This document shows, in pieces, positions 1 through 64,000 of a DNA stretch of 64,000 nucleotides. Below the pieces are notes generated by a model. That model did no database searches. It was not told the DNA's origin and saw only the letters and a list, made by a program, of their open reading frames with translations. Location of the stretch: the NCBI GenBank assembly GCA_019359235.1, contig JAHHHT010000034.1, forward strand, positions 1-64,000. The letters run 5' to 3'. Both the position numbers and the translations under genes were made by a program. The first letter of the stretch is position 1, and each line of letters opens with the position of its first letter. The DNA is from Oscillatoria princeps RMCB-10. Lineage in GTDB: Bacteria; Cyanobacteriota; Cyanobacteriia; Cyanobacteriales; Oscillatoriaceae.

Positions 1-262
1 TTTGTCGGTGGTGGGGTGCGTTGCCGTTTGGCGTTTTGATGCCGGTGATTTTGTCGGTGGTGGGGTGCGTTGCCGTTTGGCGTTTTGATGCCGGTGATTT
101 TGTCGGTGGTGGGGTGCGTTGCCGTTTTGCGTTTTGATGCCGGTGATTTTTTCGGGTGCCGGCAACGCACCCTACTGGGGGGTGCGTTGCCGTTTGGCGT
201 TTTGATGCCGGCAATCTTGTCGGGTGCCGGCAACGCACCCTACTGGGGTGTGGGGTGCGTTG
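1..262. repeat. 49-bp tandem repeat array with degenerate tail
   Basis: Positions 1-49, 50-98 and 99-147 are three near-identical 49-bp units built around GGTGCGTTGCCGTTTGGCG and GATGCCGGTGAT. From 148 to about 262 there are degenerate copies mixed with the inverted half GGCAACGCACCC, so the stretch can form GGTGCGTTGCC/GGCAACGCACC hairpins. The array probably continues beyond the left edge. It has no unique spacers, so it is not a CRISPR array. It is read through in frame by the minus-strand ATPase gene. Confidence 0.9.
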
Positions 263-1609
263 CCCTTCCCGCTCTTGTGTGCCGGCTAAGAACCGCCTAA
301 CAAGGGATTGCATGGCATTCATTACCTCTGCTGCGGATAAGTGGCTCGTCTGGCAAAGTTGCGGTAAGGCAACCGGCTCACCTTCATTCGCCAGCTGAGC
401 CATTAGCTTTTGCTCTCCCTCGGTGAGGCGCTGAAAGTGCCGGTCTAACTGTTCTTGCAAAGATTCATCTAATATGATAGTATCGTATTGCAAGAACTCA
501 GAAACTCTGCCCCCACACAACTCTTGTATCATCGTTGCAGTGAGTTTTAACCACAGGGGATTGCCTTGATAGGTATCAATGAGCGTTTGCCAACTCGCTT
601 CATTGGAGAGGTTTTGCTGGCTCAAGATTTCTTTGGCGGCAACACCTAAACCCTCCAGGACGAATGAGCGGACAAGGTTATTTTCCTTTTCCTGCTTGGC
701 AATGTCTCTGGGTTTCTCCCAGCTGAGCAACATCACACAGCTGTTGTGGGAGACTTCTCCGATGAGTTGGAAAAAGTGGTGATAGTCTTCGCAGCCGGAT
801 TTGTACTGTCCTGCGAGTTGCCGGTGGCTGAAAAGCATCTGCACGTCATCGAGGAGAATCAGACAGCGGTACTTGCGCAGGTGGTTGAGGAGTTGGGAGA
901 GTGGGGTTTCGCTGCTGCGGGGGGTGTCTTTGTCGGAGAAGATTTTCAGCAGGTTGGTGAGGGTTGCGTCTGGGGGTGGGGAGAAGCGGAGGCTGCGATA
1001 GATGATATAGTCAAAGTGGGTTTTGATTTGCTCGGTGAGGCGGATGGCGAGCGCGGTTTTGCCAATTCCGCTGATTCCCAGAAGTGCGATCAGGCGACAG
1101 CGATCTTCTGTTATCCACTGTTGGAGGGTGGTGAGTTCCGAGGATCGTCCGTAAAAGGTGAAGGGTTCGGGGGCGTCGCCTAAGTCGAGATGGAGTTGGG
1201 TTGGGGTTTGCTGGGGTTGCTGTGTGCCGGTGGGTTTGGCGGGAGGTTCTTGGCAAATGTTGATGTTGTTAATTGTTACATTATCGCTACCGCTACCGAT
1301 AGTTGATGTAATAAATTTAGAAAATTGTCCCTTTTTCAAGATATATCTGAAATTGGCTTTAGTAATGTTTTTACCCAGTCCCTGAGAGAGAATTTTCCAA
1401 AGTTCATGTCCAACATTTCTAACATGACTGGTACTGGAGTAAACTTCGTCAGCGATTTGCGCGTAGGTGCGCTCTTGTAAGGTTCCCCTCAGGATAGCTT
1501 CTTGCAGATAGTCGAGGTGCTTTCCCGTCTTAGCGAAAACGAGGTCGTCGGCGAGTTGTAAGACTTCGGCGATGTCCACAGGCAAGGGAGGCGATGGAGT
1601 TGACGCCAT
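1..1609 (-). CDS. HTH/STAND (NB-ARC-like) ATPase, copy A, 3' end beyond window
   Basis: Reading leftward from ATG at 1609-1607 the frame stays open to base 1. The first ~85 residues are a helix-turn-helix region of the kind found at the N-terminus of cyanobacterial NB-ARC/VMAP-type ATPases (motif TYAQIAD). A linker follows, then a P-loop ATPase with GISGIGKT (Walker A) and LILLDD (Walker B). From about residue 110 the DNA is almost identical to the plus-strand gene at 20739-22142, while the HTH region and linker have diverged. The homology stops at about 264, 20 codons before the paralogue's end. The frame then runs into the 49-bp repeats, which contain no stop. No WD40 or TPR sensor is visible. 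It is probably a signal-responsive switch or conflict-system ATPase; its exact role is unknown. Confidence 0.8.
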   Translation of the reverse strand, partial: MASTPSPPLPVDIAEVLQLADDLVFAKTGKHLDYLQEAILRGTLQERTYAQIADEVYSSTSHVRNVGHELWKILSQGLGKNITKANFRYILKKGQFSKFITSTIGSGSDNVTINNINICQEPPAKPTGTQQPQQTPTQLHLDLGDAPEPFTFYGRSSELTTLQQWITEDRCRLIALLGISGIGKTALAIRLTEQIKTHFDYIIYRSLRFSPPPDATLTNLLKIFSDKDTPRSSETPLSQLLNHLRKYRCLILLDDVQMLFSHRQLAGQYKSGCEDYHHFFQLIGEVSHNSCVMLLSWEKPRDIAKQEKENNLVRSFVLEGLGVAAKEILSQQNLSNEASWQTLIDTYQGNPLWLKLTATMIQELCGGRVSEFLQYDTIILDESLQEQLDRHFQRLTEGEQKLMAQLANEGEPVALPQLCQTSHLSAAEVMNAMQSLVRRFLAGTQEREGQRTPHPSRVRCRHPTRLPASKRQTATHPPVGCVAGTRKNHRHQNAKRQRTPPPTKSPASKRQTATHPTTDKITGIKTPNGNAPHHRQ

Positions 1610-1611
1610 CC

Positions 1612-1651
1612 AGTATAGCCGGTTTTTCGTACATTTGTGACATTTCGGATC
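1612..1651 (-). promoter_or_regulatory. Promoter of STAND copy A with 9-bp iterons over -35
   Basis: On the minus strand two direct 9-mers, ATGTCACAA (1643-1635) and ATGTACGAA (1634-1626), follow a partial TCCGAA half-unit (1649-1644). A TATACT -10 box sits at 1617-1612, just upstream of ATG 1609. The expected -35 position falls inside the iterons. The same arrangement stands before the paralogue at 20739. Confidence 0.6.
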
Positions 1652-1675
1652 TGGCCATCCGGGCAAAAGTCAGGA

Positions 1676-1704
1676 TTTTTCGTACACAGGCTATGTCTTA
1701 TAGT
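1676..1704 (+). promoter_or_regulatory. Possible promoter of secreted-protein pair with one iteron
   Basis: TTCGTACAC at 1679-1687 is the inverted form of the 9-bp iteron. A TATAGT -10-like box lies at 1699-1704, about 30 bases upstream of the ATG at 1735. The two divergent transcription units would thus share one iteron-bearing region. The -35 box is poor, so the call is weak. Confidence 0.4.
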
Positions 1705-1734
1705 GGTTGATCGACGTGCCGGTAGGATATTTCT

Positions 1735-2241
1735 ATGAAGCGATTCCGGTTGCTCAGCCGGTTGCTCTCGGCTGGGATGCTGTCTGCGATGTTAGGGACA
1801 CTGGCCGCACAAGTGGCACAGGCCCAGCGCCCTATTCCCTTGTCCGACCTGAAGTGTGTGACAAGATCGGGCGGGATCGAAAATATCAGTATGGATATTT
1901 CCGTAGGCAGAGAGCTTTACACCACTAACTTGTGGATTAATGCTGGTACCGCTCTGACTTGCAGGCTGCCGGGAGGGCGTGCTTCTCTCCGATTCGAGTT
2001 TGCCATTCCTGATAACTCAAATAACCCACCAGTACAAATAGATGTTTATGTAGACGGAAATCAAGTCGCTTCTCGCACTGGCGATAAGGGTAAGGTGCAT
2101 ACTATGCTAGTAGATATTAGCAATGGTAAAAGTCTGGCAGTAGAAGTATCTTGTGCCAGATCCACAAATGGCTGCAGCGCCAGATATCTCTTTATGAAAG
2201 CTCAAATTGAACCGGGAGCGCGATCGCCTGGGAGTAGATAA
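1735..2241 (+). CDS. Secreted protein of unknown function
   Basis: 168 residues. The N-terminus is a clear signal peptide: basic MKRFRLLSRLL, a hydrophobic stretch and an AQAQ-type cleavage site near residue 31. The mature part has four cysteines (KCVTR, LTCRL, VSCAR, NGCSA) and looks beta-rich, including a segment resembling a carbohydrate-binding or NPCBM-like fold (SLRFEFAIPDN, IDVYVDGNQV). I do not recognise the family and assign no function. It stops at 2241, one base before the next gene's ATG at 2243, so the two are almost certainly co-transcribed. It is divergent from the STAND ATPase, and the region between them carries 9-bp iterons. Confidence 0.75.
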   Translation: MKRFRLLSRLLSAGMLSAMLGTLAAQVAQAQRPIPLSDLKCVTRSGGIENISMDISVGRELYTTNLWINAGTALTCRLPGGRASLRFEFAIPDNSNNPPVQIDVYVDGNQVASRTGDKGKVHTMLVDISNGKSLAVEVSCARSTNGCSARYLFMKAQIEPGARSPGSR

Positions 2242-2242
2242 A

Positions 2243-3022
2243 ATGAGTCTCAGTCGCCGTCAATTCAATCGCCTCATCATCTGGGGTGGGGCTTCTTTTA
2301 CGGCTTCGGCCACATCGGGCATCTTTTTCCCCAAACCGGCTGAAGCCTATTCCCTAGAATTTCCCCTCAGCGCCTTATCAGCCGATCGGGTTTTCACCGG
2401 CATTCAGCGATACTGCGGAGCCGAGCCGATTCCCGGCGTTTTATCGTCCATTTTGCAAGGGAGTAAAAATCTTAACAGTAAAATCCCGCCAGATGCCGCT
2501 AACCGCATTCGCACTGCCGACCAAGAATTTGTCAGCCGGGATTTTACCAGAAACAGAACCGAATTAGCCTTAACTGGCAGCGGGTCTGATTTTGCTGCCG
2601 ATACCAGCCGGCTGTGGGGGAGGCAGAAACAAGATAACTTCGGCCCCAATGTGGGTTTTGGCTTCGTGCAGAAGTTTGAAGACCAATACAGCGATGCCAA
2701 AATTTCTGGCCCAACCATGTGCGGGATTTATAATTCCCAGAAAGTGTTAGCCGATCAAAAACTAACGCCCCCAGAAATTGCCGCTTCTTTATTACCAACC
2801 CGCTCAAGGTTAGATGATTGGGGTTCTTGGTCGGGCGATACCGATGGCTCTGTAGGGAGAAATCCCGGAGTAGCTTTTTCTCAGTATAGCACAGCAGCTG
2901 GAACTGTGACATCCCGCTACGATTTAGTCGAACCAGGGCCAAAAGGCTTTGGGCGAGTGGAGTTGATTGTAGAAGCGGAAAACCAACCCCGGAGGACAAT
3001 ATTAGTAACGGTGAGGTTTTAG
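2243..3022 (+). CDS. Putative Tat-exported protein of unknown function
   Basis: 259 residues from ATG 2243. An upstream GTG-type start in the same frame would overlap the previous gene and is less likely. The N-terminus MSLSRRQFNRLIIWGG has the twin-arginine pattern S-R-R-x-F followed by a hydrophobic stretch and PAEA, so Tat-dependent export is likely. The mature protein has no motif I recognise; the C-terminal third (RVELIVEAENQPRRTILVTVRF) looks like beta strands. It forms a two-gene operon with the secreted protein upstream. Three 25-bp repeats begin at its stop codon. Confidence 0.7.
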   Translation: MSLSRRQFNRLIIWGGASFTASATSGIFFPKPAEAYSLEFPLSALSADRVFTGIQRYCGAEPIPGVLSSILQGSKNLNSKIPPDAANRIRTADQEFVSRDFTRNRTELALTGSGSDFAADTSRLWGRQKQDNFGPNVGFGFVQKFEDQYSDAKISGPTMCGIYNSQKVLADQKLTPPEIAASLLPTRSRLDDWGSWSGDTDGSVGRNPGVAFSQYSTAAGTVTSRYDLVEPGPKGFGRVELIVEAENQPRRTILVTVRF

Positions 3023-3095
3023 GAATACGGCAGGTTGAAACCTTTAGGAATACGGCAGGTTGAAACCTTTAGGAATACGGCAGGTTGAAACCTGC
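3021..3095 (+). repeat. 25-bp tandem repeat, three copies
   Basis: AGGAATACGGCAGGTTGAAA plus CCTTT is repeated at 3021-3045, 3046-3070 and 3071-3095, starting in the stop codon of the preceding gene. The last copy ends in CCTGCCG, forming the palindrome CGGCAGGTTGAAACCTGCCG. The same palindrome family occurs at about 23095-23205. Confidence 0.85.
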
Positions 3096-3226
3096 CGCTA
3101 TACAGACAAAGCCCGCCTTCGCGGGCTAAAGAATGTCCCCCCCTTTTGTAGGGGCGGTGCCACCCACGGAGACCGCCCCGGCTAGGGGGGGATCGCCTGA
3201 CTCACTTGTAAGTAGCAACTTGAGTT

Positions 3227-3354
3227 ATATAGCGGTTCTCAGATTGATGTACTATGGCCCATAGACCCATTTTCGTAGGGGCGGTGCCCCCGTGCCCGCC
3301 CCTACCGAGTTTCTCCGTAGCACACTAATTTGAGAAACGCTATATAGCAAGTCT
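3227..3354. repeat. MITE-like element with TATAGCG-type inverted ends
   Basis: Begins TATAGCGGTTCTCAG and ends in the inverted form TGAGAAACGCTATA, enclosing a GC-rich centre (GTAGGGGCGGTGCCCCC). A shorter relative with the same ends in the opposite orientation lies at 14694-14789. There is no coding capacity, so it is probably a non-autonomous mobile element. Confidence 0.6.
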
Positions 3355-3472
3355 AAATGATTTGCGCAACCGCTGGGGGTCTAGAACCCCGGAAGAGGGC
3401 GGGCACGGGGGCCCGTTCCTACGAAACCGGGGTTCTGAAATTTACACGAATGATTTAGACGCGCTATATACA
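3343..3472. repeat. Second MITE-like element, inverted ends
   Basis: Begins TATATAGCAAGTCTAAATGA and ends in the inverted TCATTTAGACGCGCTATATA-like sequence (about 3450-3472). The centre resembles other repeats (GGGCGGGCACGGGGGCCC). It abuts and partly overlaps the neighbouring TATAGCG element and ends at the stop codon of the protease gene. Together these elements fill the 3023-3474 gap; I see no gene there. Confidence 0.55.
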
Positions 3473-3474
3473 CC

Positions 3475-4983
3475 CTACCGTTGCAGTTGGCGAATCATAT
3501 CTAAGGCTTTTTGAGCGTCGGAGGTCATCCCTTGGGCGTTAAATAAACGAGCGGCTTGCTCCAAATCTGCAATTGCCCCTTGCCGGTCGCCCATTCTGGT
3601 TAAAGTAATGCCTCGGTTAGCATAGGCTTTCGCATAATTGGGACTGAGTTGAATGGCTTGAGTGTAATCCCCTAAGGCAGCCCGGTCATTGCCGGTGCGG
3701 AAAAGCGCCAATCCTCTGTTAAAATAAGTGTTAGCCCGACCCGGATTAATCTGGAGGGCTTGATTGAAATCATCAATGGCTTGTTTCTGATCTCCCAACT
3801 CGGAAAGCGCTACCCCTCGGTTATTGTAAGCGGCGGCAAAGCTGCGATCCAGACGGATAACTTGAGTGTAATCAGAGACTGCGCCCGGTTTATCGCCCAT
3901 TGCCGAGAAAACGAGCGCTCGATTGTAATAAGCATCGACATAAGCTGCATTCAGATCGATGGCTTTGTTGTAATCAGCGAGACTTTTGGAGAAAACTTTC
4001 TGCTCGAAATAGGCAAGACCTCGATAGAAGTAAGCTTCTGCGTAATCTGGCTGAGTTTGGATCGCCTGAGTCAAATCCGCAATCGCCCCAGACAAATCGC
4101 CTGTATCAAACCGGCTCAACCCCCGAACATAATAAGTTTTAGCATTCGTGGGGTTATTCACCCCCACCGGCGCATTACTCGGGGGCGAAGTATTGACCAA
4201 AATAGCAGAGCGGTTTAACCCCGCTTCCGACAGCTTTGCCAGAAATGTATTAACAGGAATAGCAGCATTAAACCCCGTTTTCGTAAGCCCTCTTCCTGTG
4301 GGGTTTTCCTGAGGATCTTCTACCTGTTCATAATCGAGATCGCCCTGTCCGTGAATGCCAACCACGCGCCCTTCGGCATCAAATACTGGCCCCCCACTCA
4401 TTCCACCTTTCGTTAAAGCATTATAGCGTAAAGTATAGCCTCTGGGATGGTTCGGGAGACGACTGGTAACAGCACCACGTGAAAACTCATGGTTACGGTT
4501 AGTTCCGGACTTTTGTTCTAACAGATTAGCTGGATAGCCAGAAACAAAGATGTCCGCACCGATTACAGCTTGCTCTGAATCCCCAAAAGTTACAACGGGA
4601 TAAGATTCGGAACTCTCAAATGTTACCACGGCTAAATCCGGCTGATTTGTTTCTTTTTGCAATAGCACAGCACGAGTTACGGGATAGTCTTTGCCGGTGT
4701 GAGTGCGGATCGTATAGGTAGCTTGAGAATTGCCCACAACATGATTGCAAGTGAGGGCTGTATAAGTGTTGCCCTGTTTAGCAATGATAAACCCAGAACC
4801 GCTGCTCACTCTATTTAAATATTTACCGTTTATTTGAACTGTGACTGTAATTGCTAATTGGCCAATATCTTGGGGAGATTTGGCTAAAAGGGGTGCCGGC
4901 GCAAAGGTGACTATGCCTGCTACCGTTACCGTTCCAGCCAGGAGGCTAGTGAGGGAACAAAACTGCGAATAAGCCCGACTCAT
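3475..4983 (-). CDS. Exported trypsin-like (S1) protease with C-terminal TPR repeats
   Basis: 502 residues from ATG 4983; a TTG 33 bases upstream is an alternative start. The first ~35 residues form a signal peptide (hydrophobic stretch, then PAPLLAKS). The protease domain (about 36-265) shows a complete triad: His in LTCNHVVG, Asp in PDLAVV and Ser in GMSGGPVF. After a Pro/Asn linker come about six TPR units (motifs YFYRGLAYFEQ, YYNRALVFSAMGD, YNNRGVALSELGD, YFNRGLALFRTGN, YANRGITLTRMGD). The arrangement is common in filamentous cyanobacteria. It probably acts on the periplasmic side, with the TPRs selecting partners. Its upstream region carries four 9-bp iterons like those of both STAND ATPase genes, which suggests co-regulation. 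Confidence 0.85.
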   Translation of the reverse strand: MSRAYSQFCSLTSLLAGTVTVAGIVTFAPAPLLAKSPQDIGQLAITVTVQINGKYLNRVSSGSGFIIAKQGNTYTALTCNHVVGNSQATYTIRTHTGKDYPVTRAVLLQKETNQPDLAVVTFESSESYPVVTFGDSEQAVIGADIFVSGYPANLLEQKSGTNRNHEFSRGAVTSRLPNHPRGYTLRYNALTKGGMSGGPVFDAEGRVVGIHGQGDLDYEQVEDPQENPTGRGLTKTGFNAAIPVNTFLAKLSEAGLNRSAILVNTSPPSNAPVGVNNPTNAKTYYVRGLSRFDTGDLSGAIADLTQAIQTQPDYAEAYFYRGLAYFEQKVFSKSLADYNKAIDLNAAYVDAYYNRALVFSAMGDKPGAVSDYTQVIRLDRSFAAAYNNRGVALSELGDQKQAIDDFNQALQINPGRANTYFNRGLALFRTGNDRAALGDYTQAIQLSPNYAKAYANRGITLTRMGDRQGAIADLEQAARLFNAQGMTSDAQKALDMIRQLQR

Positions 4984-5047
4984 AAATGATGGCTTGCGAA
5001 GGATAAGAGCTGTCAACCTTCAATAGTATAAGCCTGGGTGAAATGCT

Positions 5048-5114
5048 CCTATACCAGATAGTGTCAGGTTGGCGAAACTTCGTATTTTTCGTACATTTCT
5101 GACATTTCGTACAT
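5048..5114 (-). promoter_or_regulatory. Four 9-bp iterons upstream of the trypsin-TPR gene
   Basis: Read on the minus strand, ATGTACGAA, ATGTCAGAA, ATGTACGAA and AAATACGAA follow each other without gaps from 5114 to 5079, preceded by a partial TCCGAC unit. A GTATAG -10-like box is at 5054-5049. The motif and 9-bp period match those at 1626-1651, 20057-20074 and 20664-20690. Confidence 0.6.
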
Positions 5115-5208
5115 GTCGGAGGAACAGCTAGCAGTACCAGTCGCCTCATTTTCTCCAAACAGCTTCAACTTTAGCTATCCAGCCGGTGAATCACACCGGC
5201 GGAAACGG

Positions 5209-5289
5209 GCAGCCGGTGAAACCCCAGAACAGATTATCTCGGCTCACCCGCGCCTCACCCCCGAAACAATTCCAGCCGCTCTGACATAA
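5209..5289 (+). pseudogene. Remnant of a DUF433 antitoxin gene (C-terminal end)
   Basis: The frame gives AAGETPEQIISAHPRLTPE and a few more residues before the stop at 5287-5289. This matches the C-terminal half of the DUF433 protein at 16277-16477 (AAGETPEQILSAHPRLTPE). The 5' half is missing and there is no start codon. Such fragments show past gain and loss of TA loci here. Confidence 0.7.
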
Positions 5290-5298
5290 AAGGAGAGG

Positions 5299-5328
5299 TG
5301 ACGCTTTCCCGGCTTCCTGTGCTATAAT
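5299..5328 (+). promoter_or_regulatory. Candidate promoter before hicBA
   Basis: TGACGC at 5299-5304, an 18-bp spacer and a perfect TATAAT at 5323-5328. It points toward the hicB/hicA pair, about 150 bases away across a MITE-like hairpin. Confidence 0.45.
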
Positions 5329-5344
5329 GGTTAACAAACTAAAA

Positions 5345-5435
5345 CAGGACTTACGCTTGCGCCTCTATCTGTAGGGTGGGTTAGCGATAGCGTAACCCAC
5401 CCCGCACCCCATTAAGTGCCGCTGCGTAAGTCCTG
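5345..5435. repeat. MITE-like hairpin with 12-bp inverted ends
   Basis: CAGGACTTACGC at 5345-5356 is inverted as GCGTAAGTCCTG at 5424-5435. The interior holds a second hairpin (GGTGGGTTAGCGATAGCGTAACCCACC-like, about 5375-5400). It has no coding capacity. The ends resemble cyanobacterial insertion-sequence termini, but I cannot name the parent element. Confidence 0.6.
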
Positions 5436-5476
5436 TCAAAAAAACCTTCATTCAATTACAAGAGGTTTGAGAATCT

Positions 5477-5743
5477 GTGCCCCAACGTATCGAAGTACGA
5501 ATCGAAATCTTCCGAGAGGGAGACTTATATGTAGGAGTTTGCCCGGATTTAGACGTGTCCAGCTTTGGGGAAACAGTCGAGGAAGCCAAGCAGTCTGTGC
5601 GAGAAGCTTTGCAAGCTTTCTTTGAAGAATGTGAGGCAATGGGCACTCTGGAAGAAGTTCTGGAAGAAGCCGGCTTTATTCAACAAGATGGGAGCTGGCT
5701 ACCCCGCCAACCTGTGTCCTCAGATTTGCTAGCCATTCGGTGA
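5477..5743 (+). CDS. hicB: HicB-family antitoxin
   Basis: 88 residues; the start codon is not ATG (GTG at 5477). The N-terminal half has the HicB partial RNase-H-like fold signature (FREGDLYVGVCPDLDVSSFG, then ETVEEAKQSVREAL). The C-terminal part is a short acidic tail where HicB proteins often carry a DNA-binding segment. It stops seven bases before hicA, so the two form one operon. As in the family, it is expected to bind and neutralise the HicA RNA-cleaving toxin and to repress its own promoter. A second, shorter HicB lies at 17759-17968. Confidence 0.85.
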   Translation: MPQRIEVRIEIFREGDLYVGVCPDLDVSSFGETVEEAKQSVREALQAFFEECEAMGTLEEVLEEAGFIQQDGSWLPRQPVSSDLLAIR

Positions 5744-5750
5744 GGCAAAA

Positions 5751-5993
5751 ATGGCACCTGCTCGTAAGATTACACCCATTCCCTATCAAATCCTGGTGAG
5801 GGTTTTTGAGTTGGAGGGCTTCACAGTTAAGCGTCAAAGAGGCGATCACCTAATCCTGACTAAGCCAGGGATCAATCGACCGGCTGTAATTAAAACCAGT
5901 CCGGGTGAAGTGCCGGTGGCTCACATTATGACAAATTTAAGGACGGCTGGAATCAGCCGCGAACGCTATTTTGAACTTCTAGATTTGGTTTAA
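5751..5993 (+). CDS. hicA: HicA-family mRNA interferase toxin
   Basis: 80 residues. The double-stranded-RNA-binding-like HicA fold is recognisable: YQILVRVFELEGFTVKRQRG, then GDHLILTKPG with the catalytic histidine, then VPVAHIMTNLRTAGIS at the C-terminus. Length is typical. HicA toxins cut mRNA when free of HicB. It lies directly downstream of hicB with its own ATG. No damage is visible, so the pair looks functional. Confidence 0.88.
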   Translation: MAPARKITPIPYQILVRVFELEGFTVKRQRGDHLILTKPGINRPAVIKTSPGEVPVAHIMTNLRTAGISRERYFELLDLV

Positions 5994-6094
5994 TCCCCTC
6001 TATCTTTAGGTGAAGGCGAGCGCCTTTCTTTTCCTCAAAGAGCCATCCCCACGACTCCTTCATATTGCCCACGGGGCGCTCACCCCGCCTATCC

Positions 6095-6135
6095 AAGTGC
6101 CCCATGCCCCATGCCCCATGCCCTATGCGCCATGC
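6095..6135. repeat. 9-bp tandem run (CCCCATGCC) in intergenic DNA
   Basis: Successive copies of CCCCATGCC with late variants (CCCTATGCG). The same motif recurs at about 7025-7050, 7812-7846 and 8467-8494, each time between genes. It is a dispersed, locally expanding repeat family. Confidence 0.75.
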
Positions 6136-6162
6136 CATTAATGTCCGTTCCCAATATGCGCT

Positions 6163-6612
6163 CTATGGCGATATTAATTCCTGGGGATGTACGATTGTAA
6201 TATCTGCCAGTCTGGGAAAATCATCTGGGTTAAATGTCAGCAGATGATTAATTCCATGCGCCTGCATCACCGCAAGCAGTCTGACATCATGGGTGCGCTT
6301 GCCCAAAATTCTATAGTTGCTGACCAGTTGCAACCAATTCCTGAAAACTTGTGGAGTCTCTTCTAACAAAGGAAACTGTTCCAAAAGTTGCTCAATTTCG
6401 TTGCGTGTTTGCTCCGCACTCCAACCCAACCCATTGACCTCTACTGGACGGGTTGCTACAACCCAGAATTCAATCAACACCTGTGCTGTGATAAAACATT
6501 CGCTGTTTTCAGAGAGCAATTGGGAGACAGCTCCCACCGCCAGAGGGTAGCTCAGAGAAGCTGGATCGCTGGCACGCAAAAGAATGTTAGTATCTAAAAG
6601 GTATCGGGGCAT
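6163..6612 (-). CDS. vapC: PIN-domain toxin (VapC-like)
   Basis: 149 residues. N-terminal MPRYLLDTNILLRASD supplies the first acidic residue of the PIN active site. Further acids are at ITAQVLIEFWVVATRP (E), RTHDVRLLAVMQAHG (D) and LLTFNPDDFPRL (D). This is the normal layout of a VapC ribonuclease. Its start overlaps the stop of the upstream antitoxin gene by one base (6612), so translation is probably coupled. It likely cleaves RNA unless bound by its partner. Confidence 0.88.
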   Translation of the reverse strand: MPRYLLDTNILLRASDPASLSYPLAVGAVSQLLSENSECFITAQVLIEFWVVATRPVEVNGLGWSAEQTRNEIEQLLEQFPLLEETPQVFRNWLQLVSNYRILGKRTHDVRLLAVMQAHGINHLLTFNPDDFPRLADITIVHPQELISP

Positions 6613-6875
6613 TAGTCGTAAATGCTGTCGCGTTGCAAGGCTTCATCGGGTAAAGCTTTGGCGTTTACCTGATGCTTTGCAGCCCAGGTTTGCCATTGGG
6701 TTACTCGCGCTGCTGGAGTTGTTCTTTGCCAGAGCGGAGCAGAAGTTGCGGGACGCAAAACAATCATTTCTCCCTGGATTTCCAGTGCGTAGCGACCGCT
6801 AGCGGAAAGTTGGCCCAGGAATTCTGCCGACAAATACAAACCCCCTTGTCCATCTACTTCTAAAAGATAAGTCAT
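6612..6875 (-). CDS. vapB: Antitoxin partner of the PIN toxin (AbrB/VapB-like)
   Basis: 87 residues, upstream of and overlapping the PIN toxin gene. The N-terminal half (MTYLLEVDGQGGLYLSAEF, then GRYALEIQGEMIVLRP) reads like a swapped-hairpin AbrB-type DNA-binding domain. The C-terminal half is Ala/Gln-rich and would wrap the toxin. The pair should regulate itself by antitoxin binding to the upstream DNA. The AbrB assignment is by eye; the operon context is the firmer evidence. Confidence 0.75.
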   Translation of the reverse strand: MTYLLEVDGQGGLYLSAEFLGQLSASGRYALEIQGEMIVLRPATSAPLWQRTTPAARVTQWQTWAAKHQVNAKALPDEALQRDSIYD

Positions 6876-7050
6876 TTATTTCTCCTCTTTAACCCTACTA
6901 TCCAGCAGATATCTACTCATCCCACTCTCGCCTAATTTATAACTGAAACTCCAGAGCCACGCTCTGGCAAAAATCCCCGCCATTTGTCTAACCCTTGACC
7001 ACCTATCAGGAAATCAGCGCCCAGTGCCCCATACCCCATGCCCCATGCCC

Positions 7051-7650
7051 TTACTGTCTCCCCCACAGCGCCAATCCACCTCCGCGCCCTCTGGCAGCAA
7101 TTATATCATCCTGTATGATAAAATAGGTGAAAAAGGCTTGTTTGCTGACACTCTCCCCATAAAATTCCCGCTCTTTTGCTTCTCCACCCCGCATCGAGCC
7201 TTGATACACGACTTTCCCAAACAATTCCACCGAGATTCGCGTAAAGTCGAAGGCTAGGATGTTTTTGCCGGCCAGGAATTTAGCAGGGCCAGACAGAGCC
7301 AATTTCAGCGCTCCTACCCGCACAGTATTTTCAACTTGACCCGCCTGAATAGAGCTATATGGGGAAGGTGCCGGTGCGGCTGAGTATGAAAGTTGAATGC
7401 TCACCAATCCGGGGATATAGCGCCCCGCACCCATCACTACACCGGCTCGCTGGCGCGTTTTTTTGGTGCCGGTGATAAAACACAGCCGCCAGCTCCCAAT
7501 TAACTGGTCAAAGGAATAGTGGGTTTTGCTCTTTTTGGCGGTTTTCTCAGCCAGGAGAAGCGCATCAACCACTACAGAAGGAGATGGCTTAGAACCGGAC
7601 TGAGTTGTGATGGACTGAGCCGCTTGTTGCAAAACAGACAAGTTTTCCAT
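7051..7650 (-). CDS. PAP/fibrillin-like protein
   Basis: 199 residues. The early part has the helical region and the lipocalin-like entry motif of plastid lipid-associated proteins (HYSFDQLIGSWRLCFITGT). It continues with alternating strands and FDFTRISVELFGKVVYQGS, and ends with a Gly-rich ARGRGGGLALWGRQ. In cyanobacteria such proteins associate with thylakoids or lipid bodies and help protect the photosynthetic apparatus. No signal peptide is present. It stands alone, with repeat-filled intergenic DNA on both sides. Assignment rests on pattern recognition of the family. Confidence 0.65.
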   Translation of the reverse strand: MENLSVLQQAAQSITTQSGSKPSPSVVVDALLLAEKTAKKSKTHYSFDQLIGSWRLCFITGTKKTRQRAGVVMGAGRYIPGLVSIQLSYSAAPAPSPYSSIQAGQVENTVRVGALKLALSGPAKFLAGKNILAFDFTRISVELFGKVVYQGSMRGGEAKEREFYGESVSKQAFFTYFIIQDDIIAARGRGGGLALWGRQ

Positions 7651-7889
7651 TTTTGGAATATGTTATGGCGTGTTTGTCCAATTGTACTGCAGTGCCGGCG
7701 GTTAGTGAAGGAGTGATTTTATTAACCGCCAAGACGCCAAGGACGCCAAGGAAGAAAAAGAAGAGAATCCTGGGAATTTGGGATTTTGGATTGTGGATTG
7801 ATGATTTTCCCAATGCCCAATGCCCCATGCCTTATGCCCCATTCCCAAGGAGCCGGTTATAATGAGGGTAAATTAACGGAGGACTCCCC

Positions 7890-8369
7890 ATGAGTGCCAA
7901 TCTTGTAAATGCTGTTAAAAAGAACGACTTGGAACAAGCTAAGAAGTTAATCGCAAGCGGTGAGGATGTCAACCAAACGGACAGGAGTGGAAATAGCCTC
8001 TTGATTGTCAGCGCGGCGGAAGGGCACGCGGAAATGGTAAAGCTGCTGCTTGACTCGGGTGCGGATATTCGCGCCGTGGATGCCGACATGAAAGCCACCG
8101 CACTGCACGCCGCTGCCTATCTGCGCCATCCGCAAGCGATGAAAGTTCTGATAGAATACGGAATTGATATCAACGCCCAAGGGCCTTACAATGGATATAC
8201 CGCCTTACACGATGCCGTGTGGCAAAATAATATTGAAGGAGTCAGGCTTTTGGTCAAAGCCGGTGCCCAGTTGGACATCAAAGGCAAAAACGGGGAAACG
8301 CCGCTAGACTTAGCCAGAAAAAATGGGTTGAAGGAGATTGTTGCCATTTTGTCTGGGGTTGAAAGTTAA
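7890..8369 (+). CDS. Ankyrin-repeat protein
   Basis: 159 residues with a strong ribosome site (GGAGG, about 10 bases before ATG 7890). It consists of four to five ankyrin repeats: LVNAVKKNDLEQAKKLIASG, GNSLLIVSAAEGHAEMVKLL, TALHAAAYLRHPQAMKVLIE, YTALHDAVWQNNIEGVRLLV and GETPLDLARKNGLKEIVAIL. There is no catalytic domain, signal peptide or membrane segment. It is probably a cytoplasmic protein-protein interaction module. A second protein of the same type lies at 27636-28118, next to chlH. Confidence 0.88.
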   Translation: MSANLVNAVKKNDLEQAKKLIASGEDVNQTDRSGNSLLIVSAAEGHAEMVKLLLDSGADIRAVDADMKATALHAAAYLRHPQAMKVLIEYGIDINAQGPYNGYTALHDAVWQNNIEGVRLLVKAGAQLDIKGKNGETPLDLARKNGLKEIVAILSGVES

Positions 8370-8501
8370 GATATAGCAGTATTCACTTAGGTTAGGACAG
8401 TAGGACAGGCGAGACGCCTGTCCTACGCCTTTTATTAGGACAGTAGGACAGGCGAGATTTTTCTGCCCAATGCCCCATGCCCCATGCCCCACACCCAGTT
8501 T

Positions 8502-10751
8502 CTACTCCTCAACTTGATTGAGGCGTCGCAAATTGAGAATATCGCTCATATTTCTAATTTGACAAAAAGTGCGCTCCAGCTGTTGGCGATCTCGGATATC
8601 AATGCACAGGTCAATCAGCGCCGGCATGCCCGGGTAAGTTCGGACTTGGGCGCTGCGAACATTAATATTATCGTCCTTCAAGCGAGACAGGATGTCGTTG
8701 AGCACGCCCACGCGGTCAATCGCTTCAATTTGAACGTCAATTGGGTAAGTCTGCGGGCGTCTGCTATCATCAGTCGGATTCCAGCTCACCGGCACCAAGC
8801 GATCCCCGGGAACATGCTCCAAATTGGCGCACCCCTGCCGGTGAATGGAAATGCCGCGACTCCCGCGAGTGACTGCGCCGATGATCGGTTCGCCGGGGAG
8901 AGGTTTGCAGCAACCGGCAGTGTGATAGAGCATCCCTTCCACACCGGCGATCGGGGCTTTACCCGCAGGCAATTCCCGCACAGTTCGCGCTGCAGGTGCC
9001 TGTGGGGGGGGAGTTTCCGCCGCCGGCAAGGGCGGCTGTTTTTCCTTAATAGTATCGCGCAGCCGGTTCACCACCTGATTGAGAGTCACTTCCCCGTAAC
9101 CCAAAGCAGCCAGCAACTCTTCAACGCTGTGATAATTAGACCGCAAAGCAACAGCCTGCATCGGTTCCGACTTCAGCAGCGCTTCAAACCCATTTTTGCC
9201 CAGTTCCTTTTCCAGCATATCCCGACCGCGAGAGATATTTTCGTCGCGGTGCGATCTCCTGTACCACTGGCGAATGCGGTTGCGAGCGCCGGTTGTCTCG
9301 ACAAAATTCAGCCAGTCCAAACTGGGGTGGCTGTTTTTCTGAGTCAGAATTTCCACCATATCCCCATTTTTCAGGGTCGTGTCCAGCGGCACCATGCGCC
9401 CGTTCAGCTTGGCACCGGCGCAGTGGTTGCCCACCTCTGTGTGAATCCGGTAGGCAAAATCAACAGGAGTCGCTCCCCTCGCCAGAGAGATCACATCTCC
9501 CCCGGGCGTGAACACATAGACATCATCTTCAAATAAATTATCTTTAACGCTTTCCAGATATTCCTGAGCGTCCTTGAGGTCACTTTGCCATTCCAGCAGC
9601 TGGCGCAGCCAAGTGAATTTCTCCTCCTCCCCTTTCATGTGGGTGGATGAGCCGCTTTCCTTGTACTTCCAGTGAGCCGCAATCCCGTACTCAGCGATGT
9701 GATGCATTTCCAGCGTCCGGATCTGCACTTCCACAGGACGCCCGCTGATGCCGACAACAACAGTGTGCAGTGACTGGTAGCGGTTGGGTTTGGGCAAGCC
9801 AATGTAGTCCTTAAACCGGCCCGGAATCGGGCGGAAGGCGTCGTGAACTACGGCCAGAGCCCGGTAGCACTCATCCTTCGTCCGCACAATCATGCGAATA
9901 GCGGCAAGATCGTAGATTTCGTGAAACTCCTTCGCCTGCCGCTGCATTTTTTGGTATATACTCCACAGGTGCTTGGGCCTGCCACTGATGTCCTGGCAGT
10001 GGATGCCCGCTTCCCTCAGCCCCTCGCGGAGCATTTCTGCGACTTTAGCCAGTCGGGCTTCCCTGTCCCCTCGCTTTTCTGCCACCAGCGCCTGAGTTTC
10101 GCGGTAGGCTTCCGGTTCCAGGTACTTGAACGACAAATCTTCCAACTCCCACTTAAAGCGACCGATTCCCAGGCGATTGGCCAGTGGGGCGAAGATGTCG
10201 CGCGTTTCCTGGGCGATCCGCCGCCGCTTTTCATCGGCGAGGGAGTCCAGCGTCCGCATATTGTGCAGCCGGTCTGCCAGCTTGACGACAATCACCCGGA
10301 TATCTTTGGCCATTGCCAGGAACATGCGGCGGAAGTTCTCCGCTTGGCGCTCCGTCTTGCTGGAAAATTTAAACTTAGAAAGCTTCGTGACTCCTTCCAC
10401 CAGCTGCCGCACCTCGGTGCCAAACCGCTGCTCTATTTCTTCGACGGTGACATCTGTGTCTTCCACCACATCGTGCAGGAAGCCGGCGGCGATCATGGCG
10501 CTCCCTCCTCCCAGGTCCCGCAACAAACCGGCAACGGCGATCGGGTGGCAGATGTAAGGCTCTCCCGATTTGCGGCGCTGTCCCTCATGCAGCCGGTACG
10601 CAAACTCAAACGCCCGACAGATCAAGGCCCTGTCTGCCGGCGCTCCTTCTGGCCCTGCCGAGCCGGCGGGCTGTTGCTCAGCGAGCAAATACGCCTGCAG
10701 CCAGTCGGGCAGTTCTACGTCATACAAGGGGATGGCAGCAGCTAGGTTCAT
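8502..10751 (-). CDS. rel: Bifunctional (p)ppGpp synthetase/hydrolase Rel
   Basis: 749 residues, normal length. The HD hydrolase domain (about 50-200) retains HPIAVAGLLRDLGG and the FLHDVVEDT metal motif, so hydrolysis should be active. The synthetase domain (about 240-370) has RFKDYIGLPKPNRYQSLHTV. A TGS domain follows (VYVFTPGGDVISLARGATPV), then a helical region and a C-terminal ACT domain (PIDVQIEAIDRVGVLNDILS). It makes and degrades the stringent-response alarmone in response to starved ribosomes. A Pro/Ala-rich linker before the ACT part (PAAETPPPQAPAAR) is somewhat unusual. It is monocistronic. Confidence 0.97.
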   Translation of the reverse strand: MNLAAAIPLYDVELPDWLQAYLLAEQQPAGSAGPEGAPADRALICRAFEFAYRLHEGQRRKSGEPYICHPIAVAGLLRDLGGGSAMIAAGFLHDVVEDTDVTVEEIEQRFGTEVRQLVEGVTKLSKFKFSSKTERQAENFRRMFLAMAKDIRVIVVKLADRLHNMRTLDSLADEKRRRIAQETRDIFAPLANRLGIGRFKWELEDLSFKYLEPEAYRETQALVAEKRGDREARLAKVAEMLREGLREAGIHCQDISGRPKHLWSIYQKMQRQAKEFHEIYDLAAIRMIVRTKDECYRALAVVHDAFRPIPGRFKDYIGLPKPNRYQSLHTVVVGISGRPVEVQIRTLEMHHIAEYGIAAHWKYKESGSSTHMKGEEEKFTWLRQLLEWQSDLKDAQEYLESVKDNLFEDDVYVFTPGGDVISLARGATPVDFAYRIHTEVGNHCAGAKLNGRMVPLDTTLKNGDMVEILTQKNSHPSLDWLNFVETTGARNRIRQWYRRSHRDENISRGRDMLEKELGKNGFEALLKSEPMQAVALRSNYHSVEELLAALGYGEVTLNQVVNRLRDTIKEKQPPLPAAETPPPQAPAARTVRELPAGKAPIAGVEGMLYHTAGCCKPLPGEPIIGAVTRGSRGISIHRQGCANLEHVPGDRLVPVSWNPTDDSRRPQTYPIDVQIEAIDRVGVLNDILSRLKDDNINVRSAQVRTYPGMPALIDLCIDIRDRQQLERTFCQIRNMSDILNLRRLNQVEE

Positions 10752-11033
10752 ATCTGTCTCTCTTAAAAATTAACTATAGGTGGACAAGTGAGCCGTTGAG
10801 TTAGCCAATTTTAAAGCTTTTTTGTAGCCAGGTATACCGCTCACCGCTCACAAGCGTGTTTTGCAACCTGCCTCGGGTGAGTGCAGACCGGGCTGGAAAT
10901 AGATTGGCCCGGTCAGCTACCGACAATGTTCTCAAACTGTCGGCGGCTGCCGCCAAAATTCACATGTTGCTTTAAGCTTTAGCAAGACTTAGGCGAATGC
11001 CTTTTCTACAATATAGACAAACTTCTTCACAAT

Positions 11034-11405
11034 ATGCTTCCCGGACCCTACCGCCAGCCCTATGAGGAATTCCAGCAGAGCCTGGAACAGCTGCTCTCGA
11101 CTGCCCAACAGCCTTCTCTGGATGGGGCAGCCCTGAAGCTGGCACTCCAGGAGGTGCAACAATTTTTTAACGGGCGAATTTTGGGGCTGCCGGTTGAGGA
11201 GTTAGACCCAGCACTGGCGTCACGGGTGCAGTCAGTGCAGACCGAAATCCACAAGCAACTGCGGCTGCTAATGACAGACGCGATGTTTTTCGCTGCGAGC
11301 AGACAGCCGGCAACGGCGCAGCAGCGACAGTCTCAGGTGAGCGAGCGCATCCAAACCCTGATTGCTTACGCGGGAGCGCTGCTGAATGATGGGCAGGAAG
11401 GGTGA
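11034..11405 (+). CDS. patD: PatD-like small protein
   Basis: 123 residues, all helical by appearance. Features match what I recall of the cyanobacterial PatD family: start MLPGPYRQPYEEF, a central VQSVQTEIHKQLRLL and the following DAMFFAASRQPATAQQR. In Anabaena PatD influences heterocyst frequency through FtsZ. Homologues also occur in non-heterocystous species, so this does not prove heterocysts. It sits between rel and the ABC transporter gene. The assignment is from memory of the family and is moderate. Confidence 0.5.
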   Translation: MLPGPYRQPYEEFQQSLEQLLSTAQQPSLDGAALKLALQEVQQFFNGRILGLPVEELDPALASRVQSVQTEIHKQLRLLMTDAMFFAASRQPATAQQRQSQVSERIQTLIAYAGALLNDGQEG

Positions 11406-11531
11406 ACAGAGAGGGGGAGCGGGGGGCGTTGCACAGCCGGTGGGATGAACCCGGCACCCCAACCCCCTCCCCGTAAACGGGGAGGGGGAATAAGAGGGGG
11501 TTTTCGTACAGTTGACCTATTACCAGGAACT

Positions 11532-13193
11532 ATGGCTGAAGCTTTGCTGTCTGTAGAAAATCTGAGAGTGGCCTATCCTTACCAGCGCGGGGGTGGCGAG
11601 CCGGCATGGGCCATTGACGGCGTGTCTTTTACGCTGCAACCGGGCGAGCGTTTGGGGCTGGTGGGGGAGTCGGGCTGCGGTAAGTCAACCCTGGGGCGAG
11701 CGGCGATGCGCTTGCTGCCGGCTTCTTCGCGGATTGAGGGGCGGGTGAGTTTTGCCGGTCAGTCTGTGTTTGACTTGACACCGGCACAGCTGAGACGCTT
11801 CCGGGGTGAGGCGGTGGCGCTGGTGTTCCAAGATCCGATGACGCGCCTCGACCCCCTGATGACGATTGGGGATCACTGCACGGAAACGCTGTTGAGCCAC
11901 CAGCCCCAGTTGAGCCGGCGTCAGGCGAAGGAGAAAGCGATTGAGACTCTGGCGGCGGTGAAGATCCCGGCGAGCCGGTGGTCGCAGTACCCGCACGAGT
12001 TCAGCGGCGGGATGCGCCAGCGGGTGGCGATTGCCCTGGCGCTGATGCTGGAACCGAAGCTGATTGTGGCGGACGAGCCCACGACTAGCTTGGATGTCAC
12101 GGTGTCAGCTGAGATTATGCAGGAACTGACGCGGCTGTGCCGGGAGCGGGATCTGGCGCTGCTGCTGATTTCCCACGATTTGGCGATGGTGGGGGAGTAT
12201 TGCGACCGGATTGCGGTGATGTACTTTGGCAAGATGGTGGAAACCGGCACCACTGAGTCGGTGTTCAAAAACCCCCAGCACGAATATACGAAGTCGCTGC
12301 TGCAGGCGGCGCTGCACATTCAGGCGGAAGGGAATACTGCCGGTGGCGAAAAATCTCGCCCGCAGGCTGCGGCGTCGGGCCAAACGCCCCTGCTGCGGGT
12401 GCGGGATTTGAAGCAGCACTACACGCTGGAGCCGAATTTTCTGGAGCGGCTGTTTAGCAAGCAAGACCAGACGATTAAGGCTGTCGATGGGGTCAGCTTG
12501 GAGCTGTATGCGGGAGAAATTCTCGGTTTGGTGGGGGAGTCGGGCTGCGGGAAGAGCACTCTGTCCCGGACGATTTTGCAGCTGATCCGTCCCACCGGCG
12601 GGCAGGTGGAGTTTCTGGGGGAGGATTTAACTCAGTTGCCTTTGGGATCTGTGCGCCAGCGCCGGCGGCAAATGCAGATGGTGTTTCAAGACCCCCACGC
12701 CTGTCTGAATCCGATGATGACGGTTGGGCAGAGTATTGCCGATCCGCTGTTTATTCACAAGTTGGCTACCCCGGCTGAGGCTAAGGTGCGGGTGAGGGAA
12801 ATGCTGGAGCGGGTGGGGTTGACACCGGCTGAGTTTTATGATAGGTATCCGTCGGAGCTGTCTGGGGGGCAGCAGCAGCGAGTGGCGATTGCGCGGGCGC
12901 TGATTACTCGTCCGAGGCTGCTGATTTGCGATGAGCCGGTGAGCATGCTGGATGCCAGCGTGCAAACTCAGGTGCTGAAGTTGATGCTGGAGTTGAAGCG
13001 GGAGTTTGATTTGACGTATTTGTTTATCACTCACGACTTGTGGCTGGCGCGATTTTTGTGCGATCGGATCGCGGTGATGAATGCGGGCCAGATTGTGGAA
13101 ATGGGGCCGACGCGAGAGATTTTTGCCAGCCCGCAGCACCCTTACACTCAAAAATTGCTTCAGGCTGCGCCTCTACTGGCTCGCACCGGCTGA
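11532..13193 (+). CDS. Fused oligopeptide/dipeptide-type ABC transporter ATPase
   Basis: 553 residues from ATG 11532, preceded by AGGAAC; an upstream GTG-type start in a repeat-like region is rejected. There are two complete nucleotide-binding domains. The first has GESGCGKSTLGRA, FSGGMRQRVAIAL and LIVADEPTTSLD. The second has GESGCGKSTLSRT, LSGGQQQRVAIAR and LLICDEPVSMLD. The arrangement matches DppD-DppF/GsiA-type ATPases of peptide, nickel or glutathione importers. No permease or binding-protein gene is adjacent, so the partners must be elsewhere. The last 34 bases overlap the 3' end of the convergent HD-domain gene. Confidence 0.92.
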   Translation: MAEALLSVENLRVAYPYQRGGGEPAWAIDGVSFTLQPGERLGLVGESGCGKSTLGRAAMRLLPASSRIEGRVSFAGQSVFDLTPAQLRRFRGEAVALVFQDPMTRLDPLMTIGDHCTETLLSHQPQLSRRQAKEKAIETLAAVKIPASRWSQYPHEFSGGMRQRVAIALALMLEPKLIVADEPTTSLDVTVSAEIMQELTRLCRERDLALLLISHDLAMVGEYCDRIAVMYFGKMVETGTTESVFKNPQHEYTKSLLQAALHIQAEGNTAGGEKSRPQAAASGQTPLLRVRDLKQHYTLEPNFLERLFSKQDQTIKAVDGVSLELYAGEILGLVGESGCGKSTLSRTILQLIRPTGGQVEFLGEDLTQLPLGSVRQRRRQMQMVFQDPHACLNPMMTVGQSIADPLFIHKLATPAEAKVRVREMLERVGLTPAEFYDRYPSELSGGQQQRVAIARALITRPRLLICDEPVSMLDASVQTQVLKLMLELKREFDLTYLFITHDLWLARFLCDRIAVMNAGQIVEMGPTREIFASPQHPYTQKLLQAAPLLARTG

Positions 13194-14038
13194 GGGGGCT
13201 CCCCCCTGTCCAACCTTTCGTGTTCGATGACAAATACATTGGCGTAAAGGTTGGCCAGGATTTGTTTCCCCTCTTGGGTTAGGGATAAGTAGACGAGCGC
13301 ATCTTTGATGTAGGGATAGACGCTGTTCCAGAAATATTTGGGGTAGTTTTCCCGCAAGTCTCCCGGGTTTCGATAGCCGAGTTCCCGGTTGAAGCCGATT
13401 TCTTCAAATTCGTAGTATACGGCACCGATTTTTTTGAAGAATCGGGGATCGCTGAGCTGGCCAATTAGTGTGGCGGCGCGCACTAAGCCTGGATAGTTAA
13501 CTGTATCGCCAAAGTCTGTGCCGGCGGGGATGGGGAAGCGGGTGAGTTCGATGTTGCGCTTAATTTGCTCAACATCAATGAGCTTGTGTCCGCCAAACCG
13601 CTCGTCTACAAAGAGTTTTGCCCGATCTGCGCGGTAAGGGGTGAGGCTGGCGTCTGTGGCTCCTTCGGGGAGGGCTACGGTTTTTCCGTCTCTGCCGGTG
13701 GCGTAGACACCGTTTCTGTCTTGCCGGCACACTCCTTTAACGTAGCCGATGTTGTGGCAGAGCAGGGAGATGATGAAGTGCAGCCAGTCTTCGCAGGAAA
13801 CGCCCCCTTCCCGGATGTGCTTGCCTCTGAGGATTTCTTGCCCCACTAAGGTGACTGAGATCGTGTGCTCGACGTTGTGGTAGAGGGCGTCGCTGTTGGC
13901 GATATTTTCTAGGCCCATGTTGCCGGCCCATCCGATAATATCCTCATAGTCCGGCTTGTAGCCGCCGTAGGTGCGGTGGTAGCCGGCTCTTAGCTGTTTC
14001 ACGAAGGCATCAATCAGTAGTTCCGTAGCATCAAACAT
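13160..14038 (-). CDS. HD-domain metal-dependent phosphohydrolase-like protein
   Basis: 292 residues. Near the N-terminus are YHNVEHTISV and then HFIISLLCHNIGYVKG, an HD-type metal site in which HN replaces the canonical HD. This resembles the cyanobacterial HD metalloprotein family represented by Npun_R2479. The C-terminal third is helical (YPKYFWNSVYPYIKDALVYL). Substrate is unknown; relatives of the HD superfamily act on nucleotides or phosphoesters. The gene converges with and overlaps the ABC ATPase gene by 34 bases. Confidence 0.75.
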   Translation of the reverse strand: MFDATELLIDAFVKQLRAGYHRTYGGYKPDYEDIIGWAGNMGLENIANSDALYHNVEHTISVTLVGQEILRGKHIREGGVSCEDWLHFIISLLCHNIGYVKGVCRQDRNGVYATGRDGKTVALPEGATDASLTPYRADRAKLFVDERFGGHKLIDVEQIKRNIELTRFPIPAGTDFGDTVNYPGLVRAATLIGQLSDPRFFKKIGAVYYEFEEIGFNRELGYRNPGDLRENYPKYFWNSVYPYIKDALVYLSLTQEGKQILANLYANVFVIEHERLDRGEPPQPVRASRGAA

Positions 14039-14283
14039 GTCGAGTTCTCCCGTCAGTCACTGCAGCTCTAGCACTGTGCGGATGTTTTCCTGATGGAACG
14101 CTCGCCGGCGAACCCTGTCCCAACTGGGCCGGCTTCCTGCGCTCATCCCTGGCACCTGACACCCCGCACTGCGCCCTCTCTCACCTCACCCTTGACGTTA
14201 ATATTTCATTGAGGGTTCACCTTCCAATCTAGCCGCATCGGGGCGAATTGTCCAGATGGACGGGCTCTGCCGGTGCGCCGTTT

Positions 14284-14460
14284 GTAGTTGGGCTTTAGCC
14301 CAAAAGTTCGTAGTTGGGCTTTAGCCCAAAAGTTCGCAGTTGGGCTTTAGCCCAAAAGTTCGTAGTTGGGCTTTAGCCCAAAAGTTTGTAGTTGGGCTTT
14401 AGCCCAAAAGTTTGTAGTTGGGCTTTAGCCCAAAAGTTCGCAGCTGGGCTTTAGCCCCAC
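14284..14460 (+). repeat. 26-bp tandem repeat, seven copies
   Basis: Unit GTAGTTGGGCTTTAGCCCAA plus AAGTTC. Seven copies run from 14284; copies 3 and 7 start GCAG and copy 7 is truncated to CCCCACC. Each unit carries the palindrome TTGGGCTTTAGCCCAA, so the RNA would fold into a row of identical hairpins. One isolated relative is at 30833-30856. Confidence 0.92.
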
Positions 14461-14693
14461 CGGTGGGCTGGCGCAAGGGAGGGTGCCGGCTTTCAGCCGG
14501 CTGGGTTTTAAGCGTGTTCACCGGCTCTGTCATACAGATGCCGGCACTGCTCACCAGATTGTCTGGCTGTACTTTAATAGTATAGCGCTTTTCGCACGCT
14601 TGCTGCCAGTACGGCTTGAGCGGTTACTTCCCCGGTTTCTGGCTGTCGCGCCAATCTGACAGTATCGTAACCTTTTTCAGTGAAAAGTACGTT

Positions 14694-14789
14694 TATAGCG
14701 TTTCTCATATTAGTGAGGTACTGAGAAACCCGGTTTCTTAAAGAAACCGGGTTTCTGGGCCATAGTTCATCCAACTGAGAACCGCTATA
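14694..14789. repeat. MITE-like element (TATAGCG family) carrying GAAACCGGGTTTC palindrome
   Basis: Ends are TATAGCGTTTCTCATATTAG and the inverted TGAGAACCGCTATA. The interior is the dispersed palindrome AGAAACCCGGTTTCTT (14724-14756). It is the same element family as 3227-3354 but opposite in orientation. Confidence 0.6.
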
Positions 14790-14895
14790 TCAGGAACCGC
14801 CGCCGTGCGGTAGCGCCAAGCCAAGAAAAGAGAGACTGCCAATAAATTGATATAATATCATCTGGAAATAGGAGAAGTTTCGACTGTAATAGGTT

Positions 14896-15408
14896 ATGAA
14901 GATTCGGGATGCGGTTGAAAGGGATTTGCCCGCGATTGTGGGGATTTACAATGCTTCGATTTCGCAGCGGATGGCGACAGCGGATTTGGAGCCGGTGCCG
15001 GTGGAAAGTCGCCGGATGTGGTTTCGCGCTCACACACCGGCACGCTTCCCGATTTGGGTGGTGGAAGTTGAGGGGGAGATTGCGGGTTGGCTGAGTTTCC
15101 AGCTATTTTACGGGCGACCGGCATACAGCAAAACAGCGGAGGTTAGTGTTTATGTCGCTCCGAAGTATCAGCGTCGCGGTATAGGCCGGCAGCTTTTGTC
15201 GCGAGCGATTTCCCAGAGTCCTGCCTTGGGGTTTAAAACTTTGATAGCTTTTATTTTTGCGCACAATTTGCCGAGTTTGCAGCTGTTTGAGGGGTTGGGG
15301 TTTGAGCGCTGGGGCTATTTGCCGGCGGTGGCGGAACTGGATGGGGTGGAGAGGGATGTGGTGATTGCCGGTCGGCGAATTGAGGGAGGCGATGCGGGGG
15401 AATGTTAG
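14896..15408 (+). CDS. GNAT N-acetyltransferase (phosphinothricin acetyltransferase-like)
   Basis: 170 residues, full GNAT domain. MKIRDAVERDLPAIVGIYNA is the typical opening of the PAT/YwnH group. Acetyl-CoA binding is by VAPKYQRRGIGRQLLSRAI (Q/R-x-x-G-x-G/A). The C-terminal LFEGLGFERWGYLP is also typical. Members acetylate small amines such as methionine sulfone or phosphinothricin; the natural substrate here is not known. It stands at the left edge of the toxin-antitoxin island and is transcribed toward it. Confidence 0.88.
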   Translation: MKIRDAVERDLPAIVGIYNASISQRMATADLEPVPVESRRMWFRAHTPARFPIWVVEVEGEIAGWLSFQLFYGRPAYSKTAEVSVYVAPKYQRRGIGRQLLSRAISQSPALGFKTLIAFIFAHNLPSLQLFEGLGFERWGYLPAVAELDGVERDVVIAGRRIEGGDAGEC

Positions 15409-15425
15409 CATAGAGTGTTAGGGCG

Positions 15426-15454
15426 TTGAAGATTTCAGGCTTTTTGTGTATAGT
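15426..15454 (+). promoter_or_regulatory. Promoter of the PIN toxin-antitoxin pair
   Basis: TTGAAG at 15426-15431, 17-bp spacing, TATAGT at 15449-15454, about 35 bases before the antitoxin ATG at 15489. It fits a sigma-70-type promoter well. Confidence 0.6.
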
Positions 15455-15488
15455 GGAGTCAGGGCGATAAAAGTTAGGGAGAAAGCTG

Positions 15489-15704
15489 ATGTCGGATTAT
15501 AACGAGATAAGGAATCAAGTGCTAAGCCTCACGCCTGAGGAGCAACTGCGTCTGATAGACGAAGTGCTGTCAATGGTTCGCCGCCGAGTTGTGGCTAAGC
15601 CCAAGCGCAGCATTCTGGAGCTGCGAGGGTTGGGTAAGGAAATCTGGGAAGGTATTGATGCTCAAGAATACGTCAATCAGGAGCGCGGACAATGGAATGG
15701 ATAG
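15489..15704 (+). CDS. Small antitoxin (DUF2281-like) of a PIN pair
   Basis: 71 residues with GGGAG about 9 bases before the ATG. The N-terminal motif YNEIRNQVLSLTPEEQLRLI is shared with the orphan antitoxin at 17310 (YDEVLAQVQRLTPAEQIRLL) and is common in cyanobacterial antitoxins of PIN toxins. The C-terminal half (SILELRGLGKEIWEGIDAQE) is the usual toxin-wrapping segment. It overlaps the PIN toxin gene by 13 bases. Confidence 0.82.
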   Translation: MSDYNEIRNQVLSLTPEEQLRLIDEVLSMVRRRVVAKPKRSILELRGLGKEIWEGIDAQEYVNQERGQWNG

Positions 15705-16141
15705 CTCAGCTAGGGGGACAAGTCGTGGGATTGGACAGTGCGCCGCTGATTTACTATATTGAGGAAAACCCGATTTATTTGGAGATGGCTGATGCTTTCT
15801 TTGAGGCGATGGAGCGCGGTGAGTTTAAGGTGGTGACATCTGTGATGACGCTGGTGGAGGTGCTAGTCTATCCCTTGCGGCGGGGAGACACAGCACTGGC
15901 TCAGCAATATCGGGAGATACTCTTTGATAATGAAAGATTGATGACTTTGGATATTTCCCAAGATATTGCTGAAGCGGCGGCGCAACTGAGGGCAGAGCAC
16001 AATTTGAGAGCGCCAGATGCGATTCAAATGGTGGCTGCTATCCGTGGGGGCGCTTCGTTTTTCTTGACAAATGATGCGCGGCTGCCATCTTTGCCGGGGT
16101 TGCGAGTGTTGGTGCTGGAGACGCTGAGAAATTCTGGGTGA
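15692..16141 (+). CDS. PIN-domain toxin
   Basis: 149 residues. Active-site acids are visible in VVGLDSAPLIYYIEE (D), VMTLVEVLVYP (E), LRAPDAIQMVAAI (D) and FFLTNDARLPSL (D). This is a complete PIN ribonuclease fold of the type paired with DUF2281-like antitoxins. Its ATG lies inside the antitoxin gene, so the two are translationally coupled. No disruption is seen. Target RNA is unknown. Confidence 0.88.
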   Translation: MEWIAQLGGQVVGLDSAPLIYYIEENPIYLEMADAFFEAMERGEFKVVTSVMTLVEVLVYPLRRGDTALAQQYREILFDNERLMTLDISQDIAEAAAQLRAEHNLRAPDAIQMVAAIRGGASFFLTNDARLPSLPGLRVLVLETLRNSG

Positions 16142-16160
16142 GCCTCTCAGCCGGTATTAA

Positions 16161-16280
16161 CTAGGCAAACATCAAGCGCCCTTTGGGTTGAGGAATCGGA
16201 CGCCCTAAGTCTCTGGCAGTCTCCATGCACTCTTGCATGACAATTTGCTCGTCTAGGCTTTCATCTGCTAGGAAGTTCAC
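16161..16280 (-). pseudogene. Fusion scar: DUF5615 toxin start joined to another antitoxin's tail
   Basis: GTG at 16280-16278 overlaps the DUF433 stop by four bases (GTGA). The 39-residue frame begins VNFLADESLDEQIV, the usual opening of DUF5615 PIN-like toxins that follow DUF433 antitoxins. It then switches to MQECMETARDLGRPIPQPKG and ends in RLMFA, which reads like a HicB-type C-terminus. I infer a deletion that fused the first codons of one toxin to the end of an unrelated antitoxin. Confidence 0.6.
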
Positions 16281-16477
16281 GATGCTGTCCCCACAATAGG
16301 ATAAATCACATCAGCTCGCAAAGCTTCAGCCGCAAATGCCAGAGCTGCTTGAATTGCCTCGGGGGTGAGGCGCGGATGAGCCGAGAGAATCTGTTCTGGG
16401 GTTTCACCGGCTGCCAGTTTTTCGAGAATTAGCTCGGCGGTGATGCGGGTGCCGGCGATAGTCGGTTTGCCCATCAT
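16277..16477 (-). CDS. DUF433 antitoxin, possibly 5'-frameshifted
   Basis: 66 residues from ATG 16477 (MMGKPTIAGTRITAELILEK, then AAGETPEQILSAHPRLTPE). This is a typical DUF433 winged-helix antitoxin. In the same frame, codons upstream of the ATG read VVSDPKI, the expected family N-terminus. They lack a start codon and are preceded by TAG. A good ribosome site with ATG (CAGGAGG, ATG at 16517) lies one frame off, so a single-base indel may have cut the true N-terminus. Its toxin partner is reduced to the scar downstream. Confidence 0.7.
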   Translation of the reverse strand: MMGKPTIAGTRITAELILEKLAAGETPEQILSAHPRLTPEAIQAALAFAAEALRADVIYPIVGTAS

Positions 16478-16773
16478 TATTTTTGGATCGGATACAACCA
16501 GCTAGTTCCTGCTGCATTGCCTTGCCTCCTGTAGTTTATTCAATTATTGCATGCCGGTGGGGAAAGGGTGTATGATTGGGTTGAGCCGGTGTGCCAAGCT
16601 GCACCCAGGTCAGAAGGCATGAGTAGGAATACTCAGAGAGAGTCAGTTGTGAGAGGGAGGCGAACTGCCGGTGGGGAAGCCTAGGGAACGCGCTTTGCCG
16701 TACCCATGCCGACGCTCTTGATTAAATGACAGTCTCAGCCAATTATGCAATAATGGATTAGAGGAGCAATTGC

Positions 16774-17040
16774 ATGGCCAAGCCAATCTACTTTTCAACC
16801 CATGCCAGAGAGCAGATGCTGCTGCGGGGTGCTGAAGAAGATGAGGTTATTGCTGCAATTCGTTCTGGCAACTGGCAGCCAGCTAAGAACGGTAAATTTT
16901 CCGCACGCGCTGAGTTTGATTACCACCGGAAATCGCCTGTCAATCAACAGTTCTACAGCTCTAAAGCTGTTCAGCCGATCTTTAACGAGCAACCGGGAAG
17001 AATTATAGTGGTAACAGTGAAAGTATATTATTTCAACTAG
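16774..17040 (+). CDS. DUF4258-family protein, likely toxin of a DUF4258/DUF2283 pair
   Basis: 88 residues, preceded by GAGGAG. It has the DUF4258 layout: YFSTHAREQMLLRGAEEDEV, then a strand-rich C-terminus (GRIIVVTVKVYYFN). DUF4258 proteins are RelE/BrnT-like in size and often pair with DUF2283 proteins, as here 13 bases downstream. Residues in the central stretch (SPVNQQFYSSKAVQPIF) look slightly irregular and could be a local indel. A decayed copy of this gene lies at 18675-18771. Confidence 0.75.
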   Translation: MAKPIYFSTHAREQMLLRGAEEDEVIAAIRSGNWQPAKNGKFSARAEFDYHRKSPVNQQFYSSKAVQPIFNEQPGRIIVVTVKVYYFN

Positions 17041-17053
17041 AAGGAGCAACCCC

Positions 17054-17290
17054 ATGAAGATCCATTATGATGCCGAAGTTGACGCTCTTTATATAGAGTT
17101 GCTGCCTTTAGCTCCTGGAACAGCAGAAAATCGAGAGCTGACTGAGGAGATTATTGCTAATTACAGTCCTGAGGGCAAACTGGCTGGATTAGAAATCCTG
17201 GATGCTTCGCAAGTTCTTGGCGAACAGCTCCAAGAAATAATAGTCGAGGAGTCTTCCGCCGGTGTGATTCATCGACTGGCGCTTTTGTGA
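17054..17290 (+). CDS. DUF2283-family protein, likely antitoxin
   Basis: 78 residues, with AGAAGGAG about 9 bases before ATG 17054. MKIHYDAEVDALYIELLPLA is the diagnostic DUF2283 opening, followed by YSPEGKLAGLEILDASQVLG. The protein is small and acidic, as expected of an antitoxin. It is in one operon with the DUF4258 gene upstream. Proposed role: neutralise the DUF4258 protein (inference from the recurrent pairing). Confidence 0.8.
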   Translation: MKIHYDAEVDALYIELLPLAPGTAENRELTEEIIANYSPEGKLAGLEILDASQVLGEQLQEIIVEESSAGVIHRLALL

Positions 17291-17309
17291 GAGGAGGGAG
17301 ATGGGGATA

Positions 17310-17546
17310 ATGTCCACTTATGACGAGGTGCTGGCTCAAGTTCAGCGCCTCACCCCAGCTGAACAGATCCGGCTGTTAGAGGCTTTGAAAGCACTTGTTT
17401 TTCGCCCTGCAGAAGTTGAGGGCGACTCAGAGGAAATCATCCCGCCGGTGGAAATAGCGGAAAGCGAAGCCGCTTGGCTGGATTATCAAGCCGGTGGCTA
17501 TCGGGGGATCTCCTCAAACGAGCTAAAATTGAAGCCTTTTTGCTAG
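17310..17546 (+). CDS. Orphan DUF2281-like antitoxin
   Basis: 78 residues from ATG 17310; ATG 17301 is possible, but GAGGAGGGAG at about 17290-17299 fits 17310 better. The N-terminus YDEVLAQVQRLTPAEQIRLL matches the antitoxin at 15489. The C-terminal part (YQAGGYRGISSNELKLKPFC) is where a toxin gene would start to overlap, but no PIN or other toxin follows. Partner lost, or the protein acts with another locus. Confidence 0.65.
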   Translation: MSTYDEVLAQVQRLTPAEQIRLLEALKALVFRPAEVEGDSEEIIPPVEIAESEAAWLDYQAGGYRGISSNELKLKPFC

Positions 17547-17758
17547 TTTCCTGGCGATTGGAAATCGCGGCTCATCAAACGAAACCCGCCTGCGCGGGCT
17601 AAGAGAAGAGCGAGACTCTCAAAATCTGCGCGGTTTTCCTCGTTGCGCCGCTGTGCAATAATAGAGATACGCCGGCACTCTGGGAGGTAACGCCCTCAGC
17701 AACGCAAGGCTGTCGGAGGGGAAGCCCAAACCTCTAACCCCACTAGGAATTAGCAACC

Positions 17759-17968
17759 ATGAAAACCAAAACCTTCACCGCTATCGTTTATAAGGATGAA
17801 GACATGTATGTGGCCGAATGTCCCGAAGTCGGCACAGTTGACCAAGGCGAAACAATAGAAGAGGCGATTGCTAATCTAAAAGAAGCTACACGGCTGTACT
17901 TGGAAGAGTGCCGGGTGCCTGATGTGAGTCCCAGATTTGTGACTGCAATAGAGGTTAGCTATGCCTAG
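17759..17968 (+). CDS. hicB: HicB-like antitoxin (short form)
   Basis: 69 residues: FTAIVYKDEDMYVAECPEVG, then ETIEEAIANLKEATRLYLEE. This is the compact HicB/UPF0150 domain without a DNA-binding tail. It overlaps the hicA start by eight bases. It is distinct in sequence from the HicB at 5477, so the two pairs are not recent duplicates. Confidence 0.88.
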   Translation: MKTKTFTAIVYKDEDMYVAECPEVGTVDQGETIEEAIANLKEATRLYLEECRVPDVSPRFVTAIEVSYA

Positions 17969-18188
17969 ATTGCCAAGAATATCTGGTCAAGAGGCAATTC
18001 GCACTTTAGAGCGCATGGGATTCATTCAGGTTCGGCAAACCGGCAGTCATGTTGTCTTGAAGAGGCAGACTGAAGACGGAGAAATCGTTTGCGTCGTTCC
18101 ACTCCGGCGCGAGTTAAAAGTTGGCACGCTCAGCGGCGTACTCAAGCAAGCGCAGGTAACGCCTGAGGAGTTTATCAATAATTTATAG
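17961..18188 (+). CDS. hicA: HicA-like mRNA interferase toxin
   Basis: 75 residues. RISGQEAIRTLERMGFIQVR, then QTGSHVVLKR with the catalytic His, and LKVGTLSGVLKQAQVTPEEF at the end, make this a textbook HicA. It is translationally coupled to the HicB upstream. Both genes look intact. As in the family, it should cut mRNA when unneutralised. Confidence 0.9.
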   Translation: MPRLPRISGQEAIRTLERMGFIQVRQTGSHVVLKRQTEDGEIVCVVPLRRELKVGTLSGVLKQAQVTPEEFINNL

Positions 18189-18230
18189 GAGAGAGTTCGG
18201 ACAGGCGAATCGCTCTGTGGAGAAGAGAAA

Positions 18231-18266
18231 GGGGAGCGCCCTTGGAAAAATCGAGAGGCGCTCCCC
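18231..18266. terminator. Hairpin between convergent hicA and ParB-like genes
   Basis: GGGGAGCGCC at 18231-18240 pairs with GGCGCTCCCC at 18257-18266. On the minus strand it is followed by CTTTCTCTT. It lies just past the ends of both convergent units, so it may stop transcription from both sides. The lack of a pure T run lowers confidence. Confidence 0.5.
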
Positions 18267-18301
18267 AGAATATCTTTAGCTTTACCCCCGACAGCAGAGA
18301 T

Positions 18302-18541
18302 TTAGGTGAAAACCGCTGGAATTAGCTTAATACCCTTCTGAGCGGCCACATAAACTCTATGTCTTCCGCTGTACACTTCGTAAGGGGGTGTACCCTTGTG
18401 GAGTGCTATAGGATCGGTCTTGCTGTGAAGCAGACTTTCGATAGAGTCAGGAGAATTCTCTAACGAGCGGATTTTTCCCTCATTAAGTTCGCTTCTCTTG
18501 GGGACTCTAATATCGGACATCTTTACTGGTCTAGTTTGCAT
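18302..18541 (-). CDS. Minimal ParB/sulfiredoxin-fold protein
   Basis: 79 residues. The C-terminal half is a ParB-like signature: DPIALHKGTPPYEVYSGRHR, then VYVAAQKGIKLIPAVFT (GRHR followed by A-x-x-x-G). Helix-turn-helix and dimerisation regions of real ParB proteins are absent. It is therefore not a chromosome-partition protein but a stand-alone small domain of the type seen in mobile or TA-rich islands. It has GGAG-like sequence upstream of ATG 18541. Function unknown. Confidence 0.6.
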   Translation of the reverse strand: MQTRPVKMSDIRVPKRSELNEGKIRSLENSPDSIESLLHSKTDPIALHKGTPPYEVYSGRHRVYVAAQKGIKLIPAVFT

Positions 18542-18557
18542 GTTTCTCCTCTCTAAA

Positions 18558-18665
18558 TTAGTGATTTGTAATCCCTCGCCGACGCATCCACTGGGCTAAA
18601 CGCCCAAGTCGATCTCTCGACCAACTCTTGATTGCCGGTTGCCTCTCCACATATTGCGCTATACG
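18558..18665 (-). pseudogene. C-terminal fragment of an unknown gene
   Basis: The minus-strand frame before the stop at 18558-18560 reads AQYVERQPAIKSWSRDRLGR, then LAQWMRRRGITNH. It looks like real protein sequence but has no start codon and its upstream part is cut off at the junction with the DUF4258 fragment. It sits directly before the ParB-like gene and may be the remainder of its former operon partner. Confidence 0.4.
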
Positions 18666-18674
18666 GGGACTGAT

Positions 18675-18771
18675 TTTGTGCCAACTGGCAACCCGCTAAT
18701 AACGGTAAATTTATCGCACGCGCTCAGTTTGATTACAGCCGACAGCCCTCGTCAATCAACAGTTTTACAGA
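18675..18771 (+). pseudogene. Decayed internal fragment of a DUF4258 gene
   Basis: The DNA matches the middle of the DUF4258 gene (16864-16963). NWQPANNGKFIARAQFDYSR corresponds to NWQPAKNGKFSARAEFDYHR, followed by an indel before GTCAATCAACAG. It has neither a start nor an end, so it is a gene relic. Confidence 0.75.
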
Positions 18772-18800
18772 GCCAGATATGTAGGTGCATGCTGCTGTTG

Positions 18801-19508
18801 CTAGTCAAGACATTCTTTTACTCTTTTGAACAAGATGTTCAGATGAATGTAATCGTCCCATCTTCCCCAGCATTGCAAAATTCTGGGCAGATGACCTCTC
18901 GGTGCTGAACTGTTAGGAATCAATTGAGCTTCATGGTTTAGCTGAAGCTGCTCAAACAATTCACGATAGGTTTCGTCAAACGTTCTGAACTCAATTTCTT
19001 GATCTGCCATATTAATTTTTTCATTTCTATTAAACTCCAGTAGTTTATAATAATGTTTTTCATATAGGCTGGCATATATTTGGTACTGCACGCTCAAGCC
19101 AAAGTGTCCGTTACTGTATTTCACCCAAAGTCTATCTATGGTACACATATCAGTGCGAGGAATTCTTTCTACAGATCTTTGATAGCCTTCTGTATGCTTT
19201 ACTTGGACATACCTATTGTATTCTGTCCCTAAAGAGAGGTAAATAAATTCGTTGAAAATAGAGACAGTTTCTTTATTTGCTGAAGCGAAATCTCCTGCGG
19301 CTAGACAATTGCGGAGTTTCCGATAATCGATACCTTTAGCAGAGCTAAGATCGTCATTCAATTGGCTTTCATCGATTTGGGGGTAAGTGGGAGTTTCACT
19401 TTTTTCTGTTTCCCCTCTGCTCTTATTTGAGATTTTTGCTGATTCCTGGCTTTTCTGCCAAAAATAAACAGCTACAACCATTGCAATCAGGATAAGTAAA
19501 CCCAGCAT
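18801..19508 (-). CDS. Membrane-anchored GUN4-domain protein
   Basis: 235 residues. Residues 1-17 form one transmembrane helix (LGLLILIAMVVAVYFW) followed by a polar linker. The GUN4 domain starts at about residue 55: IDYRKLRNCLAAGDFASANK with the conserved T after the AN, then RIPRTDMCTIDRLWVKYSNG and HFGLSVQYQIY. GUN4 binds porphyrins and stimulates Mg-chelatase, but cyanobacteria have many GUN4-domain paralogues fused to unrelated parts. This one, with a membrane anchor and TA/STAND neighbours, is unlikely to be the chelatase cofactor. It ends a minus-strand run that begins at 19952. Confidence 0.8.
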   Translation of the reverse strand: MLGLLILIAMVVAVYFWQKSQESAKISNKSRGETEKSETPTYPQIDESQLNDDLSSAKGIDYRKLRNCLAAGDFASANKETVSIFNEFIYLSLGTEYNRYVQVKHTEGYQRSVERIPRTDMCTIDRLWVKYSNGHFGLSVQYQIYASLYEKHYYKLLEFNRNEKINMADQEIEFRTFDETYRELFEQLQLNHEAQLIPNSSAPRGHLPRILQCWGRWDDYIHLNILFKRVKECLD

Positions 19509-19631
19509 ATTTCCCCTTTATAAACGTCCATCGAAAGTTTAAAATGTCGTCTCGCCCTCAAAGGTTAGGCCATCCTTCCCGGAGAGGCGTTACACCTTAT
19601 TAACGCGCCCTACATCTCAGGCTATAGGGAG

Positions 19632-19952
19632 CTATAACATTAGCTTGTCGCCGCCTTTAATTTTTGGCTTGATATTTGTCCAAAAATCCGGATTATTGTT
19701 GGCTTTTAAAGTCACTTGTTTGACGCCTGCTGGCAATTCATCAAAAACTCTCTGAACAAGGGCTGTTGCTCGACCTTGATTTTCTCTAGTTGTGTTCACA
19801 CCTAAAGTCAGGATAGTAACTGTATCCTTGGATGTTCGCTCGGCGCTGATGGAATCTCCCCACGCATCTTTACAGCGTATAATTATCCAATTGCCCACTG
19901 CCTCCAGATTCTTGTCAGCCACCTTTGTGTCAATGTAAAGTTCTAGTCCCAT
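19632..19952 (-). CDS. Small GNAT-like domain protein
   Basis: 106 residues. The middle shows the core of a GNAT fold: VTILTLGVNTTRENQGRATA, then LVQRVFDELPAGVKQVTLKA (R-x-x-Q-G-R-A acetyl-CoA loop) and NNPDFWTNI. The N-terminal strands of a full acetyltransferase are missing, so it may be a reduced or divergent member. It has a good promoter of its own (TTGACG, 17 bp, TATAGT at 20013-19985). The operator beside it is duplicated in front of the STAND gene. Function unknown; possibly an effector in the same system. Confidence 0.55.
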   Translation of the reverse strand: MGLELYIDTKVADKNLEAVGNWIIIRCKDAWGDSISAERTSKDTVTILTLGVNTTRENQGRATALVQRVFDELPAGVKQVTLKANNNPDFWTNIKPKIKGGDKLML

Positions 19953-19984
19953 CTAATCTAGTCCTTCCTAGCTCTTGATACACC

Positions 19985-20087
19985 ACTATAAAGTCCCAAG
20001 ATAGCCCCGTCAAGTCGGAAAGGTCGGGCATTTTCTCCCGACAACCGGCTCAAAAATGTCGGAAATGTCGGAAAGATGGGGTATGAT
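19985..20087. promoter_or_regulatory. Divergent promoter element, copy 1, with 9-bp iterons
   Basis: Minus-strand promoter: TTGACG (20013-20008), 17 bp, TATAGT (19990-19985), serving the GNAT-like gene. Plus strand: GTCGGAAAGGTCGGG at about 20014-20028, CCCGACAACCGG, then TGTCGGAAA twice (20057-20065, 20066-20074) and TATGAT (20082-20087). The 20008-20074 part is a near copy of 20614-20690. No gene follows on the plus side. Confidence 0.65.
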
Positions 20088-20246
20088 AGAGTAAGCTGTG
20101 GCATATACCTGGACTGCGGACATCACGGAAGCAGGAAAATTCAGCGCTCTGGGCAGCCACAGATTAAACCATCTCTCCTTATCCTTGTTTTTGTTGCGGT
20201 ACGTTACATTTCGTTAACGCACCCTGCGCCTAACTGTGTTAGTCCA

Positions 20247-20525
20247 TTACCCCCCATAAGCTCCCTTTCCATAGCCGCCGCTGCCATAACCTGTTTTTTT
20301 GGCAATTGCTAGCATGACTGCTTGATTAGACTTGACTTTTTTAATTCCCGCGTCAACTCGTTCTTTTGTTTGTTTATCCGATATTTCATAGTAACTTTGA
20401 AGCTGCTCCACTATACTTATATTGGGAATAGCAGCGACCTGAGTTGGCGATAATATAATGCCTTGAGCTAGGGCCAATGCAGTCATAACATCTTGGATAC
20501 GTTCAACAAGTTTGGATATGTCCAT
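20247..20525 (-). CDS. Small helical protein with Gly/Tyr-rich tail
   Basis: 92 residues with AGGAGGAAAGG about 12 bases before ATG 20525. Residues 1-78 look all-helical (MDISKLVERIQDVMTALALA). The C-terminus is GYGSGGYGKGAYGG. I do not recognise the family. Small helical proteins next to STAND ATPases often act as adaptor or effector-associated domains; here that is only inference from position. It is divergent from the STAND gene at 20739 across the iteron-bearing operator. Confidence 0.6.
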   Translation of the reverse strand: MDISKLVERIQDVMTALALAQGIILSPTQVAAIPNISIVEQLQSYYEISDKQTKERVDAGIKKVKSNQAVMLAIAKKTGYGSGGYGKGAYGG

Positions 20526-20590
20526 ACCTTTTGGCCTTTCCTCCTGATTGATACTGCTCAGCTCGGTTGACTGTTAGCTTGATAATAAAC

Positions 20591-20702
20591 ATGATGTGCC
20601 AACATCTCCGCTCCGTCAAGTCGGAAAGGTCGGGCAATTTCCCCCGACAACCGGCACCAAAAACGTCGGAAAGGTCGGAAACGTCGGAAAATCGGATATA
20701 AT
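20591..20702. promoter_or_regulatory. Divergent promoter element, copy 2, with three 9-bp iterons
   Basis: Plus strand: CGTCGGAAA, GGTCGGAAA and CGTCGGAAA at 20664-20690, then TATAAT at 20697-20702. The -35 position is therefore covered by the iterons; the ATG of the STAND gene is at 20739. Minus strand: TTGACG (20619-20614) with a weak -10 at 20596-20591 toward the small helical protein. Copy 1 is at 19985-20087. Confidence 0.7.
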
Positions 20703-20738
20703 ACGGGAAACCGCAAACCATAGCATCTACCCTACCCG

Positions 20739-22142
20739 ATGGAGATTAAAGAAATCTTAAAACTCGCGGACGATCTACTTGTGGCCAAAACGGGGAAACA
20801 CCTGGACTATTTGCAAGAGGCCATCCTGCGCGGGACACTGGAAGGCCAGACCTACGCGCAAATAGCCGAGGAAAACTACATCACTGAAGGCCATGTCAAG
20901 GATGTCGGGTCAGAACTGTGGAAACTCTTCTCAGAGAGGCTGGGTAAACACGTTAGTAAAGTAAATTTTAGAGCGCTTTGGGAAAGCGGACAATTTTACA
21001 GTATTTCGTCATCTTTTGGGAGAGATGTTGGTAGAGTTGGCAGAGATGTTGGTAGAGATTTTGTAGCAGTTAACAACATCAACATCTGCCAAGAACCTCA
21101 CGCCAAACCCACCGGCACGCAGCAACCCCAGGAAACCCCACCCCAACTCCATCTCGACTTAGGCGACGCCCCCGAACTCTTCACCTTTTACGGACGAACC
21201 TCCGAACTCACCACCCTCCAGCACTGGATAACAGAAGATCGCTGTCGCCTCATCGCACTTCTGGGAATCAGCGGCATTGGCAAAACCGCCCTCGCAATCC
21301 GCCTCACCGAGCAAATCAAAACCCACTTCGACTATATCATCTATCGCAGCCTCCGCTTCTCCCCACCCCCAGACGCAACCCTCACCAACCTGCGGCAAAT
21401 CTTCTGCGACAAAGACACCCCCCGCAGCAGCGAAACCCCACTCTCCCAACTCCTCAACCACCTGCGCAAGTACCGCTGTCTGATTCTCTTCGATGACGTG
21501 CAGATGCTATTCAGCCACCGGCAACTCGCAGGACAGTACAAATCTGGCTGCGAAGACTACCACCACTTTTTCCAACTCATCGGAGAAGTCTCCCACAACA
21601 GCTGTGTGATGTTGCTCAGCTGGGAGAAACCCAGAGACATTGCCAAACAGGAAAAGGAAAATAACCTTGTCCGCTCATTCGTCTTGGAGGGTTTAGGTGT
21701 TGCAGCCAAAGAAATCTTGAGCTATCAAAACCTCACCAATGAAGCAAGTTGGCAAACCCTCATTGATACCTATCAAGGCAATCCCCTGTGGTTAAAACTC
21801 ACTGCAACGATGATTCAAGAGTTGTGTGGGGGCAGGGTTTCTGAGTTGTTGCAATACGACACTATCATATTAGATGAATCTTTGCAAGAACAGTTAGACC
21901 GGCACTTTCAGCGCCTCACCGAGGGAGAGCAAAAGCTAATGGCTCAGCTGGCTAATGAACCTGAGCCGGTTGCCTTACCGCAACTTTGCCAGACGAGCCA
22001 CTTATCCCCAGCCGAGGTAATGAATGCCATGCAATCCCTCGTTAGGCGGTTCTTAGCCGGCACACAAGAGCGGGAAGGTGCAACCTTTTTTAGCCTGAAT
22101 CCCGTGTTAAAACAGTATGTGAAAAACCGGGGTCTTTCGTGA
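20739..22142 (+). CDS. HTH/STAND (NB-ARC-like) ATPase, copy B
   Basis: 467 residues. Residues 1-85 hold the HTH region (KLADDLLVAKTGKHLDYLQE, GQTYAQIAEENYITEGHVKD). A linker with a small repeat follows (GRDVGRVGRDVGRD, 94-107). The P-loop ATPase runs from about 150: GISGIGKT at 176-183 and LILFDD at 248-253, with winged-helix-like sequence after residue 390. No WD40, TPR or enzymatic effector is fused, so it ends sooner than most family members. Its core is nearly identical to the minus-strand copy at 1-1609, but the N-terminal ~110 residues differ. HTH-NB-ARC proteins of this kind occur in cyanobacterial VMAP/conflict systems. The promoter carries three 9-bp iterons. Confidence 0.85.
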   Translation: MEIKEILKLADDLLVAKTGKHLDYLQEAILRGTLEGQTYAQIAEENYITEGHVKDVGSELWKLFSERLGKHVSKVNFRALWESGQFYSISSSFGRDVGRVGRDVGRDFVAVNNINICQEPHAKPTGTQQPQETPPQLHLDLGDAPELFTFYGRTSELTTLQHWITEDRCRLIALLGISGIGKTALAIRLTEQIKTHFDYIIYRSLRFSPPPDATLTNLRQIFCDKDTPRSSETPLSQLLNHLRKYRCLILFDDVQMLFSHRQLAGQYKSGCEDYHHFFQLIGEVSHNSCVMLLSWEKPRDIAKQEKENNLVRSFVLEGLGVAAKEILSYQNLTNEASWQTLIDTYQGNPLWLKLTATMIQELCGGRVSELLQYDTIILDESLQEQLDRHFQRLTEGEQKLMAQLANEPEPVALPQLCQTSHLSPAEVMNAMQSLVRRFLAGTQEREGATFFSLNPVLKQYVKNRGLS

Positions 22143-22148
22143 GGAGCC

Positions 22149-22181
22149 AGAAACCGGGTTTCTTTTAGAAACCCGGTTTCT
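22149..22181. repeat. Dispersed palindrome AGAAACCGGGTTTCT...
   Basis: A 33-base palindrome of two GAAACC(C/G)GGTTTC arms just after the STAND stop codon; it may act as a terminator hairpin. Other copies: 14724-14756, about 28455-28480, 32621-32653, 35797-35833 (variant) and 38091-38123. The rest of 22182-22349 is further repeat DNA (AAGGGGGGTTTGGGGGGATC). Confidence 0.8.
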
Positions 22182-22349
22182 CACACTCGGTTTATTACCC
22201 CTCGTGAAGGAGGCAGAAACCGGGGGCGGCCACGGGGGGCCGCCCCTACAAAGGGGGGGAACCTCTCAAAGCCCCCCTTTTTAAGGGGGGTTTGGGGGGA
22301 TCTCCATTGCTTATACTTATAACTAGAAACTCCGGTTAATTTTACCATT

Positions 22350-22922
22350 TTACCATATTAACTCCAGATTCAGCACAAAACCGGCAAGCACCGGCTCACC
22401 CGACAAAGTTGCCGGTGATTCCAGCACCTCAACCTCTTCTCCGGGGCGATAAATCTCCACTTGGCGGGACTTCCGATTAATCAGCCACCCCAAACGAGCG
22501 CCATTGCTGATATACTCCTGCATCTTCTTCTGAGCCACCTTCAAGCTATCACTCGGAGAGAGCAACTCGACGACAAAATCAGGACAAATCGGCGGAAATT
22601 TCTCTTTTTGCTCAGCAGTCAGGGCATTCCAGCGTTCCAGCGCCACCCAAGCTGCATCAGGAGAGCGATCTGCGCCATTGGGGAGTTTGAACCCAGTTGA
22701 GGAATCGAAAGCAATGCCGATGTCATTTGTATCCTCCCAGTTAAACAATTGCTGAGTCAGTCTGCCATTACGGTTTCCCGTTTCTCCGCCAGCCGGTGCC
22801 ATAATGATTAATTCTCCTGTCGCAGTTCGCTCAAACCTCAGATCGCCGTTGTCCTGACAGAGCTGATAAAATTGCTCATCTGTCAGCTTGATAGAGTTGA
22901 AGTTAACAGTTAGGGCAGTCAT
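22350..22922 (-). CDS. Uma2-family (DUF820) putative endonuclease
   Basis: 190 residues from ATG 22922; a longer version starting 54 bases upstream has no support. It has a PD-(D/E)XK-like core: FERTATGELIIMAPAGGETG, then RSPDAAWVALERW (D), CPDFVVELLSPSDSL (E) and KMQEYISNGARLGWLI with the following K/R. Uma2 genes are extremely numerous in cyanobacteria and are often linked to mobile regions. Biological role is not established. It stands alone between repeat-filled spacers. Confidence 0.9.
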   Translation of the reverse strand: MTALTVNFNSIKLTDEQFYQLCQDNGDLRFERTATGELIIMAPAGGETGNRNGRLTQQLFNWEDTNDIGIAFDSSTGFKLPNGADRSPDAAWVALERWNALTAEQKEKFPPICPDFVVELLSPSDSLKVAQKKMQEYISNGARLGWLINRKSRQVEIYRPGEEVEVLESPATLSGEPVLAGFVLNLELIW

Positions 22923-23430
22923 ATTGGGATTGAAAATTTGGAATTGGGGATATTCTCGTTTCCTGGCGCTCCTCACAAAAGATTATAGCCGGCACCGGCA
23001 GGCGCAGCCACAGCCGTCAGACTGTGGGTATAAGCTGTTGCGTCCAGACGCTGTGCGCGGGGTAAAGCCCGCGCAGGCGGGCTTTGTCTGTATAGCGGCA
23101 GGTTTCAACCTGCCGTTCTCGGCTTTGTCTGCACACCGGCATCTTTCAACCTGCCGTTCTCGGCTTTGTCTGCACACCGGCATCTTTCAACCTGCCGTAT
23201 TGCCGTGTTGCGATTTATAGCAATAGACAGTCAGTTTAGTACAAGGTATCTCACTTGCTAGTAGAGACAGGGACAGGCGAGACGCCTGTCCTACGTCCGT
23301 GCCCTAAGGGGTAGGGTGCGTTCCCTCTTAGGGAACGCACCCTACGAGTTACTCCCCCTCCCCGCATGCGGGGAAGGTGGGGCCCCCTCTGGGGATAAGG
23401 GGCTGGGGTTGGGGGGTGGGGTTCTTCTCC
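22923..23430. other. Repeat-filled intergenic region
   Basis: No gene seen in 508 bases. It contains two and a half copies of a 49-52-bp unit ending CTTTCAACCTGCCGTTCTCG (about 23100-23205, related to the 25-bp array at 3021). It also holds the ~92-bp element at 23217-23308 and GGTGGGG/CCCCCTC-rich DNA before the chlH stop. Confidence 0.75.
23217..23308 (+). repeat. 92-bp dispersed element, copy 1
   Basis: Starts TATAGCAATAGACAGTCAGT and ends near TACGTCCGTGCCCTAA. An almost identical copy is at 32482-32575. The TATAGCA end resembles the MITE-like elements at 3227-3472. No coding capacity. Confidence 0.75.
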
Positions 23431-26400
23431 CTACTCAATCCCCTCAATCCGGTCCTCAACTTCCTGGTACAGCTGGCGCAGCCGGTCGAGATTCTCCTCG
23501 CTGGTTTCCCAGTAACCGCGCCCATTCGCCTCCAGCAAAGTCGCAACCATCTTGCGGAACGAATTCGGATTCAGATTCATCAGGCGCTGCTGCATCGCCT
23601 CGTCCTTCATGAACGTCTCATTCGTGTCCTCATACACCCAATTATCCACCGCACCTGCCGTCGCAGACCAGCCCATCGTATTCACCAGGCGCTTCGAGAG
23701 CTCCCGCACGCCCTCATAGCCGTGCGAAAGCATCCCCTCATACCACTTGGGATTCAGCATCTTCGTCCGCGCATCCAGACGCACCGTCTCCGAAAGCGTC
23801 CGAATCTGAGCGTTCGCCGTCGTCGTATCCGCCATATAAGAAGCCGGCTGCTTCCCATCCCCGCGCAGAGTCGAGATCACCTTCGTCGGATCGGAATCAT
23901 AATAGTGCGACACATCCGTCAAACTGATCTCCGACGAATCCAAATTTTGGAACGTCACCTCAGCAGACTTCAGCGCCGACTCAAAAATCCGCCGCGACTC
24001 CTCAAACGTACCCGGATTGTCCGACGAAAAAGCAAACGACTTCCGCGTCAAATACATCTCCTGCAACTGCGCTTCATCCTCCCAAGTGCCATTCTCCACC
24101 GCCAAGTTCACATTAGAAGAATACGAACCCGACGCATTCGAGAACACCCGAGTCGCCGCTTGGCGGAGGTTAATCCCCATCTCCTCAGCTTGCTTCAGCG
24201 CGTGCTTGCGGACAAAGTTCATCTCCAGCGGCTCATCCGCCTCAGCCGCCATCTTCACCGCCTTGTCCAGCAGACTCATCTGGTTGATGAACAAATCCCG
24301 GAACACCCCAGAACAGTTAATCACCACATCAATCCGGGGACGACCCAACTCTTCAAGCGGAAGCAGCTCCAGCTTATTCACCCGCCCCAGAGCGTCAGGC
24401 ACCGGCTTCACCCCCACCATCCACATAATTTGGGCGAGAGATTCCCCGTAAGTCTTGATGTTATCCGTCCCCCACAGCACGCACGCAATTGTTTCCGGAT
24501 ATTTACCTCCGTTTTCCGCCCGCTGGCGAGCCAGCAGCCGGTCTACCACAACCTTGGCAGACTTCACCGCCGCCGCCGTGGGAATCGATTGCGGATCGAG
24601 GGCGTGGATATTCTTGCCGGTGGGGAGCACATCCGGGTTGCGGATCGGATCGCCCCCCGGTCCCGGAAGGATATACTCCCCTTCCAGCGCCCGCAGCATC
24701 GCCCCGAGTTCGTTATCCGCGCAAACCTGCTGCAAGCAGAACTCCAGATACTCAAACAGCGGCTTAATCGCGTCCGCGTCAACCTTCTTGTAACCGGCTT
24801 GGTGCAGCGCCTCAATCCAAGGCTCCTTCTTGCCCATATTAAAGAAATTGAGCTTGGAAACCAGCGAAACCCGCCCTTCAGCGTCCGTTTGCTCCTTCAC
24901 CAGCGCCGCCACTGCAGCGCGAGTCGCCATCGTGATGTTTTGCAGCAGCTCCACATCTGCGAGAATGCCCTTGTCGCTGTTCCGGAACACCTCTTCCAGG
25001 TTGCGCCCGATGCTGTTGGCGACAATCCGGGGCAGAGAAACGATGCCCTCCTCTTCCCGATCCAAACTGGCAATATTCACCAGCGTTGCGATCGCCTCCT
25101 CCGCACTCGGCGGCTTGCCAATCACATGCAGCCCGCAAGGCAGCAACCGCGACTCAATCTCCATCAGCCGGCGGTACACCATCCCGACAATATTATCCCG
25201 CTCCTCAGCCGTCATTTCTGAGGCGTCCTTCTCAGGCAGCGCGATATCCTTGTCCAAATTCACTATCCGGCTCTTGTCCATAATAGTATTGACAATCGCC
25301 ACCCCGCGCCCGCTATCCTTAAGCGTTTGGTACGAGCCAATCAGCTCGCTCAACTCCTTCAAACCCTTGTACAGCCCCGCATTCTCAGCCGGCGGCGTCA
25401 GGTAAGAAATCGTCTCCGCATAGCTGCGGCGCTTAGCAATTGTCGCCTCACTGGGATTGTTCGCCGCGTAGTAATAGAGATTGGGAATATTGCCAATCAG
25501 GTTATCCGGGTAGCACTCCCCAGACATCCCCATCTGCTTCCCGGGCATAAATTCCAGAGAGCCGTGAGTGCCGAAGTGCAGCACCGCATCCGCGCCCCAA
25601 ACTTGCTCCAGATAGGTATAATATGCCGCAAAACCGTGGTGCGGGCTAGCAGAGCGAGAGAACAGCAGCCGCATCGGATCGCCTTCGTAGCCGAAAGTTG
25701 GCTGAACGCCGATAAACACATTCCCGAAGTGCTTGCCGTAGACTAGCAGATTTTGCCCATCGCTGTTCAGGTTTCCCGGCGGCGGACCCCAGTTTTCTTC
25801 CAGCCGCGCCGAGTAGGGCGTCAGTTTCTCGTACTCTTCCACCGACATGCGGTAGGCGATGTTCAGTTCGGGGCTGGCGTACTGCGCTTGGGCGTCGTGA
25901 ATCACTTCCAGCATCAGCTTCTCGGCGGATTCTGGCAACTCTGGCACGTCATAGCCGTTGTGCTGCAGCGCTTCCATCACTTTGTAGATAGAGCCGAAAA
26001 CGTCCAGATAAGCGGCAGTTCCCACATTTCCCTTATCCGGCGGGAAGCTGAAGACGGTGATTGCAACCTTCTTATCTAATTTCGGCTTGCGGCGCAAGTT
26101 CGTCCACTTGAGGGCGCGTGCAGCCACAGCTTCGATGCGGTCTTGCAGTGCGATCGCCTTGCCGGTTGCGCCATCCCGCCCGGACATGATAATCGGCTCA
26201 ATCGCGCCGTCGAGTTCGGGAATGGCAATTTGCAGCGCCACTTGAATCGGGTGCAGCCCCAGGTCGCTATCCTCCCACTCTTCCGTGGTTTGGAACACCA
26301 GGGGAAGGGCCACCATGTAAGGGCGGTTCAGCCGCTTCAGGGAGTCGATCGCCTTGGGGTGGTCTTGGCGTGCCGGTCCGCCAACCAGGGCGAAGCCGGT

Positions 26401-27432
26401 GAGGGAGACGACGCCATCAACCAAGGGCAGAGGCGCAACGCCTTTCGGCGCGACATCCCAGAAGTAGGCGTCCACCGGCTTGGAGAAGTCCAAACCGCCG
26501 GCGAACACGGGGATAACCCGCGCCCCCATCGCCTCAAATTCCTGCACCATTGCCACATAGTGAGCGTCATCGCCGGTGACGAGGTGAGTGCGCTGCAGCA
26601 CCAAACCAATGCAGGGTGCCAGGGGATCTTTCAAATCCGCTGAAATATCGTCGCGGCTATTATACCAGGTGAGGTACTCTTTGACAAATTCAAACATTTT
26701 CGGTGCCAGAGGGTGCCAGACGCCCATATCTGGGTAGACAACGGGGTCCTGGTATTGCAGGGACGATTCTTTCGAGCTTCCTTTCTCACTTTTGAAAACG
26801 TACTTGTCCGCCAGCATCAGCAGGAAGTTCTCCAAATTCTCGGAGGAACCGCCCAACCAGTATTGGAAGCTGAGCATGAAGTTGCGGGCGTCTTGCGCTT
26901 TGTCGATGGGCAGGTACTTGAGGACTTTGGGCAGGGTTTGCAGCAATTTGAGCATGCCGTCTTGGAAAGAACCGCCGGATTGCTCCTTGCGCTTGCGCAT
27001 GAATTGTGCTATTGCACTCTTCGACTGCCCCAGCTGAGCCAGCGAGAAGCTGCCCATCTTGTTCAGGCGCATGACTTGGGGCATGGAGGGGAATACCACG
27101 GCGACATCGAGGCTATCGCGGTGAGGCTCCACCGCCGCCACCACCTTGTCTGCCAAGTCTTCAATGAAAATCAGCGAGGCAATGAAGATATTAGCTTCGG
27201 CAACCTCCCGCTTCAAGTCCTCGTAGTTCTCCGGGTTGCGCAGTTCCTCGATTAAATAGCCGCTGATTTCAATGGCTAGATGTGGGTTGTTCTGGTTAAT
27301 CGAGCGAACTGCCCCGGATAGGGCACTCTGATACTGGGCTTCTAGCACGACATAGACCACCTTGAGTAGCTTTCGCCCTTGAAGGTTGTCAGGCGCAATG
27401 TGTCGGACGGTGGGCTTGACGTGAGTGAACAT
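23431..27432 (-). CDS. chlH: Magnesium-protoporphyrin IX chelatase, subunit H
   Basis: 1333 residues from ATG 27432, preceded by AAGGAGC, the normal length for cyanobacterial ChlH. It matches CobN/Mg-chelatase throughout: [19 protein letters not shown] at the N-terminus, [40 protein letters not shown] and [18 protein letters not shown]. It is the porphyrin-binding catalytic subunit that, with ChlI and ChlD, inserts Mg2+ into protoporphyrin IX, the first committed step of chlorophyll synthesis. ChlI and ChlD are not in this window. The gene looks complete and monocistronic. An ankyrin gene lies directly upstream on the same strand. Confidence 0.98.
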
Positions 27433-27635
27433 GCAGGTAGGCTCCTTAATGATGCGCGTTCTCTTCTCTGGAATCAGCACTTAAAAAAGTGGCATATAAG
27501 TGTTTATACCAGAAAACGGCCACCAGAGAAAGGTTTTGGCTTTTATCTGAGACAATTTGACAAAAACTCGCCCCGCTGGTTGAGATTTTGTTAAGAAATC
27601 ACTCAAGAGCAGCTGAATGTGGTATAATTGCAACT

Positions 27636-28118
27636 TCAGCGCGGTTGCCGGTCGCGAGCCTGCTTGAGCAATTCAACAACGTCTTTATGCCCTTCATTGG
27701 AGGCCCAAACCAGTGCTGTCCAAGTGTTGCTGTCCTTGGCCTTCAGGTCTGCCCCGCTGTCCAGCAAGGCTCGCACAACTGGAATGTGGCCACCGGCAGC
27801 GGCAGTCATCAGGGGAGTCAAGCCAAAGTTGGTTTTTGCGCTGACATCCGCACCGGCATCGAGCAGGGCTCGCACAATGTCCAGGTGGCCGGCACCGGCA
27901 GCCCCCATCAGCGCTGTCCACCCATCCCCATCGGCGGCGCTCACATCCGCACCGGCAGCCAGCAGCTGCCCGACGATGCCGAGATGGCCGGCCTCAGCCG
28001 CCGCGATTAAGGCATTCGATCCCTCGGCGTCTGTGGCACTCACATCCGCCCCTTGGGCTATCATTGCTTCCACTGCAGAGGCGTCACCGCTTTTCACTGC
28101 TTGTATTAAATCTGTCAT
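27636..28118 (-). CDS. Ankyrin-repeat protein
   Basis: 160 residues of ankyrin repeats: LIQAVKSGDASAVEAMIAQG, NALIAAAEAGHLGIVGQLLA, WTALMGAAGAGHLDIVRALL, LTPLMTAAAGGHIPVVRALL and WTALVWASNEGHKDVVELLK. Repeats are very regular (33 residues each, GADVSA turns), unlike the looser ones at 7890. It has no other domain. It lies about 200 bases upstream of chlH on the same strand. Co-transcription is possible, but a separate chlH promoter is more likely. Confidence 0.9.
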   Translation of the reverse strand: MTDLIQAVKSGDASAVEAMIAQGADVSATDAEGSNALIAAAEAGHLGIVGQLLAAGADVSAADGDGWTALMGAAGAGHLDIVRALLDAGADVSAKTNFGLTPLMTAAAGGHIPVVRALLDSGADLKAKDSNTWTALVWASNEGHKDVVELLKQARDRQPR

Positions 28119-28585
28119 CGCCGCACACCTTTGTGAGAACTCAGCACAGCTGCAACAAGTCTGTGCCGAAAAGGTATTGTCGCATCTTCAGAGCCACTCG
28201 ATCTGATTGCCCGTCCTGCAGCTGGGGAACTTCACCCCTAACCGCAGCGTTCTTCCAGGCAAAACAGCGCTCGCGGGGGTTATGGCTGCACGCCCCGTTA
28301 AGATTGTCACTGTCGCGCACAATTCTGGGAAATTGGCCGGTCGCCCCACCTGTCGTGGCCCAAGGGCGGCAGATGGGCCGCGATTGCCGGCCAGCATTTC
28401 AGTCACCCTCTCTGCGCCGTGCCACCGCAATCGGTGCAAACCGCGTTTCTCTGGGGCAAAGAAACCCGGTTTCTTAACCCCGAAAAAGAGCCGGTGCCGT
28501 GTTCGCACTGCTATTTTAACAGCTAGAGCCAGTCAGGCTGAACAGCCCCCTAGCCAAAATTATCTTATCATATCACATTTAGATT
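28119..28585. other. Intergenic region without clear gene
   Basis: Divergent spacer between the ankyrin gene and the outer-membrane protein gene. It contains part of the AGAAACCCGGTTTCTT repeat (about 28455-28480). Open frames on both strands here have poor composition and no start signals. I see nothing else. Confidence 0.6.
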
Positions 28586-30583
28586 ATGTCCTTAAATCAC
28601 CTTGTTTCATGTTTCATTTTTATATTGCTAGGATTGGCGATCCCTGCCTTGGCAGAGACAAAAATCCTAAGTCAGCACTTGAAAAAACATGCCGTACCTG
28701 ATAAAATTATGGCAGCCGGCAAAACCGCTTTGCCTGAGACTTTGACTCAGGCCGTGACCGCAGCGCCGAACCGCTCGCACCGGGAAAAGAAACAGACGTT
28801 TAAAGAAACTTCACCGCCAAGAGCTGAGGCTGCCCCTGCAGAAGCCCCCGCGCCGGTGCTGCGAGGAGATATGTTGAGAAACCGCCCCACAGTCCTAACC
28901 ACAGCCCATCACCTGCAGCGAGGGGAAGTTCTATCAGCGCTGCGCTACCGGCAGTCCTTTCCCTCCGGCACAGCAGCAGATGTCGGTCTTACCGGCCAGC
29001 CCACTTTCGGGATTAACTGGGGGGTAACAGACAACCTAGAAATTACCCTAGATGCGCAGACAGCTGACAACTCCGGTCCCGGCGATCAAGGAGAATTCCG
29101 AGCTCAAAGAACAACCGTCGATGGCAGTGGCAACTTCTTTCAAGAATTGACCCTCCAGGCGAAGCAGCGAATTTGGGAGAACCGAGAGGGCACGCAGGCG
29201 CTGAGCGGTGTGTTCGCTATCTCTAGAGGAGTGCGATCTTACCGTTTTTACACTTCCAGGGGGCGGGCGCTGTCAGGGGGAGAAAATCAGGAGGAGCTTG
29301 TCACTTCCCTGGAGTTGCCTTATACTATAATAGTCGGGAACCGCTGGCAGTTTACCTTTTCTCCTAAGGTAGCGTTCTTGCCAAAAGATAACGCCCTGTA
29401 CTTCCGCCGGCCTCCGGTAGATGACCCCGGTTCTTTTGGCACAACGTTGGGTTTTGCCGGCGGAGTTAGTTATAGCGTCAACCCCAAGCTACTGCTCTGG
29501 GGTGATGCGTTTGTCCCGGTTGCCGGCAACAACACCATCAACCGAGATACCGGTCTGCCCGCTCGCACTATTGCCTTTAATGCCGGCTTGCGGTATCTTG
29601 TCAATCCCCGGCTGGCTGCAGATTTATTCCTTTCTAACGCCCTGGGAAACACCGGCGCTATGTCTATTGTAGCCGACCGCGAGTTCATTTCCCTCGGTTT
29701 CGGGCTGGCATTTATCCCCGCCTTCACCCGCGCCAACCGCCAGTACCCTCAAAGCTTTTACCCCCGCCAGCAGCCGCCTCCTTTTACCCCAGCTGGGTTT
29801 GCTTTTTTTGATGGCGGCACCCTGCCAAACCAGCAAGTGCTGGCCACTCTGCAAGCCGGCAGCCAAGGACTGCTCGCAGCCATTCAGTACGGACTGCTGG
29901 ATGACTTTGAAGTCGGTCTTTTCCTAGACGCGATTTCCGGCATCACAGACGAGTCAGAATTGGGGATTAGTGGCAAGATTCGCTTTTTGCATCAAGCCGA
30001 TGGCGATCCATTTACCTTAAGCGCTTTGGTAACAGTCTCCCGCTCAAATAACGTCCTGCTCAATCTGCTCAGTGAGAATCCCGACGAGTTGAAAAATCGA
30101 AATTTGGAGAAACGCGGGTTTGCCTTGAAGAACGAAATTTGTTCGGAAGACGGCGGGATAACCGGCAATGACGGCGAGTGTTTGATTTTAACACTTTCTG
30201 TGCCGGTGCACTACCAGTATCCCAGTGGAAAAGCGATTTGGCTGACCCCTACGCTGGGATACGCGCAGCGGAATGGACTGGAAATTGCCGGCTTTAACGT
30301 GGGAGGCTCCTATCCCCTGTCCCCAAATCTCAATTTGATTGCGGAGGCGGGTTTAAACTTAAGCGGTAAGGGGAACGCCCTGATTGGCAGCGACCGCGAA
30401 ACCGCTATTCCCTGGAGTCTGGGATTGCGCTGGAATGCAGAGCCGGCAATAGCAAATCCCGGGCTTCAAGTTGAGCTGTACCTGACTAATCGTGTGGGAG
30501 CGACACCTTTCCAAACCCTGAGAGTGCGAGCCGATAATGATATCGCATTAGGGGTGGGTCTGCTATTTCCCTTTCAATTCTAA
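28586..30583 (+). CDS. Outer-membrane beta-barrel protein of unknown function
   Basis: 665 residues. Signal peptide: LVSCFIFILLGLAIPALAET, cleavage after ALA near residue 22. Residues 23-100 are a Pro/Ala-rich linker. From about 100 on there are many amphipathic strands with aromatic girdles (LRYRQSFPSGTAADVGLTGQ, LGLRWNAEPAIANPGLQVEL). The C-terminus IALGVGLLFPFQF ends in Phe as the BAM recognition signal does. It resembles transporter- or porin-like barrels seen in cyanobacteria. Substrate unknown. Monocistronic. Confidence 0.75.
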   Translation: MSLNHLVSCFIFILLGLAIPALAETKILSQHLKKHAVPDKIMAAGKTALPETLTQAVTAAPNRSHREKKQTFKETSPPRAEAAPAEAPAPVLRGDMLRNRPTVLTTAHHLQRGEVLSALRYRQSFPSGTAADVGLTGQPTFGINWGVTDNLEITLDAQTADNSGPGDQGEFRAQRTTVDGSGNFFQELTLQAKQRIWENREGTQALSGVFAISRGVRSYRFYTSRGRALSGGENQEELVTSLELPYTIIVGNRWQFTFSPKVAFLPKDNALYFRRPPVDDPGSFGTTLGFAGGVSYSVNPKLLLWGDAFVPVAGNNTINRDTGLPARTIAFNAGLRYLVNPRLAADLFLSNALGNTGAMSIVADREFISLGFGLAFIPAFTRANRQYPQSFYPRQQPPPFTPAGFAFFDGGTLPNQQVLATLQAGSQGLLAAIQYGLLDDFEVGLFLDAISGITDESELGISGKIRFLHQADGDPFTLSALVTVSRSNNVLLNLLSENPDELKNRNLEKRGFALKNEICSEDGGITGNDGECLILTLSVPVHYQYPSGKAIWLTPTLGYAQRNGLEIAGFNVGGSYPLSPNLNLIAEAGLNLSGKGNALIGSDRETAIPWSLGLRWNAEPAIANPGLQVELYLTNRVGATPFQTLRVRADNDIALGVGLLFPFQF

Positions 30584-31028
30584 AGCGGTGAAAACCCTCA
30601 ACCCCAACGCCCCCTCCCCGCGTTTCTCGTTCCCAGGCTCTGCCTGGGAGCGAAAATTGGGAGGCAGAGCCTCCCTTTGTAGGGTGGGTGCGCTCTTAGC
30701 GCACCCACCCTCTTCTGTAAACGAGGATTTGTACAGAGATTTCTCGTTTTGTCGTTCGTTTTCTCGTTCCCAGGAAGATGAAGTGCCCACACCGCCACCG
30801 GTGAAAATTATGCGCTCCTACGAGTCCCGCTGATTGGGCTAAAGCCCAACTACAAACCTTTTCAAGGCAGTCACGATGAACTGCGCACACCGCCACCGAT
30901 GAAAATTGTCCCCAGGGCGGGGCGAGCACGGGGGCATCGCCCCTACAAGACTATTTTCAAGGCAGAGCCCCGGAACGAGTGAATTGCTATAAAATCGTAA
31001 TTTCAACAGAGCAGCAGGAGAGTTGCCG
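30584..31028. other. Repeat-rich spacer
   Basis: Holds CGTTCCCAGGCTCTGCCTGG (about 30629-30650, family also at 38801-38826 and inside the gene at 31029), two copies of ACACCGCCACCG(A/G)TGAAAATT (30788-30810, 30888-30910) and one GGGCTAAAGCCCAACTAC (30837-30854). No gene seen. AGGAG at 31015-31019 serves the next gene. Confidence 0.7.
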
Positions 31029-32369
31029 GTGGGAGCAGTTGATATTTTAATCCTCTCGAATGGCCCGGGGGAGGTGGCCACTTGGGTGAGGCCGGTGGTG
31101 CGGGAGTTGCGCCGGCAGCTGGGCTCCGACCGGTCTGAGGTGCGCATTTCTGTGGTACTGTCGCCCTGTCCCCACGCCACCGGCAAGGAAGCCGCCATTG
31201 CCGGCTCATACCCAGAAGTGGACCGGGTTCAGGAACCGCAGCATTTCTGGCCATTTTTGCTGTGGGGCAAGACAGCGGAAAATTGGGACTGGCGCGACAG
31301 GGGCGCGGTTGTCTTCCTGGGCGGCGATCAAATTTTCCCCGCTGTCATAGGGCACCGGCTGGGCTACCGCACTGTTGTCTATGCCGAGTGGGAAGCCCGC
31401 TGGCACCGCTGGATTGATCGCTTTGCCGTGATGAAACCGGAAATTGTCTACAATTGCAGGCAAAAATATGCCGGTAAATTCACCGTCGTCGGGGATTTGA
31501 TGGCAGATGTCCCCCTCGACGCCGGCAACTCTCCCCCTCTGCAACTGGACGGGGAACTGATTGGTTTGCTGCCCGGATCGAAGCCGGCAAAACTAGCCCA
31601 GGGTATGCCGTTTTGCTTGACGATTGCGGAAAAAGTCCGCCAAACAAAACCCCAAACCCGCTTTGTCATTCCCGTCGCGCCCACCTTGGATCTCGCCACC
31701 TTAGCCCGCTTTGCCAACCCGCAGCACAATCCCCTGATTCAAAAGCTGGGATGGGGTTCTGCGGAACTCGTGATGCCGGAAGGGGAAATTCGATCCCCCC
31801 AACCCCCCTTAAAAAGGGGGGCAGCAGAATTCGCTCCCAGGCTGAGCCAGGGAGCGAGAGTTGAATCGCCAATCCAAAATCCAAAATTGGTCACGCCGGC
31901 AGGGTTGGAAATAGAACTTTGGACTCAGACACCGGCATACGACTTGCTATCCCAGTGCCGGCTTTGCCTGACAACTGTAGGTGCTAACACAGCTGAGCTG
32001 GGCTCTCTCGCCGTGCCGATGATTGTTTTGATTCCCATGCAGCAGCCGGATGCCATGCGAGCTTGGGATGGCATCCCGGGGCTGCTGGCGAATCTGCCAG
32101 GGGTGGGGTCGGTGTTTGCCGGTGCGATCAATTCCGTCGCTATCCGGCAGGGGCGTCTGTTTGCTTGGCCAAATATCTGGGCGAAACAGGAGATTGTGCC
32201 AGAACTGGTGGGTGAATTGCAGCCGGCAGATGTAGCGCAAATGGTTCTCGATTTCCTGGAGCATCCGGAAAAGCTGGAGGCAATGCGCTCGCGCCTTCGC
32301 GCTGTGCGGGGCGAACCTGGGGCGTCGCAAAAACTAGCTCAACTGGTGTGCGAAGAGATGTTGCAATGA
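31029..32369 (+). CDS. Lipid-A-disaccharide synthase-related glycosyltransferase
   Basis: 446 residues from GTG 31029, nine bases after AGGAG; TTG 31023 is the other option. It is an LpxB-like GT-B fold: VDILILSNGPGEVATWVRPV, VVFLGGDQIFPAVIGHRLGY, VVGDLMADVPLD, then LTTVGANTAELGSLAVPMIV in the nucleotide-sugar-binding C-lobe. This cyanobacterial family is related to, but distinct from, true LpxB. Substrate unknown. At about 31780-31890 three dispersed repeats are fused in frame and add ~35 residues (EIRSPQPPLKRGAAEFAPRL and onward) between two conserved segments. Confidence 0.82.
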   Translation: MGAVDILILSNGPGEVATWVRPVVRELRRQLGSDRSEVRISVVLSPCPHATGKEAAIAGSYPEVDRVQEPQHFWPFLLWGKTAENWDWRDRGAVVFLGGDQIFPAVIGHRLGYRTVVYAEWEARWHRWIDRFAVMKPEIVYNCRQKYAGKFTVVGDLMADVPLDAGNSPPLQLDGELIGLLPGSKPAKLAQGMPFCLTIAEKVRQTKPQTRFVIPVAPTLDLATLARFANPQHNPLIQKLGWGSAELVMPEGEIRSPQPPLKRGAAEFAPRLSQGARVESPIQNPKLVTPAGLEIELWTQTPAYDLLSQCRLCLTTVGANTAELGSLAVPMIVLIPMQQPDAMRAWDGIPGLLANLPGVGSVFAGAINSVAIRQGRLFAWPNIWAKQEIVPELVGELQPADVAQMVLDFLEHPEKLEAMRSRLRAVRGEPGASQKLAQLVCEEMLQ

Positions 32370-32374
32370 GTTGG

Positions 32375-32410
32375 GCATCATCGCATCATCGCATCATCGC
32401 ATCATCGCAT
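32375..32410 (+). repeat. 8-bp microrepeat (GCATCATC x4)
   Basis: Four perfect GCATCATC units plus GCAT directly after the stop codon of the LpxB-related gene. Copy number is probably variable. Confidence 0.9.
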
Positions 32411-32481
32411 TGGTAACTGAATTGCGGTAGTTTGTAGCGTTCCCCTTGGGAACGCACCCTACTTCTGAACCGAATAATATA

Positions 32482-32575
32482 TATAGCAATAGACAGTCAG
32501 TTTAGTACAAGGTATCTCACTTGCTAGTAGAGACAGGGAGCGGAGGGAACGCCTGTCCTACGTCCGCGCCCTAAG
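32482..32575 (+). repeat. 92-bp dispersed element, copy 2
   Basis: Nearly identical to 23217-23308 from TATAGCAATAGACAGTCAGT to CCTACGTCCG. Differences are confined to the GGGAGCGGAGGGAACGCC segment, where copy 1 has GGGACAGGCGAGACGCC. Confidence 0.75.
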
Positions 32576-32615
32576 TGCCTAGTGCTATAATAAATAGATG
32601 CACCGGCGCGAAACA

Positions 32616-33299
32616 TTAAGAGACCGGGTTTCTTAAAGAAACCCGGTCTCTTGCAGCCGCTATGTTAGGCTTAATTATGCTGGCACACTTATCATTCCAA
32701 GTTGAGATTAGCATTTTCCCGCACGACGAAAGGGCAAGTGCTACAATCATCAAGTGCTTCACCGGCTTGCTTTTCACCAGCTCCACAACCTGAAAAAATT
32801 CCGGATGAATCGTCGGCTCCCCACCGCTCAGCTGCACAATTTGCGGCTCCCCCTCATTCGCCACCACCGCATCCAGCATCCGTTCAATTTCCTGCAAACT
32901 GCGGTGACGCCGGCGCACTTGCCCATTTGAGTAAATTTCCTCCACCCCCGAATCCGCATAGCAAATCGGACAGGAGAGATTGCACCTATCTGTCAATTCT
33001 ACCAGAGTCAGACAGCTGTGCTGTTCGTGATCCGGGCAAAGCCCGCAGTCGTAAGGACAGCCATATTTAATCGGAGTGTTGAATCGCAGCGGCATGTCTC
33101 CGGGCTTGACAAATTCCAGAGATTTCTTATAATACTCAATATCATCTGCAATCAGCACCTCCTGATGCCCGTGGCTGGGACAGTGCTTGACCAGGTAGAC
33201 ACACTGCTCCCGAAAGATAATTTTGGCCTCTACTTTCCTCAGGCACTTCGAGCAGACACTGTTGGTTAAGGAGTAAAACAGATAGTCGCGTACCGGCAT
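32616..33299 (-). pseudogene. Truncated radical SAM protein gene
   Basis: The 227-residue frame starts MPVRDYLFYSLTNSVCSKCL with a Cys-rich N-terminal region. It keeps the SAM/4Fe-4S motif CNLSCPICYA and IVQLSGGEPTIHPEFF. After KPVKHLMI the expected continuation is absent. The frame runs on through unrelated residues into the GAAACCCGGTCTCT repeat and stops. In another frame at the break, LDDCSTCPFVVRENANLNLE followed by a stop looks like a genuine C-terminus. An internal deletion with frameshift is the best explanation. Relatives are usually more than 400 residues. Probably non-functional. Confidence 0.7.
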
Positions 33300-33368
33300 A
33301 CCAATTAACCCACCTCTGAATTTCCTTGGCGTCCTTGGCGTCTACCCTGCGGGAAGCCGCTGGCGCGT

Positions 33369-34110
33369 CTATGGCGGTTCAAACCTAAACATCTCCACAA
33401 CGCTCCTGCTATAATACAAAATCCCCAGAGCGCAAGCCACCTGAATCGCACTCAGCCCCAGAACCGGGCGCAAATCAGGCTTGATGAAATCAATTATAAA
33501 CCGAAATCCCAAGTAAGCGAGCATGTAAAATTTAAATAAATCCCCCTCTTGCCGGTGGGAGCGGCTGCGGACGCGCAAAAAGAGCAGCAACCCCAGTAAA
33601 AAGGCAATTTCATACAGCTGTGCCGGGTGCCGGTGAATGCCATCTCCAAAATCGACTCCCCAAGGTAAGGTGGTGGGAGAGCCGAAAGTGCGGTCGCTCA
33701 AGCCGGTTAAGAAACAGCCAATGCGCCCCACAGCAGTACCCACAATTAAAGGATACACAAAAGCGTCGCCGGTTGAGCGGCTGACGCCGATAAATTTTTT
33801 TGTCAGTTCGACGCCAGCCAGTCCGCCCAGTAGAGCGCCCACTACGGTTTTTCCCTGAACCAGGAGCCAGAATAATTGCTGCCAATTTTGCCAGAGTTCT
33901 GGCGCGTGCTGCAGCACGCGCCAGCACCTTGGCACCGGCGAGCGCCCCCACCATCCCGCCAGCGATTACAGAACTGCGCTGACTGGGGGAAATGGTATCT
34001 TTGCGAACGTTGCGCAGCAGCAACCGAAAGGAAATGGCGTAAGCCAGAGCCTCAAATAAAATATGAGGGTGAATCCGCCAGTGTCCGACCCACAGATAAA
34101 CGGGGAACAT
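33369..34110 (-). pseudogene. Frameshifted Lgt-like (prolipoprotein diacylglyceryl transferase family) gene
   Basis: The first part from ATG 34110 reads MFPVYLWVGHWRIHPHILFE, then GGMVGALAGAKVLA. At about 33905-33930 the homology jumps one frame and continues APELWQNWQQLFWLLVQGKT, VVGALLGGLAGVELTKKFIG, GRIGCFLTGLSDRTFG and HRHPAQLYEIAFLLGLLLF to the stop at 33369. The break coincides with the perfect palindrome GGCGCGTGCTGCAGCACGCG(CC). The GRIG motif lacks the usual NFxNGE residues, so this is a divergent Lgt paralogue, not the housekeeping enzyme. It may be a real pseudogene or a sequencing artefact at the hairpin. Confidence 0.75.
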
Positions 34111-34427
34111 CGCGAGCAAATTGTCAATTGGTAATGGGGAATTCTGCCGGCATAAATAAACTCTGCTACCCTCAGGGGGTGAAAACCCTAGTTTCTGGGG
34201 TTCTCCCCTACTTGCGGTGAAAAACCCCTTTTTGTGGCACAGGGATGGAAACACCGGTGGCACCGAAAATGCCCGATCCGGAACCTGATATTAATGCGTT
34301 TTACTTATCACCGCAATGGGGGAGAGCCGTTTGTTTAATAGATTTTAAGAAATCGGGTTTTTGGCCATCCTGTACTGGCGTTTAATTTTGCGCCACTCCC
34401 ATTTTTGCCAATCTCAAATCAGAGAGC
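34111..34427. other. Intergenic region, no gene seen
   Basis: About 317 bases between the broken Lgt-like gene and the membrane protein gene. There is no convincing reading frame, repeat or promoter. Confidence 0.5.
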
Positions 34428-34808
34428 CTAAGACTGGCCATCCCGACGCCCCAACTCATAGACACCGCAGCCGATACAAGCAATCATACCAACACTGATC
34501 GCCCAACTGCGACCTAAACCGAGTTCTACGCCATAGTTGCACACAGCGCCTATAATGAAAAACGGGACGATGCTGAGCAGGGAAGCAAAGAAGGAGTTTT
34601 GGGCTTCGCGACCCCGGCGAGTGCGCTCAAACTCCTGAGCGGAGGTGTACAGGGAGCGCTCAGCGAAGTTAAACCAGCTTGTCAGCCGCTCGGTCACCCA
34701 CTCACCAACCGGGGAGAAGCCTAAATACAGCGACAGCGACCACAGACTGGTGCCGGCGATCGCGGTGGCGTCGGGAGCGAACTCAAAAGGAAACAATTCA
34801 GTCAGCAT
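34428..34808 (-). CDS. Small membrane protein, conserved-looking, function unknown
   Basis: 126 residues. The N-terminal half includes a hydrophobic stretch (TSLWSLSLYLGFS) and an amphipathic part (VTERLTSWFNFAERSLYTSA, then QEFERTRRGREAQ). Two clear transmembrane helices follow (FFASLLSIVPFFIIGAVCNY and SWAISVGMIACIGCGVYEL). The composition and good frame suggest a real gene. I cannot assign a family. It stands alone. Confidence 0.65.
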   Translation of the reverse strand: MLTELFPFEFAPDATAIAGTSLWSLSLYLGFSPVGEWVTERLTSWFNFAERSLYTSAQEFERTRRGREAQNSFFASLLSIVPFFIIGAVCNYGVELGLGRSWAISVGMIACIGCGVYELGRRDGQS

Positions 34809-35032
34809 GGGTTTTAGAGCCGTTGACAGCTTAAGATGCGCAATACTTCTTAACGATATTTTAGCCTTTGTGGAATTTTAACCCAAACTTAAGGCAGTTT
34901 CAGTCCAAAAGGTTTATAACTGATCGTGGGCAAGATGATTTTCCGGAACGGTTTGATTGAGCCAGTAATCCATTGCTAGCTTTCAAGACTGCATCAGAAG
35001 CTGGAAAATCGCTTCACCGCTTTCCCTCGTGC

Positions 35033-35060
35033 TTGACAGAGTGCAAAAATGGAGTATAAT
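35033..35060 (+). promoter_or_regulatory. Consensus promoter of the M23 peptidase gene
   Basis: TTGACA at 35033-35038, 16-bp spacing, TATAAT at 35055-35060, about 40 bases before the start codon. Best sigma-70-type promoter in the window. Confidence 0.8.
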
Positions 35061-35101
35061 AGGGACTTTCAACGTCATCTGGCGGTTGAGGAGTGTCAAA
35101 A

Positions 35102-35719
35102 ATGAAGCTAAATAGGTTTGGCCGTCTGCAACGTCTTCTATTGCTAGCGGGGGCAAGTCTAATCGCGCTAGTTGCCCTGGGATATCATCCCACCCCAGTC
35201 AAAGCCCAAGACAGTCAGATCAACCAGACGGCTACCGGCAGCTGGCTAGCTGCTTCCTTTCCCGTGGAAAACTTTCAAGAATACAGCTCTCCCTATGGCC
35301 CCCGAGGGGAAGGGGAGTTTCACTACGGCCTGGACATTGCCGCTCCCCAAGGAAGTTACATCCGCAACTGGTGGGCCGGTGAGGTGGTGGAAGTGATTGA
35401 CGATGACCGGTGCGGCACCGGCTTGGTGATAGCATCCGGGAAATGGGAGCACGTCTACTGCCACATGGAAGGGCAAGTCGGGCAGGCCAATGGCCGCAAT
35501 TATCTGATTGACCGCGAGGGTGGCATTATAATTTGGCAAAACGAACAGCTGAGCGCCGGCGTCCGGATTGGTCGCGTGGGCATGAGTGGCCGCACCAGTG
35601 GCCCTCACCTTCACTGGGGCCTGAGGTACGCCGAAAACTGGATCGACCCCGGCACCGTTCTGCGAGCGATGTACGGCGAACAAACTGCCGCGCTCTCCAG
35701 GCGGCTTGACGGACAGTAG
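35102..35719 (+). CDS. Exported M23 peptidase (LytM-type endopeptidase)
   Basis: 205 residues from ATG 35102, nine bases after GAGGAG; a GTG at 35093 is too close to the ribosome site. The signal peptide spans LLLLAGASLIALVALGYHPT to VKAQ. The M23 domain has its zinc ligands in HYGLDIAAP (H-x-x-x-D) and GPHLHWGLRY (H-x-H). It should cut peptidoglycan cross-links or act in cell-wall remodelling in the periplasm. It has a strong promoter of its own and no operon partners. Confidence 0.9.
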   Translation: MKLNRFGRLQRLLLLAGASLIALVALGYHPTPVKAQDSQINQTATGSWLAASFPVENFQEYSSPYGPRGEGEFHYGLDIAAPQGSYIRNWWAGEVVEVIDDDRCGTGLVIASGKWEHVYCHMEGQVGQANGRNYLIDREGGIIIWQNEQLSAGVRIGRVGMSGRTSGPHLHWGLRYAENWIDPGTVLRAMYGEQTAALSRRLDGQ

Positions 35720-35913
35720 AACTGAGGACTTTGGCAAGTCTTCGATTAAAAATCCAGGTTAGTGCCCCTGAAAAAAACCCGGATGGGGAGTGCCCAGAAA
35801 CCAGGTTTCGCCGAAGTTACCTGGTTTCTGAGGATGGCACCGGCAAGTCCCGCCCCTGCGCGTGAAACCCGCTTTCTTCGATTGGAGTGCCGGCCCACTG
35901 CTCGTTAATCCCG

Positions 35914-37890
35914 CTAGAAGTTGGATGCTGTCTGGCGTTCCGGCAGCTGGCTGCACTCGGCGACAATTTGCCGGAACTGTTCGCCCTCAATGGTTTCCCT
36001 GTCCAGGAGCAGCTCCACAAGCCGGTCGATCAGGACGCGGTTTTCGCCGATGATTCGGCGAGCTTGCTGGTAGCACTCAACGGCGAGCGCCCGAACTTGG
36101 TGGTCGATTTTGGCAGCCACCTGTTCGGAAACCTCAGAGCGAGGCGTCCAGTCGCGCCCCAAAAAGACTTCATTGCTGCCGCTTTCGAGGGCCACCGGCC
36201 CCAACTCAGACATGCCGTAGCGCGTCACCATCTCCCGCGCCAAATCCGCCACCACCCGGATGTCGTTGCTGGCACCCACCGTCACCTCGTCATGGCCAAA
36301 CACCTCTTCCTCTGCAGCCCTGCCGCCCAAGGCAATGGTAATCCTGTCTCTCAGCCAAGCCCGGCTGTAGAGGCCGCTATCCACCATCTCTTCATTAAAC
36401 ACCTGCTGGGCAAAGCCGCCGATCCCTCCGGAACGGGGAATAATGCTGACTTTATTCAGGGGGTCAGAATTTTTCAGCAACGTCATCAGCAGCGCGTGCC
36501 CCACCTCGTGGTAAGCAATCAGCCGCTTTTTCTTGCTGTCTAGCAGTGGCGTCAGAGTCAGCCCCACCGTCACCCGGTCGATGGCGTCGTCAATTTCTAG
36601 CGGGCCAATCGCCTCTTTGCGCCGGCGTGCCGTCAAAATCGCCGCTTCGTTGAGCAGGTTGGCCAAATCCGCCCCGGAAAACCCGGGAGTCCGCCGCGCT
36701 ATCGCCTCCAGCGAGACTTCTGGCGACAGCTTCTTGTTGCGAGCGTGCACCTGCAAAATCCCCAGCCGCCCGTTGTAACCGGGCAGATCCACCGTCACCT
36801 GCCGGTCGAACCGGCCCGGGCGCAGCAAGGCGGAATCCAGCACGTCCGGGCGGTTGGTGGCGGCAATAATAATGATGCCGGTGTTGCCCTCAAAACCGTC
36901 CATCTCGGTGAGGAGCTGGTTGAGCGTTTGCTCTCGCTCGTCGTTCCCGCCGCCAATCCCAACACCCCGCTGCCTTCCCACGGCGTCAATCTCGTCGATG
37001 AACACAATGCAGGGGGCGTTCTCTTTCGCTTTTTTGAACAAGTCCCGCACCCGCGAGGCTCCCACGCCCACGAACATCTCCACGAATTCCGACCCCGAGA
37101 TGCTGAAGAAGGGCACGCCGGCCTCACCGGCAATCGCTTTGGCCAGCAGGGTCTTGCCGGTTCCCGGCGGGCCCACCAGCAGCACCCCCTTGGGAATCTT
37201 GGCACCAACCGCTGTGAAGCGTTCCGGCTTTTTCAAGAAGGTGACGACTTCCTGGAGCTCTTCTTTGGCCTCTTCAATGCCGGCCACATCGTTGAACAGG
37301 ACGCCGGTTTTGGCCTCCATCTGGAAGCGGGCTCGCGATTTGCCAAAGTTCATCGCTTGGCTGCCGGCTTGGCTAGACCGGCGCAAGATCATCGTCAGCC
37401 CCCCAATCAGCAGCACAATCAGCAGTAAATTCGCCACCAGCCCCACGGCGGCGCTGCGGTCAGCCGTCGGCTGGATATCCAGTTTAACCTCCTCTTCCCC
37501 CCCTCGGTTTTTTTGACCGATGGCTCGGTACACTTCGGGGTATTTGTCAAACAGAGACACCTCATACTCGGTTTGACCGGGCTCCTTTAACTTGACTCTG
37601 GCCACTTGCTGCGCTGGGTCAATCTCAACCTTGTAGACTTCACCGGCATCTATTTTCTGCAGCAGCTGGCTGTAGCTCATGCTTTTGCGCTCTGCCGCTC
37701 CCAGTGCCGGCACCGGCAGCAGCAGCCCCTGCAGCACCAGCCAGCCCGCAGCGAGATAGCCCAGGCACAGTGCCTGTTTCGAGCGCCTTTTTGAGCGCGG
37801 CTCAACAGTTCCCAGAGGCTCGCGCCTCCCCTGATTGGCCTCAGATCCCCTGTGCTGCCCCATCAGTGCTTTCATCCAGAAACCTTTCAT
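35914..37890 (-). CDS. ftsH: ATP-dependent zinc metalloprotease FtsH
   Basis: 658 residues. An N-terminal membrane segment ([20 protein letters not shown]) and a second one ([20 protein letters not shown]) flank a small lumenal/periplasmic domain. The AAA+ part has [37 protein letters not shown] and RPGRFDRQV. The zinc site is HEVGHAL. FtsH degrades damaged membrane proteins; cyanobacterial paralogues repair photosystem II (D1). The basic N-terminal extension of ~35 residues ([14 protein letters not shown]) is longer than in FtsH2/FtsH3. Which paralogue it represents cannot be fixed by eye. Confidence 0.96.
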
Positions 37891-38248
37891 CTCGCCTTGC
37901 CTTCTGCCTGCTGTCTTGTCCCACTCCTGCGCCGTAGCTTGTGGGCCAATTCCCCACCGGCAGGATTTGAGAACCTTTCCAACCCTAGTCTAACTTTCCC
38001 GATTCTCGCCCAGCGCGGTCGTGGCCAGTAACCTGGGCTGCCAAAAGCTGCCGGTTTTTATTTCGAGCAAGCCCACATCACTGAGAGCGTAGAAACCGGG
38101 TTTCTAGAAGAAACCCGGTTTCTGGCCCTTCTTTCCTTGACAGGGCATCCTTTCTTAAGCTAGATTAAATGCAGTCGGAATGACTTCGGTTTTTAACAAA
38201 AATTTAAGCAGTGCCCTCGCACTCAGCTCTTGCAGGAGAATCAATTTT
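37891..38248. other. Divergent spacer between ftsH and reductase gene
   Basis: 358 bases, no gene. It carries the palindrome AGAAACCGGGTTTCTAGAAG and its mirror at 38091-38123. A CAGGAG ribosome site at 38232-38237 serves ATG 38249. Confidence 0.6.
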
Positions 38249-38791
38249 ATGGTAAAGATAGTTGGAATTGCAGGCAGTTTGCGGTCTGGCTCCTACAGCA
38301 TGCTGGCATTGCGCCAAGCGGCGCGGCGGGTGGAAGCGCTCGGTGCGGAGGTGGAAATACTGGATTTGCGAGAAATGAGATTGCCGTTTTGCACCGGCGA
38401 CAAGGAATATCCGGACTTTCCAGATGTCGAGCGGTTGCGCACAGCGGTGAAAGAAGCGGACGGGCTGATATTGGCCACCCCAGAGTACCACGGCAGCGTC
38501 AGCGGCGTCCTGAAAAACGCCCTGGACTTGATGAGTTTTGACGAGCTGAGCGGGAAAGTTGCCGGTTTGATCAGCGTTTTAGGCGGACAGTCCAACAGCA
38601 ACGCCCTCAACGATTTGCGGGTTATTATGCGCTGGGTGCACGCCTGGGTGATCCCCGAACAAATCGGCATCGGACAAGCGTGGCAGGCATTTGGCCCTGA
38701 GGGCAAGATTTTGGATGAGAAACTGTCGCAGCGCTTCGACAAATTCGCCCAGAGTTTGGTGGACAGCACTCGCAAAATCCGAGGCGTGTAA
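38249..38791 (+). CDS. NADPH-dependent FMN reductase family protein
   Basis: 180 residues from ATG 38249 (MVKIVGIAGSLRSGSYSMLA), with CAGGAGAA upstream. The flavodoxin-like FMN-binding loop is GSLRSGSYS, followed by LATPEYHGSVSGVLKNALDL and ISVLGGQSNSNAL. This is the NADPH:FMN/quinone/azo reductase family (ArsH/ChrR-like). It could supply reduced flavin to the halogenase-like enzyme 4-6 kb away, but it is on the opposite strand and this link is speculative. Otherwise it may defend against quinones or metals. Confidence 0.88.
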   Translation: MVKIVGIAGSLRSGSYSMLALRQAARRVEALGAEVEILDLREMRLPFCTGDKEYPDFPDVERLRTAVKEADGLILATPEYHGSVSGVLKNALDLMSFDELSGKVAGLISVLGGQSNSNALNDLRVIMRWVHAWVIPEQIGIGQAWQAFGPEGKILDEKLSQRFDKFAQSLVDSTRKIRGV

Positions 38792-39020
38792 CGCTTCCCC
38801 TCGTTCCCAGGCAGAGCCTGGGAACGCCCGCACTCGGAAGTTCCCGCCTCCTTTGCCTTCGCTGACGACCAAGACATGCTGAAGCAGGGTGGGTCAGCTA
38901 TTGGGAAATCTCTCACCCTAAACCGCACACTCCTAGCGCAGACGCACCCTATAACTGTCAACTTTGCTAAGTCGAACCCAAATCTGGGACGTTCGATGTG
39001 ATATAAGGGAATGACTTCAA

Positions 39021-39371
39021 TCAATCCAGCGTCACAAAAATAGACCTGCGTGGCCGATTGTTTACTGTTCGAGTTTTATGGCCCCGTCCAGTTGTATCTT
39101 CAACTAGAAGAATATCTCCCCCCTGAAAGCGGCGCTTTTCTCCGCTGGCCACCTCAATCTCAACCTGCCCGTCCAATAAAATAATGAATTGTCTTTGCGG
39201 TGCCGTATGCCAATCGTAATCGTAGTACGCATCGTTTTCTCGGAAGATAATACTCGTTACCGGATAGCGCTGCGATAACTTGCCTATTTGACCCGCATCT
39301 TCTAGTTCTATTTCAATGTATTCAAAATGAGACTCTCCATCTGAGCCGGTATAAACACGAGTAATCAGCAT
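39021..39371 (-). CDS. Small cupin-domain protein
   Basis: 116 residues, a single cupin barrel. The conserved stretches are WHTAPQRQFIILLDGQVEIE, then GEKRRFQGGDILLVEDTTGR and GHKTRTV. Metal ligands typical of cupins are only partly kept (H in DWHTAP; Q where a second H is usual; H in GRGHKT). It is last in the minus-strand run that starts with the sugar-phosphate cyclase, separated from the antiporter gene by 280 bases. Cupins can be isomerases, dioxygenases or binding proteins; here it may finish or bind the cluster product. Confidence 0.75.
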   Translation of the reverse strand: MLITRVYTGSDGESHFEYIEIELEDAGQIGKLSQRYPVTSIIFRENDAYYDYDWHTAPQRQFIILLDGQVEIEVASGEKRRFQGGDILLVEDTTGRGHKTRTVNNRPRRSIFVTLD

Positions 39372-39651
39372 AATTTCAGTAATTTGATGCAGCGATGGTT
39401 CGGTGAAGCGGGAGTGCTGAACAAGTAATTATTTCGGCCTTTTATCTCGCGCTCCAGGGCGAGTTCCATAAGATCGCCTCATTACTTATGCAGGACTACC
39501 ATTTAAAGAATTAATCTACATTTGTAGGGCGCAAACATGAGAGGATTCTCATTTAACTTATATTCTCAGATGTATCAGTTTTATAAGCCTTGCGGGCACT
39601 GGCTTTCCTCAAATCAAAAGCCTGCTGTTACAGTGCCCACTTAGACCCCTC

Positions 39652-40926
39652 TCAATAATTGCTGTCCGGCAATAAGAGAGCAACCAGGGGCGATGCCATT
39701 AAGGTAGTAACGATTGCCATTATTACCATAATAGTAAATAGGGTCGGCGTAATAACGCCTTGCTCTAATCCGATATTGAGGATGATTAATTCCATCAAGC
39801 CCCGCGAGTTCATCAGTGCGCCGATAGTTGCCGACTCGCGCCAATTTTCCCCCGCCCACCGGGCTGCCAGCATGCAAGCCAAGCCTTTCCCGAGAATAGC
39901 AATTGCCACGATAACTGCTGTAATCGCCCACAATTGTGGCGTATTGACTAGCCCGATCTGCGTATTCAATCCGGAGAAAACGAAAAATACCGGCAGCAAC
40001 AGGGAAATAGTGAGAGACTCAATTTTTTCGCGAATTCCATCGACAAACTCGCCGCGCGGCATCGCCGTCCCCAAGATAAACGCGCCGAATACTGCGTAAA
40101 TGCCTATAGCATCAGTAAACCACGCGCACAGCATCAAAACCATCAAGACTAAGATCAGGGTTTGTACCGTCACGCCGTCATCGCGCTTGGTCAGGTGAGT
40201 GAAGACAGTCAGTGCCGGTCGCCCGACGAATATCACAAACAGCAAGTAGCCAATTCCACCCCCAATCGCCAAGGCTGCAATACTGCCTGAATTGTGAATG
40301 CTCGCCAGAACAATTGCCAGCAAACACCAGGCACTGGCATCGTCTATACTTCCAGCCGCCAGCGCCAGAGTTCCGAAGGTGGTTTTGGCGATGTCGCGTT
40401 CGTAGAGCATCCGCGCTAGCATGGGAAAGGCAGTAATTGACATGGACGCGCCCAGATAAAGCGCTGCAGCCCACGGTTTAACTCCTGGTGTGAATAGTTC
40501 CCCTTTGTCGTATAATAATACAGCGGCGATCGCCCCCAGCGTGAAGGGCGCTAAAATGCCTGCGGACGAGACTAGCACGGCACTTTTTAGCCGCTTCTTT
40601 ATTAGGTCGGTATTAAATTCGAGGCCGATTAAAAACATATAAATCACCAGCCCGATTTGACTGATGGCAAATAAAATCGACATGGAGGGGTGGGGAATTT
40701 TGGTGGCAGCATCGAGTGCGATAGGAGCCTTTGGAAACAGCCACTGTTGCCAATCTTGCGCGAGCAGGCCCAACATTGAAGGCCCCAACATCACGCCAGC
40801 AATCATTTCGCACACAACATCGGTTTGCCCCAGATAGCGCCGACCAATAATCGTTACGACCCGACAAGTAGCCAAAATGACTGTCAGTTGCAGCAATAGC
40901 TTAAGAACTAGCTCAAAGTTGGACAT
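39652..40926 (-). CDS. Cation/H+ antiporter (CPA2, NapA/KefB-like)
   Basis: 424 residues from ATG 40926; a longer frame reaching into the MFS gene is rejected. Twelve or so membrane helices: LVLKLLLQLTVILATCRVV, GVMLGPSMLGLLAQDWQQW, ISQIGLVIYMFLIGLEFNTD (the L-x-G-x-E-x-x motif) and GSIDDASAWCLLAIVLAS with the paired acidic residues DD that bind cation/proton. No RCK domain follows. Starts 26 bases after the MFS gene and is probably in its operon. Antiporters of this family occur in several antibiotic clusters, where they aid export or self-protection; here that is inference. Confidence 0.9.
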   Translation of the reverse strand: MSNFELVLKLLLQLTVILATCRVVTIIGRRYLGQTDVVCEMIAGVMLGPSMLGLLAQDWQQWLFPKAPIALDAATKIPHPSMSILFAISQIGLVIYMFLIGLEFNTDLIKKRLKSAVLVSSAGILAPFTLGAIAAVLLYDKGELFTPGVKPWAAALYLGASMSITAFPMLARMLYERDIAKTTFGTLALAAGSIDDASAWCLLAIVLASIHNSGSIAALAIGGGIGYLLFVIFVGRPALTVFTHLTKRDDGVTVQTLILVLMVLMLCAWFTDAIGIYAVFGAFILGTAMPRGEFVDGIREKIESLTISLLLPVFFVFSGLNTQIGLVNTPQLWAITAVIVAIAILGKGLACMLAARWAGENWRESATIGALMNSRGLMELIILNIGLEQGVITPTLFTIMVIMAIVTTLMASPLVALLLPDSNY

Positions 40927-40952
40927 ATTTGTGTGGCTTGCCTTGTTTTGGG

Positions 40953-42164
40953 TTATAATTCTATTGTTTGTCGCGTCCCTTTGAGGAAAGTTGTAAAGGC
41001 AATCCCCAACATTAATATAGCTAACGTGCAGACCCCACTCCACTGCCAGTAACTCCAGCCGTAAGCACCCAGGAAGGCTCCCAAAGCGCCACCTACAAAG
41101 TAGAAGGTGATGAAGAGTGCATTTAGCCGGCTGTGAAACTCCAACGGCAAATTATAAATGCGGGCTTGGTTTGAAACCAGTGTCGTTTGCACGCCCAAAT
41201 CTAGTAAGATAACTCCGGCTATCAATCCAGAAATCTGATGTCCGAAGCACCAAAACACTAGGAATGCCAGCGTGGTTGTGGCCAGTCCCAATCCAACAGT
41301 TCGTTTCGGGCTTGTTTTGTCTGCCAACTTACCCACGAAATTTGCTGCCGCGATGCCCGCCACACCGACCAATCCAAACAAGCCCGCGACTTCACTGCCG
41401 TACTGGTAAGGAGGCTGCGTCAGCAAAAAGGCGAGTGTACTCCAAAAAGCGCTGAAGGCACCAAATGACATGGCTCCAATCAGTGACGTTTCACGCAGTA
41501 CGGATTGCACGCGAATGATCTGAAGCAACGATGCCATTAAGCGAGGATAGGACATTCGCAGGGATGGATGACTCTTAGGGATGGTCTTTACAATTGCCAC
41601 TGTTAGAAGAATCATCAGTCCGCTTGCTAGCCAGTAGATTGCCTGCCAGCCTAGACTCGCTCCAACGAAGCCACTGACGGTTCGAGCTAGAAGAATCCCT
41701 ACCAGCAAACCACTCATCACACTGCCTACGACCCTGCCTCGCTCCTGGGGTTTTGCTAAATTGGCAGCAAATGGAACAATGAGTTGAGGCGTAATTGTGG
41801 TGATGCCGAGCACCAAACTTGCACCCCCTAGCCAAGTGAGATTAGGTGAGATTGCAACCGCTGCTAATGCGATCGCCGTTAGCCCCAACATGGTTATAAT
41901 CAATCGCCGTCGTTCTAGCAAATCACCCAACGGTACGAGGAGGAAAATTCCTATGGCATAACCAATCTGAGTCAGCGTAGGAATTAAGCCAGTTGCGTGT
42001 GCGGGGGCGTGAAAACTTTGGGCAATCGTCGCTAACAGGGGTTGGTTGTAATAGACATTAGCAGCGGCGGCTCCACTGGTAATTGCCATCATCCAGATGG
42101 TATGAGGTTGCAAAGAGGAGTGAGCTATCTCAGTTGCGTCAAATTCCGGGCGCTCTTGATTCAT
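40953..42164 (-). CDS. MFS transporter (drug/H+ exporter type)
   Basis: 403 residues, 12 transmembrane helices. Motifs: AAANVYYNQPLLATIAQSF (near-invariant VYYNQP of this subgroup), LVPLGDLLERRRLI (G-D-x-x-x-R-R-R loop), RGRVVGSVMSGLLVGILLAR, and GLVGVAGIAAANFVGKLADK repeating the loop in the second half. Likely exports a small molecule in exchange for protons. Its start is 28 bases from the stop of the halogenase-like gene, so the two are co-transcribed. Probable exporter of the cluster product. Confidence 0.88.
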   Translation of the reverse strand: MNQERPEFDATEIAHSSLQPHTIWMMAITSGAAAANVYYNQPLLATIAQSFHAPAHATGLIPTLTQIGYAIGIFLLVPLGDLLERRRLIITMLGLTAIALAAVAISPNLTWLGGASLVLGITTITPQLIVPFAANLAKPQERGRVVGSVMSGLLVGILLARTVSGFVGASLGWQAIYWLASGLMILLTVAIVKTIPKSHPSLRMSYPRLMASLLQIIRVQSVLRETSLIGAMSFGAFSAFWSTLAFLLTQPPYQYGSEVAGLFGLVGVAGIAAANFVGKLADKTSPKRTVGLGLATTTLAFLVFWCFGHQISGLIAGVILLDLGVQTTLVSNQARIYNLPLEFHSRLNALFITFYFVGGALGAFLGAYGWSYWQWSGVCTLAILMLGIAFTTFLKGTRQTIEL

Positions 42165-42192
42165 CAGTGGCCTTCAGATAAAAGTCTAGTGT

Positions 42193-43938
42193 TTAGGATT
42201 TTTTGACTAAATCCCCGGTTTTAGCTAAAATTGGTTCAGGAATTTGGAAATAACTGTGTAGCGTTTCCATAACTCGACGCAAATCGCGAGGCTTTGATTC
42301 GGGCTTAAACAATCCTTCCCGCTCCCAATTGTCAGGTTCTAAACTAATAGCACAGGCATTTATCCACAGTGGGGTTGGCAATTTCGCTCGCATTTTTGGC
42401 ATGGTATCAGCCACGGCCAATAGGAATATCGCTTGAGCCAATTCTTCACAAATTTCTAGACAAGTCAGCCCATCCTGCATTAGCGATTCCTCACTTTTGT
42501 TCAAGGTGAGATTCAGCGATCGCACCTCTATTAAAAAAGGGAGCTTCCAATAATCTATAAACTCAAACGAAACTTGGCGCGTGGACTTAGCTGCCCAATC
42601 CAAAAATAACTGCTCCATCCGAAAGCTCAGTTGTGAAAACCGCTCCCAAATCAAACTATTCTGAAGCCGGTCAATTCCATCTATGCCTAAAGATCCATAG
42701 TTTAGGAACAAGCCGACATTCATTGATAATAATGACGCTACATGCCAGATGTATTTGGCCGCCATTACAGTTGGATTGGCGAAACAAAAATAAAAATTGT
42801 GAAGCTTGTCACTCGCCCCATCAGATGTTTTTAAGTAAGAGCGATTAGCCTTGTCTACTGTTTCCTGACTCATCTTGCCTTCAAAGTCAAGCTCAATCAA
42901 ATGGGTGAGTGAGGTATTGGCGTAAGCAATTAAATCCATACCAGGGGAAAACAAAGGATCGGGAAATGTAGCAGCTTCACCTGTACAACCCCAGCGATTA
43001 ATAGAGAATACCTGAGCAGATGAATAGCTGTACTTTGGCATCTTCTTAAAATCTTCCGGCTGTTTTCCTTTTAGGTGTAATGCCAACATGGGTTCGTGTT
43101 TTTCTAACCATTGGTATGCCAGTTCGTAGGTATGATATCCTTTAAACGGATGAACTTCCTCGTTGGTGACAATCCCAATACTGGTGTGTCCCGAAGCTAG
43201 GGCAATTAGCCAGATCCAGTATCCTTTTCCACACAAATGATTTGTGGAGTAATAACGGATATTGTTAGGAACGCGCTCGTGCCACTGCGTCTGACTACTC
43301 GGTACTAGGCTACTTACGTCAACGATTTCACCTATGCGAAACCACACAGCACTAAATCTTTGATCATTTGGTTCCGCTAAACCCAGCTTTTTTTGAAGAA
43401 ACCGGCGGCGTCCCATAGCGTCAATTACCCAATGAGCTTTACAGGTATTGATTTCTTTATTATCTCCCTGGCTGTAAAAAATTGCATGCTCTTTAGGATT
43501 ATCTGAGAGCTGGACATCTCGGACAAAACAGTTTTCGATCAGTTCTACACCGCTCTCCACATTCAACTTTCGCAAATCGTTTTCCAACCTACCCCGATCT
43601 ATTTGATAAGTGTTCCGCAGGGGATCGAATTCTGACAGCCCAATTTCCGAACGTTCGTGAAATTGACCTTGTGAGTTCCCTAAAAAATATCGAAGGCCGA
43701 GTTTAATTAAATGATTATTTTCCAAATAATCTTTTAGCTGGAGAACGCTATCCAAATAGTAAGCTGCTCGGTAAAGCGTTGACTCTCCAACTTTGAAGGT
43801 TGCCTCTGGCAGTGGAGCCACCAGTCGGTCAAACAATACAATTGAAATGTCAGGCATTTTTAGCTTTAACTGTCGCGCTAGAGTCAATCCCGCTACACCT
43901 GCCCCACAAATGGCCACATCATATGTATTTGGTCTCAT
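42193..43938 (-). CDS. Flavin-dependent halogenase-like monooxygenase
   Basis: 581 residues from ATG 43938, after GGCAGGAT. FAD-binding GAGVAGL is at 12-18 and KVGES at 49-53, with a lysine in LIKLGLRYF (K79), the position of the halogenase catalytic Lys. GYWIWLIAL (about 239-247) corresponds to the halogenase W-x-W-x-I-P box with Pro replaced by Ala. GEAATFPDPLFSPGMDLIAY is the second FAD motif. The family includes tryptophan/phenol halogenases and related non-halogenating oxygenases. The extended C-terminal helical region (~200 residues) is specific. It would use free FADH2 from a separate reductase. Halogenation versus oxygenation cannot be decided by eye. Confidence 0.75.
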   Translation of the reverse strand: MRPNTYDVAICGAGVAGLTLARQLKLKMPDISIVLFDRLVAPLPEATFKVGESTLYRAAYYLDSVLQLKDYLENNHLIKLGLRYFLGNSQGQFHERSEIGLSEFDPLRNTYQIDRGRLENDLRKLNVESGVELIENCFVRDVQLSDNPKEHAIFYSQGDNKEINTCKAHWVIDAMGRRRFLQKKLGLAEPNDQRFSAVWFRIGEIVDVSSLVPSSQTQWHERVPNNIRYYSTNHLCGKGYWIWLIALASGHTSIGIVTNEEVHPFKGYHTYELAYQWLEKHEPMLALHLKGKQPEDFKKMPKYSYSSAQVFSINRWGCTGEAATFPDPLFSPGMDLIAYANTSLTHLIELDFEGKMSQETVDKANRSYLKTSDGASDKLHNFYFCFANPTVMAAKYIWHVASLLSMNVGLFLNYGSLGIDGIDRLQNSLIWERFSQLSFRMEQLFLDWAAKSTRQVSFEFIDYWKLPFLIEVRSLNLTLNKSEESLMQDGLTCLEICEELAQAIFLLAVADTMPKMRAKLPTPLWINACAISLEPDNWEREGLFKPESKPRDLRRVMETLHSYFQIPEPILAKTGDLVKKS

Positions 43939-44317
43939 ATCCTGCCCTCTTTTGTTTTTTTTGCAAAGTTTAAACAAATTATTCTCACACTTCAATGTTA
44001 CCATACGGTGCAAAAAAGTTCCAGATTACACTCATATATTTCAAGGCTCCTGATTGGGCTCTAAAAAAAATTGATCGCAAGGGAACAAGCTATTTGAGTA
44101 AACGATAGCGGCTCTGCCGCCCTCTTATTCTAAGACCCTCCTTTTTGCAGCTATAACTGCTTGGGTTTGAGGTGAAAATTATGCGGAAATGGCCCCAGGG
44201 GCTGTCGCCTAAACACTAGGTAAGGCAAGGGTTTTCATCTGGAATCATACTGAAAATAGTGTGGGGGAAGTGGTAGAACCACGATAGCTACGCTGGCAGG
44301 CGCAACATTCAACGCTT
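43939..44317. other. Intergenic region inside the cluster
   Basis: 379 bases between the dioxygenase and halogenase-like genes. No gene. AT-rich start, then GCGGCTCTGCCGCC (about 44108-44121) as a possible hairpin. Could contain a second promoter for the downstream half of the cluster. Confidence 0.4.
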
Positions 44318-45178
44318 TTAACATTTCGGCTTTAGAACAAAGTCGTAATGGGCAGTGTGAAACGGATTCTTGACATTATGCTGCGCAGCTTCCTCAGGCG
44401 AGTCGTGTTTTTGAAGATTGATTATTAGAGATTCTCTTACCGCAAAAACGACATCTGATTTAATGTAGGGATCTCCCTTGAAGAAGAGCTGGGTAACTAA
44501 ATGTTCGTAGCCATCTGCCGACACTTTAAAATGAATATGCGCTGCGTGCCAAGTGTGCCGGTCTAGAGCTACGAGCATCTGTCCAACTGGTCCGGCACTG
44601 GGAAATCGGTAGTTAGCCGGTTTTAAGGTCTGAAACTGGTATCTGCCCTGTTCGTCTGTATATAGCTGACCCCGGAAATTGTAATCTGGCTGCGTGTCAT
44701 CTACGCAATCGTATAGCCCGTTTGGAGCGGTTTGCCAAAGCTCAATTAGCGCCCCCGCAATTGGTTTCCCTTCTGGGGCCATTACCTGACCAGAGAAAAG
44801 TACCTGTTCGCCCTCTTCTTCACATCCACTGTATATCTTGAATGGCGAAGTTAACAGTGGCGCTTCGTCACGGTAATAAGGCCCCGTGAAATTACTTTCA
44901 GTGATCCCTTCAAGAGGCGGATGGTTCATGATATTTACCACCTTGGAAAGCCCAATTGCGTCTGAGAGCATTATAAATTCACTCAGACCTATTTTTCCCA
45001 CCGCAGCTAGAAACTCAAGGCCCTTCATCCATTCATCTTCTGTCAATTTCACCTCGCTCGCAAAAGTATGCAGGTGTTGAATGAGTTTGGCCATAATTTC
45101 GTTGAGTCGGGGATTAGGGCTTTTGGACAACAGATTGACTGCTGTTTCGGTGACGTTTTTCAAATTCTGATCCTGCAT
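44318..45178 (-). CDS. Intradiol ring-cleavage dioxygenase (hydroxyquinol/catechol type)
   Basis: 286 residues. The N-terminal helical dimer domain (about 1-95) ends in EGITESNFTGPYYRDEAPLL, the opening of the catalytic domain in catechol- and hydroxyquinol-1,2-dioxygenases. The four Fe(III) ligands are present: Y156 (NGLYDC), Y190 (ANYRFP), H214 and H216 (AHIHFKVS). PDYNFRGQLYTDEQGRYQFQ is also typical. The usual Arg in WRPAH is replaced by His-Ala (WHAAH), which may change the substrate. It cleaves 1,2-dihydroxy aromatic rings to muconate-type acids. Aromatic degradation genes (muconate cycloisomerase, maleylacetate reductase) are absent nearby, so a biosynthetic use is likely. Confidence 0.9.
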   Translation of the reverse strand: MQDQNLKNVTETAVNLLSKSPNPRLNEIMAKLIQHLHTFASEVKLTEDEWMKGLEFLAAVGKIGLSEFIMLSDAIGLSKVVNIMNHPPLEGITESNFTGPYYRDEAPLLTSPFKIYSGCEEEGEQVLFSGQVMAPEGKPIAGALIELWQTAPNGLYDCVDDTQPDYNFRGQLYTDEQGRYQFQTLKPANYRFPSAGPVGQMLVALDRHTWHAAHIHFKVSADGYEHLVTQLFFKGDPYIKSDVVFAVRESLIINLQKHDSPEEAAQHNVKNPFHTAHYDFVLKPKC

Positions 45179-45400
45179 ATAACCTCAACTATTTTCAAAA
45201 ATGGTAGCGCGAATTTAAGCATAATTTTGCTGGCTATCCCAACTCGCTTACTAAGCTGGCCGATCGCGATCTTATAGGTTCAAGCCCGCAATCGACCGCA
45301 AGACTTGAAATTAGCCTCGGTTACATTTTAACACGGTCAAGCTAAAAAAAGCAACCCCCACTTCCCATATAAATCTTACATTTTTTTCCGTCCTGTCTCG

Positions 45401-46270
45401 CTAACCCGTCAGCAAAGAGAGGCACTTGGCCAAATAATCTCTAACCGTTTTGAGAGCCTCTTCTAAGGGCATACTTTTGATTTCCTGATTCCAGGGCTCT
45501 ATGGCCACCGGCCCTCGGTAGCCTTTATTATACAGTGCTTTGAGAAACTCTTCAACCTTTGTCACGCCCGTCGTGAGTGGCAATTCCCTTTCAAACTCCG
45601 GGATGGTAAAAATATCATAACCGGCCAGCCCATCATTTAATTCCAGATACAATATATATTCTACATCCAGGTGATGGATATCCAGCACACTCGCCCCACT
45701 ATTTTGCCAGTGGTGAACGTCAAACTTAAAGCCCCCATATCCATACAGCCCCGCACTAGCAATCAAGGCGCGGGTTCCATCTATGGTATGGATAAAGTCA
45801 TATTTTGAGTTCCGCCGAGTTTCCGTAGGCCCGATAAACTCAAAACCTATTTTTATCTCATACTTGTCCAAGATATATTTTAGCTCGCGCAAGCGATTGC
45901 TGGTTTGAATGAACCGATCGTTAAAGTTAAGGTCATGAGAAAAGGGCGGGATATAGCAGAGAGTTAAGTGACAGCCGATTTCGCTGGCTTGTTTGGCCTG
46001 CAATTCAAATACAGGCAGGCTTTCTTCAAATTCTTTTTGGCTGTCAAATAACTTCACAGGGAAGCCAAAAGCTACAGGTTTTAAATTCAGCTGTCCCAGC
46101 AATTGCTTGCATTCATAAGTGCTTAACCTATTGGAAAGGCTCAAGTCAATATTAACGCCCTCGAACTGGTACTTGTGAGCCAAGTCACAAATCTGTTTAA
46201 AGTCACTCACCACATGACCGATATTCCCGCAGTGAGTGATGTCATCGGTTATATTCAAAACGGAATACAT
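45401..46270 (-). CDS. TIM-barrel sugar isomerase/dehydratase-like enzyme (AP endonuclease 2 superfamily)
   Basis: 289 residues, one xylose-isomerase-like barrel. Candidate metal ligands: E144 (IGFEFIGP), D184 with H186/H187 (FKFDVHHWQN), E210 (LYLELND) and E258 (VAIEPWN). Relatives include inosose dehydratase (IolE), IolI, hydroxypyruvate isomerase and 3-dehydroshikimate dehydratase. It sits between the sugar-phosphate cyclase and the dioxygenase, so it may epimerise or dehydrate a cyclitol ketone. It starts MYSVLNITDD near 46270. The exact reaction is unknown. Confidence 0.82.
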   Translation of the reverse strand: MYSVLNITDDITHCGNIGHVVSDFKQICDLAHKYQFEGVNIDLSLSNRLSTYECKQLLGQLNLKPVAFGFPVKLFDSQKEFEESLPVFELQAKQASEIGCHLTLCYIPPFSHDLNFNDRFIQTSNRLRELKYILDKYEIKIGFEFIGPTETRRNSKYDFIHTIDGTRALIASAGLYGYGGFKFDVHHWQNSGASVLDIHHLDVEYILYLELNDGLAGYDIFTIPEFERELPLTTGVTKVEEFLKALYNKGYRGPVAIEPWNQEIKSMPLEEALKTVRDYLAKCLSLLTG

Positions 46271-46390
46271 GACAATTATACCTCTGACTTAGATACGGCT
46301 TGTTTGAAAGCTGCGACTGCACTGTTCCAGCTAAACTGAGTTGGCCAGGGTTGGGTTAGATAAGATAAGCCTCTTCAATGGCCCCATCCT

Positions 46391-47569
46391 CTAGGCTACC
46401 CTATCGGAAAGGTTAACACTCGTTTTTTGTCGCTGGCGGGCGATGAAATTATCAAGAACCTTTCTCACCACCTGCTGGTCAACTGTCACAAGAAAATCTC
46501 CTTCCGGATTGTAGCACTGACCGATTCTTTCCAAAAGGATAAAGCGCAGTTCTCTTCCAGTCTTTTTATTGTCCGCAATCATCGCATTCATGATTTTTTG
46601 GGTGGTTAGGTCTTCAGGGAACGGATTGTTAAACCCAAGTTTGTCCTCAATCAGGTAGTAATGCCGGTCAACATCTTCTTGAGAGAGCAATCCCAGTTCC
46701 TTGCCGAGTTCTGCAGCAATCTTCATTCCGAAGGATACGGATTCTCCATGAGACAATTTACCTTTTTCAAGCCATTCAATGGCGTGGCCGAAAGTGTGCC
46801 CGTATTCTAGGACAATCCCATAGCCTTTCTCGCTCGGATCTTTCTTGAGGATTTCTAACTTGGACAAAATGATTTTGTGGACTAGCTGGTATAACGCCTC
46901 GTCCGAGAACTTGACTTGAGGATTGAGGGCTTCTTCTAAGTAATCCAAAAAGGTTGCGTCCGAAATAAACCCATTCTTAATCCCTTCAATGATACCACTT
47001 CGGCGAGAAGACGGGGGTTCGGTTTGCAGATATTTGGTATCCGCCCAGATAAATATGGGGCTGTGATAGAGGCCAAAGTGATTTTTTCCAGTAGCCCCAT
47101 TGACAGCTTGCTTATTGCTGAGCGTGCTGTCGGTTTGCCCTGTCATACTGGTGGGGATCTCGACAAAACGGATTCCCCGGTAAATTAGCCCAGCAGCTAG
47201 CCCCACAATATTTCCAACTGTTCCGCCGCCAAAGGCCAATAAGATTGATTTTTTAGAGGCATTTTTGGCGATGAGGTTTTCGCACACTTCCTCAAGTATG
47301 CCGAAAGATTTACATTTCTCGCCATTCGGGACAAATTCAAGCTGGCAAGGAAACTTTTCATTAAGCTCCTCATACAGCTCTTGGCCGTACAGGCTGAGTA
47401 AATGGGGCTCCGTAAAGAAAAATAGCCGATCAAAAGCATATTCTTCTAGTGTTTTAACGAAAGATTTGTGAGTGTCATAGCCCAAATAGAAGGGACTGGG
47501 TTTTTCCAGCTCGGTACTGAGTTGAATGACTTTTCCCGGTTCCCACTGGAATGGCTGGCTGTATTTCAT
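46391..47569 (-). CDS. Sugar-phosphate cyclase, 2-deoxy-scyllo-inosose synthase-like
   Basis: 392 residues from ATG 47569; a GTG 69 bases upstream lacks support. It is a dehydroquinate-synthase-fold enzyme: NAD loop FGGGTVGN (113-120), Zn ligands E195 (SGIIEGIKNG), H258 (EYGHTFGHAIE) and H274 (LSHGESVSFGM). The discriminating loop reads SNKQAVNGATGKNHFGLYHS (151-170). As I recall them, KQAVN plus GKN is the pattern of 2-deoxy-scyllo-inosose synthases (BtrC), while AroB has GKTGINHPxGKN and EEVS/DDGS have other forms. Predicted reaction: glucose-6-phosphate (or a related hexose phosphate) to a cyclitol ketone. It is first in the cluster and should be its committing enzyme. Confidence 0.82.
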   Translation of the reverse strand: MKYSQPFQWEPGKVIQLSTELEKPSPFYLGYDTHKSFVKTLEEYAFDRLFFFTEPHLLSLYGQELYEELNEKFPCQLEFVPNGEKCKSFGILEEVCENLIAKNASKKSILLAFGGGTVGNIVGLAAGLIYRGIRFVEIPTSMTGQTDSTLSNKQAVNGATGKNHFGLYHSPIFIWADTKYLQTEPPSSRRSGIIEGIKNGFISDATFLDYLEEALNPQVKFSDEALYQLVHKIILSKLEILKKDPSEKGYGIVLEYGHTFGHAIEWLEKGKLSHGESVSFGMKIAAELGKELGLLSQEDVDRHYYLIEDKLGFNNPFPEDLTTQKIMNAMIADNKKTGRELRFILLERIGQCYNPEGDFLVTVDQQVVRKVLDNFIARQRQKTSVNLSDRVA

Positions 47570-48110
47570 ATTTTGCTGTTTTTGTTGGAGTCCGCAGGAG
47601 TGTTTACGCCGGGTGCTTAAGCTGGGACAAGCGGTCACTTAACTGCCGGCACTGCCGGAGTATTGGCCTTTGGTAAGAAGCGCGCTTTTTACCGTAAAGC
47701 GGAGATTCATGACATTTTTGCCCGCCGGCACAGGTGTCCCGTTTCAAGCAGGCACCTTTTACTGGATTTCGCACTCTATGTTTAACAAATTAGCACAGCT
47801 TATAAATTCTTCAAGCTCTTTTACTTGAGATAAGCGTCCAAAAAATGTGACTTGTTTTCACCTTTGAGACGGCTACTCAGTCACAAAAGAGGTTCTCTTT
47901 TGACAAAATGCGCTTAATATGCTGGGGTAAATAATTGTAGTGATTGCGACAATTTTTTGGGCAGCGCCTCCCAGAAAACGCCCGGACAAACCGCCTCAAA
48001 CCCGCTTCCAGACGGCAACTCATACTTTGAGCGTTTTGTCAAGACACTAAATGTGACTTGTTTGGGAGCAGTGTGACTGGGGATGAATAAACTGCGGCAA
48101 TTTGTATAGC
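47570..48110 (-). promoter_or_regulatory. Upstream region of the cyclase cluster with 14-bp direct repeats
   Basis: AATGTGACTTGTTT occurs twice, at 47844-47857 and 48050-48063. TTTGACAAAATGCGC (47897-47911) is matched in inverted form by GCGTTTTGTCAA (48031-48042). No gene lies in these 541 bases. The arrangement suggests binding sites of a regulator, though no regulator gene is in the cluster. A defined -10/-35 pair was not found. Confidence 0.45.
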
Positions 48111-48449
48111 ACTAGCCACATTGGTTAGGACATTTGAGACATTGAGGGCAGGCGAGACGCCCCCTACGGATGCTTCCCTGACGCGCTCCGCCTGTCCCGA
48201 TGTCCATTACTGAGCTGTCCATTGCTATAGGGGCGGGTTGACCCGAGATATTTCTGGCACAACTCAGGGTATTCACAAACCCGCCCCCACCCCCGCCCAA
48301 AACCCAGCTACCAAACCAGGGCATTCCCCGTTTTTTAAGGGGGGTTGAAGGGGATCTGGGGGTTAGGGGGGGTTTCCAAATAAGTAGGGTGCGCTCTCTC
48401 AAGGGAGGGAACGCACCCTAGTTATAGGATGGTGGTGGTGATGCCCGCG
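48111..48449. other. Repeat-filled spacer
   Basis: Contains CAGGCGAGACGCC-type repeat (about 48150-48165), TTTTTTAAGGGGGGTTGAAG (48330-48349; family also at 22276-22300 and inside the LpxB-related gene) and a GGGTGCG/CGCACCC hairpin near 48385-48420. No gene seen. Confidence 0.65.
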
Positions 48450-49640
48450 CTAGTGGTGGTGGTGGTGCCCGTCGTGATGGTGATGGTGGTGGTGTCCGTC
48501 GTCGTGGTGGTGAGAGTGAGCCGCCGGCAGAGCCATTTGAACCTTGACAGATAGCGCCTCTTGTGATAAAAGCGCTTCGATATGCGGCACAGCCCACTCA
48601 GCCGCCATCAGGAGAAAATCGGGACACTCGTTGACGCAAGGCATCTGCACATAAGTCACATCAGGACGCCGGCGCTGCAAAGCGTGAATGATATGCTCCA
48701 CATCCAGCAGGGTTTCGTGATTTTCCGTCGCAAAGCCAATCGGCATCATCACCACAGCCTGAGCGCCCAAGTCAGTCAGATTGCTCGCCGCTTGCTCCGC
48801 ACTGGGTTGAGTCCACTCAATCAGAGGCGTGTCGTGGTTGAGCCAGCCCACAGAAATCAGCGGATAGCGGTGGATGAGGCGCTCCCGCACCAATTCGTAG
48901 AGCGCCTGACTTTCGTCAATCCCAGAGGTAAAACCCTTGGCCTTGTGGGGACAGCCGTGGTTCATCAGCACGATGCCGATTTGGGAGGGGAGGTACTGAC
49001 CGGCAAGTTTAGAGGCAATAACCTCCTCAACCAGCTGCGCCATCAAATCGATATAAGCCGGCTGGTTGTAGAAAGACGGGATATAGCGCATTCCCTTAAC
49101 CCAGTGTTCCGAGCCATCAGCCATTTCGGCGAGAGCTTTGTTAACCTGCTCGACGGCAATACCGCTGGTGAAGATGGAATCTACCACTAAAAGAGGGTAA
49201 ATCAGCAGCTTTTTGAAACCTTGGGATTTGATTTCGGCGAGAACTTGTTTGGGGAGGAAGGGGGCGCAGAAGTTAAAAGCTTTGAACACCCGCACAGACT
49301 CGCCCCAGCGGTGTTGCAGCTCGTGTTCAATGCCGTCTCGCTGCTTTTCAAAAATGGCATTGTGGGGGGAAATGAAATCGTGATGGGTGTGTCCCCACTC
49401 GTGCCGGTCAAAAATCGCCAGCAGCCGGGCTAGGGGGGGATAGATCCAAGTGGGAACCGGCGCAAACTTAGCCGTGAGAAGATTTAAAGCTTGTTCATTA
49501 TAGTTGGCGAAGTCTTCGTAGCTTTCGACCTCGCCGTAACCCATCAGCAAGACAGCAACACGGTTGTTGCCGGCATCTGAGAGAGGGGGGAGATGGTCTT
49601 GCAGTTTTTCAGGGGTGGCTACCACGTCAGGTTTCTCCAT
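48450..49640 (-). CDS. Ferrochelatase-like protein with histidine-rich C-terminus
   Basis: 396 residues. The core shows the chelatase (type II) fold: RVAVLLMGYGEVESYEDFAN, KKLLIYPLLVVDSIFTSGIA and IGIVLMNHGCPHKAKGF with the metal-binding His. The C-terminal tail is HSHHHDDGHHHHHHHDGHHH and two more His. It differs from the housekeeping HemH (no LHCB-like tail, different N-terminus). The His tail suggests handling of Ni, Co or Zn, like His-tailed CbiX proteins. Beyond the TAG stop the same frame continues RGHHHHHP, so the tail was once longer. Monocistronic. Confidence 0.75.
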   Translation of the reverse strand: MEKPDVVATPEKLQDHLPPLSDAGNNRVAVLLMGYGEVESYEDFANYNEQALNLLTAKFAPVPTWIYPPLARLLAIFDRHEWGHTHHDFISPHNAIFEKQRDGIEHELQHRWGESVRVFKAFNFCAPFLPKQVLAEIKSQGFKKLLIYPLLVVDSIFTSGIAVEQVNKALAEMADGSEHWVKGMRYIPSFYNQPAYIDLMAQLVEEVIASKLAGQYLPSQIGIVLMNHGCPHKAKGFTSGIDESQALYELVRERLIHRYPLISVGWLNHDTPLIEWTQPSAEQAASNLTDLGAQAVVMMPIGFATENHETLLDVEHIIHALQRRRPDVTYVQMPCVNECPDFLLMAAEWAVPHIEALLSQEALSVKVQMALPAAHSHHHDDGHHHHHHHDGHHHHH

Positions 49641-49762
49641 TGCATGGGTGTGAGGGAGCCTGGGGCTGGGGCATAGCCTGGCGGGGTGTGGAGATGCCGC
49701 CAGCGCAAGGCGTCCGTTCTTCTATATTAGCATCCGGGAGGGGGGGATAGGGAGGTTTCGCT

Positions 49763-51244
49763 TCAGGAGAATGTCACGATTCGATCGCGACCTTCGTTTT
49801 TAGCGCGGTAAAGCGCGGCGTCAGCGGCTTGGATCGCCGCCGCGCCGGTGAAACCGTGGTCAGGGAAAATGGCCACCCCCAGGGAGAGCGTCACCGGCCC
49901 TAGAGACATAGAGCGGTACTGGATATTCAGCGATTTCACGCCGGCGCGGAGTTGCTCGGCTCGCTGCAGGGTAATCTCCAAAGACGCCTCCGGCAAAATC
50001 AGCAGGAACTCCTCACCACCGTAGCGACAAACAATATCGGATTGGCGAACCTGTTTTTGCAAAAACAGGCTCAGTGCCCGCAACACTTCATCCCCGGCAT
50101 CATGGCCAAACTTGTCGTTAAAATGCTTAAAGTAATCCACGTCGAGCATGATGATTCCCAGAGTTTTCTGCCCGCGAGAAGCTCGGTACACCTCCCGCAG
50201 CAGGGCATCTTCCAGATAGCGCCGGTTGAACAAACCCGTCAGCGGGTCGCGAATGCTTTGGTTGTGCAAAGTTTCGCGCAATTTTAAGTTAGCCAGAGCC
50301 AGGGCAATCTGTTCCGAAACAGTGCCAGCCAGCAGCTGTTTAGCCTCTGTTAAGCGGTTATTTTCTGAGGAACTCAAATACAGCACCCCCAGGGCGTCCC
50401 CCTGAGCCATCAGGGGGACGCAGCAATATTCAGCCGGGAGCGGGTTTTGGTGTAAATGTTTGCAGAGCAAACCTTGCTGCGCGCTCTCAACTGAATGCAG
50501 CTGTCCCCGCCGCAGCGCCCAACATTCATTGGGTGTGAAAAGTCGCTCGGTAGTTACGGGTGCGCCCCAGGTTACCACCGCCTCAACCTGTTTTCTAGAG
50601 GCGCTCAGCATGAAGAGTCCGCCGTTGAGATTGGGGAACAGCAATTTCACGCCTTGGGCAATCACAGTATAGGCTTCCCTTACAGTCAGACAAGCTTGCA
50701 GTAAATCGCTCATTTGGCCTAGCTGGGTGAGATCGGAATTGCGCTGTTCTAGTTCATTTGTTTTCTGGTAGAGTGATTCCTGCGCTTGCTTGCGTTCCTC
50801 GATTTCTGCTAGCGCCCGATCCCGCATCGCCTTATAGTCTTGGATGCGGTTTGTCAGGTACGTGACGTCCTCAATAACCAAAAGTGCGTAGAAACCAAGG
50901 CCGGTTAACCGGCGCACAGCGGTGACAGTGGTGTGCTGGATGCGCAACTGTTCGTTGGGCAGGCGTGAGGGAATCAGGTGCTTGTGAAGCTGGGAAGAAA
51001 AGATGGTAGGCGGTCCGCCTTCAAATATTTGTTTCAGGCGACTGGAATACTTCGGCTGCAGTAAGTGAGGGAAATAATCCCCAACGCTCGCCCCCAGAAT
51101 TTTGCTTTTGGGGATTTGGGTCCAGTCTTCCAGGCATTGGTTCCAAAAAACCACGATAAAATCTTCCCGGAAAACGCACACTCCCACCGGCATGCGGTCG
51201 AGAATGCCAAACTTTTCCTCAACCCGTTCCAGCTCGTCCATCAT
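49763..51244 (-). CDS. PAS-GAF-GGDEF diguanylate cyclase
   Basis: 493 residues, cytoplasmic. A PAS-like domain (about 10-125, GILDRMPVGVCVFREDFIVV) is followed by a coiled coil (about 135-180), a GAF domain (about 185-325, LLQACLTVREAYTVIAQGVK) and GGDEF (about 335-493). The active motif RYGGEEF is intact, with an RxxD inhibition site just before it (RQSDIVCRY). It should make cyclic di-GMP with product feedback. Its ATG overlaps the CheC-like stop by four bases (ATGA), the last gene of a three-gene operon. The GAF-GGDEF half is closely related to those at 53145 and 57008. Confidence 0.93.
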   Translation of the reverse strand: MMDELERVEEKFGILDRMPVGVCVFREDFIVVFWNQCLEDWTQIPKSKILGASVGDYFPHLLQPKYSSRLKQIFEGGPPTIFSSQLHKHLIPSRLPNEQLRIQHTTVTAVRRLTGLGFYALLVIEDVTYLTNRIQDYKAMRDRALAEIEERKQAQESLYQKTNELEQRNSDLTQLGQMSDLLQACLTVREAYTVIAQGVKLLFPNLNGGLFMLSASRKQVEAVVTWGAPVTTERLFTPNECWALRRGQLHSVESAQQGLLCKHLHQNPLPAEYCCVPLMAQGDALGVLYLSSSENNRLTEAKQLLAGTVSEQIALALANLKLRETLHNQSIRDPLTGLFNRRYLEDALLREVYRASRGQKTLGIIMLDVDYFKHFNDKFGHDAGDEVLRALSLFLQKQVRQSDIVCRYGGEEFLLILPEASLEITLQRAEQLRAGVKSLNIQYRSMSLGPVTLSLGVAIFPDHGFTGAAAIQAADAALYRAKNEGRDRIVTFS

Positions 51245-51849
51245 TCCGCCCCATAAGTTTGTTGAATGGCCGCCAGCAATGCCTGGAATGAACCCAGCTT
51301 GAAAATCACGATGATGTCCCCTTCAATTTGCAGCTGTTCGATCGTGAAACTGGCTTGCGCCAGCAAGATGGTTGCGTTGGGGTCGAAGTTATTGTCAGTC
51401 AGGAGTTGCGCGACGATTCCTTCAATGTAAGTGGGGAGCGAATAGTTAAAATCCTGATCCAGCAAGTTGCTAATCGCACCCATCAAGCCGCTAATAAAGA
51501 TATTGCCCACCTCGGTGAGCGCACCAATCTTGACTTCATCGAGGTCTGCCGCGCCCAGATCCTCGTTGCAGATGGCGGCGACGAGCTTAGAAGCGCTGTC
51601 TGTGGGGAAAACCAGCTGTGCGCTCCCGCTCAGCGAGCCGTTAAAGCCAAGCCTCACAGCAGAAAGACCGTCGGCACCGAGCCGTTTGTACAGTTCCTCT
51701 TTTGCCTGCTGCGGGGAGAGGATTTGCAGGGCAGGGATTTGCAAGCAGATGTGGGAGCCGATCATCTCGTTGAGCACGCTAGCGGCTCGCCCCACACCGA
51801 TGTTAACCACTTCCCGCAAGGCATCGAGCTGAGTCAGTGTCAGTTTCAT
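51241..51849 (-). CDS. CheC-like phosphatase
   Basis: 202 residues. Both CheC/FliY/CheX-type phosphatase motifs are seen: DALREVVNIGVGRAASVL with Pro about 22 residues on, and ALTEVGNIFISGLMGAISNL with a following Pro. Glu and Asn of each (E-x-x-N) are intact, so both sites could be active. CheC proteins dephosphorylate CheY-P. It overlaps the response-regulator gene upstream and the diguanylate cyclase gene downstream by four bases each. The likely substrate is the neighbouring receiver protein. No chemoreceptor or CheA is nearby. Confidence 0.88.
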   Translation of the reverse strand: MKLTLTQLDALREVVNIGVGRAASVLNEMIGSHICLQIPALQILSPQQAKEELYKRLGADGLSAVRLGFNGSLSGSAQLVFPTDSASKLVAAICNEDLGAADLDEVKIGALTEVGNIFISGLMGAISNLLDQDFNYSLPTYIEGIVAQLLTDNNFDPNATILLAQASFTIEQLQIEGDIIVIFKLGSFQALLAAIQQTYGAE

Positions 51850-52223
51850 GGGCCCTCTTTTTCTTTGAAACTGAGAGCCTTGTTAACCGCCTCTTGCAGT
51901 TCACCCGCTTTGGGGGGTTTGTAAAGAACTGCAAGCGCTCCCAGATTTAAACATTTCTGGCGGGTAGTGCCTTGGGTGTCGGCGGTGAGAAAAATCGCGG
52001 GAATCTTCAGGTGCCGGTCATTCAAAGCCTGGAGAACTTCCAACCCGTTAATATCCGGGATTAACAGATCCAGCAAAACGCAGTCTGGATTGTGAGTTTG
52101 AGCCATCTGGAGCGCTTCTTGTCCATTGCTCGCCTCTAGAATGTCGTGGCCTTCTTTTTGCAAGATGCGGCGGACCATTATGCGCATTATCTGCGCGTCA
52201 TCTACAATTAAAATTAACGCCAT
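51846..52223 (-). CDS. CheY-like single-domain response regulator
   Basis: 125 residues, one receiver domain. LILIVDDAQIMRIMVRRILQ carries the acidic pair, CVLLDLLIPDINGLEVLQ the phosphorylated Asp, FLTADTQGT the switch Thr and VLYKPPKAGEL the conserved Lys. It has no output domain, so it acts through partners. It is the first gene of a tight operon with a CheC-like phosphatase and a diguanylate cyclase; the set reads as a phospho-switch controlling or resetting cyclic di-GMP signalling. Confidence 0.93.
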   Translation of the reverse strand: MALILIVDDAQIMRIMVRRILQKEGHDILEASNGQEALQMAQTHNPDCVLLDLLIPDINGLEVLQALNDRHLKIPAIFLTADTQGTTRQKCLNLGALAVLYKPPKAGELQEAVNKALSFKEKEGP

Positions 52224-52459
52224 TTGCTTCGGGTTTTAGCGAGTTTCAATCGGGCCTTTGCCGGCTCTGCCAAGCCATGCTGGCAAGCCGATAATCCTGC
52301 CATATTAAGGGCTAAAAAGATGGAAATTTCGAGACAATCTATCAACCTTTACTTACTTTAGCAGCAGGGTGCGCTATTAACGCACCCCAGGTATGGGACG
52401 GCACAGCCTGGCGTACCTACTCCTGACGCAATCGCTCGTCAGAGCAATCTCTCCTCTTA

Positions 52460-52960
52460 TTACCCTACCGCAATCGCGACGCGGTCGCGCCCCTGAGCCT
52501 TAGCGCGATAGAGGGCTGCATCAGCCGCCTGGATCGCTGCAGCGCCGGTGAGGGCGTGTTCAGGGAAGATGGCCACCCCGAAGGAGGCGGTCATCGCACC
52601 GAGAGGCATTTGGCAGTGCTCGAGATTCAAGCGCTTGATGGCTTGGCGCAGCAACTCGGCTCGCTGTCGGGCTACTTCCAGGGGCGTTTCCGGCAGAATC
52701 AGCGTGAACTCCTCACCGCCGTACCGGCAGGCAATATCGGAACTCCGGACATGTTTTTGTAACAGCTGTCCCACTTGCTGCAGCACTGTATCGCCGGCAG
52801 CGTGACCGAAGCTGTCACTGAAGCGTTAAAAATGGTCAGCACCGGCACAATCGCGCCCCAGGGTTTCCGCTTTCGCGAGGCGGCTGAACTGTCATATCTC
52901 GCACATTTGCCAGACCGCTTCCCTGTGGATTTGTCCCGGTCGGGCAGAGCAACCTCCCTA
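52460..52960 (-). pseudogene. Decayed GGDEF gene (C-terminal part)
   Basis: The last 108 codons are open and keep RSSDIACRYGGEEF to the end (AADAALYRAKAQGRDRV). Upstream, the segment that should read DHFKRFND has become DHF-stop-RFSD: the Lys codon AAA is now TAA (52825-52830 area). Farther up the frame slips, giving SRKRKPWG in another frame. No start, GAF or PAS part remains. It is a relic of a fourth paralogue in this GGDEF array. Confidence 0.8.
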
Positions 52961-52983
52961 AAATACGTTTAATTGTTTCTTCT

Positions 52984-53012
52984 CCGCACGGCCCGCCGTG
53001 CGGTTTTTTTTT
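52984..53012 (+). terminator. Rho-independent terminator, plus strand
   Basis: CCGCACGGC/GCCGTGCGG stem at 52984-53003 with a short loop, followed by a run of about nine T. It points along the plus strand where no gene remains. It probably belonged to a lost gene, or limits antisense transcription. Confidence 0.7.
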
Positions 53013-53144
53013 GCGCTGAAGGAAACTGCCAGATGCGTTGCGGAGGTATTCATTTTAAACAAGCAATAAAACGTAAATTTTAAGAGTTAACAGGAGCGGT
53101 ATTGGGTGCGGTATAGACCAATCCGCTCGAGCTGTGTTTCCGGT

Positions 53145-56100
53145 TCAGGAGGCGGTGACCGAGCGGTCGCGCCCTTCGTTTTTAGCGCGGTAAAGCGCCG
53201 CATCAGCGGCTCGGATAACGGCCTCGCCGGTCAGACCGCAGTCTGGGAAGACCGCCACGCCCAAAGAAAGGGTAATCCCACCGAGGGCCTGCCGGTGATG
53301 CTCCATATTTAAGTGCTTAACGCCCTCACGCAGCTGCTCAGCTCGCTCCAGGCTGGGTTCCAGAGACGCCTCCGGCAGAATCAGCATGAATTCCTCACCG
53401 CCATACCGGCAGGCAATATCTGAAGAGCGGATATGTTTTTTCAAGAACAGACCTAACTCTCGCAGCACAGCATCACCTGCTTCGTGACCGAAGGTGTCAT
53501 TAAAGCGCTTAAAGTGGTCAACATCAAGCATGATAATCCCCAGGGATCGGTGTTCGCGGGAAGCGCGGTGTATTTCTCGCGTCAGCGACTCTTCCAGATA
53601 GCGCCGGTTGAACAAACCCGTGAGCGGGTCGCGAATGCTCTGGTGCTGGAGCGATTCGTACAGCTTTAAATTGGCAAGCGCCATAGAAATCTGCCTTGCC
53701 ACCGTCACCGCCAACTGCTGTTTTGCCCTGGTTAATTGCCCCCGATCCATAAAGCTCAAATACAGCACCCCCAGTGTTTCCCCTTGCGCCGCCATCGGGA
53801 TGCAGAAATACCCGCTCGGCAAGAAATCGTGCTGCAGGTGGTTGCAGAGCAAACCGCTGCGAGTGTCTTCAACAAGATGAGGCTGCCCCCGGCGCAGCCC
53901 GATGCATTCATGAGTTGAAAACAGCGTCTGGCTAGTAATCTGTTTGCCCCAAATCGTAATCGCTTCAACAAGGTTTCTGGAATTACTGATCGTAAAGACC
54001 GCTCCTGAATTATTGGGGAATAACAGCGGCACTACCTGGGCAATCACCTTACAAGCCTCCTCGCGGGTCAGGCAGGTTTGCAGCAAATCGCTCATGTGGC
54101 TGAGCAAACTGATTTCGTCGTTGCGCTCCTCCAGTTCCTTCACCCAACCCTTGAGTTGCTGGTTAGCTTGCTGCAGCGCCTCCTCCGTCCGCTTGCGCTC
54201 CGAGATATCTCGATTGATAGCAATCAGAAACAAAGGTTTGCCTGTTTTGTCGCAAAAAGCTTTAGCCGTCGTTTCGATTTCAATAAACGCTCCATTCTTT
54301 TTGCGAGAGACAAGTTCTTCGCAAAACACGCCTGTCTCCTGAATTTTTTGAACAATCTTGGCTGTCGTCACTCCCTTACTGTCATGCTGGTACAGATAAT
54401 TCACAGACTTCCCAATGACTTCAGCAGCCGCGCACCCAAAAATCTGTTCGGATTTGCCCATCCATTTTTGGATATTTCCCTCCAAGTCTGTGAGGACTAT
54501 GGAATCAGGCATTTGTTTCAACACTTCATCCGAAAAACGCAGCACCTCTTCCGCCTGTACGCGGTGGGTGATGTCGAAAAACGAAAACACTACCCCATAA
54601 GGCTCTTTCTGGTTCGGTCGGAACAAAGGTCGGGCATTCACAGAAATCCAAGTCACCATTCCTTCCAGTTTGCGAACCCCCATAACCACATTAGACTGCG
54701 GTTCGCCGGTGCGCAAAGTCACCATCGCCGGGTGAATCTCAGCCGGGAAAGGAGAGCCATCTTCGTGAATCGCGCTCCAGCGCAAAGCCAGGGACGACCG
54801 GCCCATCATCTGACGGGCTGAAACTCCGAGAATGCGCTCAGCGCTGGCATTGCAAGTGCTGCTCCTCCCGTCTGCGTACAGCAGGACAATCCCCTCAGCT
54901 GCAGTCTCGATCGCCGAGCGATAGAGCTCTTCGCTCTCCCGCAGCGCTTCCGCCGCCTGTTTGCGCTCCGTAATGTCCCGGGTCATTTTAGCAAAGCCGC
55001 GCAATATTCCACGATCGTCTCGCAAGGCTGTAATCACCACATTGGCCCAGAACCGCGACCCATCTGCGCGGACGCGCCAGCCCTCGTCTTCCGCCCTCCC
55101 GCTAGCTGCAGCTAGCTCCAGCAACCGCTGCGGCTTGCCTCGCTCAATGTCTTCCAGTTGATAATAGCACGAAAAATGCTTGCCAATGATTTCTTCTGCC
55201 CGATAGCCTTTAATTCTTTCCGCTCCCCGATTCCAACTCACCACCTGTCCGCTGGGGTCTAGCATAAAAATCGCGTAGTCTCTGACACCCTCCACCAGCA
55301 AGCGATAGATTTCTTCACTCTGCTGCAGCGCCTCCAGAACCCGCATGCGCTGGGTAATGTCTCGATTTATGCCGCGATACCCCCTGAATTGACCGTCTGA
55401 ATCGAAGACTGGGACCCCACTCGTTTCCAGAACAACCAGCCGCCCGTCTTTGTGGAGATTTGTGTTTTCCACACATGAGAATGGCTGCTGCTGGGCAACA
55501 ATCGGGCCGAAACTGTTGGGAGCGCGAAAAGCCTCTTCTGGAGGCATCAGATCGAAGGGGGTTTTGCCCAGCACTTCTTCCGGCTGGAAACCCAACAAGT
55601 CGCGCACTTTGGGGTTGCTGTAGGTGTAGACACCGCTTTCGTCCACTTCCCACACCCAGTCGCTGGCGGTTTCCACTAAATTTCGGAAGCGCTGCTCGCT
55701 CTGTCGCAGCGCTTCCTGAACTCGGGCGGCTGCCATTTCTTCTAGTTCTTCTACCTTTTTTCTGTTGAAGTGCGCCGTTTGAGCGACACGGACTGCCAGC
55801 GCCACCAGAAAAGCCACTGCAACTCCTGCGGCTAGCGCTACTTCCGGGAGAGGGGATTGCTCCAAAGCCAATAAGTCGGGTGCCGGCATGACTCGCACGC
55901 GCCAAGTGGTTCCATAAAACTCTACTTTTTCTTCTTCGAGCCACTTCGGATTCGGTTTGCCGGCACGATTGCTGCGGTAGATTTCTCGCTCGCCCTCGAA
56001 AATAGATATGGCGTATCCGCGCCTGATGTTCTGGTTGAGGATGCCATCGAGCAATTCCTGAGTGCGAAAGACTCCGAGAATGTACCCTTCGGGCGATTTT

Positions 56101-56723
56101 GGATTTTGAATCTGGGATTTGGGACTGAGCGCTCTCCTCTGCGGCGTTGCAGAGAAGGTGGGGACAGACACCAGGAAAGCTTTGCCACCTTGCGCCAGAT
56201 TGACAGATCCGCTGGCGGGGACATCCTGCCGGCTCCGCCCGGTCAAAATGGCCTGTCTGGCCAGTGCGGGGTTGAGATTTTCAGCCGCCTGAGACGCCGG
56301 TGGGGGCACAGTCCAGCCGGTGTTCAACTCGGAGTCCGCCCACTCGATGGCCAGGTATCCGCTCCAGTGCTGAATATAGAGTGCCGCCTCGGCTTCCCAT
56401 TGCTTTTGGGACGGCTTTGCGGAATTCTCCCAGCGCTTTCCCAGGGAGACTAGGGCCAGGATTCGCTGCTGGATTTGATTCGCCAGTTCGATTTTGACGC
56501 TCGCCGCTTCTAATTGAGTCTGACGCAGAATTTGAGCGTCTTCGTGCGCCGCCAGTGCCTGCCAGAGGAATAGAGTGATGATTAAGACGACGCAGCCAAC
56601 CTGCAGGTGCAGAAAACGCCACGCAGCGGACACTCGCCCCAGGACAAACGCCCTCAGGGTTGGCCAACGCTGGGACGGGATCTCTTTTTTCGTGAAAAGT
56701 TTAGATACTTTTTTTGTTTTCAT
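53145..56723 (-). CDS. Membrane-bound multi-PAS/GAF diguanylate cyclase
   Basis: About 1193 residues (ATG near 56723, a TTG just before it). Transmembrane segments near 40-60 (LQVGCVVLIITLFLWQAL) and about 300-320 (LPEVALAAGVAVAFLVALAV) enclose a CHASE-like extracytoplasmic sensor. Then come four PAS domains (QSEQRFRNLVETASDWVWEV, QSEEIYRLLVEGVRDYAIFM, ESEELYRSAIETAAEGIVLL, FSDEVLKQMPDSIVLTDLEG), a coiled coil, a GAF domain and GGDEF with RSSDIACRYGGEEF (active motif plus RxxD). At about 56093-56150 a dispersed repeat is fused in frame (RRALSPKSQIQNPKSPEG), inside the sensor domain. Confidence 0.92.
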   Translation of the reverse strand: MKTKKVSKLFTKKEIPSQRWPTLRAFVLGRVSAAWRFLHLQVGCVVLIITLFLWQALAAHEDAQILRQTQLEAASVKIELANQIQQRILALVSLGKRWENSAKPSQKQWEAEAALYIQHWSGYLAIEWADSELNTGWTVPPPASQAAENLNPALARQAILTGRSRQDVPASGSVNLAQGGKAFLVSVPTFSATPQRRALSPKSQIQNPKSPEGYILGVFRTQELLDGILNQNIRRGYAISIFEGEREIYRSNRAGKPNPKWLEEEKVEFYGTTWRVRVMPAPDLLALEQSPLPEVALAAGVAVAFLVALAVRVAQTAHFNRKKVEELEEMAAARVQEALRQSEQRFRNLVETASDWVWEVDESGVYTYSNPKVRDLLGFQPEEVLGKTPFDLMPPEEAFRAPNSFGPIVAQQQPFSCVENTNLHKDGRLVVLETSGVPVFDSDGQFRGYRGINRDITQRMRVLEALQQSEEIYRLLVEGVRDYAIFMLDPSGQVVSWNRGAERIKGYRAEEIIGKHFSCYYQLEDIERGKPQRLLELAAASGRAEDEGWRVRADGSRFWANVVITALRDDRGILRGFAKMTRDITERKQAAEALRESEELYRSAIETAAEGIVLLYADGRSSTCNASAERILGVSARQMMGRSSLALRWSAIHEDGSPFPAEIHPAMVTLRTGEPQSNVVMGVRKLEGMVTWISVNARPLFRPNQKEPYGVVFSFFDITHRVQAEEVLRFSDEVLKQMPDSIVLTDLEGNIQKWMGKSEQIFGCAAAEVIGKSVNYLYQHDSKGVTTAKIVQKIQETGVFCEELVSRKKNGAFIEIETTAKAFCDKTGKPLFLIAINRDISERKRTEEALQQANQQLKGWVKELEERNDEISLLSHMSDLLQTCLTREEACKVIAQVVPLLFPNNSGAVFTISNSRNLVEAITIWGKQITSQTLFSTHECIGLRRGQPHLVEDTRSGLLCNHLQHDFLPSGYFCIPMAAQGETLGVLYLSFMDRGQLTRAKQQLAVTVARQISMALANLKLYESLQHQSIRDPLTGLFNRRYLEESLTREIHRASREHRSLGIIMLDVDHFKRFNDTFGHEAGDAVLRELGLFLKKHIRSSDIACRYGGEEFMLILPEASLEPSLERAEQLREGVKHLNMEHHRQALGGITLSLGVAVFPDCGLTGEAVIRAADAALYRAKNEGRDRSVTAS

Positions 56724-56869
56724 CAAGGTTTAATCAAACGATCTATGCTGAGAGTTTCTTAATAAAAGGATGCCTCTGTTTGGTCTGCGGCAATACCTTT
56801 ACTGCCTTTTCCGTAAAGATTATTAAAGTTTCTAATGTTTTGCATATTATAGCGAGCTTTGCGCTACAA

Positions 56870-56900
56870 TAAAAAACCCCTCCACTGGGGGAAGAGGGGC
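56870..56900 (-). terminator. Terminator of the CHASE-GGDEF gene
   Basis: On the minus strand CCCCTC (56899-56894) pairs with GAGGGG (56882-56877) and is followed by TTTTTT (56876-56871). It lies about 110 bases past the stop at 57008. Confidence 0.65.
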
Positions 56901-57007
56901 GGCGTTCGGGGAGAGGGGGAGAGGGGGAGAACTTTTGTTGCTTGTTTCTTCTTCGGGGGAGCGCCAGAGAGGGACACAGGGGGAGAAGATGATGCTAAAT
57001 TCCCCCC

Positions 57008-59191
57008 TCACCCCTCTGAAGGGGACGCCGTAACCGCCCGGTCGCGCCCCGACTTCTTGGCGCGGTACAGGGCGGCGTCAGCCGCTTGCAGCACCTCGTC
57101 CCGGGTCAGGCCGTGTTTGGGGAAGCTGGCCACCCCCAGCGACAGCGTTACCGGCCCGAGGGGCTGACGCCGGTGCTGGACGTTCAAGTGCTTTACTCCT
57201 ATGCGCAGCTGCTCGGCTCGCTGTTGGCTGAGCTCCAAGGACGCCTCCGGCAGAATCAGCGTGAACTCCTCGCCCCCATAGCGGCAGGCAATATCTGAAC
57301 CCCGGATGGAGCCTTGCAAAAACATGGCCAATTCTTGCAGCAGGGTGTCACCGCCGTCGTGACCGAAACTGTCGTTGAAGTGCTTGAAGTGGTCAATGTC
57401 AATCATGATAATGCCCAAGGGCTGACCGGCGCGAGCGGCTCGGTGCAGCTCCCGCTCCAGGAACTCTTCCATGTAGCGCCGGTTGAACAAACTGGTGAGC
57501 GGGTCGCGAATGCTCTGGCTTTTGAGGGTTTCCCGCAGTTTTAAGTTGGCCAAAGCTAGGGCAATGTGTTCGGACACGGTAGTGGCTAAATGCTGTTTTG
57601 CCTCGGTTAATTTTCCGGGCTCTGGCGAACTCAAATACAGCAGCCCCAAGGTTTCTCCCTGCGCCATCATCGGCACGCACAAAGACTGTTCGGGCAGGGG
57701 TTGCTGGTAATGCTGGCAAGCCAATCCGCTGCGGGTGTTTTCAAACAGGTGCTCTCGCCCGCACCGCAGGGCCCAGCAATCATTCGGTGCGAACACCGGC
57801 TGGCTGGTAAGGGGCTCGCCCCATGCCGTCACGGTTTCCACCATATTTCCTGAGGCACTTATTCTATAGATCGCTCCTGAGTAATCGGGGAACAGTTTTT
57901 GCATCAGCCGGGGAATCACCCTGTAGGCTTCCTCCAGGGTGACGCAAGCTTGCAGCAGATCGCTCAGCCGGCTGAGCAATCTGATTTCAACGTTGGCGGA
58001 CGACAGTTCCCGCACCAGCTGCTCAACTCGGGAGGTGTGACGCTGGTATTTCAGCAAATAGGCAGTCACAAGGCCACTGAGAATTAACCCGCCGGTGAAA
58101 GCCGTCCACGCGAGGGGGTGTTTTTGTGCCCCTCGATACTCCGGGGCGAGTGTGAGTTGCAGTGACCAGGTGCGGTTGGCGACATTCAGCCTGCGCCTGC
58201 AAGCCGCTGGCTTGGGACATGAAAACTGGGCCCGGTTCTGGATCTCTTCGCTGTCCGGCTCTACAATCGCCCGCTGCGTTTTTGAGTCATAAAAGGCGAG
58301 AAAGTTGTCTTCTGCCCCTGCTGTCTCGTCCGAAAGTAAAAAATTGAGGTTTTCCCAGTCCAGCCCCTCTGACGATGCCCTGACAAATTTAGCCAGATTA
58401 AAAATGCCGGTGACAAATCCTTTTAAGTTCTGGCGGCGAGTTTGGGGGGTGTTGTGGGGGCGGCTGTTCGGGTAAATGGGCAGCGCCACCGCCAATGATG
58501 GCCGGTCGCCCGTCAGCAAAAGCCGCCCCGTGGCAGCGAGGGTGCCGGTGTCCCTCGCTTTTTCTAAGGCTGAGCGGAGTGTGGCGTCAGAGCCAAAGTC
58601 GAAGCCGGCCATGTTGCGAGCCATTGGCTCGATGTAGGTGGCCGGGAAATATTCCTCGCGCGGCGCTGCTCTGCTCGTCGTCCCTTGAGGCTCTCCTTCC
58701 ACAATTTGGAAGTTGGGATAGCCGAGGGCAGTTTCTGCCTCATAAGCTTGCCGGTCGGCATTGGACACGCGAGGCAGCCACGCCAGCGTTTTTATACTCG
58801 GATGGCGAGACAGGGTGCTGCCGGCAAACAGCTTGAACTCTTTTTGCTCCACCATCACAAAGGATGCTGCGTAGAAGTCCCCAACGGTTTGGATTGTCTC
58901 AAGATCGCTGTTGATACTTTTCTGCATGGCCGCAGCCAGGTTGTCCGCTCGTTTCTGCAGCTGGACGCTCAGGCGCTCCTGCTCCCAGTTCCACGCCAGA
59001 AAAGACGCTGTGATAGAGAGTCCGACCCCGGCACACAGCACCACTCCTGCCTGGATGTAGCGTGGCAGAAAGGAAACTTTCATTACGGCACTGAGCCCCC
59101 GGCGCTCCACATTCATTAGAAGTCCCTGGTGCATATCTAATTCAGTTATAGACGTTCGCTGCAGAGGAAAGTGTGTCGCTGCTGATTCCAT
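57008..59191 (-). CDS. CHASE-GAF-GGDEF sensor diguanylate cyclase
   Basis: 727 residues; the start may be later (Met at residue 20, 26 or 37). Transmembrane helices are near 48-70 (GVVLCAGVGLSITASFLAW) and 365-385 (FTGGLILSGLVTAYLLKY). Between them is a CHASE domain (STLSRHPSIKTLAWLPRVSN, then EGEPQGTTSRAAPREEYFPA), usually a sensor of small extracellular ligands. Then follow a coiled coil, a GAF domain (LLQACVTLEEAYRVIPRLMQ) and GGDEF with RGSDIACRYGGEEF (intact, RxxD present). GAF and GGDEF halves are very like the genes at 49763 and 53145, which points to tandem duplication with swapped sensor ends. Confidence 0.93.
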   Translation of the reverse strand: MESAATHFPLQRTSITELDMHQGLLMNVERRGLSAVMKVSFLPRYIQAGVVLCAGVGLSITASFLAWNWEQERLSVQLQKRADNLAAAMQKSINSDLETIQTVGDFYAASFVMVEQKEFKLFAGSTLSRHPSIKTLAWLPRVSNADRQAYEAETALGYPNFQIVEGEPQGTTSRAAPREEYFPATYIEPMARNMAGFDFGSDATLRSALEKARDTGTLAATGRLLLTGDRPSLAVALPIYPNSRPHNTPQTRRQNLKGFVTGIFNLAKFVRASSEGLDWENLNFLLSDETAGAEDNFLAFYDSKTQRAIVEPDSEEIQNRAQFSCPKPAACRRRLNVANRTWSLQLTLAPEYRGAQKHPLAWTAFTGGLILSGLVTAYLLKYQRHTSRVEQLVRELSSANVEIRLLSRLSDLLQACVTLEEAYRVIPRLMQKLFPDYSGAIYRISASGNMVETVTAWGEPLTSQPVFAPNDCWALRCGREHLFENTRSGLACQHYQQPLPEQSLCVPMMAQGETLGLLYLSSPEPGKLTEAKQHLATTVSEHIALALANLKLRETLKSQSIRDPLTSLFNRRYMEEFLERELHRAARAGQPLGIIMIDIDHFKHFNDSFGHDGGDTLLQELAMFLQGSIRGSDIACRYGGEEFTLILPEASLELSQQRAEQLRIGVKHLNVQHRRQPLGPVTLSLGVASFPKHGLTRDEVLQAADAALYRAKKSGRDRAVTASPSEG

Positions 59192-59297
59192 TGTTGTGAA
59201 GCCCCTGTGGAGTATGCGCTCTCGCGCCTGCGGAGCGGAGCGCTGGCATCCAGTAAATTTAATATACCACCGCTATTCATCCGCTGGAATAGTTTTC

Positions 59298-59504
59298 TTA
59301 AAGCCCGCTCTCACACCTTCTCAAATCGCTCCAACTCCCTGGCTCCTGCATCAGGGAGCGCCATTCTATCTTAGCCAAAACCAGGGGCATTTGTGAGCGC
59401 ACTTCGGTCGCCCGAGCCCGCTGTTGGGTTTTGGCTTGCTGTTCATCGATACAGGCTTGTAGAGCCTGCGATCTGATTTCACTAAAGTTAACGGACAGTG
59501 CCAT
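59298..59504 (-). CDS. Small protein, uncertain gene
   Basis: 68 residues from ATG 59504. Charged and helical at the start (LSVNFSEIRSQALQACIDEQ, then QAKTQQRARATEVRSQMPL), loose toward the end. No ribosome site or known family. It could be a real small gene or chance; codon pattern in the first 45 codons is reasonable. Confidence 0.35.
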   Translation of the reverse strand: MALSVNFSEIRSQALQACIDEQQAKTQQRARATEVRSQMPLVLAKIEWRSLMQEPGSWSDLRRCESGL

Positions 59505-59914
59505 TAACTTTTTACTTCTAAATATAGTGAAAACTTGTGAAGGAACTGTGAAGTTTTTTGAGAGACTTGAAATTTTCCGGTTATATTAAGAATCTCTAAA
59601 AAGCTGAACGGGGAAAATTGTCCGGCGTTTTATATCTCAACCAAATGTTAAATAAGTAAATATAACTAAACAGAACTCCGTCTGGACGCACCTCAAGCGT
59701 GGCTGGAGCGTTTAGCGCAGTTAGACACGCTTGCATACTATTTGGCGCTTGAGGCACCTGCAGGAAACATTTTACATTTAATTTTCTTCGCGCCCGCCCG
59801 CTCGCTCAACCGCGCAGGGTGCGCTATTAACTGCTCTGCTGCGTTCTTAAGGCACCGGCTAGCTGGCAAGCTTTTTAGAATGACAAATTATCAATTTTCA
59901 ATAAAAAAGTCACC
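59505..59914. other. Intergenic region with a possible gene relic
   Basis: AT-rich until about 59680. From 59684 to about 59805 one plus-strand frame reads LDAPQAWLERLAQLDTLAYY, then LALEAPAGNILHLIFFAPA, which has protein-like composition but no start and fades out. It may be a fragment of a lost gene. Nothing else is seen. Confidence 0.4.
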
Positions 59915-60568
59915 ATGCCCGTAAGTGCGGTTGTTTGTCCAGGTATCCACGACCCAAAGCTAACTGAGCGGTTTGTGGAAGAGTTACTCTCAGAAGTGAA
60001 TAATACATTCCCCTACGCTCGTCAATCCGCAAATATACTGGTTTTTCCAGCCGAGTCCTGTCCAGCATACTCAGCACCGCACATTTTGCAGTTTATCAGG
60101 GAGCGGCTCGGCCTCGTCGGGTGCCCCTGCTTGCCCCCTGGGGAACGGGGGGAAGGCGGCACCCGAGGCAGCACGAGACAGGTGATTTTGATCGGCTTCA
60201 GTGCCGGTGTGGCCGGTGCCATAGGAGCGGCGACCTGGTGGCAGGCGATGGGCGGCTCTGTTGAGGCGCTTATCGCTCTGGATGGCTGGGGGGTGCCGCT
60301 GTGTGGGGACTTTCCCATCTACCGGCTCAGCCACGACAGCTTCACGCACTGGAGCTCGGCGCTCCTCGGTGCCGGTGAGGACAGTTTCTATGCCGATCCG
60401 CCGGTGGAACATTTAGAATTGTGGCGAGCGCCAAAAACTGTTCAAGGTTGGTGGAACCCTAAGACAGGTAGGGAATGGCAGCCACCGCGCCCCATAAATG
60501 CAGCCCGGTTTTTAGTTACCCTATTAGAGCGTCACGGTGCTCTCCTCCCACCTGTCTGCGAGCAATAA
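59915..60568 (+). CDS. Alpha/beta-hydrolase-like protein
   Basis: 217 residues. Opening VSAVVCPGIHDPKLTERFVE, then VILIGFSAGVAGAIGAATWW with a G-x-S-x-G nucleophile elbow, and LDGWGVPLCGDFPIYRLSHD, where an Asp/His of a triad could lie. The family appears cyanobacterial and uncharacterised. The segment CLPPGERGEGGTRGSTR (about residues 71-88) is low in complexity and repeat-like, perhaps another in-frame repeat fusion. It is followed 36 bases later by the MFS gene, so the two may be co-transcribed. Confidence 0.7.
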   Translation: MPVSAVVCPGIHDPKLTERFVEELLSEVNNTFPYARQSANILVFPAESCPAYSAPHILQFIRERLGLVGCPCLPPGERGEGGTRGSTRQVILIGFSAGVAGAIGAATWWQAMGGSVEALIALDGWGVPLCGDFPIYRLSHDSFTHWSSALLGAGEDSFYADPPVEHLELWRAPKTVQGWWNPKTGREWQPPRPINAARFLVTLLERHGALLPPVCEQ

Positions 60569-60603
60569 ATCGTTTTGTGTCCCAATAGCGCTAGATAATT
60601 GCT

Positions 60604-61857
60604 ATGCTTCCAGCCAGTCCCCCCCCCGCTGGTAGCGGGTTTCGAGCTCTGTTCAAGAATCGGCCCTTCCTGATGCTTTGGAGCGGGCAAATCCTGTCCC
60701 AGATCGCCGATAAAGTGTTTTTCGTGTTCCTGATCGGAATACTGGCGGACTACAGCTCGCCTGATGCCTTGAAAAACTCTATGCGCTCGGCTTTAATGGT
60801 GGCTGTGACGCTGCCAGCCATTCTCTTCGGCTCGGCGGCGGGCATCTTTGTTGACCGCTTTGACAAAAAGCAAGTGCTGATGGTCACTAATGCCATGAGA
60901 GGGCTGCTGACACTGGCCATCCCCCTGCTGCCCAAGGAGTTTGTCATCCTGCTGGCAATCGCCTTTCTCGAATCGGTGCTGACGCAATTTTTTGCGCCGG
61001 CTGAGCAAGCGGCGATTCCCCTGCTGGTACGCAAAGAGGGGTTGCTCACAGCCAACGCCCTGTTCACCACCACCATGCTGGGTTCTTTAATCGTTGGCTT
61101 TGCGGTGGGCGAACCCGTACTCAGCCTCAGCAGCAAGTTGGGCGGGGACTACGGTCAGGAAATCACAGTCGGAGGGCTGTACCTGCTGGGAGCCGCTATA
61201 TTTTATTTGATTCCGGTTCAAGAAACAGCTCACACCGAGCCGCCGCTAGCCTTAAACCCGTGGATAGATTTCAAGGCCGGCCTGCACTATCTCAAGCAAA
61301 ACCGCTTGGTGAGCAATGCCATGCTCCAGCTGACCATTCTGTATTCCGTCTTTGCCGCCCTGACAGTGCTGGCAATTAATCTGGCGGAAGATATTGGCCT
61401 CCACTCCAACCAATTCGGCTTTCTGCTGGCAGCGGCTGGCATTGGTATGGTATTCGGTGCCGCCATCTTGGGCCACTGGGGCGACCGCCTCCACAACAAG
61501 CCCTTACCCCTGACTGGATTTTTGCTCATGGGCTTTGTCTTGTGCGTGTTTACCTTAATTAAGGATCTCTGGCTGGGTTTGGGACTGAGCGCCCTTTTGG
61601 GTGTGGGAGCCTCCCTGATCGGCGTGCCCATGCAGACCTTAATTCAGCAGCAAACACCGGAACCAATGCGGGGTAAGGTTTTTGGGTTTCAGAACAATGT
61701 GGTCAATATTGCCCTGAGCGTGCCCTTGGCGATTGCCGGCCCCCTGACGGATGCCGTGGGTTTGCGGGTGGTGATGCTGGGCATGAGCGTCACCGTTAGC
61801 ATCGTCGGGGTGTGGGCTTGGCTCAACACCCGCCGCGTGCTGCAAGACGTGATTTAG
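60604..61857 (+). CDS. MFS transporter
   Basis: 417 residues with about 12 transmembrane helices. FKNRPFLMLWSGQILSQIAD is the usual opening of the multidrug/siderophore (EntS/MFS_3-like) subgroup, with FVDRFDKKQVLMVTNAMRG as loop 2-3 and GHWGDRLHNKPLPLTGFLLM in the second half. It probably exports small molecules. No cluster context indicates the substrate. It may share a transcript with the hydrolase-like gene upstream. A terminator-like hairpin lies 230 bases downstream. Confidence 0.88.
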   Translation: MLPASPPPAGSGFRALFKNRPFLMLWSGQILSQIADKVFFVFLIGILADYSSPDALKNSMRSALMVAVTLPAILFGSAAGIFVDRFDKKQVLMVTNAMRGLLTLAIPLLPKEFVILLAIAFLESVLTQFFAPAEQAAIPLLVRKEGLLTANALFTTTMLGSLIVGFAVGEPVLSLSSKLGGDYGQEITVGGLYLLGAAIFYLIPVQETAHTEPPLALNPWIDFKAGLHYLKQNRLVSNAMLQLTILYSVFAALTVLAINLAEDIGLHSNQFGFLLAAAGIGMVFGAAILGHWGDRLHNKPLPLTGFLLMGFVLCVFTLIKDLWLGLGLSALLGVGASLIGVPMQTLIQQQTPEPMRGKVFGFQNNVVNIALSVPLAIAGPLTDAVGLRVVMLGMSVTVSIVGVWAWLNTRRVLQDVI

Positions 61858-62203
61858 CGCTGTTGCTCATTGGGCAACAAATAGCGGCAGCTTTCGGGAC
61901 AGGGATATCCAGGCATTGGGGGAGAAACTTTTAGACTTGACACTTGACAGTGAAACCGCAAGCAAGGGCATTGCCCTTGTCTGTGCCTTTTTCTCCCCCA
62001 AACTCGTTGCTCAAGCGTTCCGCCGGCAGCCGTTCCGTGCGGGCGCTTTCCGCGCGGTTCGACGCGCAAAAGCGCTTTAGGCCCTGGGAAAAGCCGCTGT
62101 GCGGCTTTTCTAAAATTATTATCAAAATAAGATTGGAAGGTTCATTCCTAAGGCATGATTGAAGATAAAAGTTATGAAGCAATATCTAAAGTGAGGTTTT
62201 TCC
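61858..62203. other. Spacer before ilvB
   Basis: 346 bases, no gene. It contains a terminator hairpin (62089-62109). A short leader frame MKQYLK-stop at 62174-62194 lies just before the ilvB start, too short to be called an attenuator (no run of branched-chain codons). Confidence 0.5.
62089..62109. terminator. Bidirectional terminator hairpin
   Basis: AAAAGCCGC TGT GCGGCTTTT, a perfect 9-bp stem with A/T ends, followed by TCTAAAATT. It separates the MFS gene from ilvB. Confidence 0.8.
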
Positions 62204-64000
62204 GTGCAATTGCAAAGAAGTGTTGCTCTCAGGCGGGCGACAGGCGGTTTCGCCTTAATTGACAGTCTCAAGCGCCACGGCGTCAAGCATATTTTTGGCT
62301 ATCCGGGCGGCGCTATTTTGCCGCTCTATGACGAGCTGTACCGCGCTGAAGCAGAAGGCGGCATTGAGCACATCCTGGTTAGGCACGAGCAAGGAGCGGC
62401 CCACGCGGCAGATGGCTACGCTCGCGCCACCGGCAAAGTGGGCGTGTGTTTTGCAACCTCAGGTCCGGGAGCGACCAATTTGGTCACCGGCATCGCCACC
62501 GCTCACATGGACTCGATCCCAATGGTGGTGGTCACCGGCCAGGTGCCGAGGGCGTCGATTGGCACTGATGCCTTTCAGGAAATCGATATCTGGGGCATTA
62601 GCTTGCCGGTTGTCAAGCACTCTTACGTTGTCCGCGACCCCAAGGACATGGCCCGCATTGTGGCGGAGGCGTTTACGATCGCCAGCACGGGACGCCCCGG
62701 GCCGGTGCTGATTGACGTGCCCAAGGATGTGGGCTTGGAAGAATTTGACTACCTGCCGGTGGAACCGGGATCGGTGAAATTGCCCGGATACCGCCCCACA
62801 GTTAAGGGCAATCCCCGCCAAATTAACCAAGCTATCAATCTCATCCGCCAAGCGCGGCGTCCTTTGCTGTATGTCGGCGGCGGCGCGATCGCCGCTGGCG
62901 CTCACGCGGAAATTCAAGAACTGGCGGAATACTTCAATATCCCGGTGACGACAACCCTGATGGGCAAGGGTGCCTTTGAGGAAAACCACCCCCTGTCTGT
63001 GGGAATGTTGGGCATGCACGGCACCGCCTACGCTAACTTCGCCGTCACCGACTGCGACTTGCTGATTGCTGTCGGTGCCCGATTTGACGATCGCGTCACC
63101 GGCAAGCTCGATGAGTTCGCCTCCCGCGCCAAAGTCATCCACATCGACATCGACCCCGCTGAGGTGGGGAAAAACCGCGCCCCTGACGTTCCGATTGTCG
63201 GCGACGTGCGGCAAGTGCTGCAAGACCTGTTGCGCCGGAAAAGCGAACTGGGCGAACCGGCTGACCCCAACCAAACCCAACAGTGGCGGGAGCGCATCGA
63301 CCGCTGGCGCGAAGACTATCCCTTGGTGGTGCCCCACTATCCCGACAGCATCTCCCCCCAAGAGGTGATTGTGGAACTCGGGCGTCAGGCACCCAAGGCT
63401 TACTACACCACCGACGTGGGCCAGCACCAAATGTGGGCGGCGCAATTCCTCAAGAATGGCCCGCGCCGCTGGATTTCCAGTGCCGGTTTGGGCACGATGG
63501 GCTTCGGGCTGCCGGCAGCAATGGGCGCTAAAATGGCTCTGCCGGATCAACAGGTGATCTGCGTTGCCGGTGATGCCAGCATCCAAATGAACATCCAGGA
63601 GCTGGGAACCTTAGCACAATATGGCATAAATGTCAAGACTGTTATCCTCAACAACGGCTGGCAAGGCATGGTGCGCCAGTGGCAGGAGGCGTTCTATCAA
63701 GAGCGCTACTCGTCCTCTAATATGGAGGCGGGGATGCCGGACTTCGTGATGCTGGCTAAGGCTTACGGGATTAAGGGAATGGTGATTCGCGACCGCGCCG
63801 AACTCTCCGACGGGATCGCCGAAATGCTGGCCCACAATGGCCCCGTCCTCATGGATGTCCGCGTTACCAAGAACGAAAACTGTTACCCAATGGTAGCTCC
63901 TGGCAAGAGCAACGCTCAGATGATTGGTTTGCCAGAGCTGAACAAGAAGTTGGAAGCCGATGTTTACTGCAGCTGCTGCGGTGCTAAAAACAGCGCTAGC
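62204..64000 (+). CDS. ilvB: Acetolactate synthase large subunit (3' end cut by window)
   Basis: 599 codons are open from GTG 62204 to the window edge, nearly the full family length. ThDP-dependent: [39 protein letters not shown] with the catalytic Glu, [29 protein letters not shown], and the ThDP/Mg motif [20 protein letters not shown] to NNGWQGM. It condenses pyruvate (or pyruvate plus 2-oxobutyrate) in valine, leucine and isoleucine synthesis, with a small regulatory subunit encoded elsewhere. The C-terminus [11 protein letters not shown] is still open at 64000, so a short part is missing. Confidence 0.97.

Follow-up and report, generated by a model that had tools for sequence, protein, structure and literature searches.

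Positions 38,830 to 48,430 of the window, the whole stretch of 64,000 nucleotides analyzed, form an inserted island of 9.6 kb that carries seven genes, led by a sugar phosphate cyclase whose kinship to 2-deoxy-scyllo-inosose (DOI) synthases is well supported by sequence comparison. Tentatively, and with a little less than even confidence, we propose that the island is a small biosynthetic unit in which glucose-6-phosphate would be converted through DOI into a polyhydroxylated ring that may then be halogenated or oxidized, opened and exported. Its status as a unit is backed by location, the seven genes lying within one insertion. All are on the minus strand, and open reading frames (ORFs) and Pfam matches verify the order and coordinates that a sequence-only reading of this DNA had given them.

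The extent of the island is defined by BLASTN of its flanks and by GC content. Six members of the family have the anchor gene, and in the five that were read, two of the same genus (G386 and G387) and three of the same family (G388, G391 and G392), the gene left of 38,829 abuts the gene right of 48,430. Since the flanking genes are direct neighbors in all five, the intervening 9.6 kb is a single inserted island. It is AT-richer than its flanks, as had been noticed, with a GC content of 0.464 versus 0.537 in the remaining window, and GC3 lies between 0.41 and 0.57 across the seven genes versus 0.62 to 0.74 across four neighbors. An FMN reductase gene (38,180 to 38,791) was rejected as a member, being outside the insertion and found in relatives that lack the island. 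A mobile element was also rejected: there is no transposase or integrase among the seven proteins and no clear target duplication, the ends having an 8-bp word in common.

The cyclase (46,391 to 47,569) contains the Pfam domains DHQ_synthase and DHQS_C and is predicted to convert glucose-6-phosphate into DOI. Its ORF spans 46,391 to 47,638, with an ATG at 47,569 close to the start of its relatives. The closest solved structure is 2D2X (190 bits), which together with 2GRU we take to be BtrC. In the tree the 22 cyanobacterial cyclase rows form one clade (100/100) that is joined to five DOI-synthase rows (100/99), these being the solved enzyme of that name (2D2X), two so annotated and two placed by neighborhood; two duplicates (L006 and L020) and three partial rows (L032, L034 and L111) were omitted. 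An AU test rejects a tree that unites the cyanobacterial cyclases with 17 DHQS rows (p-AU 0.0035), and a Listeria AroB row lies outside the remaining DHQS rows, closer to the group of cyanobacterial cyclases and DOI synthases (97/76). Letters common to all 22 cyanobacterial rows and the five DOI-synthase rows include GN versus GD, KQA[VI]N versus KTA[VI]N and similar forms, KN, EYGH versus N[LFY]GH and DNK versus DKK; we presume that these letters have a role in DOI synthases. The cyclase is not an AroB paralogue, as it scores 259.7 bits against TIGR01357 (aroB), where the cut-off is 305, and tree and letters are also contrary; a true AroB of this genome is on C46 (399.6 bits). The sequence-only reading had called the enzyme DOI-synthase-like and named a phylogeny of sugar phosphate cyclases as a check, with a position firmly inside AroB or EEVS to count against it. 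Since the cyclase lies on the DOI-synthase side, outside both AroB and EEVS/DDGS, that contrary placement is not what was found.

DOI synthase is the entry to the 2-deoxystreptamine antibiotics. The island's cyclase resembles the DOI synthase of aminoglycoside clusters (2D2X/2GRU) in its best solved relative, its letters and its tree position, and differs in that it belongs to a separate cyanobacterial clade with no StrS-type aminotransferase nearby. Two StrS-type queries gave no match at E ≤ 1e-4 in the island or in 27 cyanobacterial pieces, and matched three of three control loci. Neither an aminotransferase nor a glycosyltransferase is among the seven genes, and a 2-deoxystreptamine aminoglycoside cluster is thus rejected, in agreement with the earlier view. 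Glycosyltransferase, radical SAM and PIG-L deacetylase genes are likewise absent from the seven, and tblastn found none in the 27 pieces, although this search is weak because each query matched its own source locus and missed those of the others.

The cyanobacterial kin of DOI synthase have instead a quite different and consistent set of partners. Named genomes that contain them number 20, and many of these were assembled from metagenomes. Genomes were scanned with two short peptide patterns, so that only close relatives of the cyclase could be found, and we read 24 cyclase loci from 22 genomes, which are not independent (several are Okeania). The cyclase is near a member of one of two xylose-isomerase-fold families at 21 of these loci. 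The partner within the island is an IolI-like TIM barrel (45,401 to 46,270; Pfam AP_endonuc_2), a predicted DOI isomerase or dehydratase. Its family occurs in seven of the 22 cyclase genomes, including that of the window, every time within 3 kb of the cyclase gene; it was found in none of 291 other sampled cyanobacteria (E ≤ 1e-30) and had no match in the plasmid collection (E ≤ 1e-8). Its profile matches are 3U0H and IolI (1I60), the latter, an inosose isomerase, being its closest solved relative of known function. The metal ligands of IolI are Glu142, Asp174, His200 and Glu246. The TIM barrel keeps three of the four (Glu, Asp and Glu) and could plausibly accept an inosose-like substrate, and it differs from the enzyme of myo-inositol catabolism in that Glu replaces His200 in every one of the six TIM sequences and in that its partner is a DOI-synthase-like cyclase. 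The second TIM family, at other cyclase loci, resembles ketose epimerases and IolO; with a profile comparison giving 8.5% probability (E 0.0039, from small alignments), the two families show no clear kinship other than a common fold.

The MFS exporter (40,953 to 42,164; Pfam MFS_1) has relatives of 55-57% inside seven other cyclase loci, whereas at E ≤ 1e-60 they occur in only three of 291 other cyanobacteria, the best at 48%. The full seven-gene set is absent from every other cyclase locus read, and the dioxygenase and flavoenzyme adjoin the cyclase only in the window. Co-occurrence elsewhere thus holds in part: the seven are nowhere together, while the cyclase and island-type TIM recur in seven of 22 genomes and the MFS relatives at the seven other loci. 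Since the core recurs without the whole set, neither a random assembly nor a conserved operon of seven genes describes the cluster.

In the proposed pathway the first step, formation of DOI from glucose-6-phosphate by the cyclase, is predicted from sequence and well supported. The IolI-like TIM may then move the ketone and/or eliminate water; loss of two waters from DOI (C6H10O5) would give a trihydroxybenzene such as hydroxyquinol (C6H6O3). The flavoenzyme could chlorinate, or possibly oxidize, the free phenol, and the dioxygenase would open the ring of a catechol-type intermediate, either in forming the product or in self-protection. Finally, the MFS protein would export the product, with the antiporter balancing ions or protons. 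Aromatization and all that follows it are our inference. There are chemical precedents: an inosose is dehydrated in acid to tetrahydroxybenzene (PMC11467972), and chemical conversion of DOI to catechol has been achieved (PMC6170601). The intradiol dioxygenase here, together with a UbiG-type O-methyltransferase located between cyclase and TIM at two loci with the island-type TIM (L019 and L111; TIGR01983 137.5 and 132.4 bits, above the cut-off of 102.95), hints at a catechol-like intermediate. A wider proposal, which we think somewhat unlikely, is that a family of cyanobacterial clusters makes aromatics from glucose-6-phosphate via DOI, bypassing the shikimate and polyketide routes, the xylose-isomerase-fold dehydratase or isomerase giving a hydroxyquinol-type phenol that is methylated, oxidized, chlorinated or cleaved according to species.

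The pathway might stay alicyclic, and although on balance we doubt this it is a serious contender. The TIM would merely epimerize or isomerize DOI, a deoxy-inosose or quercitol-like cyclitol would be exported, and the dioxygenase and flavoenzyme would be passengers or act on another substrate. The likeness of one TIM family to IolI and of the other to ketose epimerases and IolO suits such chemistry, as do two loci with the island-type TIM that have cyclase and TIM only (L016 and L017). In the other cluster type, cyclase and IolO-like TIM are accompanied by an SDR and MFS exporters, which suit reduction and export of a cyclitol; for that type a reduced cyclitol fits as well as an aromatic. The UbiG-type methyltransferase could itself target a cyclitol hydroxyl, since it is missing from five of the seven loci with the island-type TIM and since a search with one of the two, whose nearest solved structures are UbiG proteins, also gave a D-glucose O-methyltransferase among its solved relatives. 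Yet an alicyclic route accounts poorly for two catechol-type enzymes, the dioxygenase and the UbiG-type methyltransferase, accompanying the same cyclase and TIM, and leaves a quinone-oxidoreductase-like gene at four of the 24 cyclase loci poorly explained.

The intradiol ring-cleavage dioxygenase (44,318 to 45,178; Pfam Dioxygenase_C/N) is nearest to hydroxyquinol-type enzymes among solved structures, with PnpC (3N9T) as its top relative and 1TMX among the others. The two Tyr and two His positions that we take to be the iron ligands are conserved in the alignment. In PnpC, 1TMX and three cyanobacterial homologues the usual active-site Arg precedes the iron-binding HxH (WRPAHLHF); the island enzyme has His at this position (WHAAHIHF). 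It also differs from hydroxyquinol 1,2-dioxygenases in its setting, which is not a degradation operon. Its best NCBIfam score is with chlorocatechol 1,2-dioxygenase (193.1 bits), followed by catechol (190.1 bits), all under cut-off. Its closeness to hydroxyquinol enzymes is nothing out of the ordinary, as a cyanobacterial homologue in a different setting (L122) has the identical five best solved relatives. Homologues are present in three other cyclase genomes (42-44% in two, 35% and partial in one), and in the two genomes read they lie away from relatives of the island's other genes.

The halogenase-like flavoenzyme (42,193 to 43,938; ORF 42,193 to 44,013, probable ATG at 43,938) matches Pfam Trp_halogenase at 36.6 bits, over a cut-off of 21, and is related to PltA and CmlS. 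It shares with these halogenases an FAD motif (GAGVAG, fitting GxGxxG) and WxWxI, but its WIWLIA lacks the final Pro of the WxWxIP found in all seven aligned relatives, and no carrier-protein gene is seen on the island. A loose six-frame pattern for a carrier protein gave one chance-like match, its frame broken by a stop just upstream. Flavoenzyme relatives of 51-56% occur in seven cyanobacteria, with phenol- or NRPS-type genes at six of the seven loci. The two remaining genes within the insertion encode a CPA2-family cation/H+ antiporter (39,652 to 40,926; Pfam Na_H_Exchanger, CPA2 model under cut-off; ORF 39,652 to 41,043, probable ATG at 40,926) and a small cupin-like protein (39,021 to 39,371; Cupin_2/Cupin_3 under the Pfam cut-offs).

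The island could be two unrelated halves joined, a DOI module of cyclase, TIM and MFS and a module of dioxygenase, flavoenzyme, antiporter and cupin that degrades or detoxifies phenols from outside. Uneven GC within the island (flavoenzyme 0.43, transporters 0.50) is consistent with this, as are gaps of 222 and about 379 bp flanking the dioxygenase, versus less than 30 bp between flavoenzyme, MFS and antiporter. Flavoenzyme relatives are housed in chorismate-lyase/NRPS-type clusters, some beside carrier-protein genes, and 491 plasmid records carry relatives of the dioxygenase, with Rhizobium and Agrobacterium foremost. However, the dioxygenase and flavoenzyme sit between TIM and MFS, both of which have relatives at cyclase loci, and all genes are on the same strand of a single insertion, so we consider two halves improbable. 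It is more improbable still that the clade has a new specificity close to that of DOI synthase, with a different sugar phosphate as substrate and a product other than DOI: the clade branch is long (1.88 changes per column), the tree program gave a long-branch warning and the specificity of the clade is a prediction from sequence, but every compared DOI-synthase-type letter is kept in all cyanobacterial rows.

If the core aromatizes DOI, as in our preferred reading, it would give biology a new way to phenols, the counterpart of a conversion that has so far been carried out by chemical means, and a two-protein enzymatic route from glucose to hydroxyquinol or catechol would become testable. A cyclitol product would still belong to an undescribed natural-product family. 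No earlier description of such a cluster was found in the literature searched, which lay chiefly outside the subscription journals. The AroB-related type TIGR04425, which we take with some uncertainty to cover EboD, is rejected for the cyclase at 171.6 bits against a cut-off of 400. The ebo operon also pairs a sugar phosphate cyclase, EboD, with a xylose-isomerase-like barrel, EboE (PMC5133447). It differs from the island, which has no UbiA gene, and a C7 sugar phosphate is suggested there for EboD versus C6 for DOI synthases.

The description of the spacers as repeat-filled is not confirmed in that form. Between 47,560 and 48,460 the repeat finder gave, as raw counts, one pair of 15 nt, one of 14 nt and three inverted repeats, including a hairpin beside the ferrochelatase-like gene; between 38,700 and 39,660 it gave none. 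Promoter and terminator scans scored under the shuffled means. An ORF scan gave only short ORFs in the gaps that flank the cupin, in the one separating dioxygenase from flavoenzyme and in the one before the cyclase. A short tandem repeat (48,428 to 48,512) extends into the ferrochelatase-like gene. At the left insertion edge lies a palindrome-like repeat, GTTCCCAGGCAGAGCCTGGGAAC (38,803 to 38,825), that is present too in the empty site of G386.

The seven genes listed by the sequence-only reading are all present on the minus strand, in the order claimed. Their Pfam matches are DHQ_synthase/DHQS_C for the cyclase (46391-47569), AP_endonuc_2 for a xylose-isomerase-like TIM barrel, Dioxygenase_C/N, Trp_halogenase, MFS_1 and Na_H_Exchanger; the cupin assignment of the seventh gene scores under the Pfam cut-off. 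The same reading held this island to be AT-richer than its neighbours, and its GC content is indeed 0.464 against 0.537 in the remaining window, with GC3 of 0.41-0.57 for the seven genes against 0.62-0.74 for four neighbours.

It is well supported that 38830-48430 is a 9.6 kb insertion of exactly seven genes, because the flanks adjoin in relatives. With the ferrochelatase-like neighbour (48450-49640) as anchor, found in six of seven relatives searched, we read five, and in each the FMN-reductase gene (38180-38791) adjoins it directly. In G386, a genome of the same genus, window 35628-38829 is matched at 90.4% and 48430-49752 at 93.4%, with 56 bases between them; the flank matches in G387, also congeneric, are separated by 275 bases. 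A palindrome-like repeat abuts the left insertion edge and occurs in the empty site of G386. Repeats do lie in the bounding spacers, as had been noted, but these are modest rather than repeat-filled. No transposase or integrase is among the seven island proteins, and the insertion ends show no clear target duplication. Loss from the five relatives would be possible in principle; given the base composition of the island and how rarely the cyclase occurs across the phylum, we favor gain here. Beside the island, the ferrochelatase-like protein has a His-rich tail within a short tandem repeat (48428-48512) that varies among relatives. Further along, minus-strand genes at 49763-51244, 53145-56726 and 57008-59191 encode proteins with similar C-terminal parts, GGDEF-like by eye.

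Among solved structures the cyclase is closest to the 2-deoxy-scyllo-inosose (DOI) synthase 2D2X (190 bits), followed by a 3-dehydroquinate synthase (DHQS; 160 bits). We aligned 56 sugar phosphate cyclases, including 22 cyanobacterial relatives. All 22 cyanobacterial rows carry the DOI-synthase-type letters of 2D2X and four further DOI-synthase-like proteins, unlike the DHQS, EEVS and DDGS rows. In the tree, which drew a long-branch warning from the program and left a Listeria AroB row outside the other DHQS rows, the cyanobacterial cyclases and five DOI-synthase rows form one group (100/99); 2D2X is the sole solved enzyme of these five, two being named by annotation and two placed by neighborhood. 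An alternative tree joining the cyanobacterial cyclases to the DHQS rows was rejected (p-AU 0.0035). The cyclase thus lies outside AroB and EEVS, as its description as DOI-synthase-like had implied; it scores under the cut-off of the AroB model, and a proper AroB sits on another contig of the genome. Kinship with DOI synthases is well supported at the level of sequence. Elsewhere in this genome, a 13.1 kb contig (C30, locus L011) carries an AroB grouping with proteobacterial ones and, by eye, PilM/PilQ-like secretin genes, and looks like contamination of the assembly. On contig C36 (L004/L012) a DDGS/EEVS-group cyclase gene overlaps, by eye, an O-methyltransferase-like gene; these are probably mycosporine-type genes.

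The cyclase is found at E <= 1e-50 in three of 386 sampled cyanobacterial genomes, the window's own counted. Two peptide patterns, scanned against genomes from 84,980 species, gave 21 loci in 20 genomes, every title cyanobacterial. We read 24 loci from 22 genomes (the window, G245, L015-L035 and L111). A xylose-isomerase-fold gene lies near the cyclase in 21 of them; in the other three (L020, L023, L034) the sequence ends ~1 to 3 kb past the cyclase. The window's family, F5, occurs in seven loci and a second family, F3, in 14, never together. An SDR gene (E <= 1e-20) is present in every F3 locus (14/14) and in no F5 locus (0/7), and relatives of the window MFS protein (55-57%) are present in seven F3 loci. 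F5 occurs in 7/22 cyclase genomes, always <=3 kb from a cyclase gene, and of 291 further cyanobacterial genomes sampled, none has it at E <= 1e-30; the MFS protein has relatives in three of those 291 at E <= 1e-60, the best at 48%. This co-occurrence links cyclase, TIM barrel and exporter. It is likely that they serve a DOI-based pathway, to which the TIM barrel and the exporter are dedicated. The genome holding L027 has a second, decayed locus (L111, 3700-6280) with a truncated cyclase, a methyltransferase and a TIM barrel with an internal stop.

A profile from six F5 proteins matches 3U0H, whose name gives no function, and IolI (E 1e-7). Of the residues that we take to be the IolI metal ligands, three are retained and His200 is Glu in all six. 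F3 is IolO/ketose-epimerase-like, with Gln in 7/7 aligned proteins at the position of the equivalent ketose-epimerase His. The same metal-binding His is therefore gone from both partner families, which is perhaps a trace of common chemistry on DOI.

Neither the island nor 27 other pieces contain StrS-type aminotransferases, which are found in 3/3 control loci. Queries for glycosyltransferase, radical SAM and PIG-L matched their own source locus only, and are thus weak evidence of absence elsewhere. On a plasmid of Streptomyces sp. NBC_00015 (L060:9950-12663), an MFS transporter gene comes after one annotated as DOI synthase, and the annotation shows no aminotransferase for 10 kb around; this is possibly another non-aminoglycoside DOI pathway. 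On a plasmid of Streptomyces sp. NBC_00853 (L112:7989-14223), a DOI-synthase-like cyclase annotated as hypothetical neighbors StrS-type aminotransferase, amidinotransferase and GMC oxidoreductase genes.

Three observations hint at an aromatic intermediate. The five top solved relatives of the window dioxygenase are PnpC, an intradiol enzyme of unspecified type and three enzymes named as hydroxyquinol-type, with catechol and chlorocatechol enzymes behind. Two points count against this hint: a cyanobacterial homolog from another gene setting shares all five leading relatives, and the best NCBIfam models for the window enzyme, all under cut-off, are chlorocatechol and catechol dioxygenases. Its sequence clearly places the enzyme in the catechol/hydroxyquinol class, without fixing the substrate. 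The iron-ligand positions are retained, but activity is uncertain because His replaces the active-site Arg. Dioxygenase relatives occur in 3/385 other genomes of the phylum sample at E <= 1e-20 (one full-length, 47%) and on 491 plasmid records at E <= 1e-30. UbiG methylates catechol-type hydroxyls, and a methyltransferase over the UbiG cut-off lies between cyclase and F5 in two of seven F5 loci (Moorena L019, Microcoleaceae L111); the L019 protein has UbiG-type enzymes as its three closest solved relatives, though a D-glucose O-methyltransferase is also among its matches. A PIG3-like quinone oxidoreductase (under its cut-off) and cytochrome b561 each occur in 4/24 loci. Loss of two waters from DOI gives a trihydroxybenzene, and acid is said, in work of Hansen and Frost in 2002, to turn DOI into 1,2,4-trihydroxybenzene. 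A review describes how acid dehydrates myo-inosose to 1,2,3,4-tetrahydroxybenzene (PMC11467972), and a second paper cites a conversion of DOI to catechol (PMC6170601). Aromatization, halogenation and ring opening would complete the pathway, an overall reading that we consider possible rather than probable.

Literature listings and the available parts of PMC5133447, PMC6170601, PMC7761380 and PMC11467972, a coverage that takes in few subscription journals, yielded no cyanobacterial DOI-synthase cluster. A 2020 review has aminoglycoside/aminocyclitol among predicted cyanobacterial cluster classes (PMC7761380), a class that may include loci of this cyclase type.

The flavoenzyme has the motif GAGVAG and an FKVGES stretch invariant across eight sequences, with WIWLIA at the position of WxWxIP in seven relatives. 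Relatives at 52-56% occur in 3/59 related genomes and 4/385 others of the phylum sample. One lies in a cluster (L065) with DAHP synthase, a chorismate-lyase-like protein, an AMP ligase, a condensation-carrier-thioesterase protein and a FAD_binding_3 protein, which L063 and L066 resemble by eye. The clusters at L067 and L068 are of NRPS type, a chorismate-lyase-like gene is present at L064, and L062 has no such phenol- or NRPS-type cluster. These settings are consistent with phenolic substrates. In several cyanobacteria, flavin-halogenase-like genes of ~600 aa also stand two or three side by side: at L041, L043 and L044 (G411), on contig C231 of G097, and at L070 (G382).
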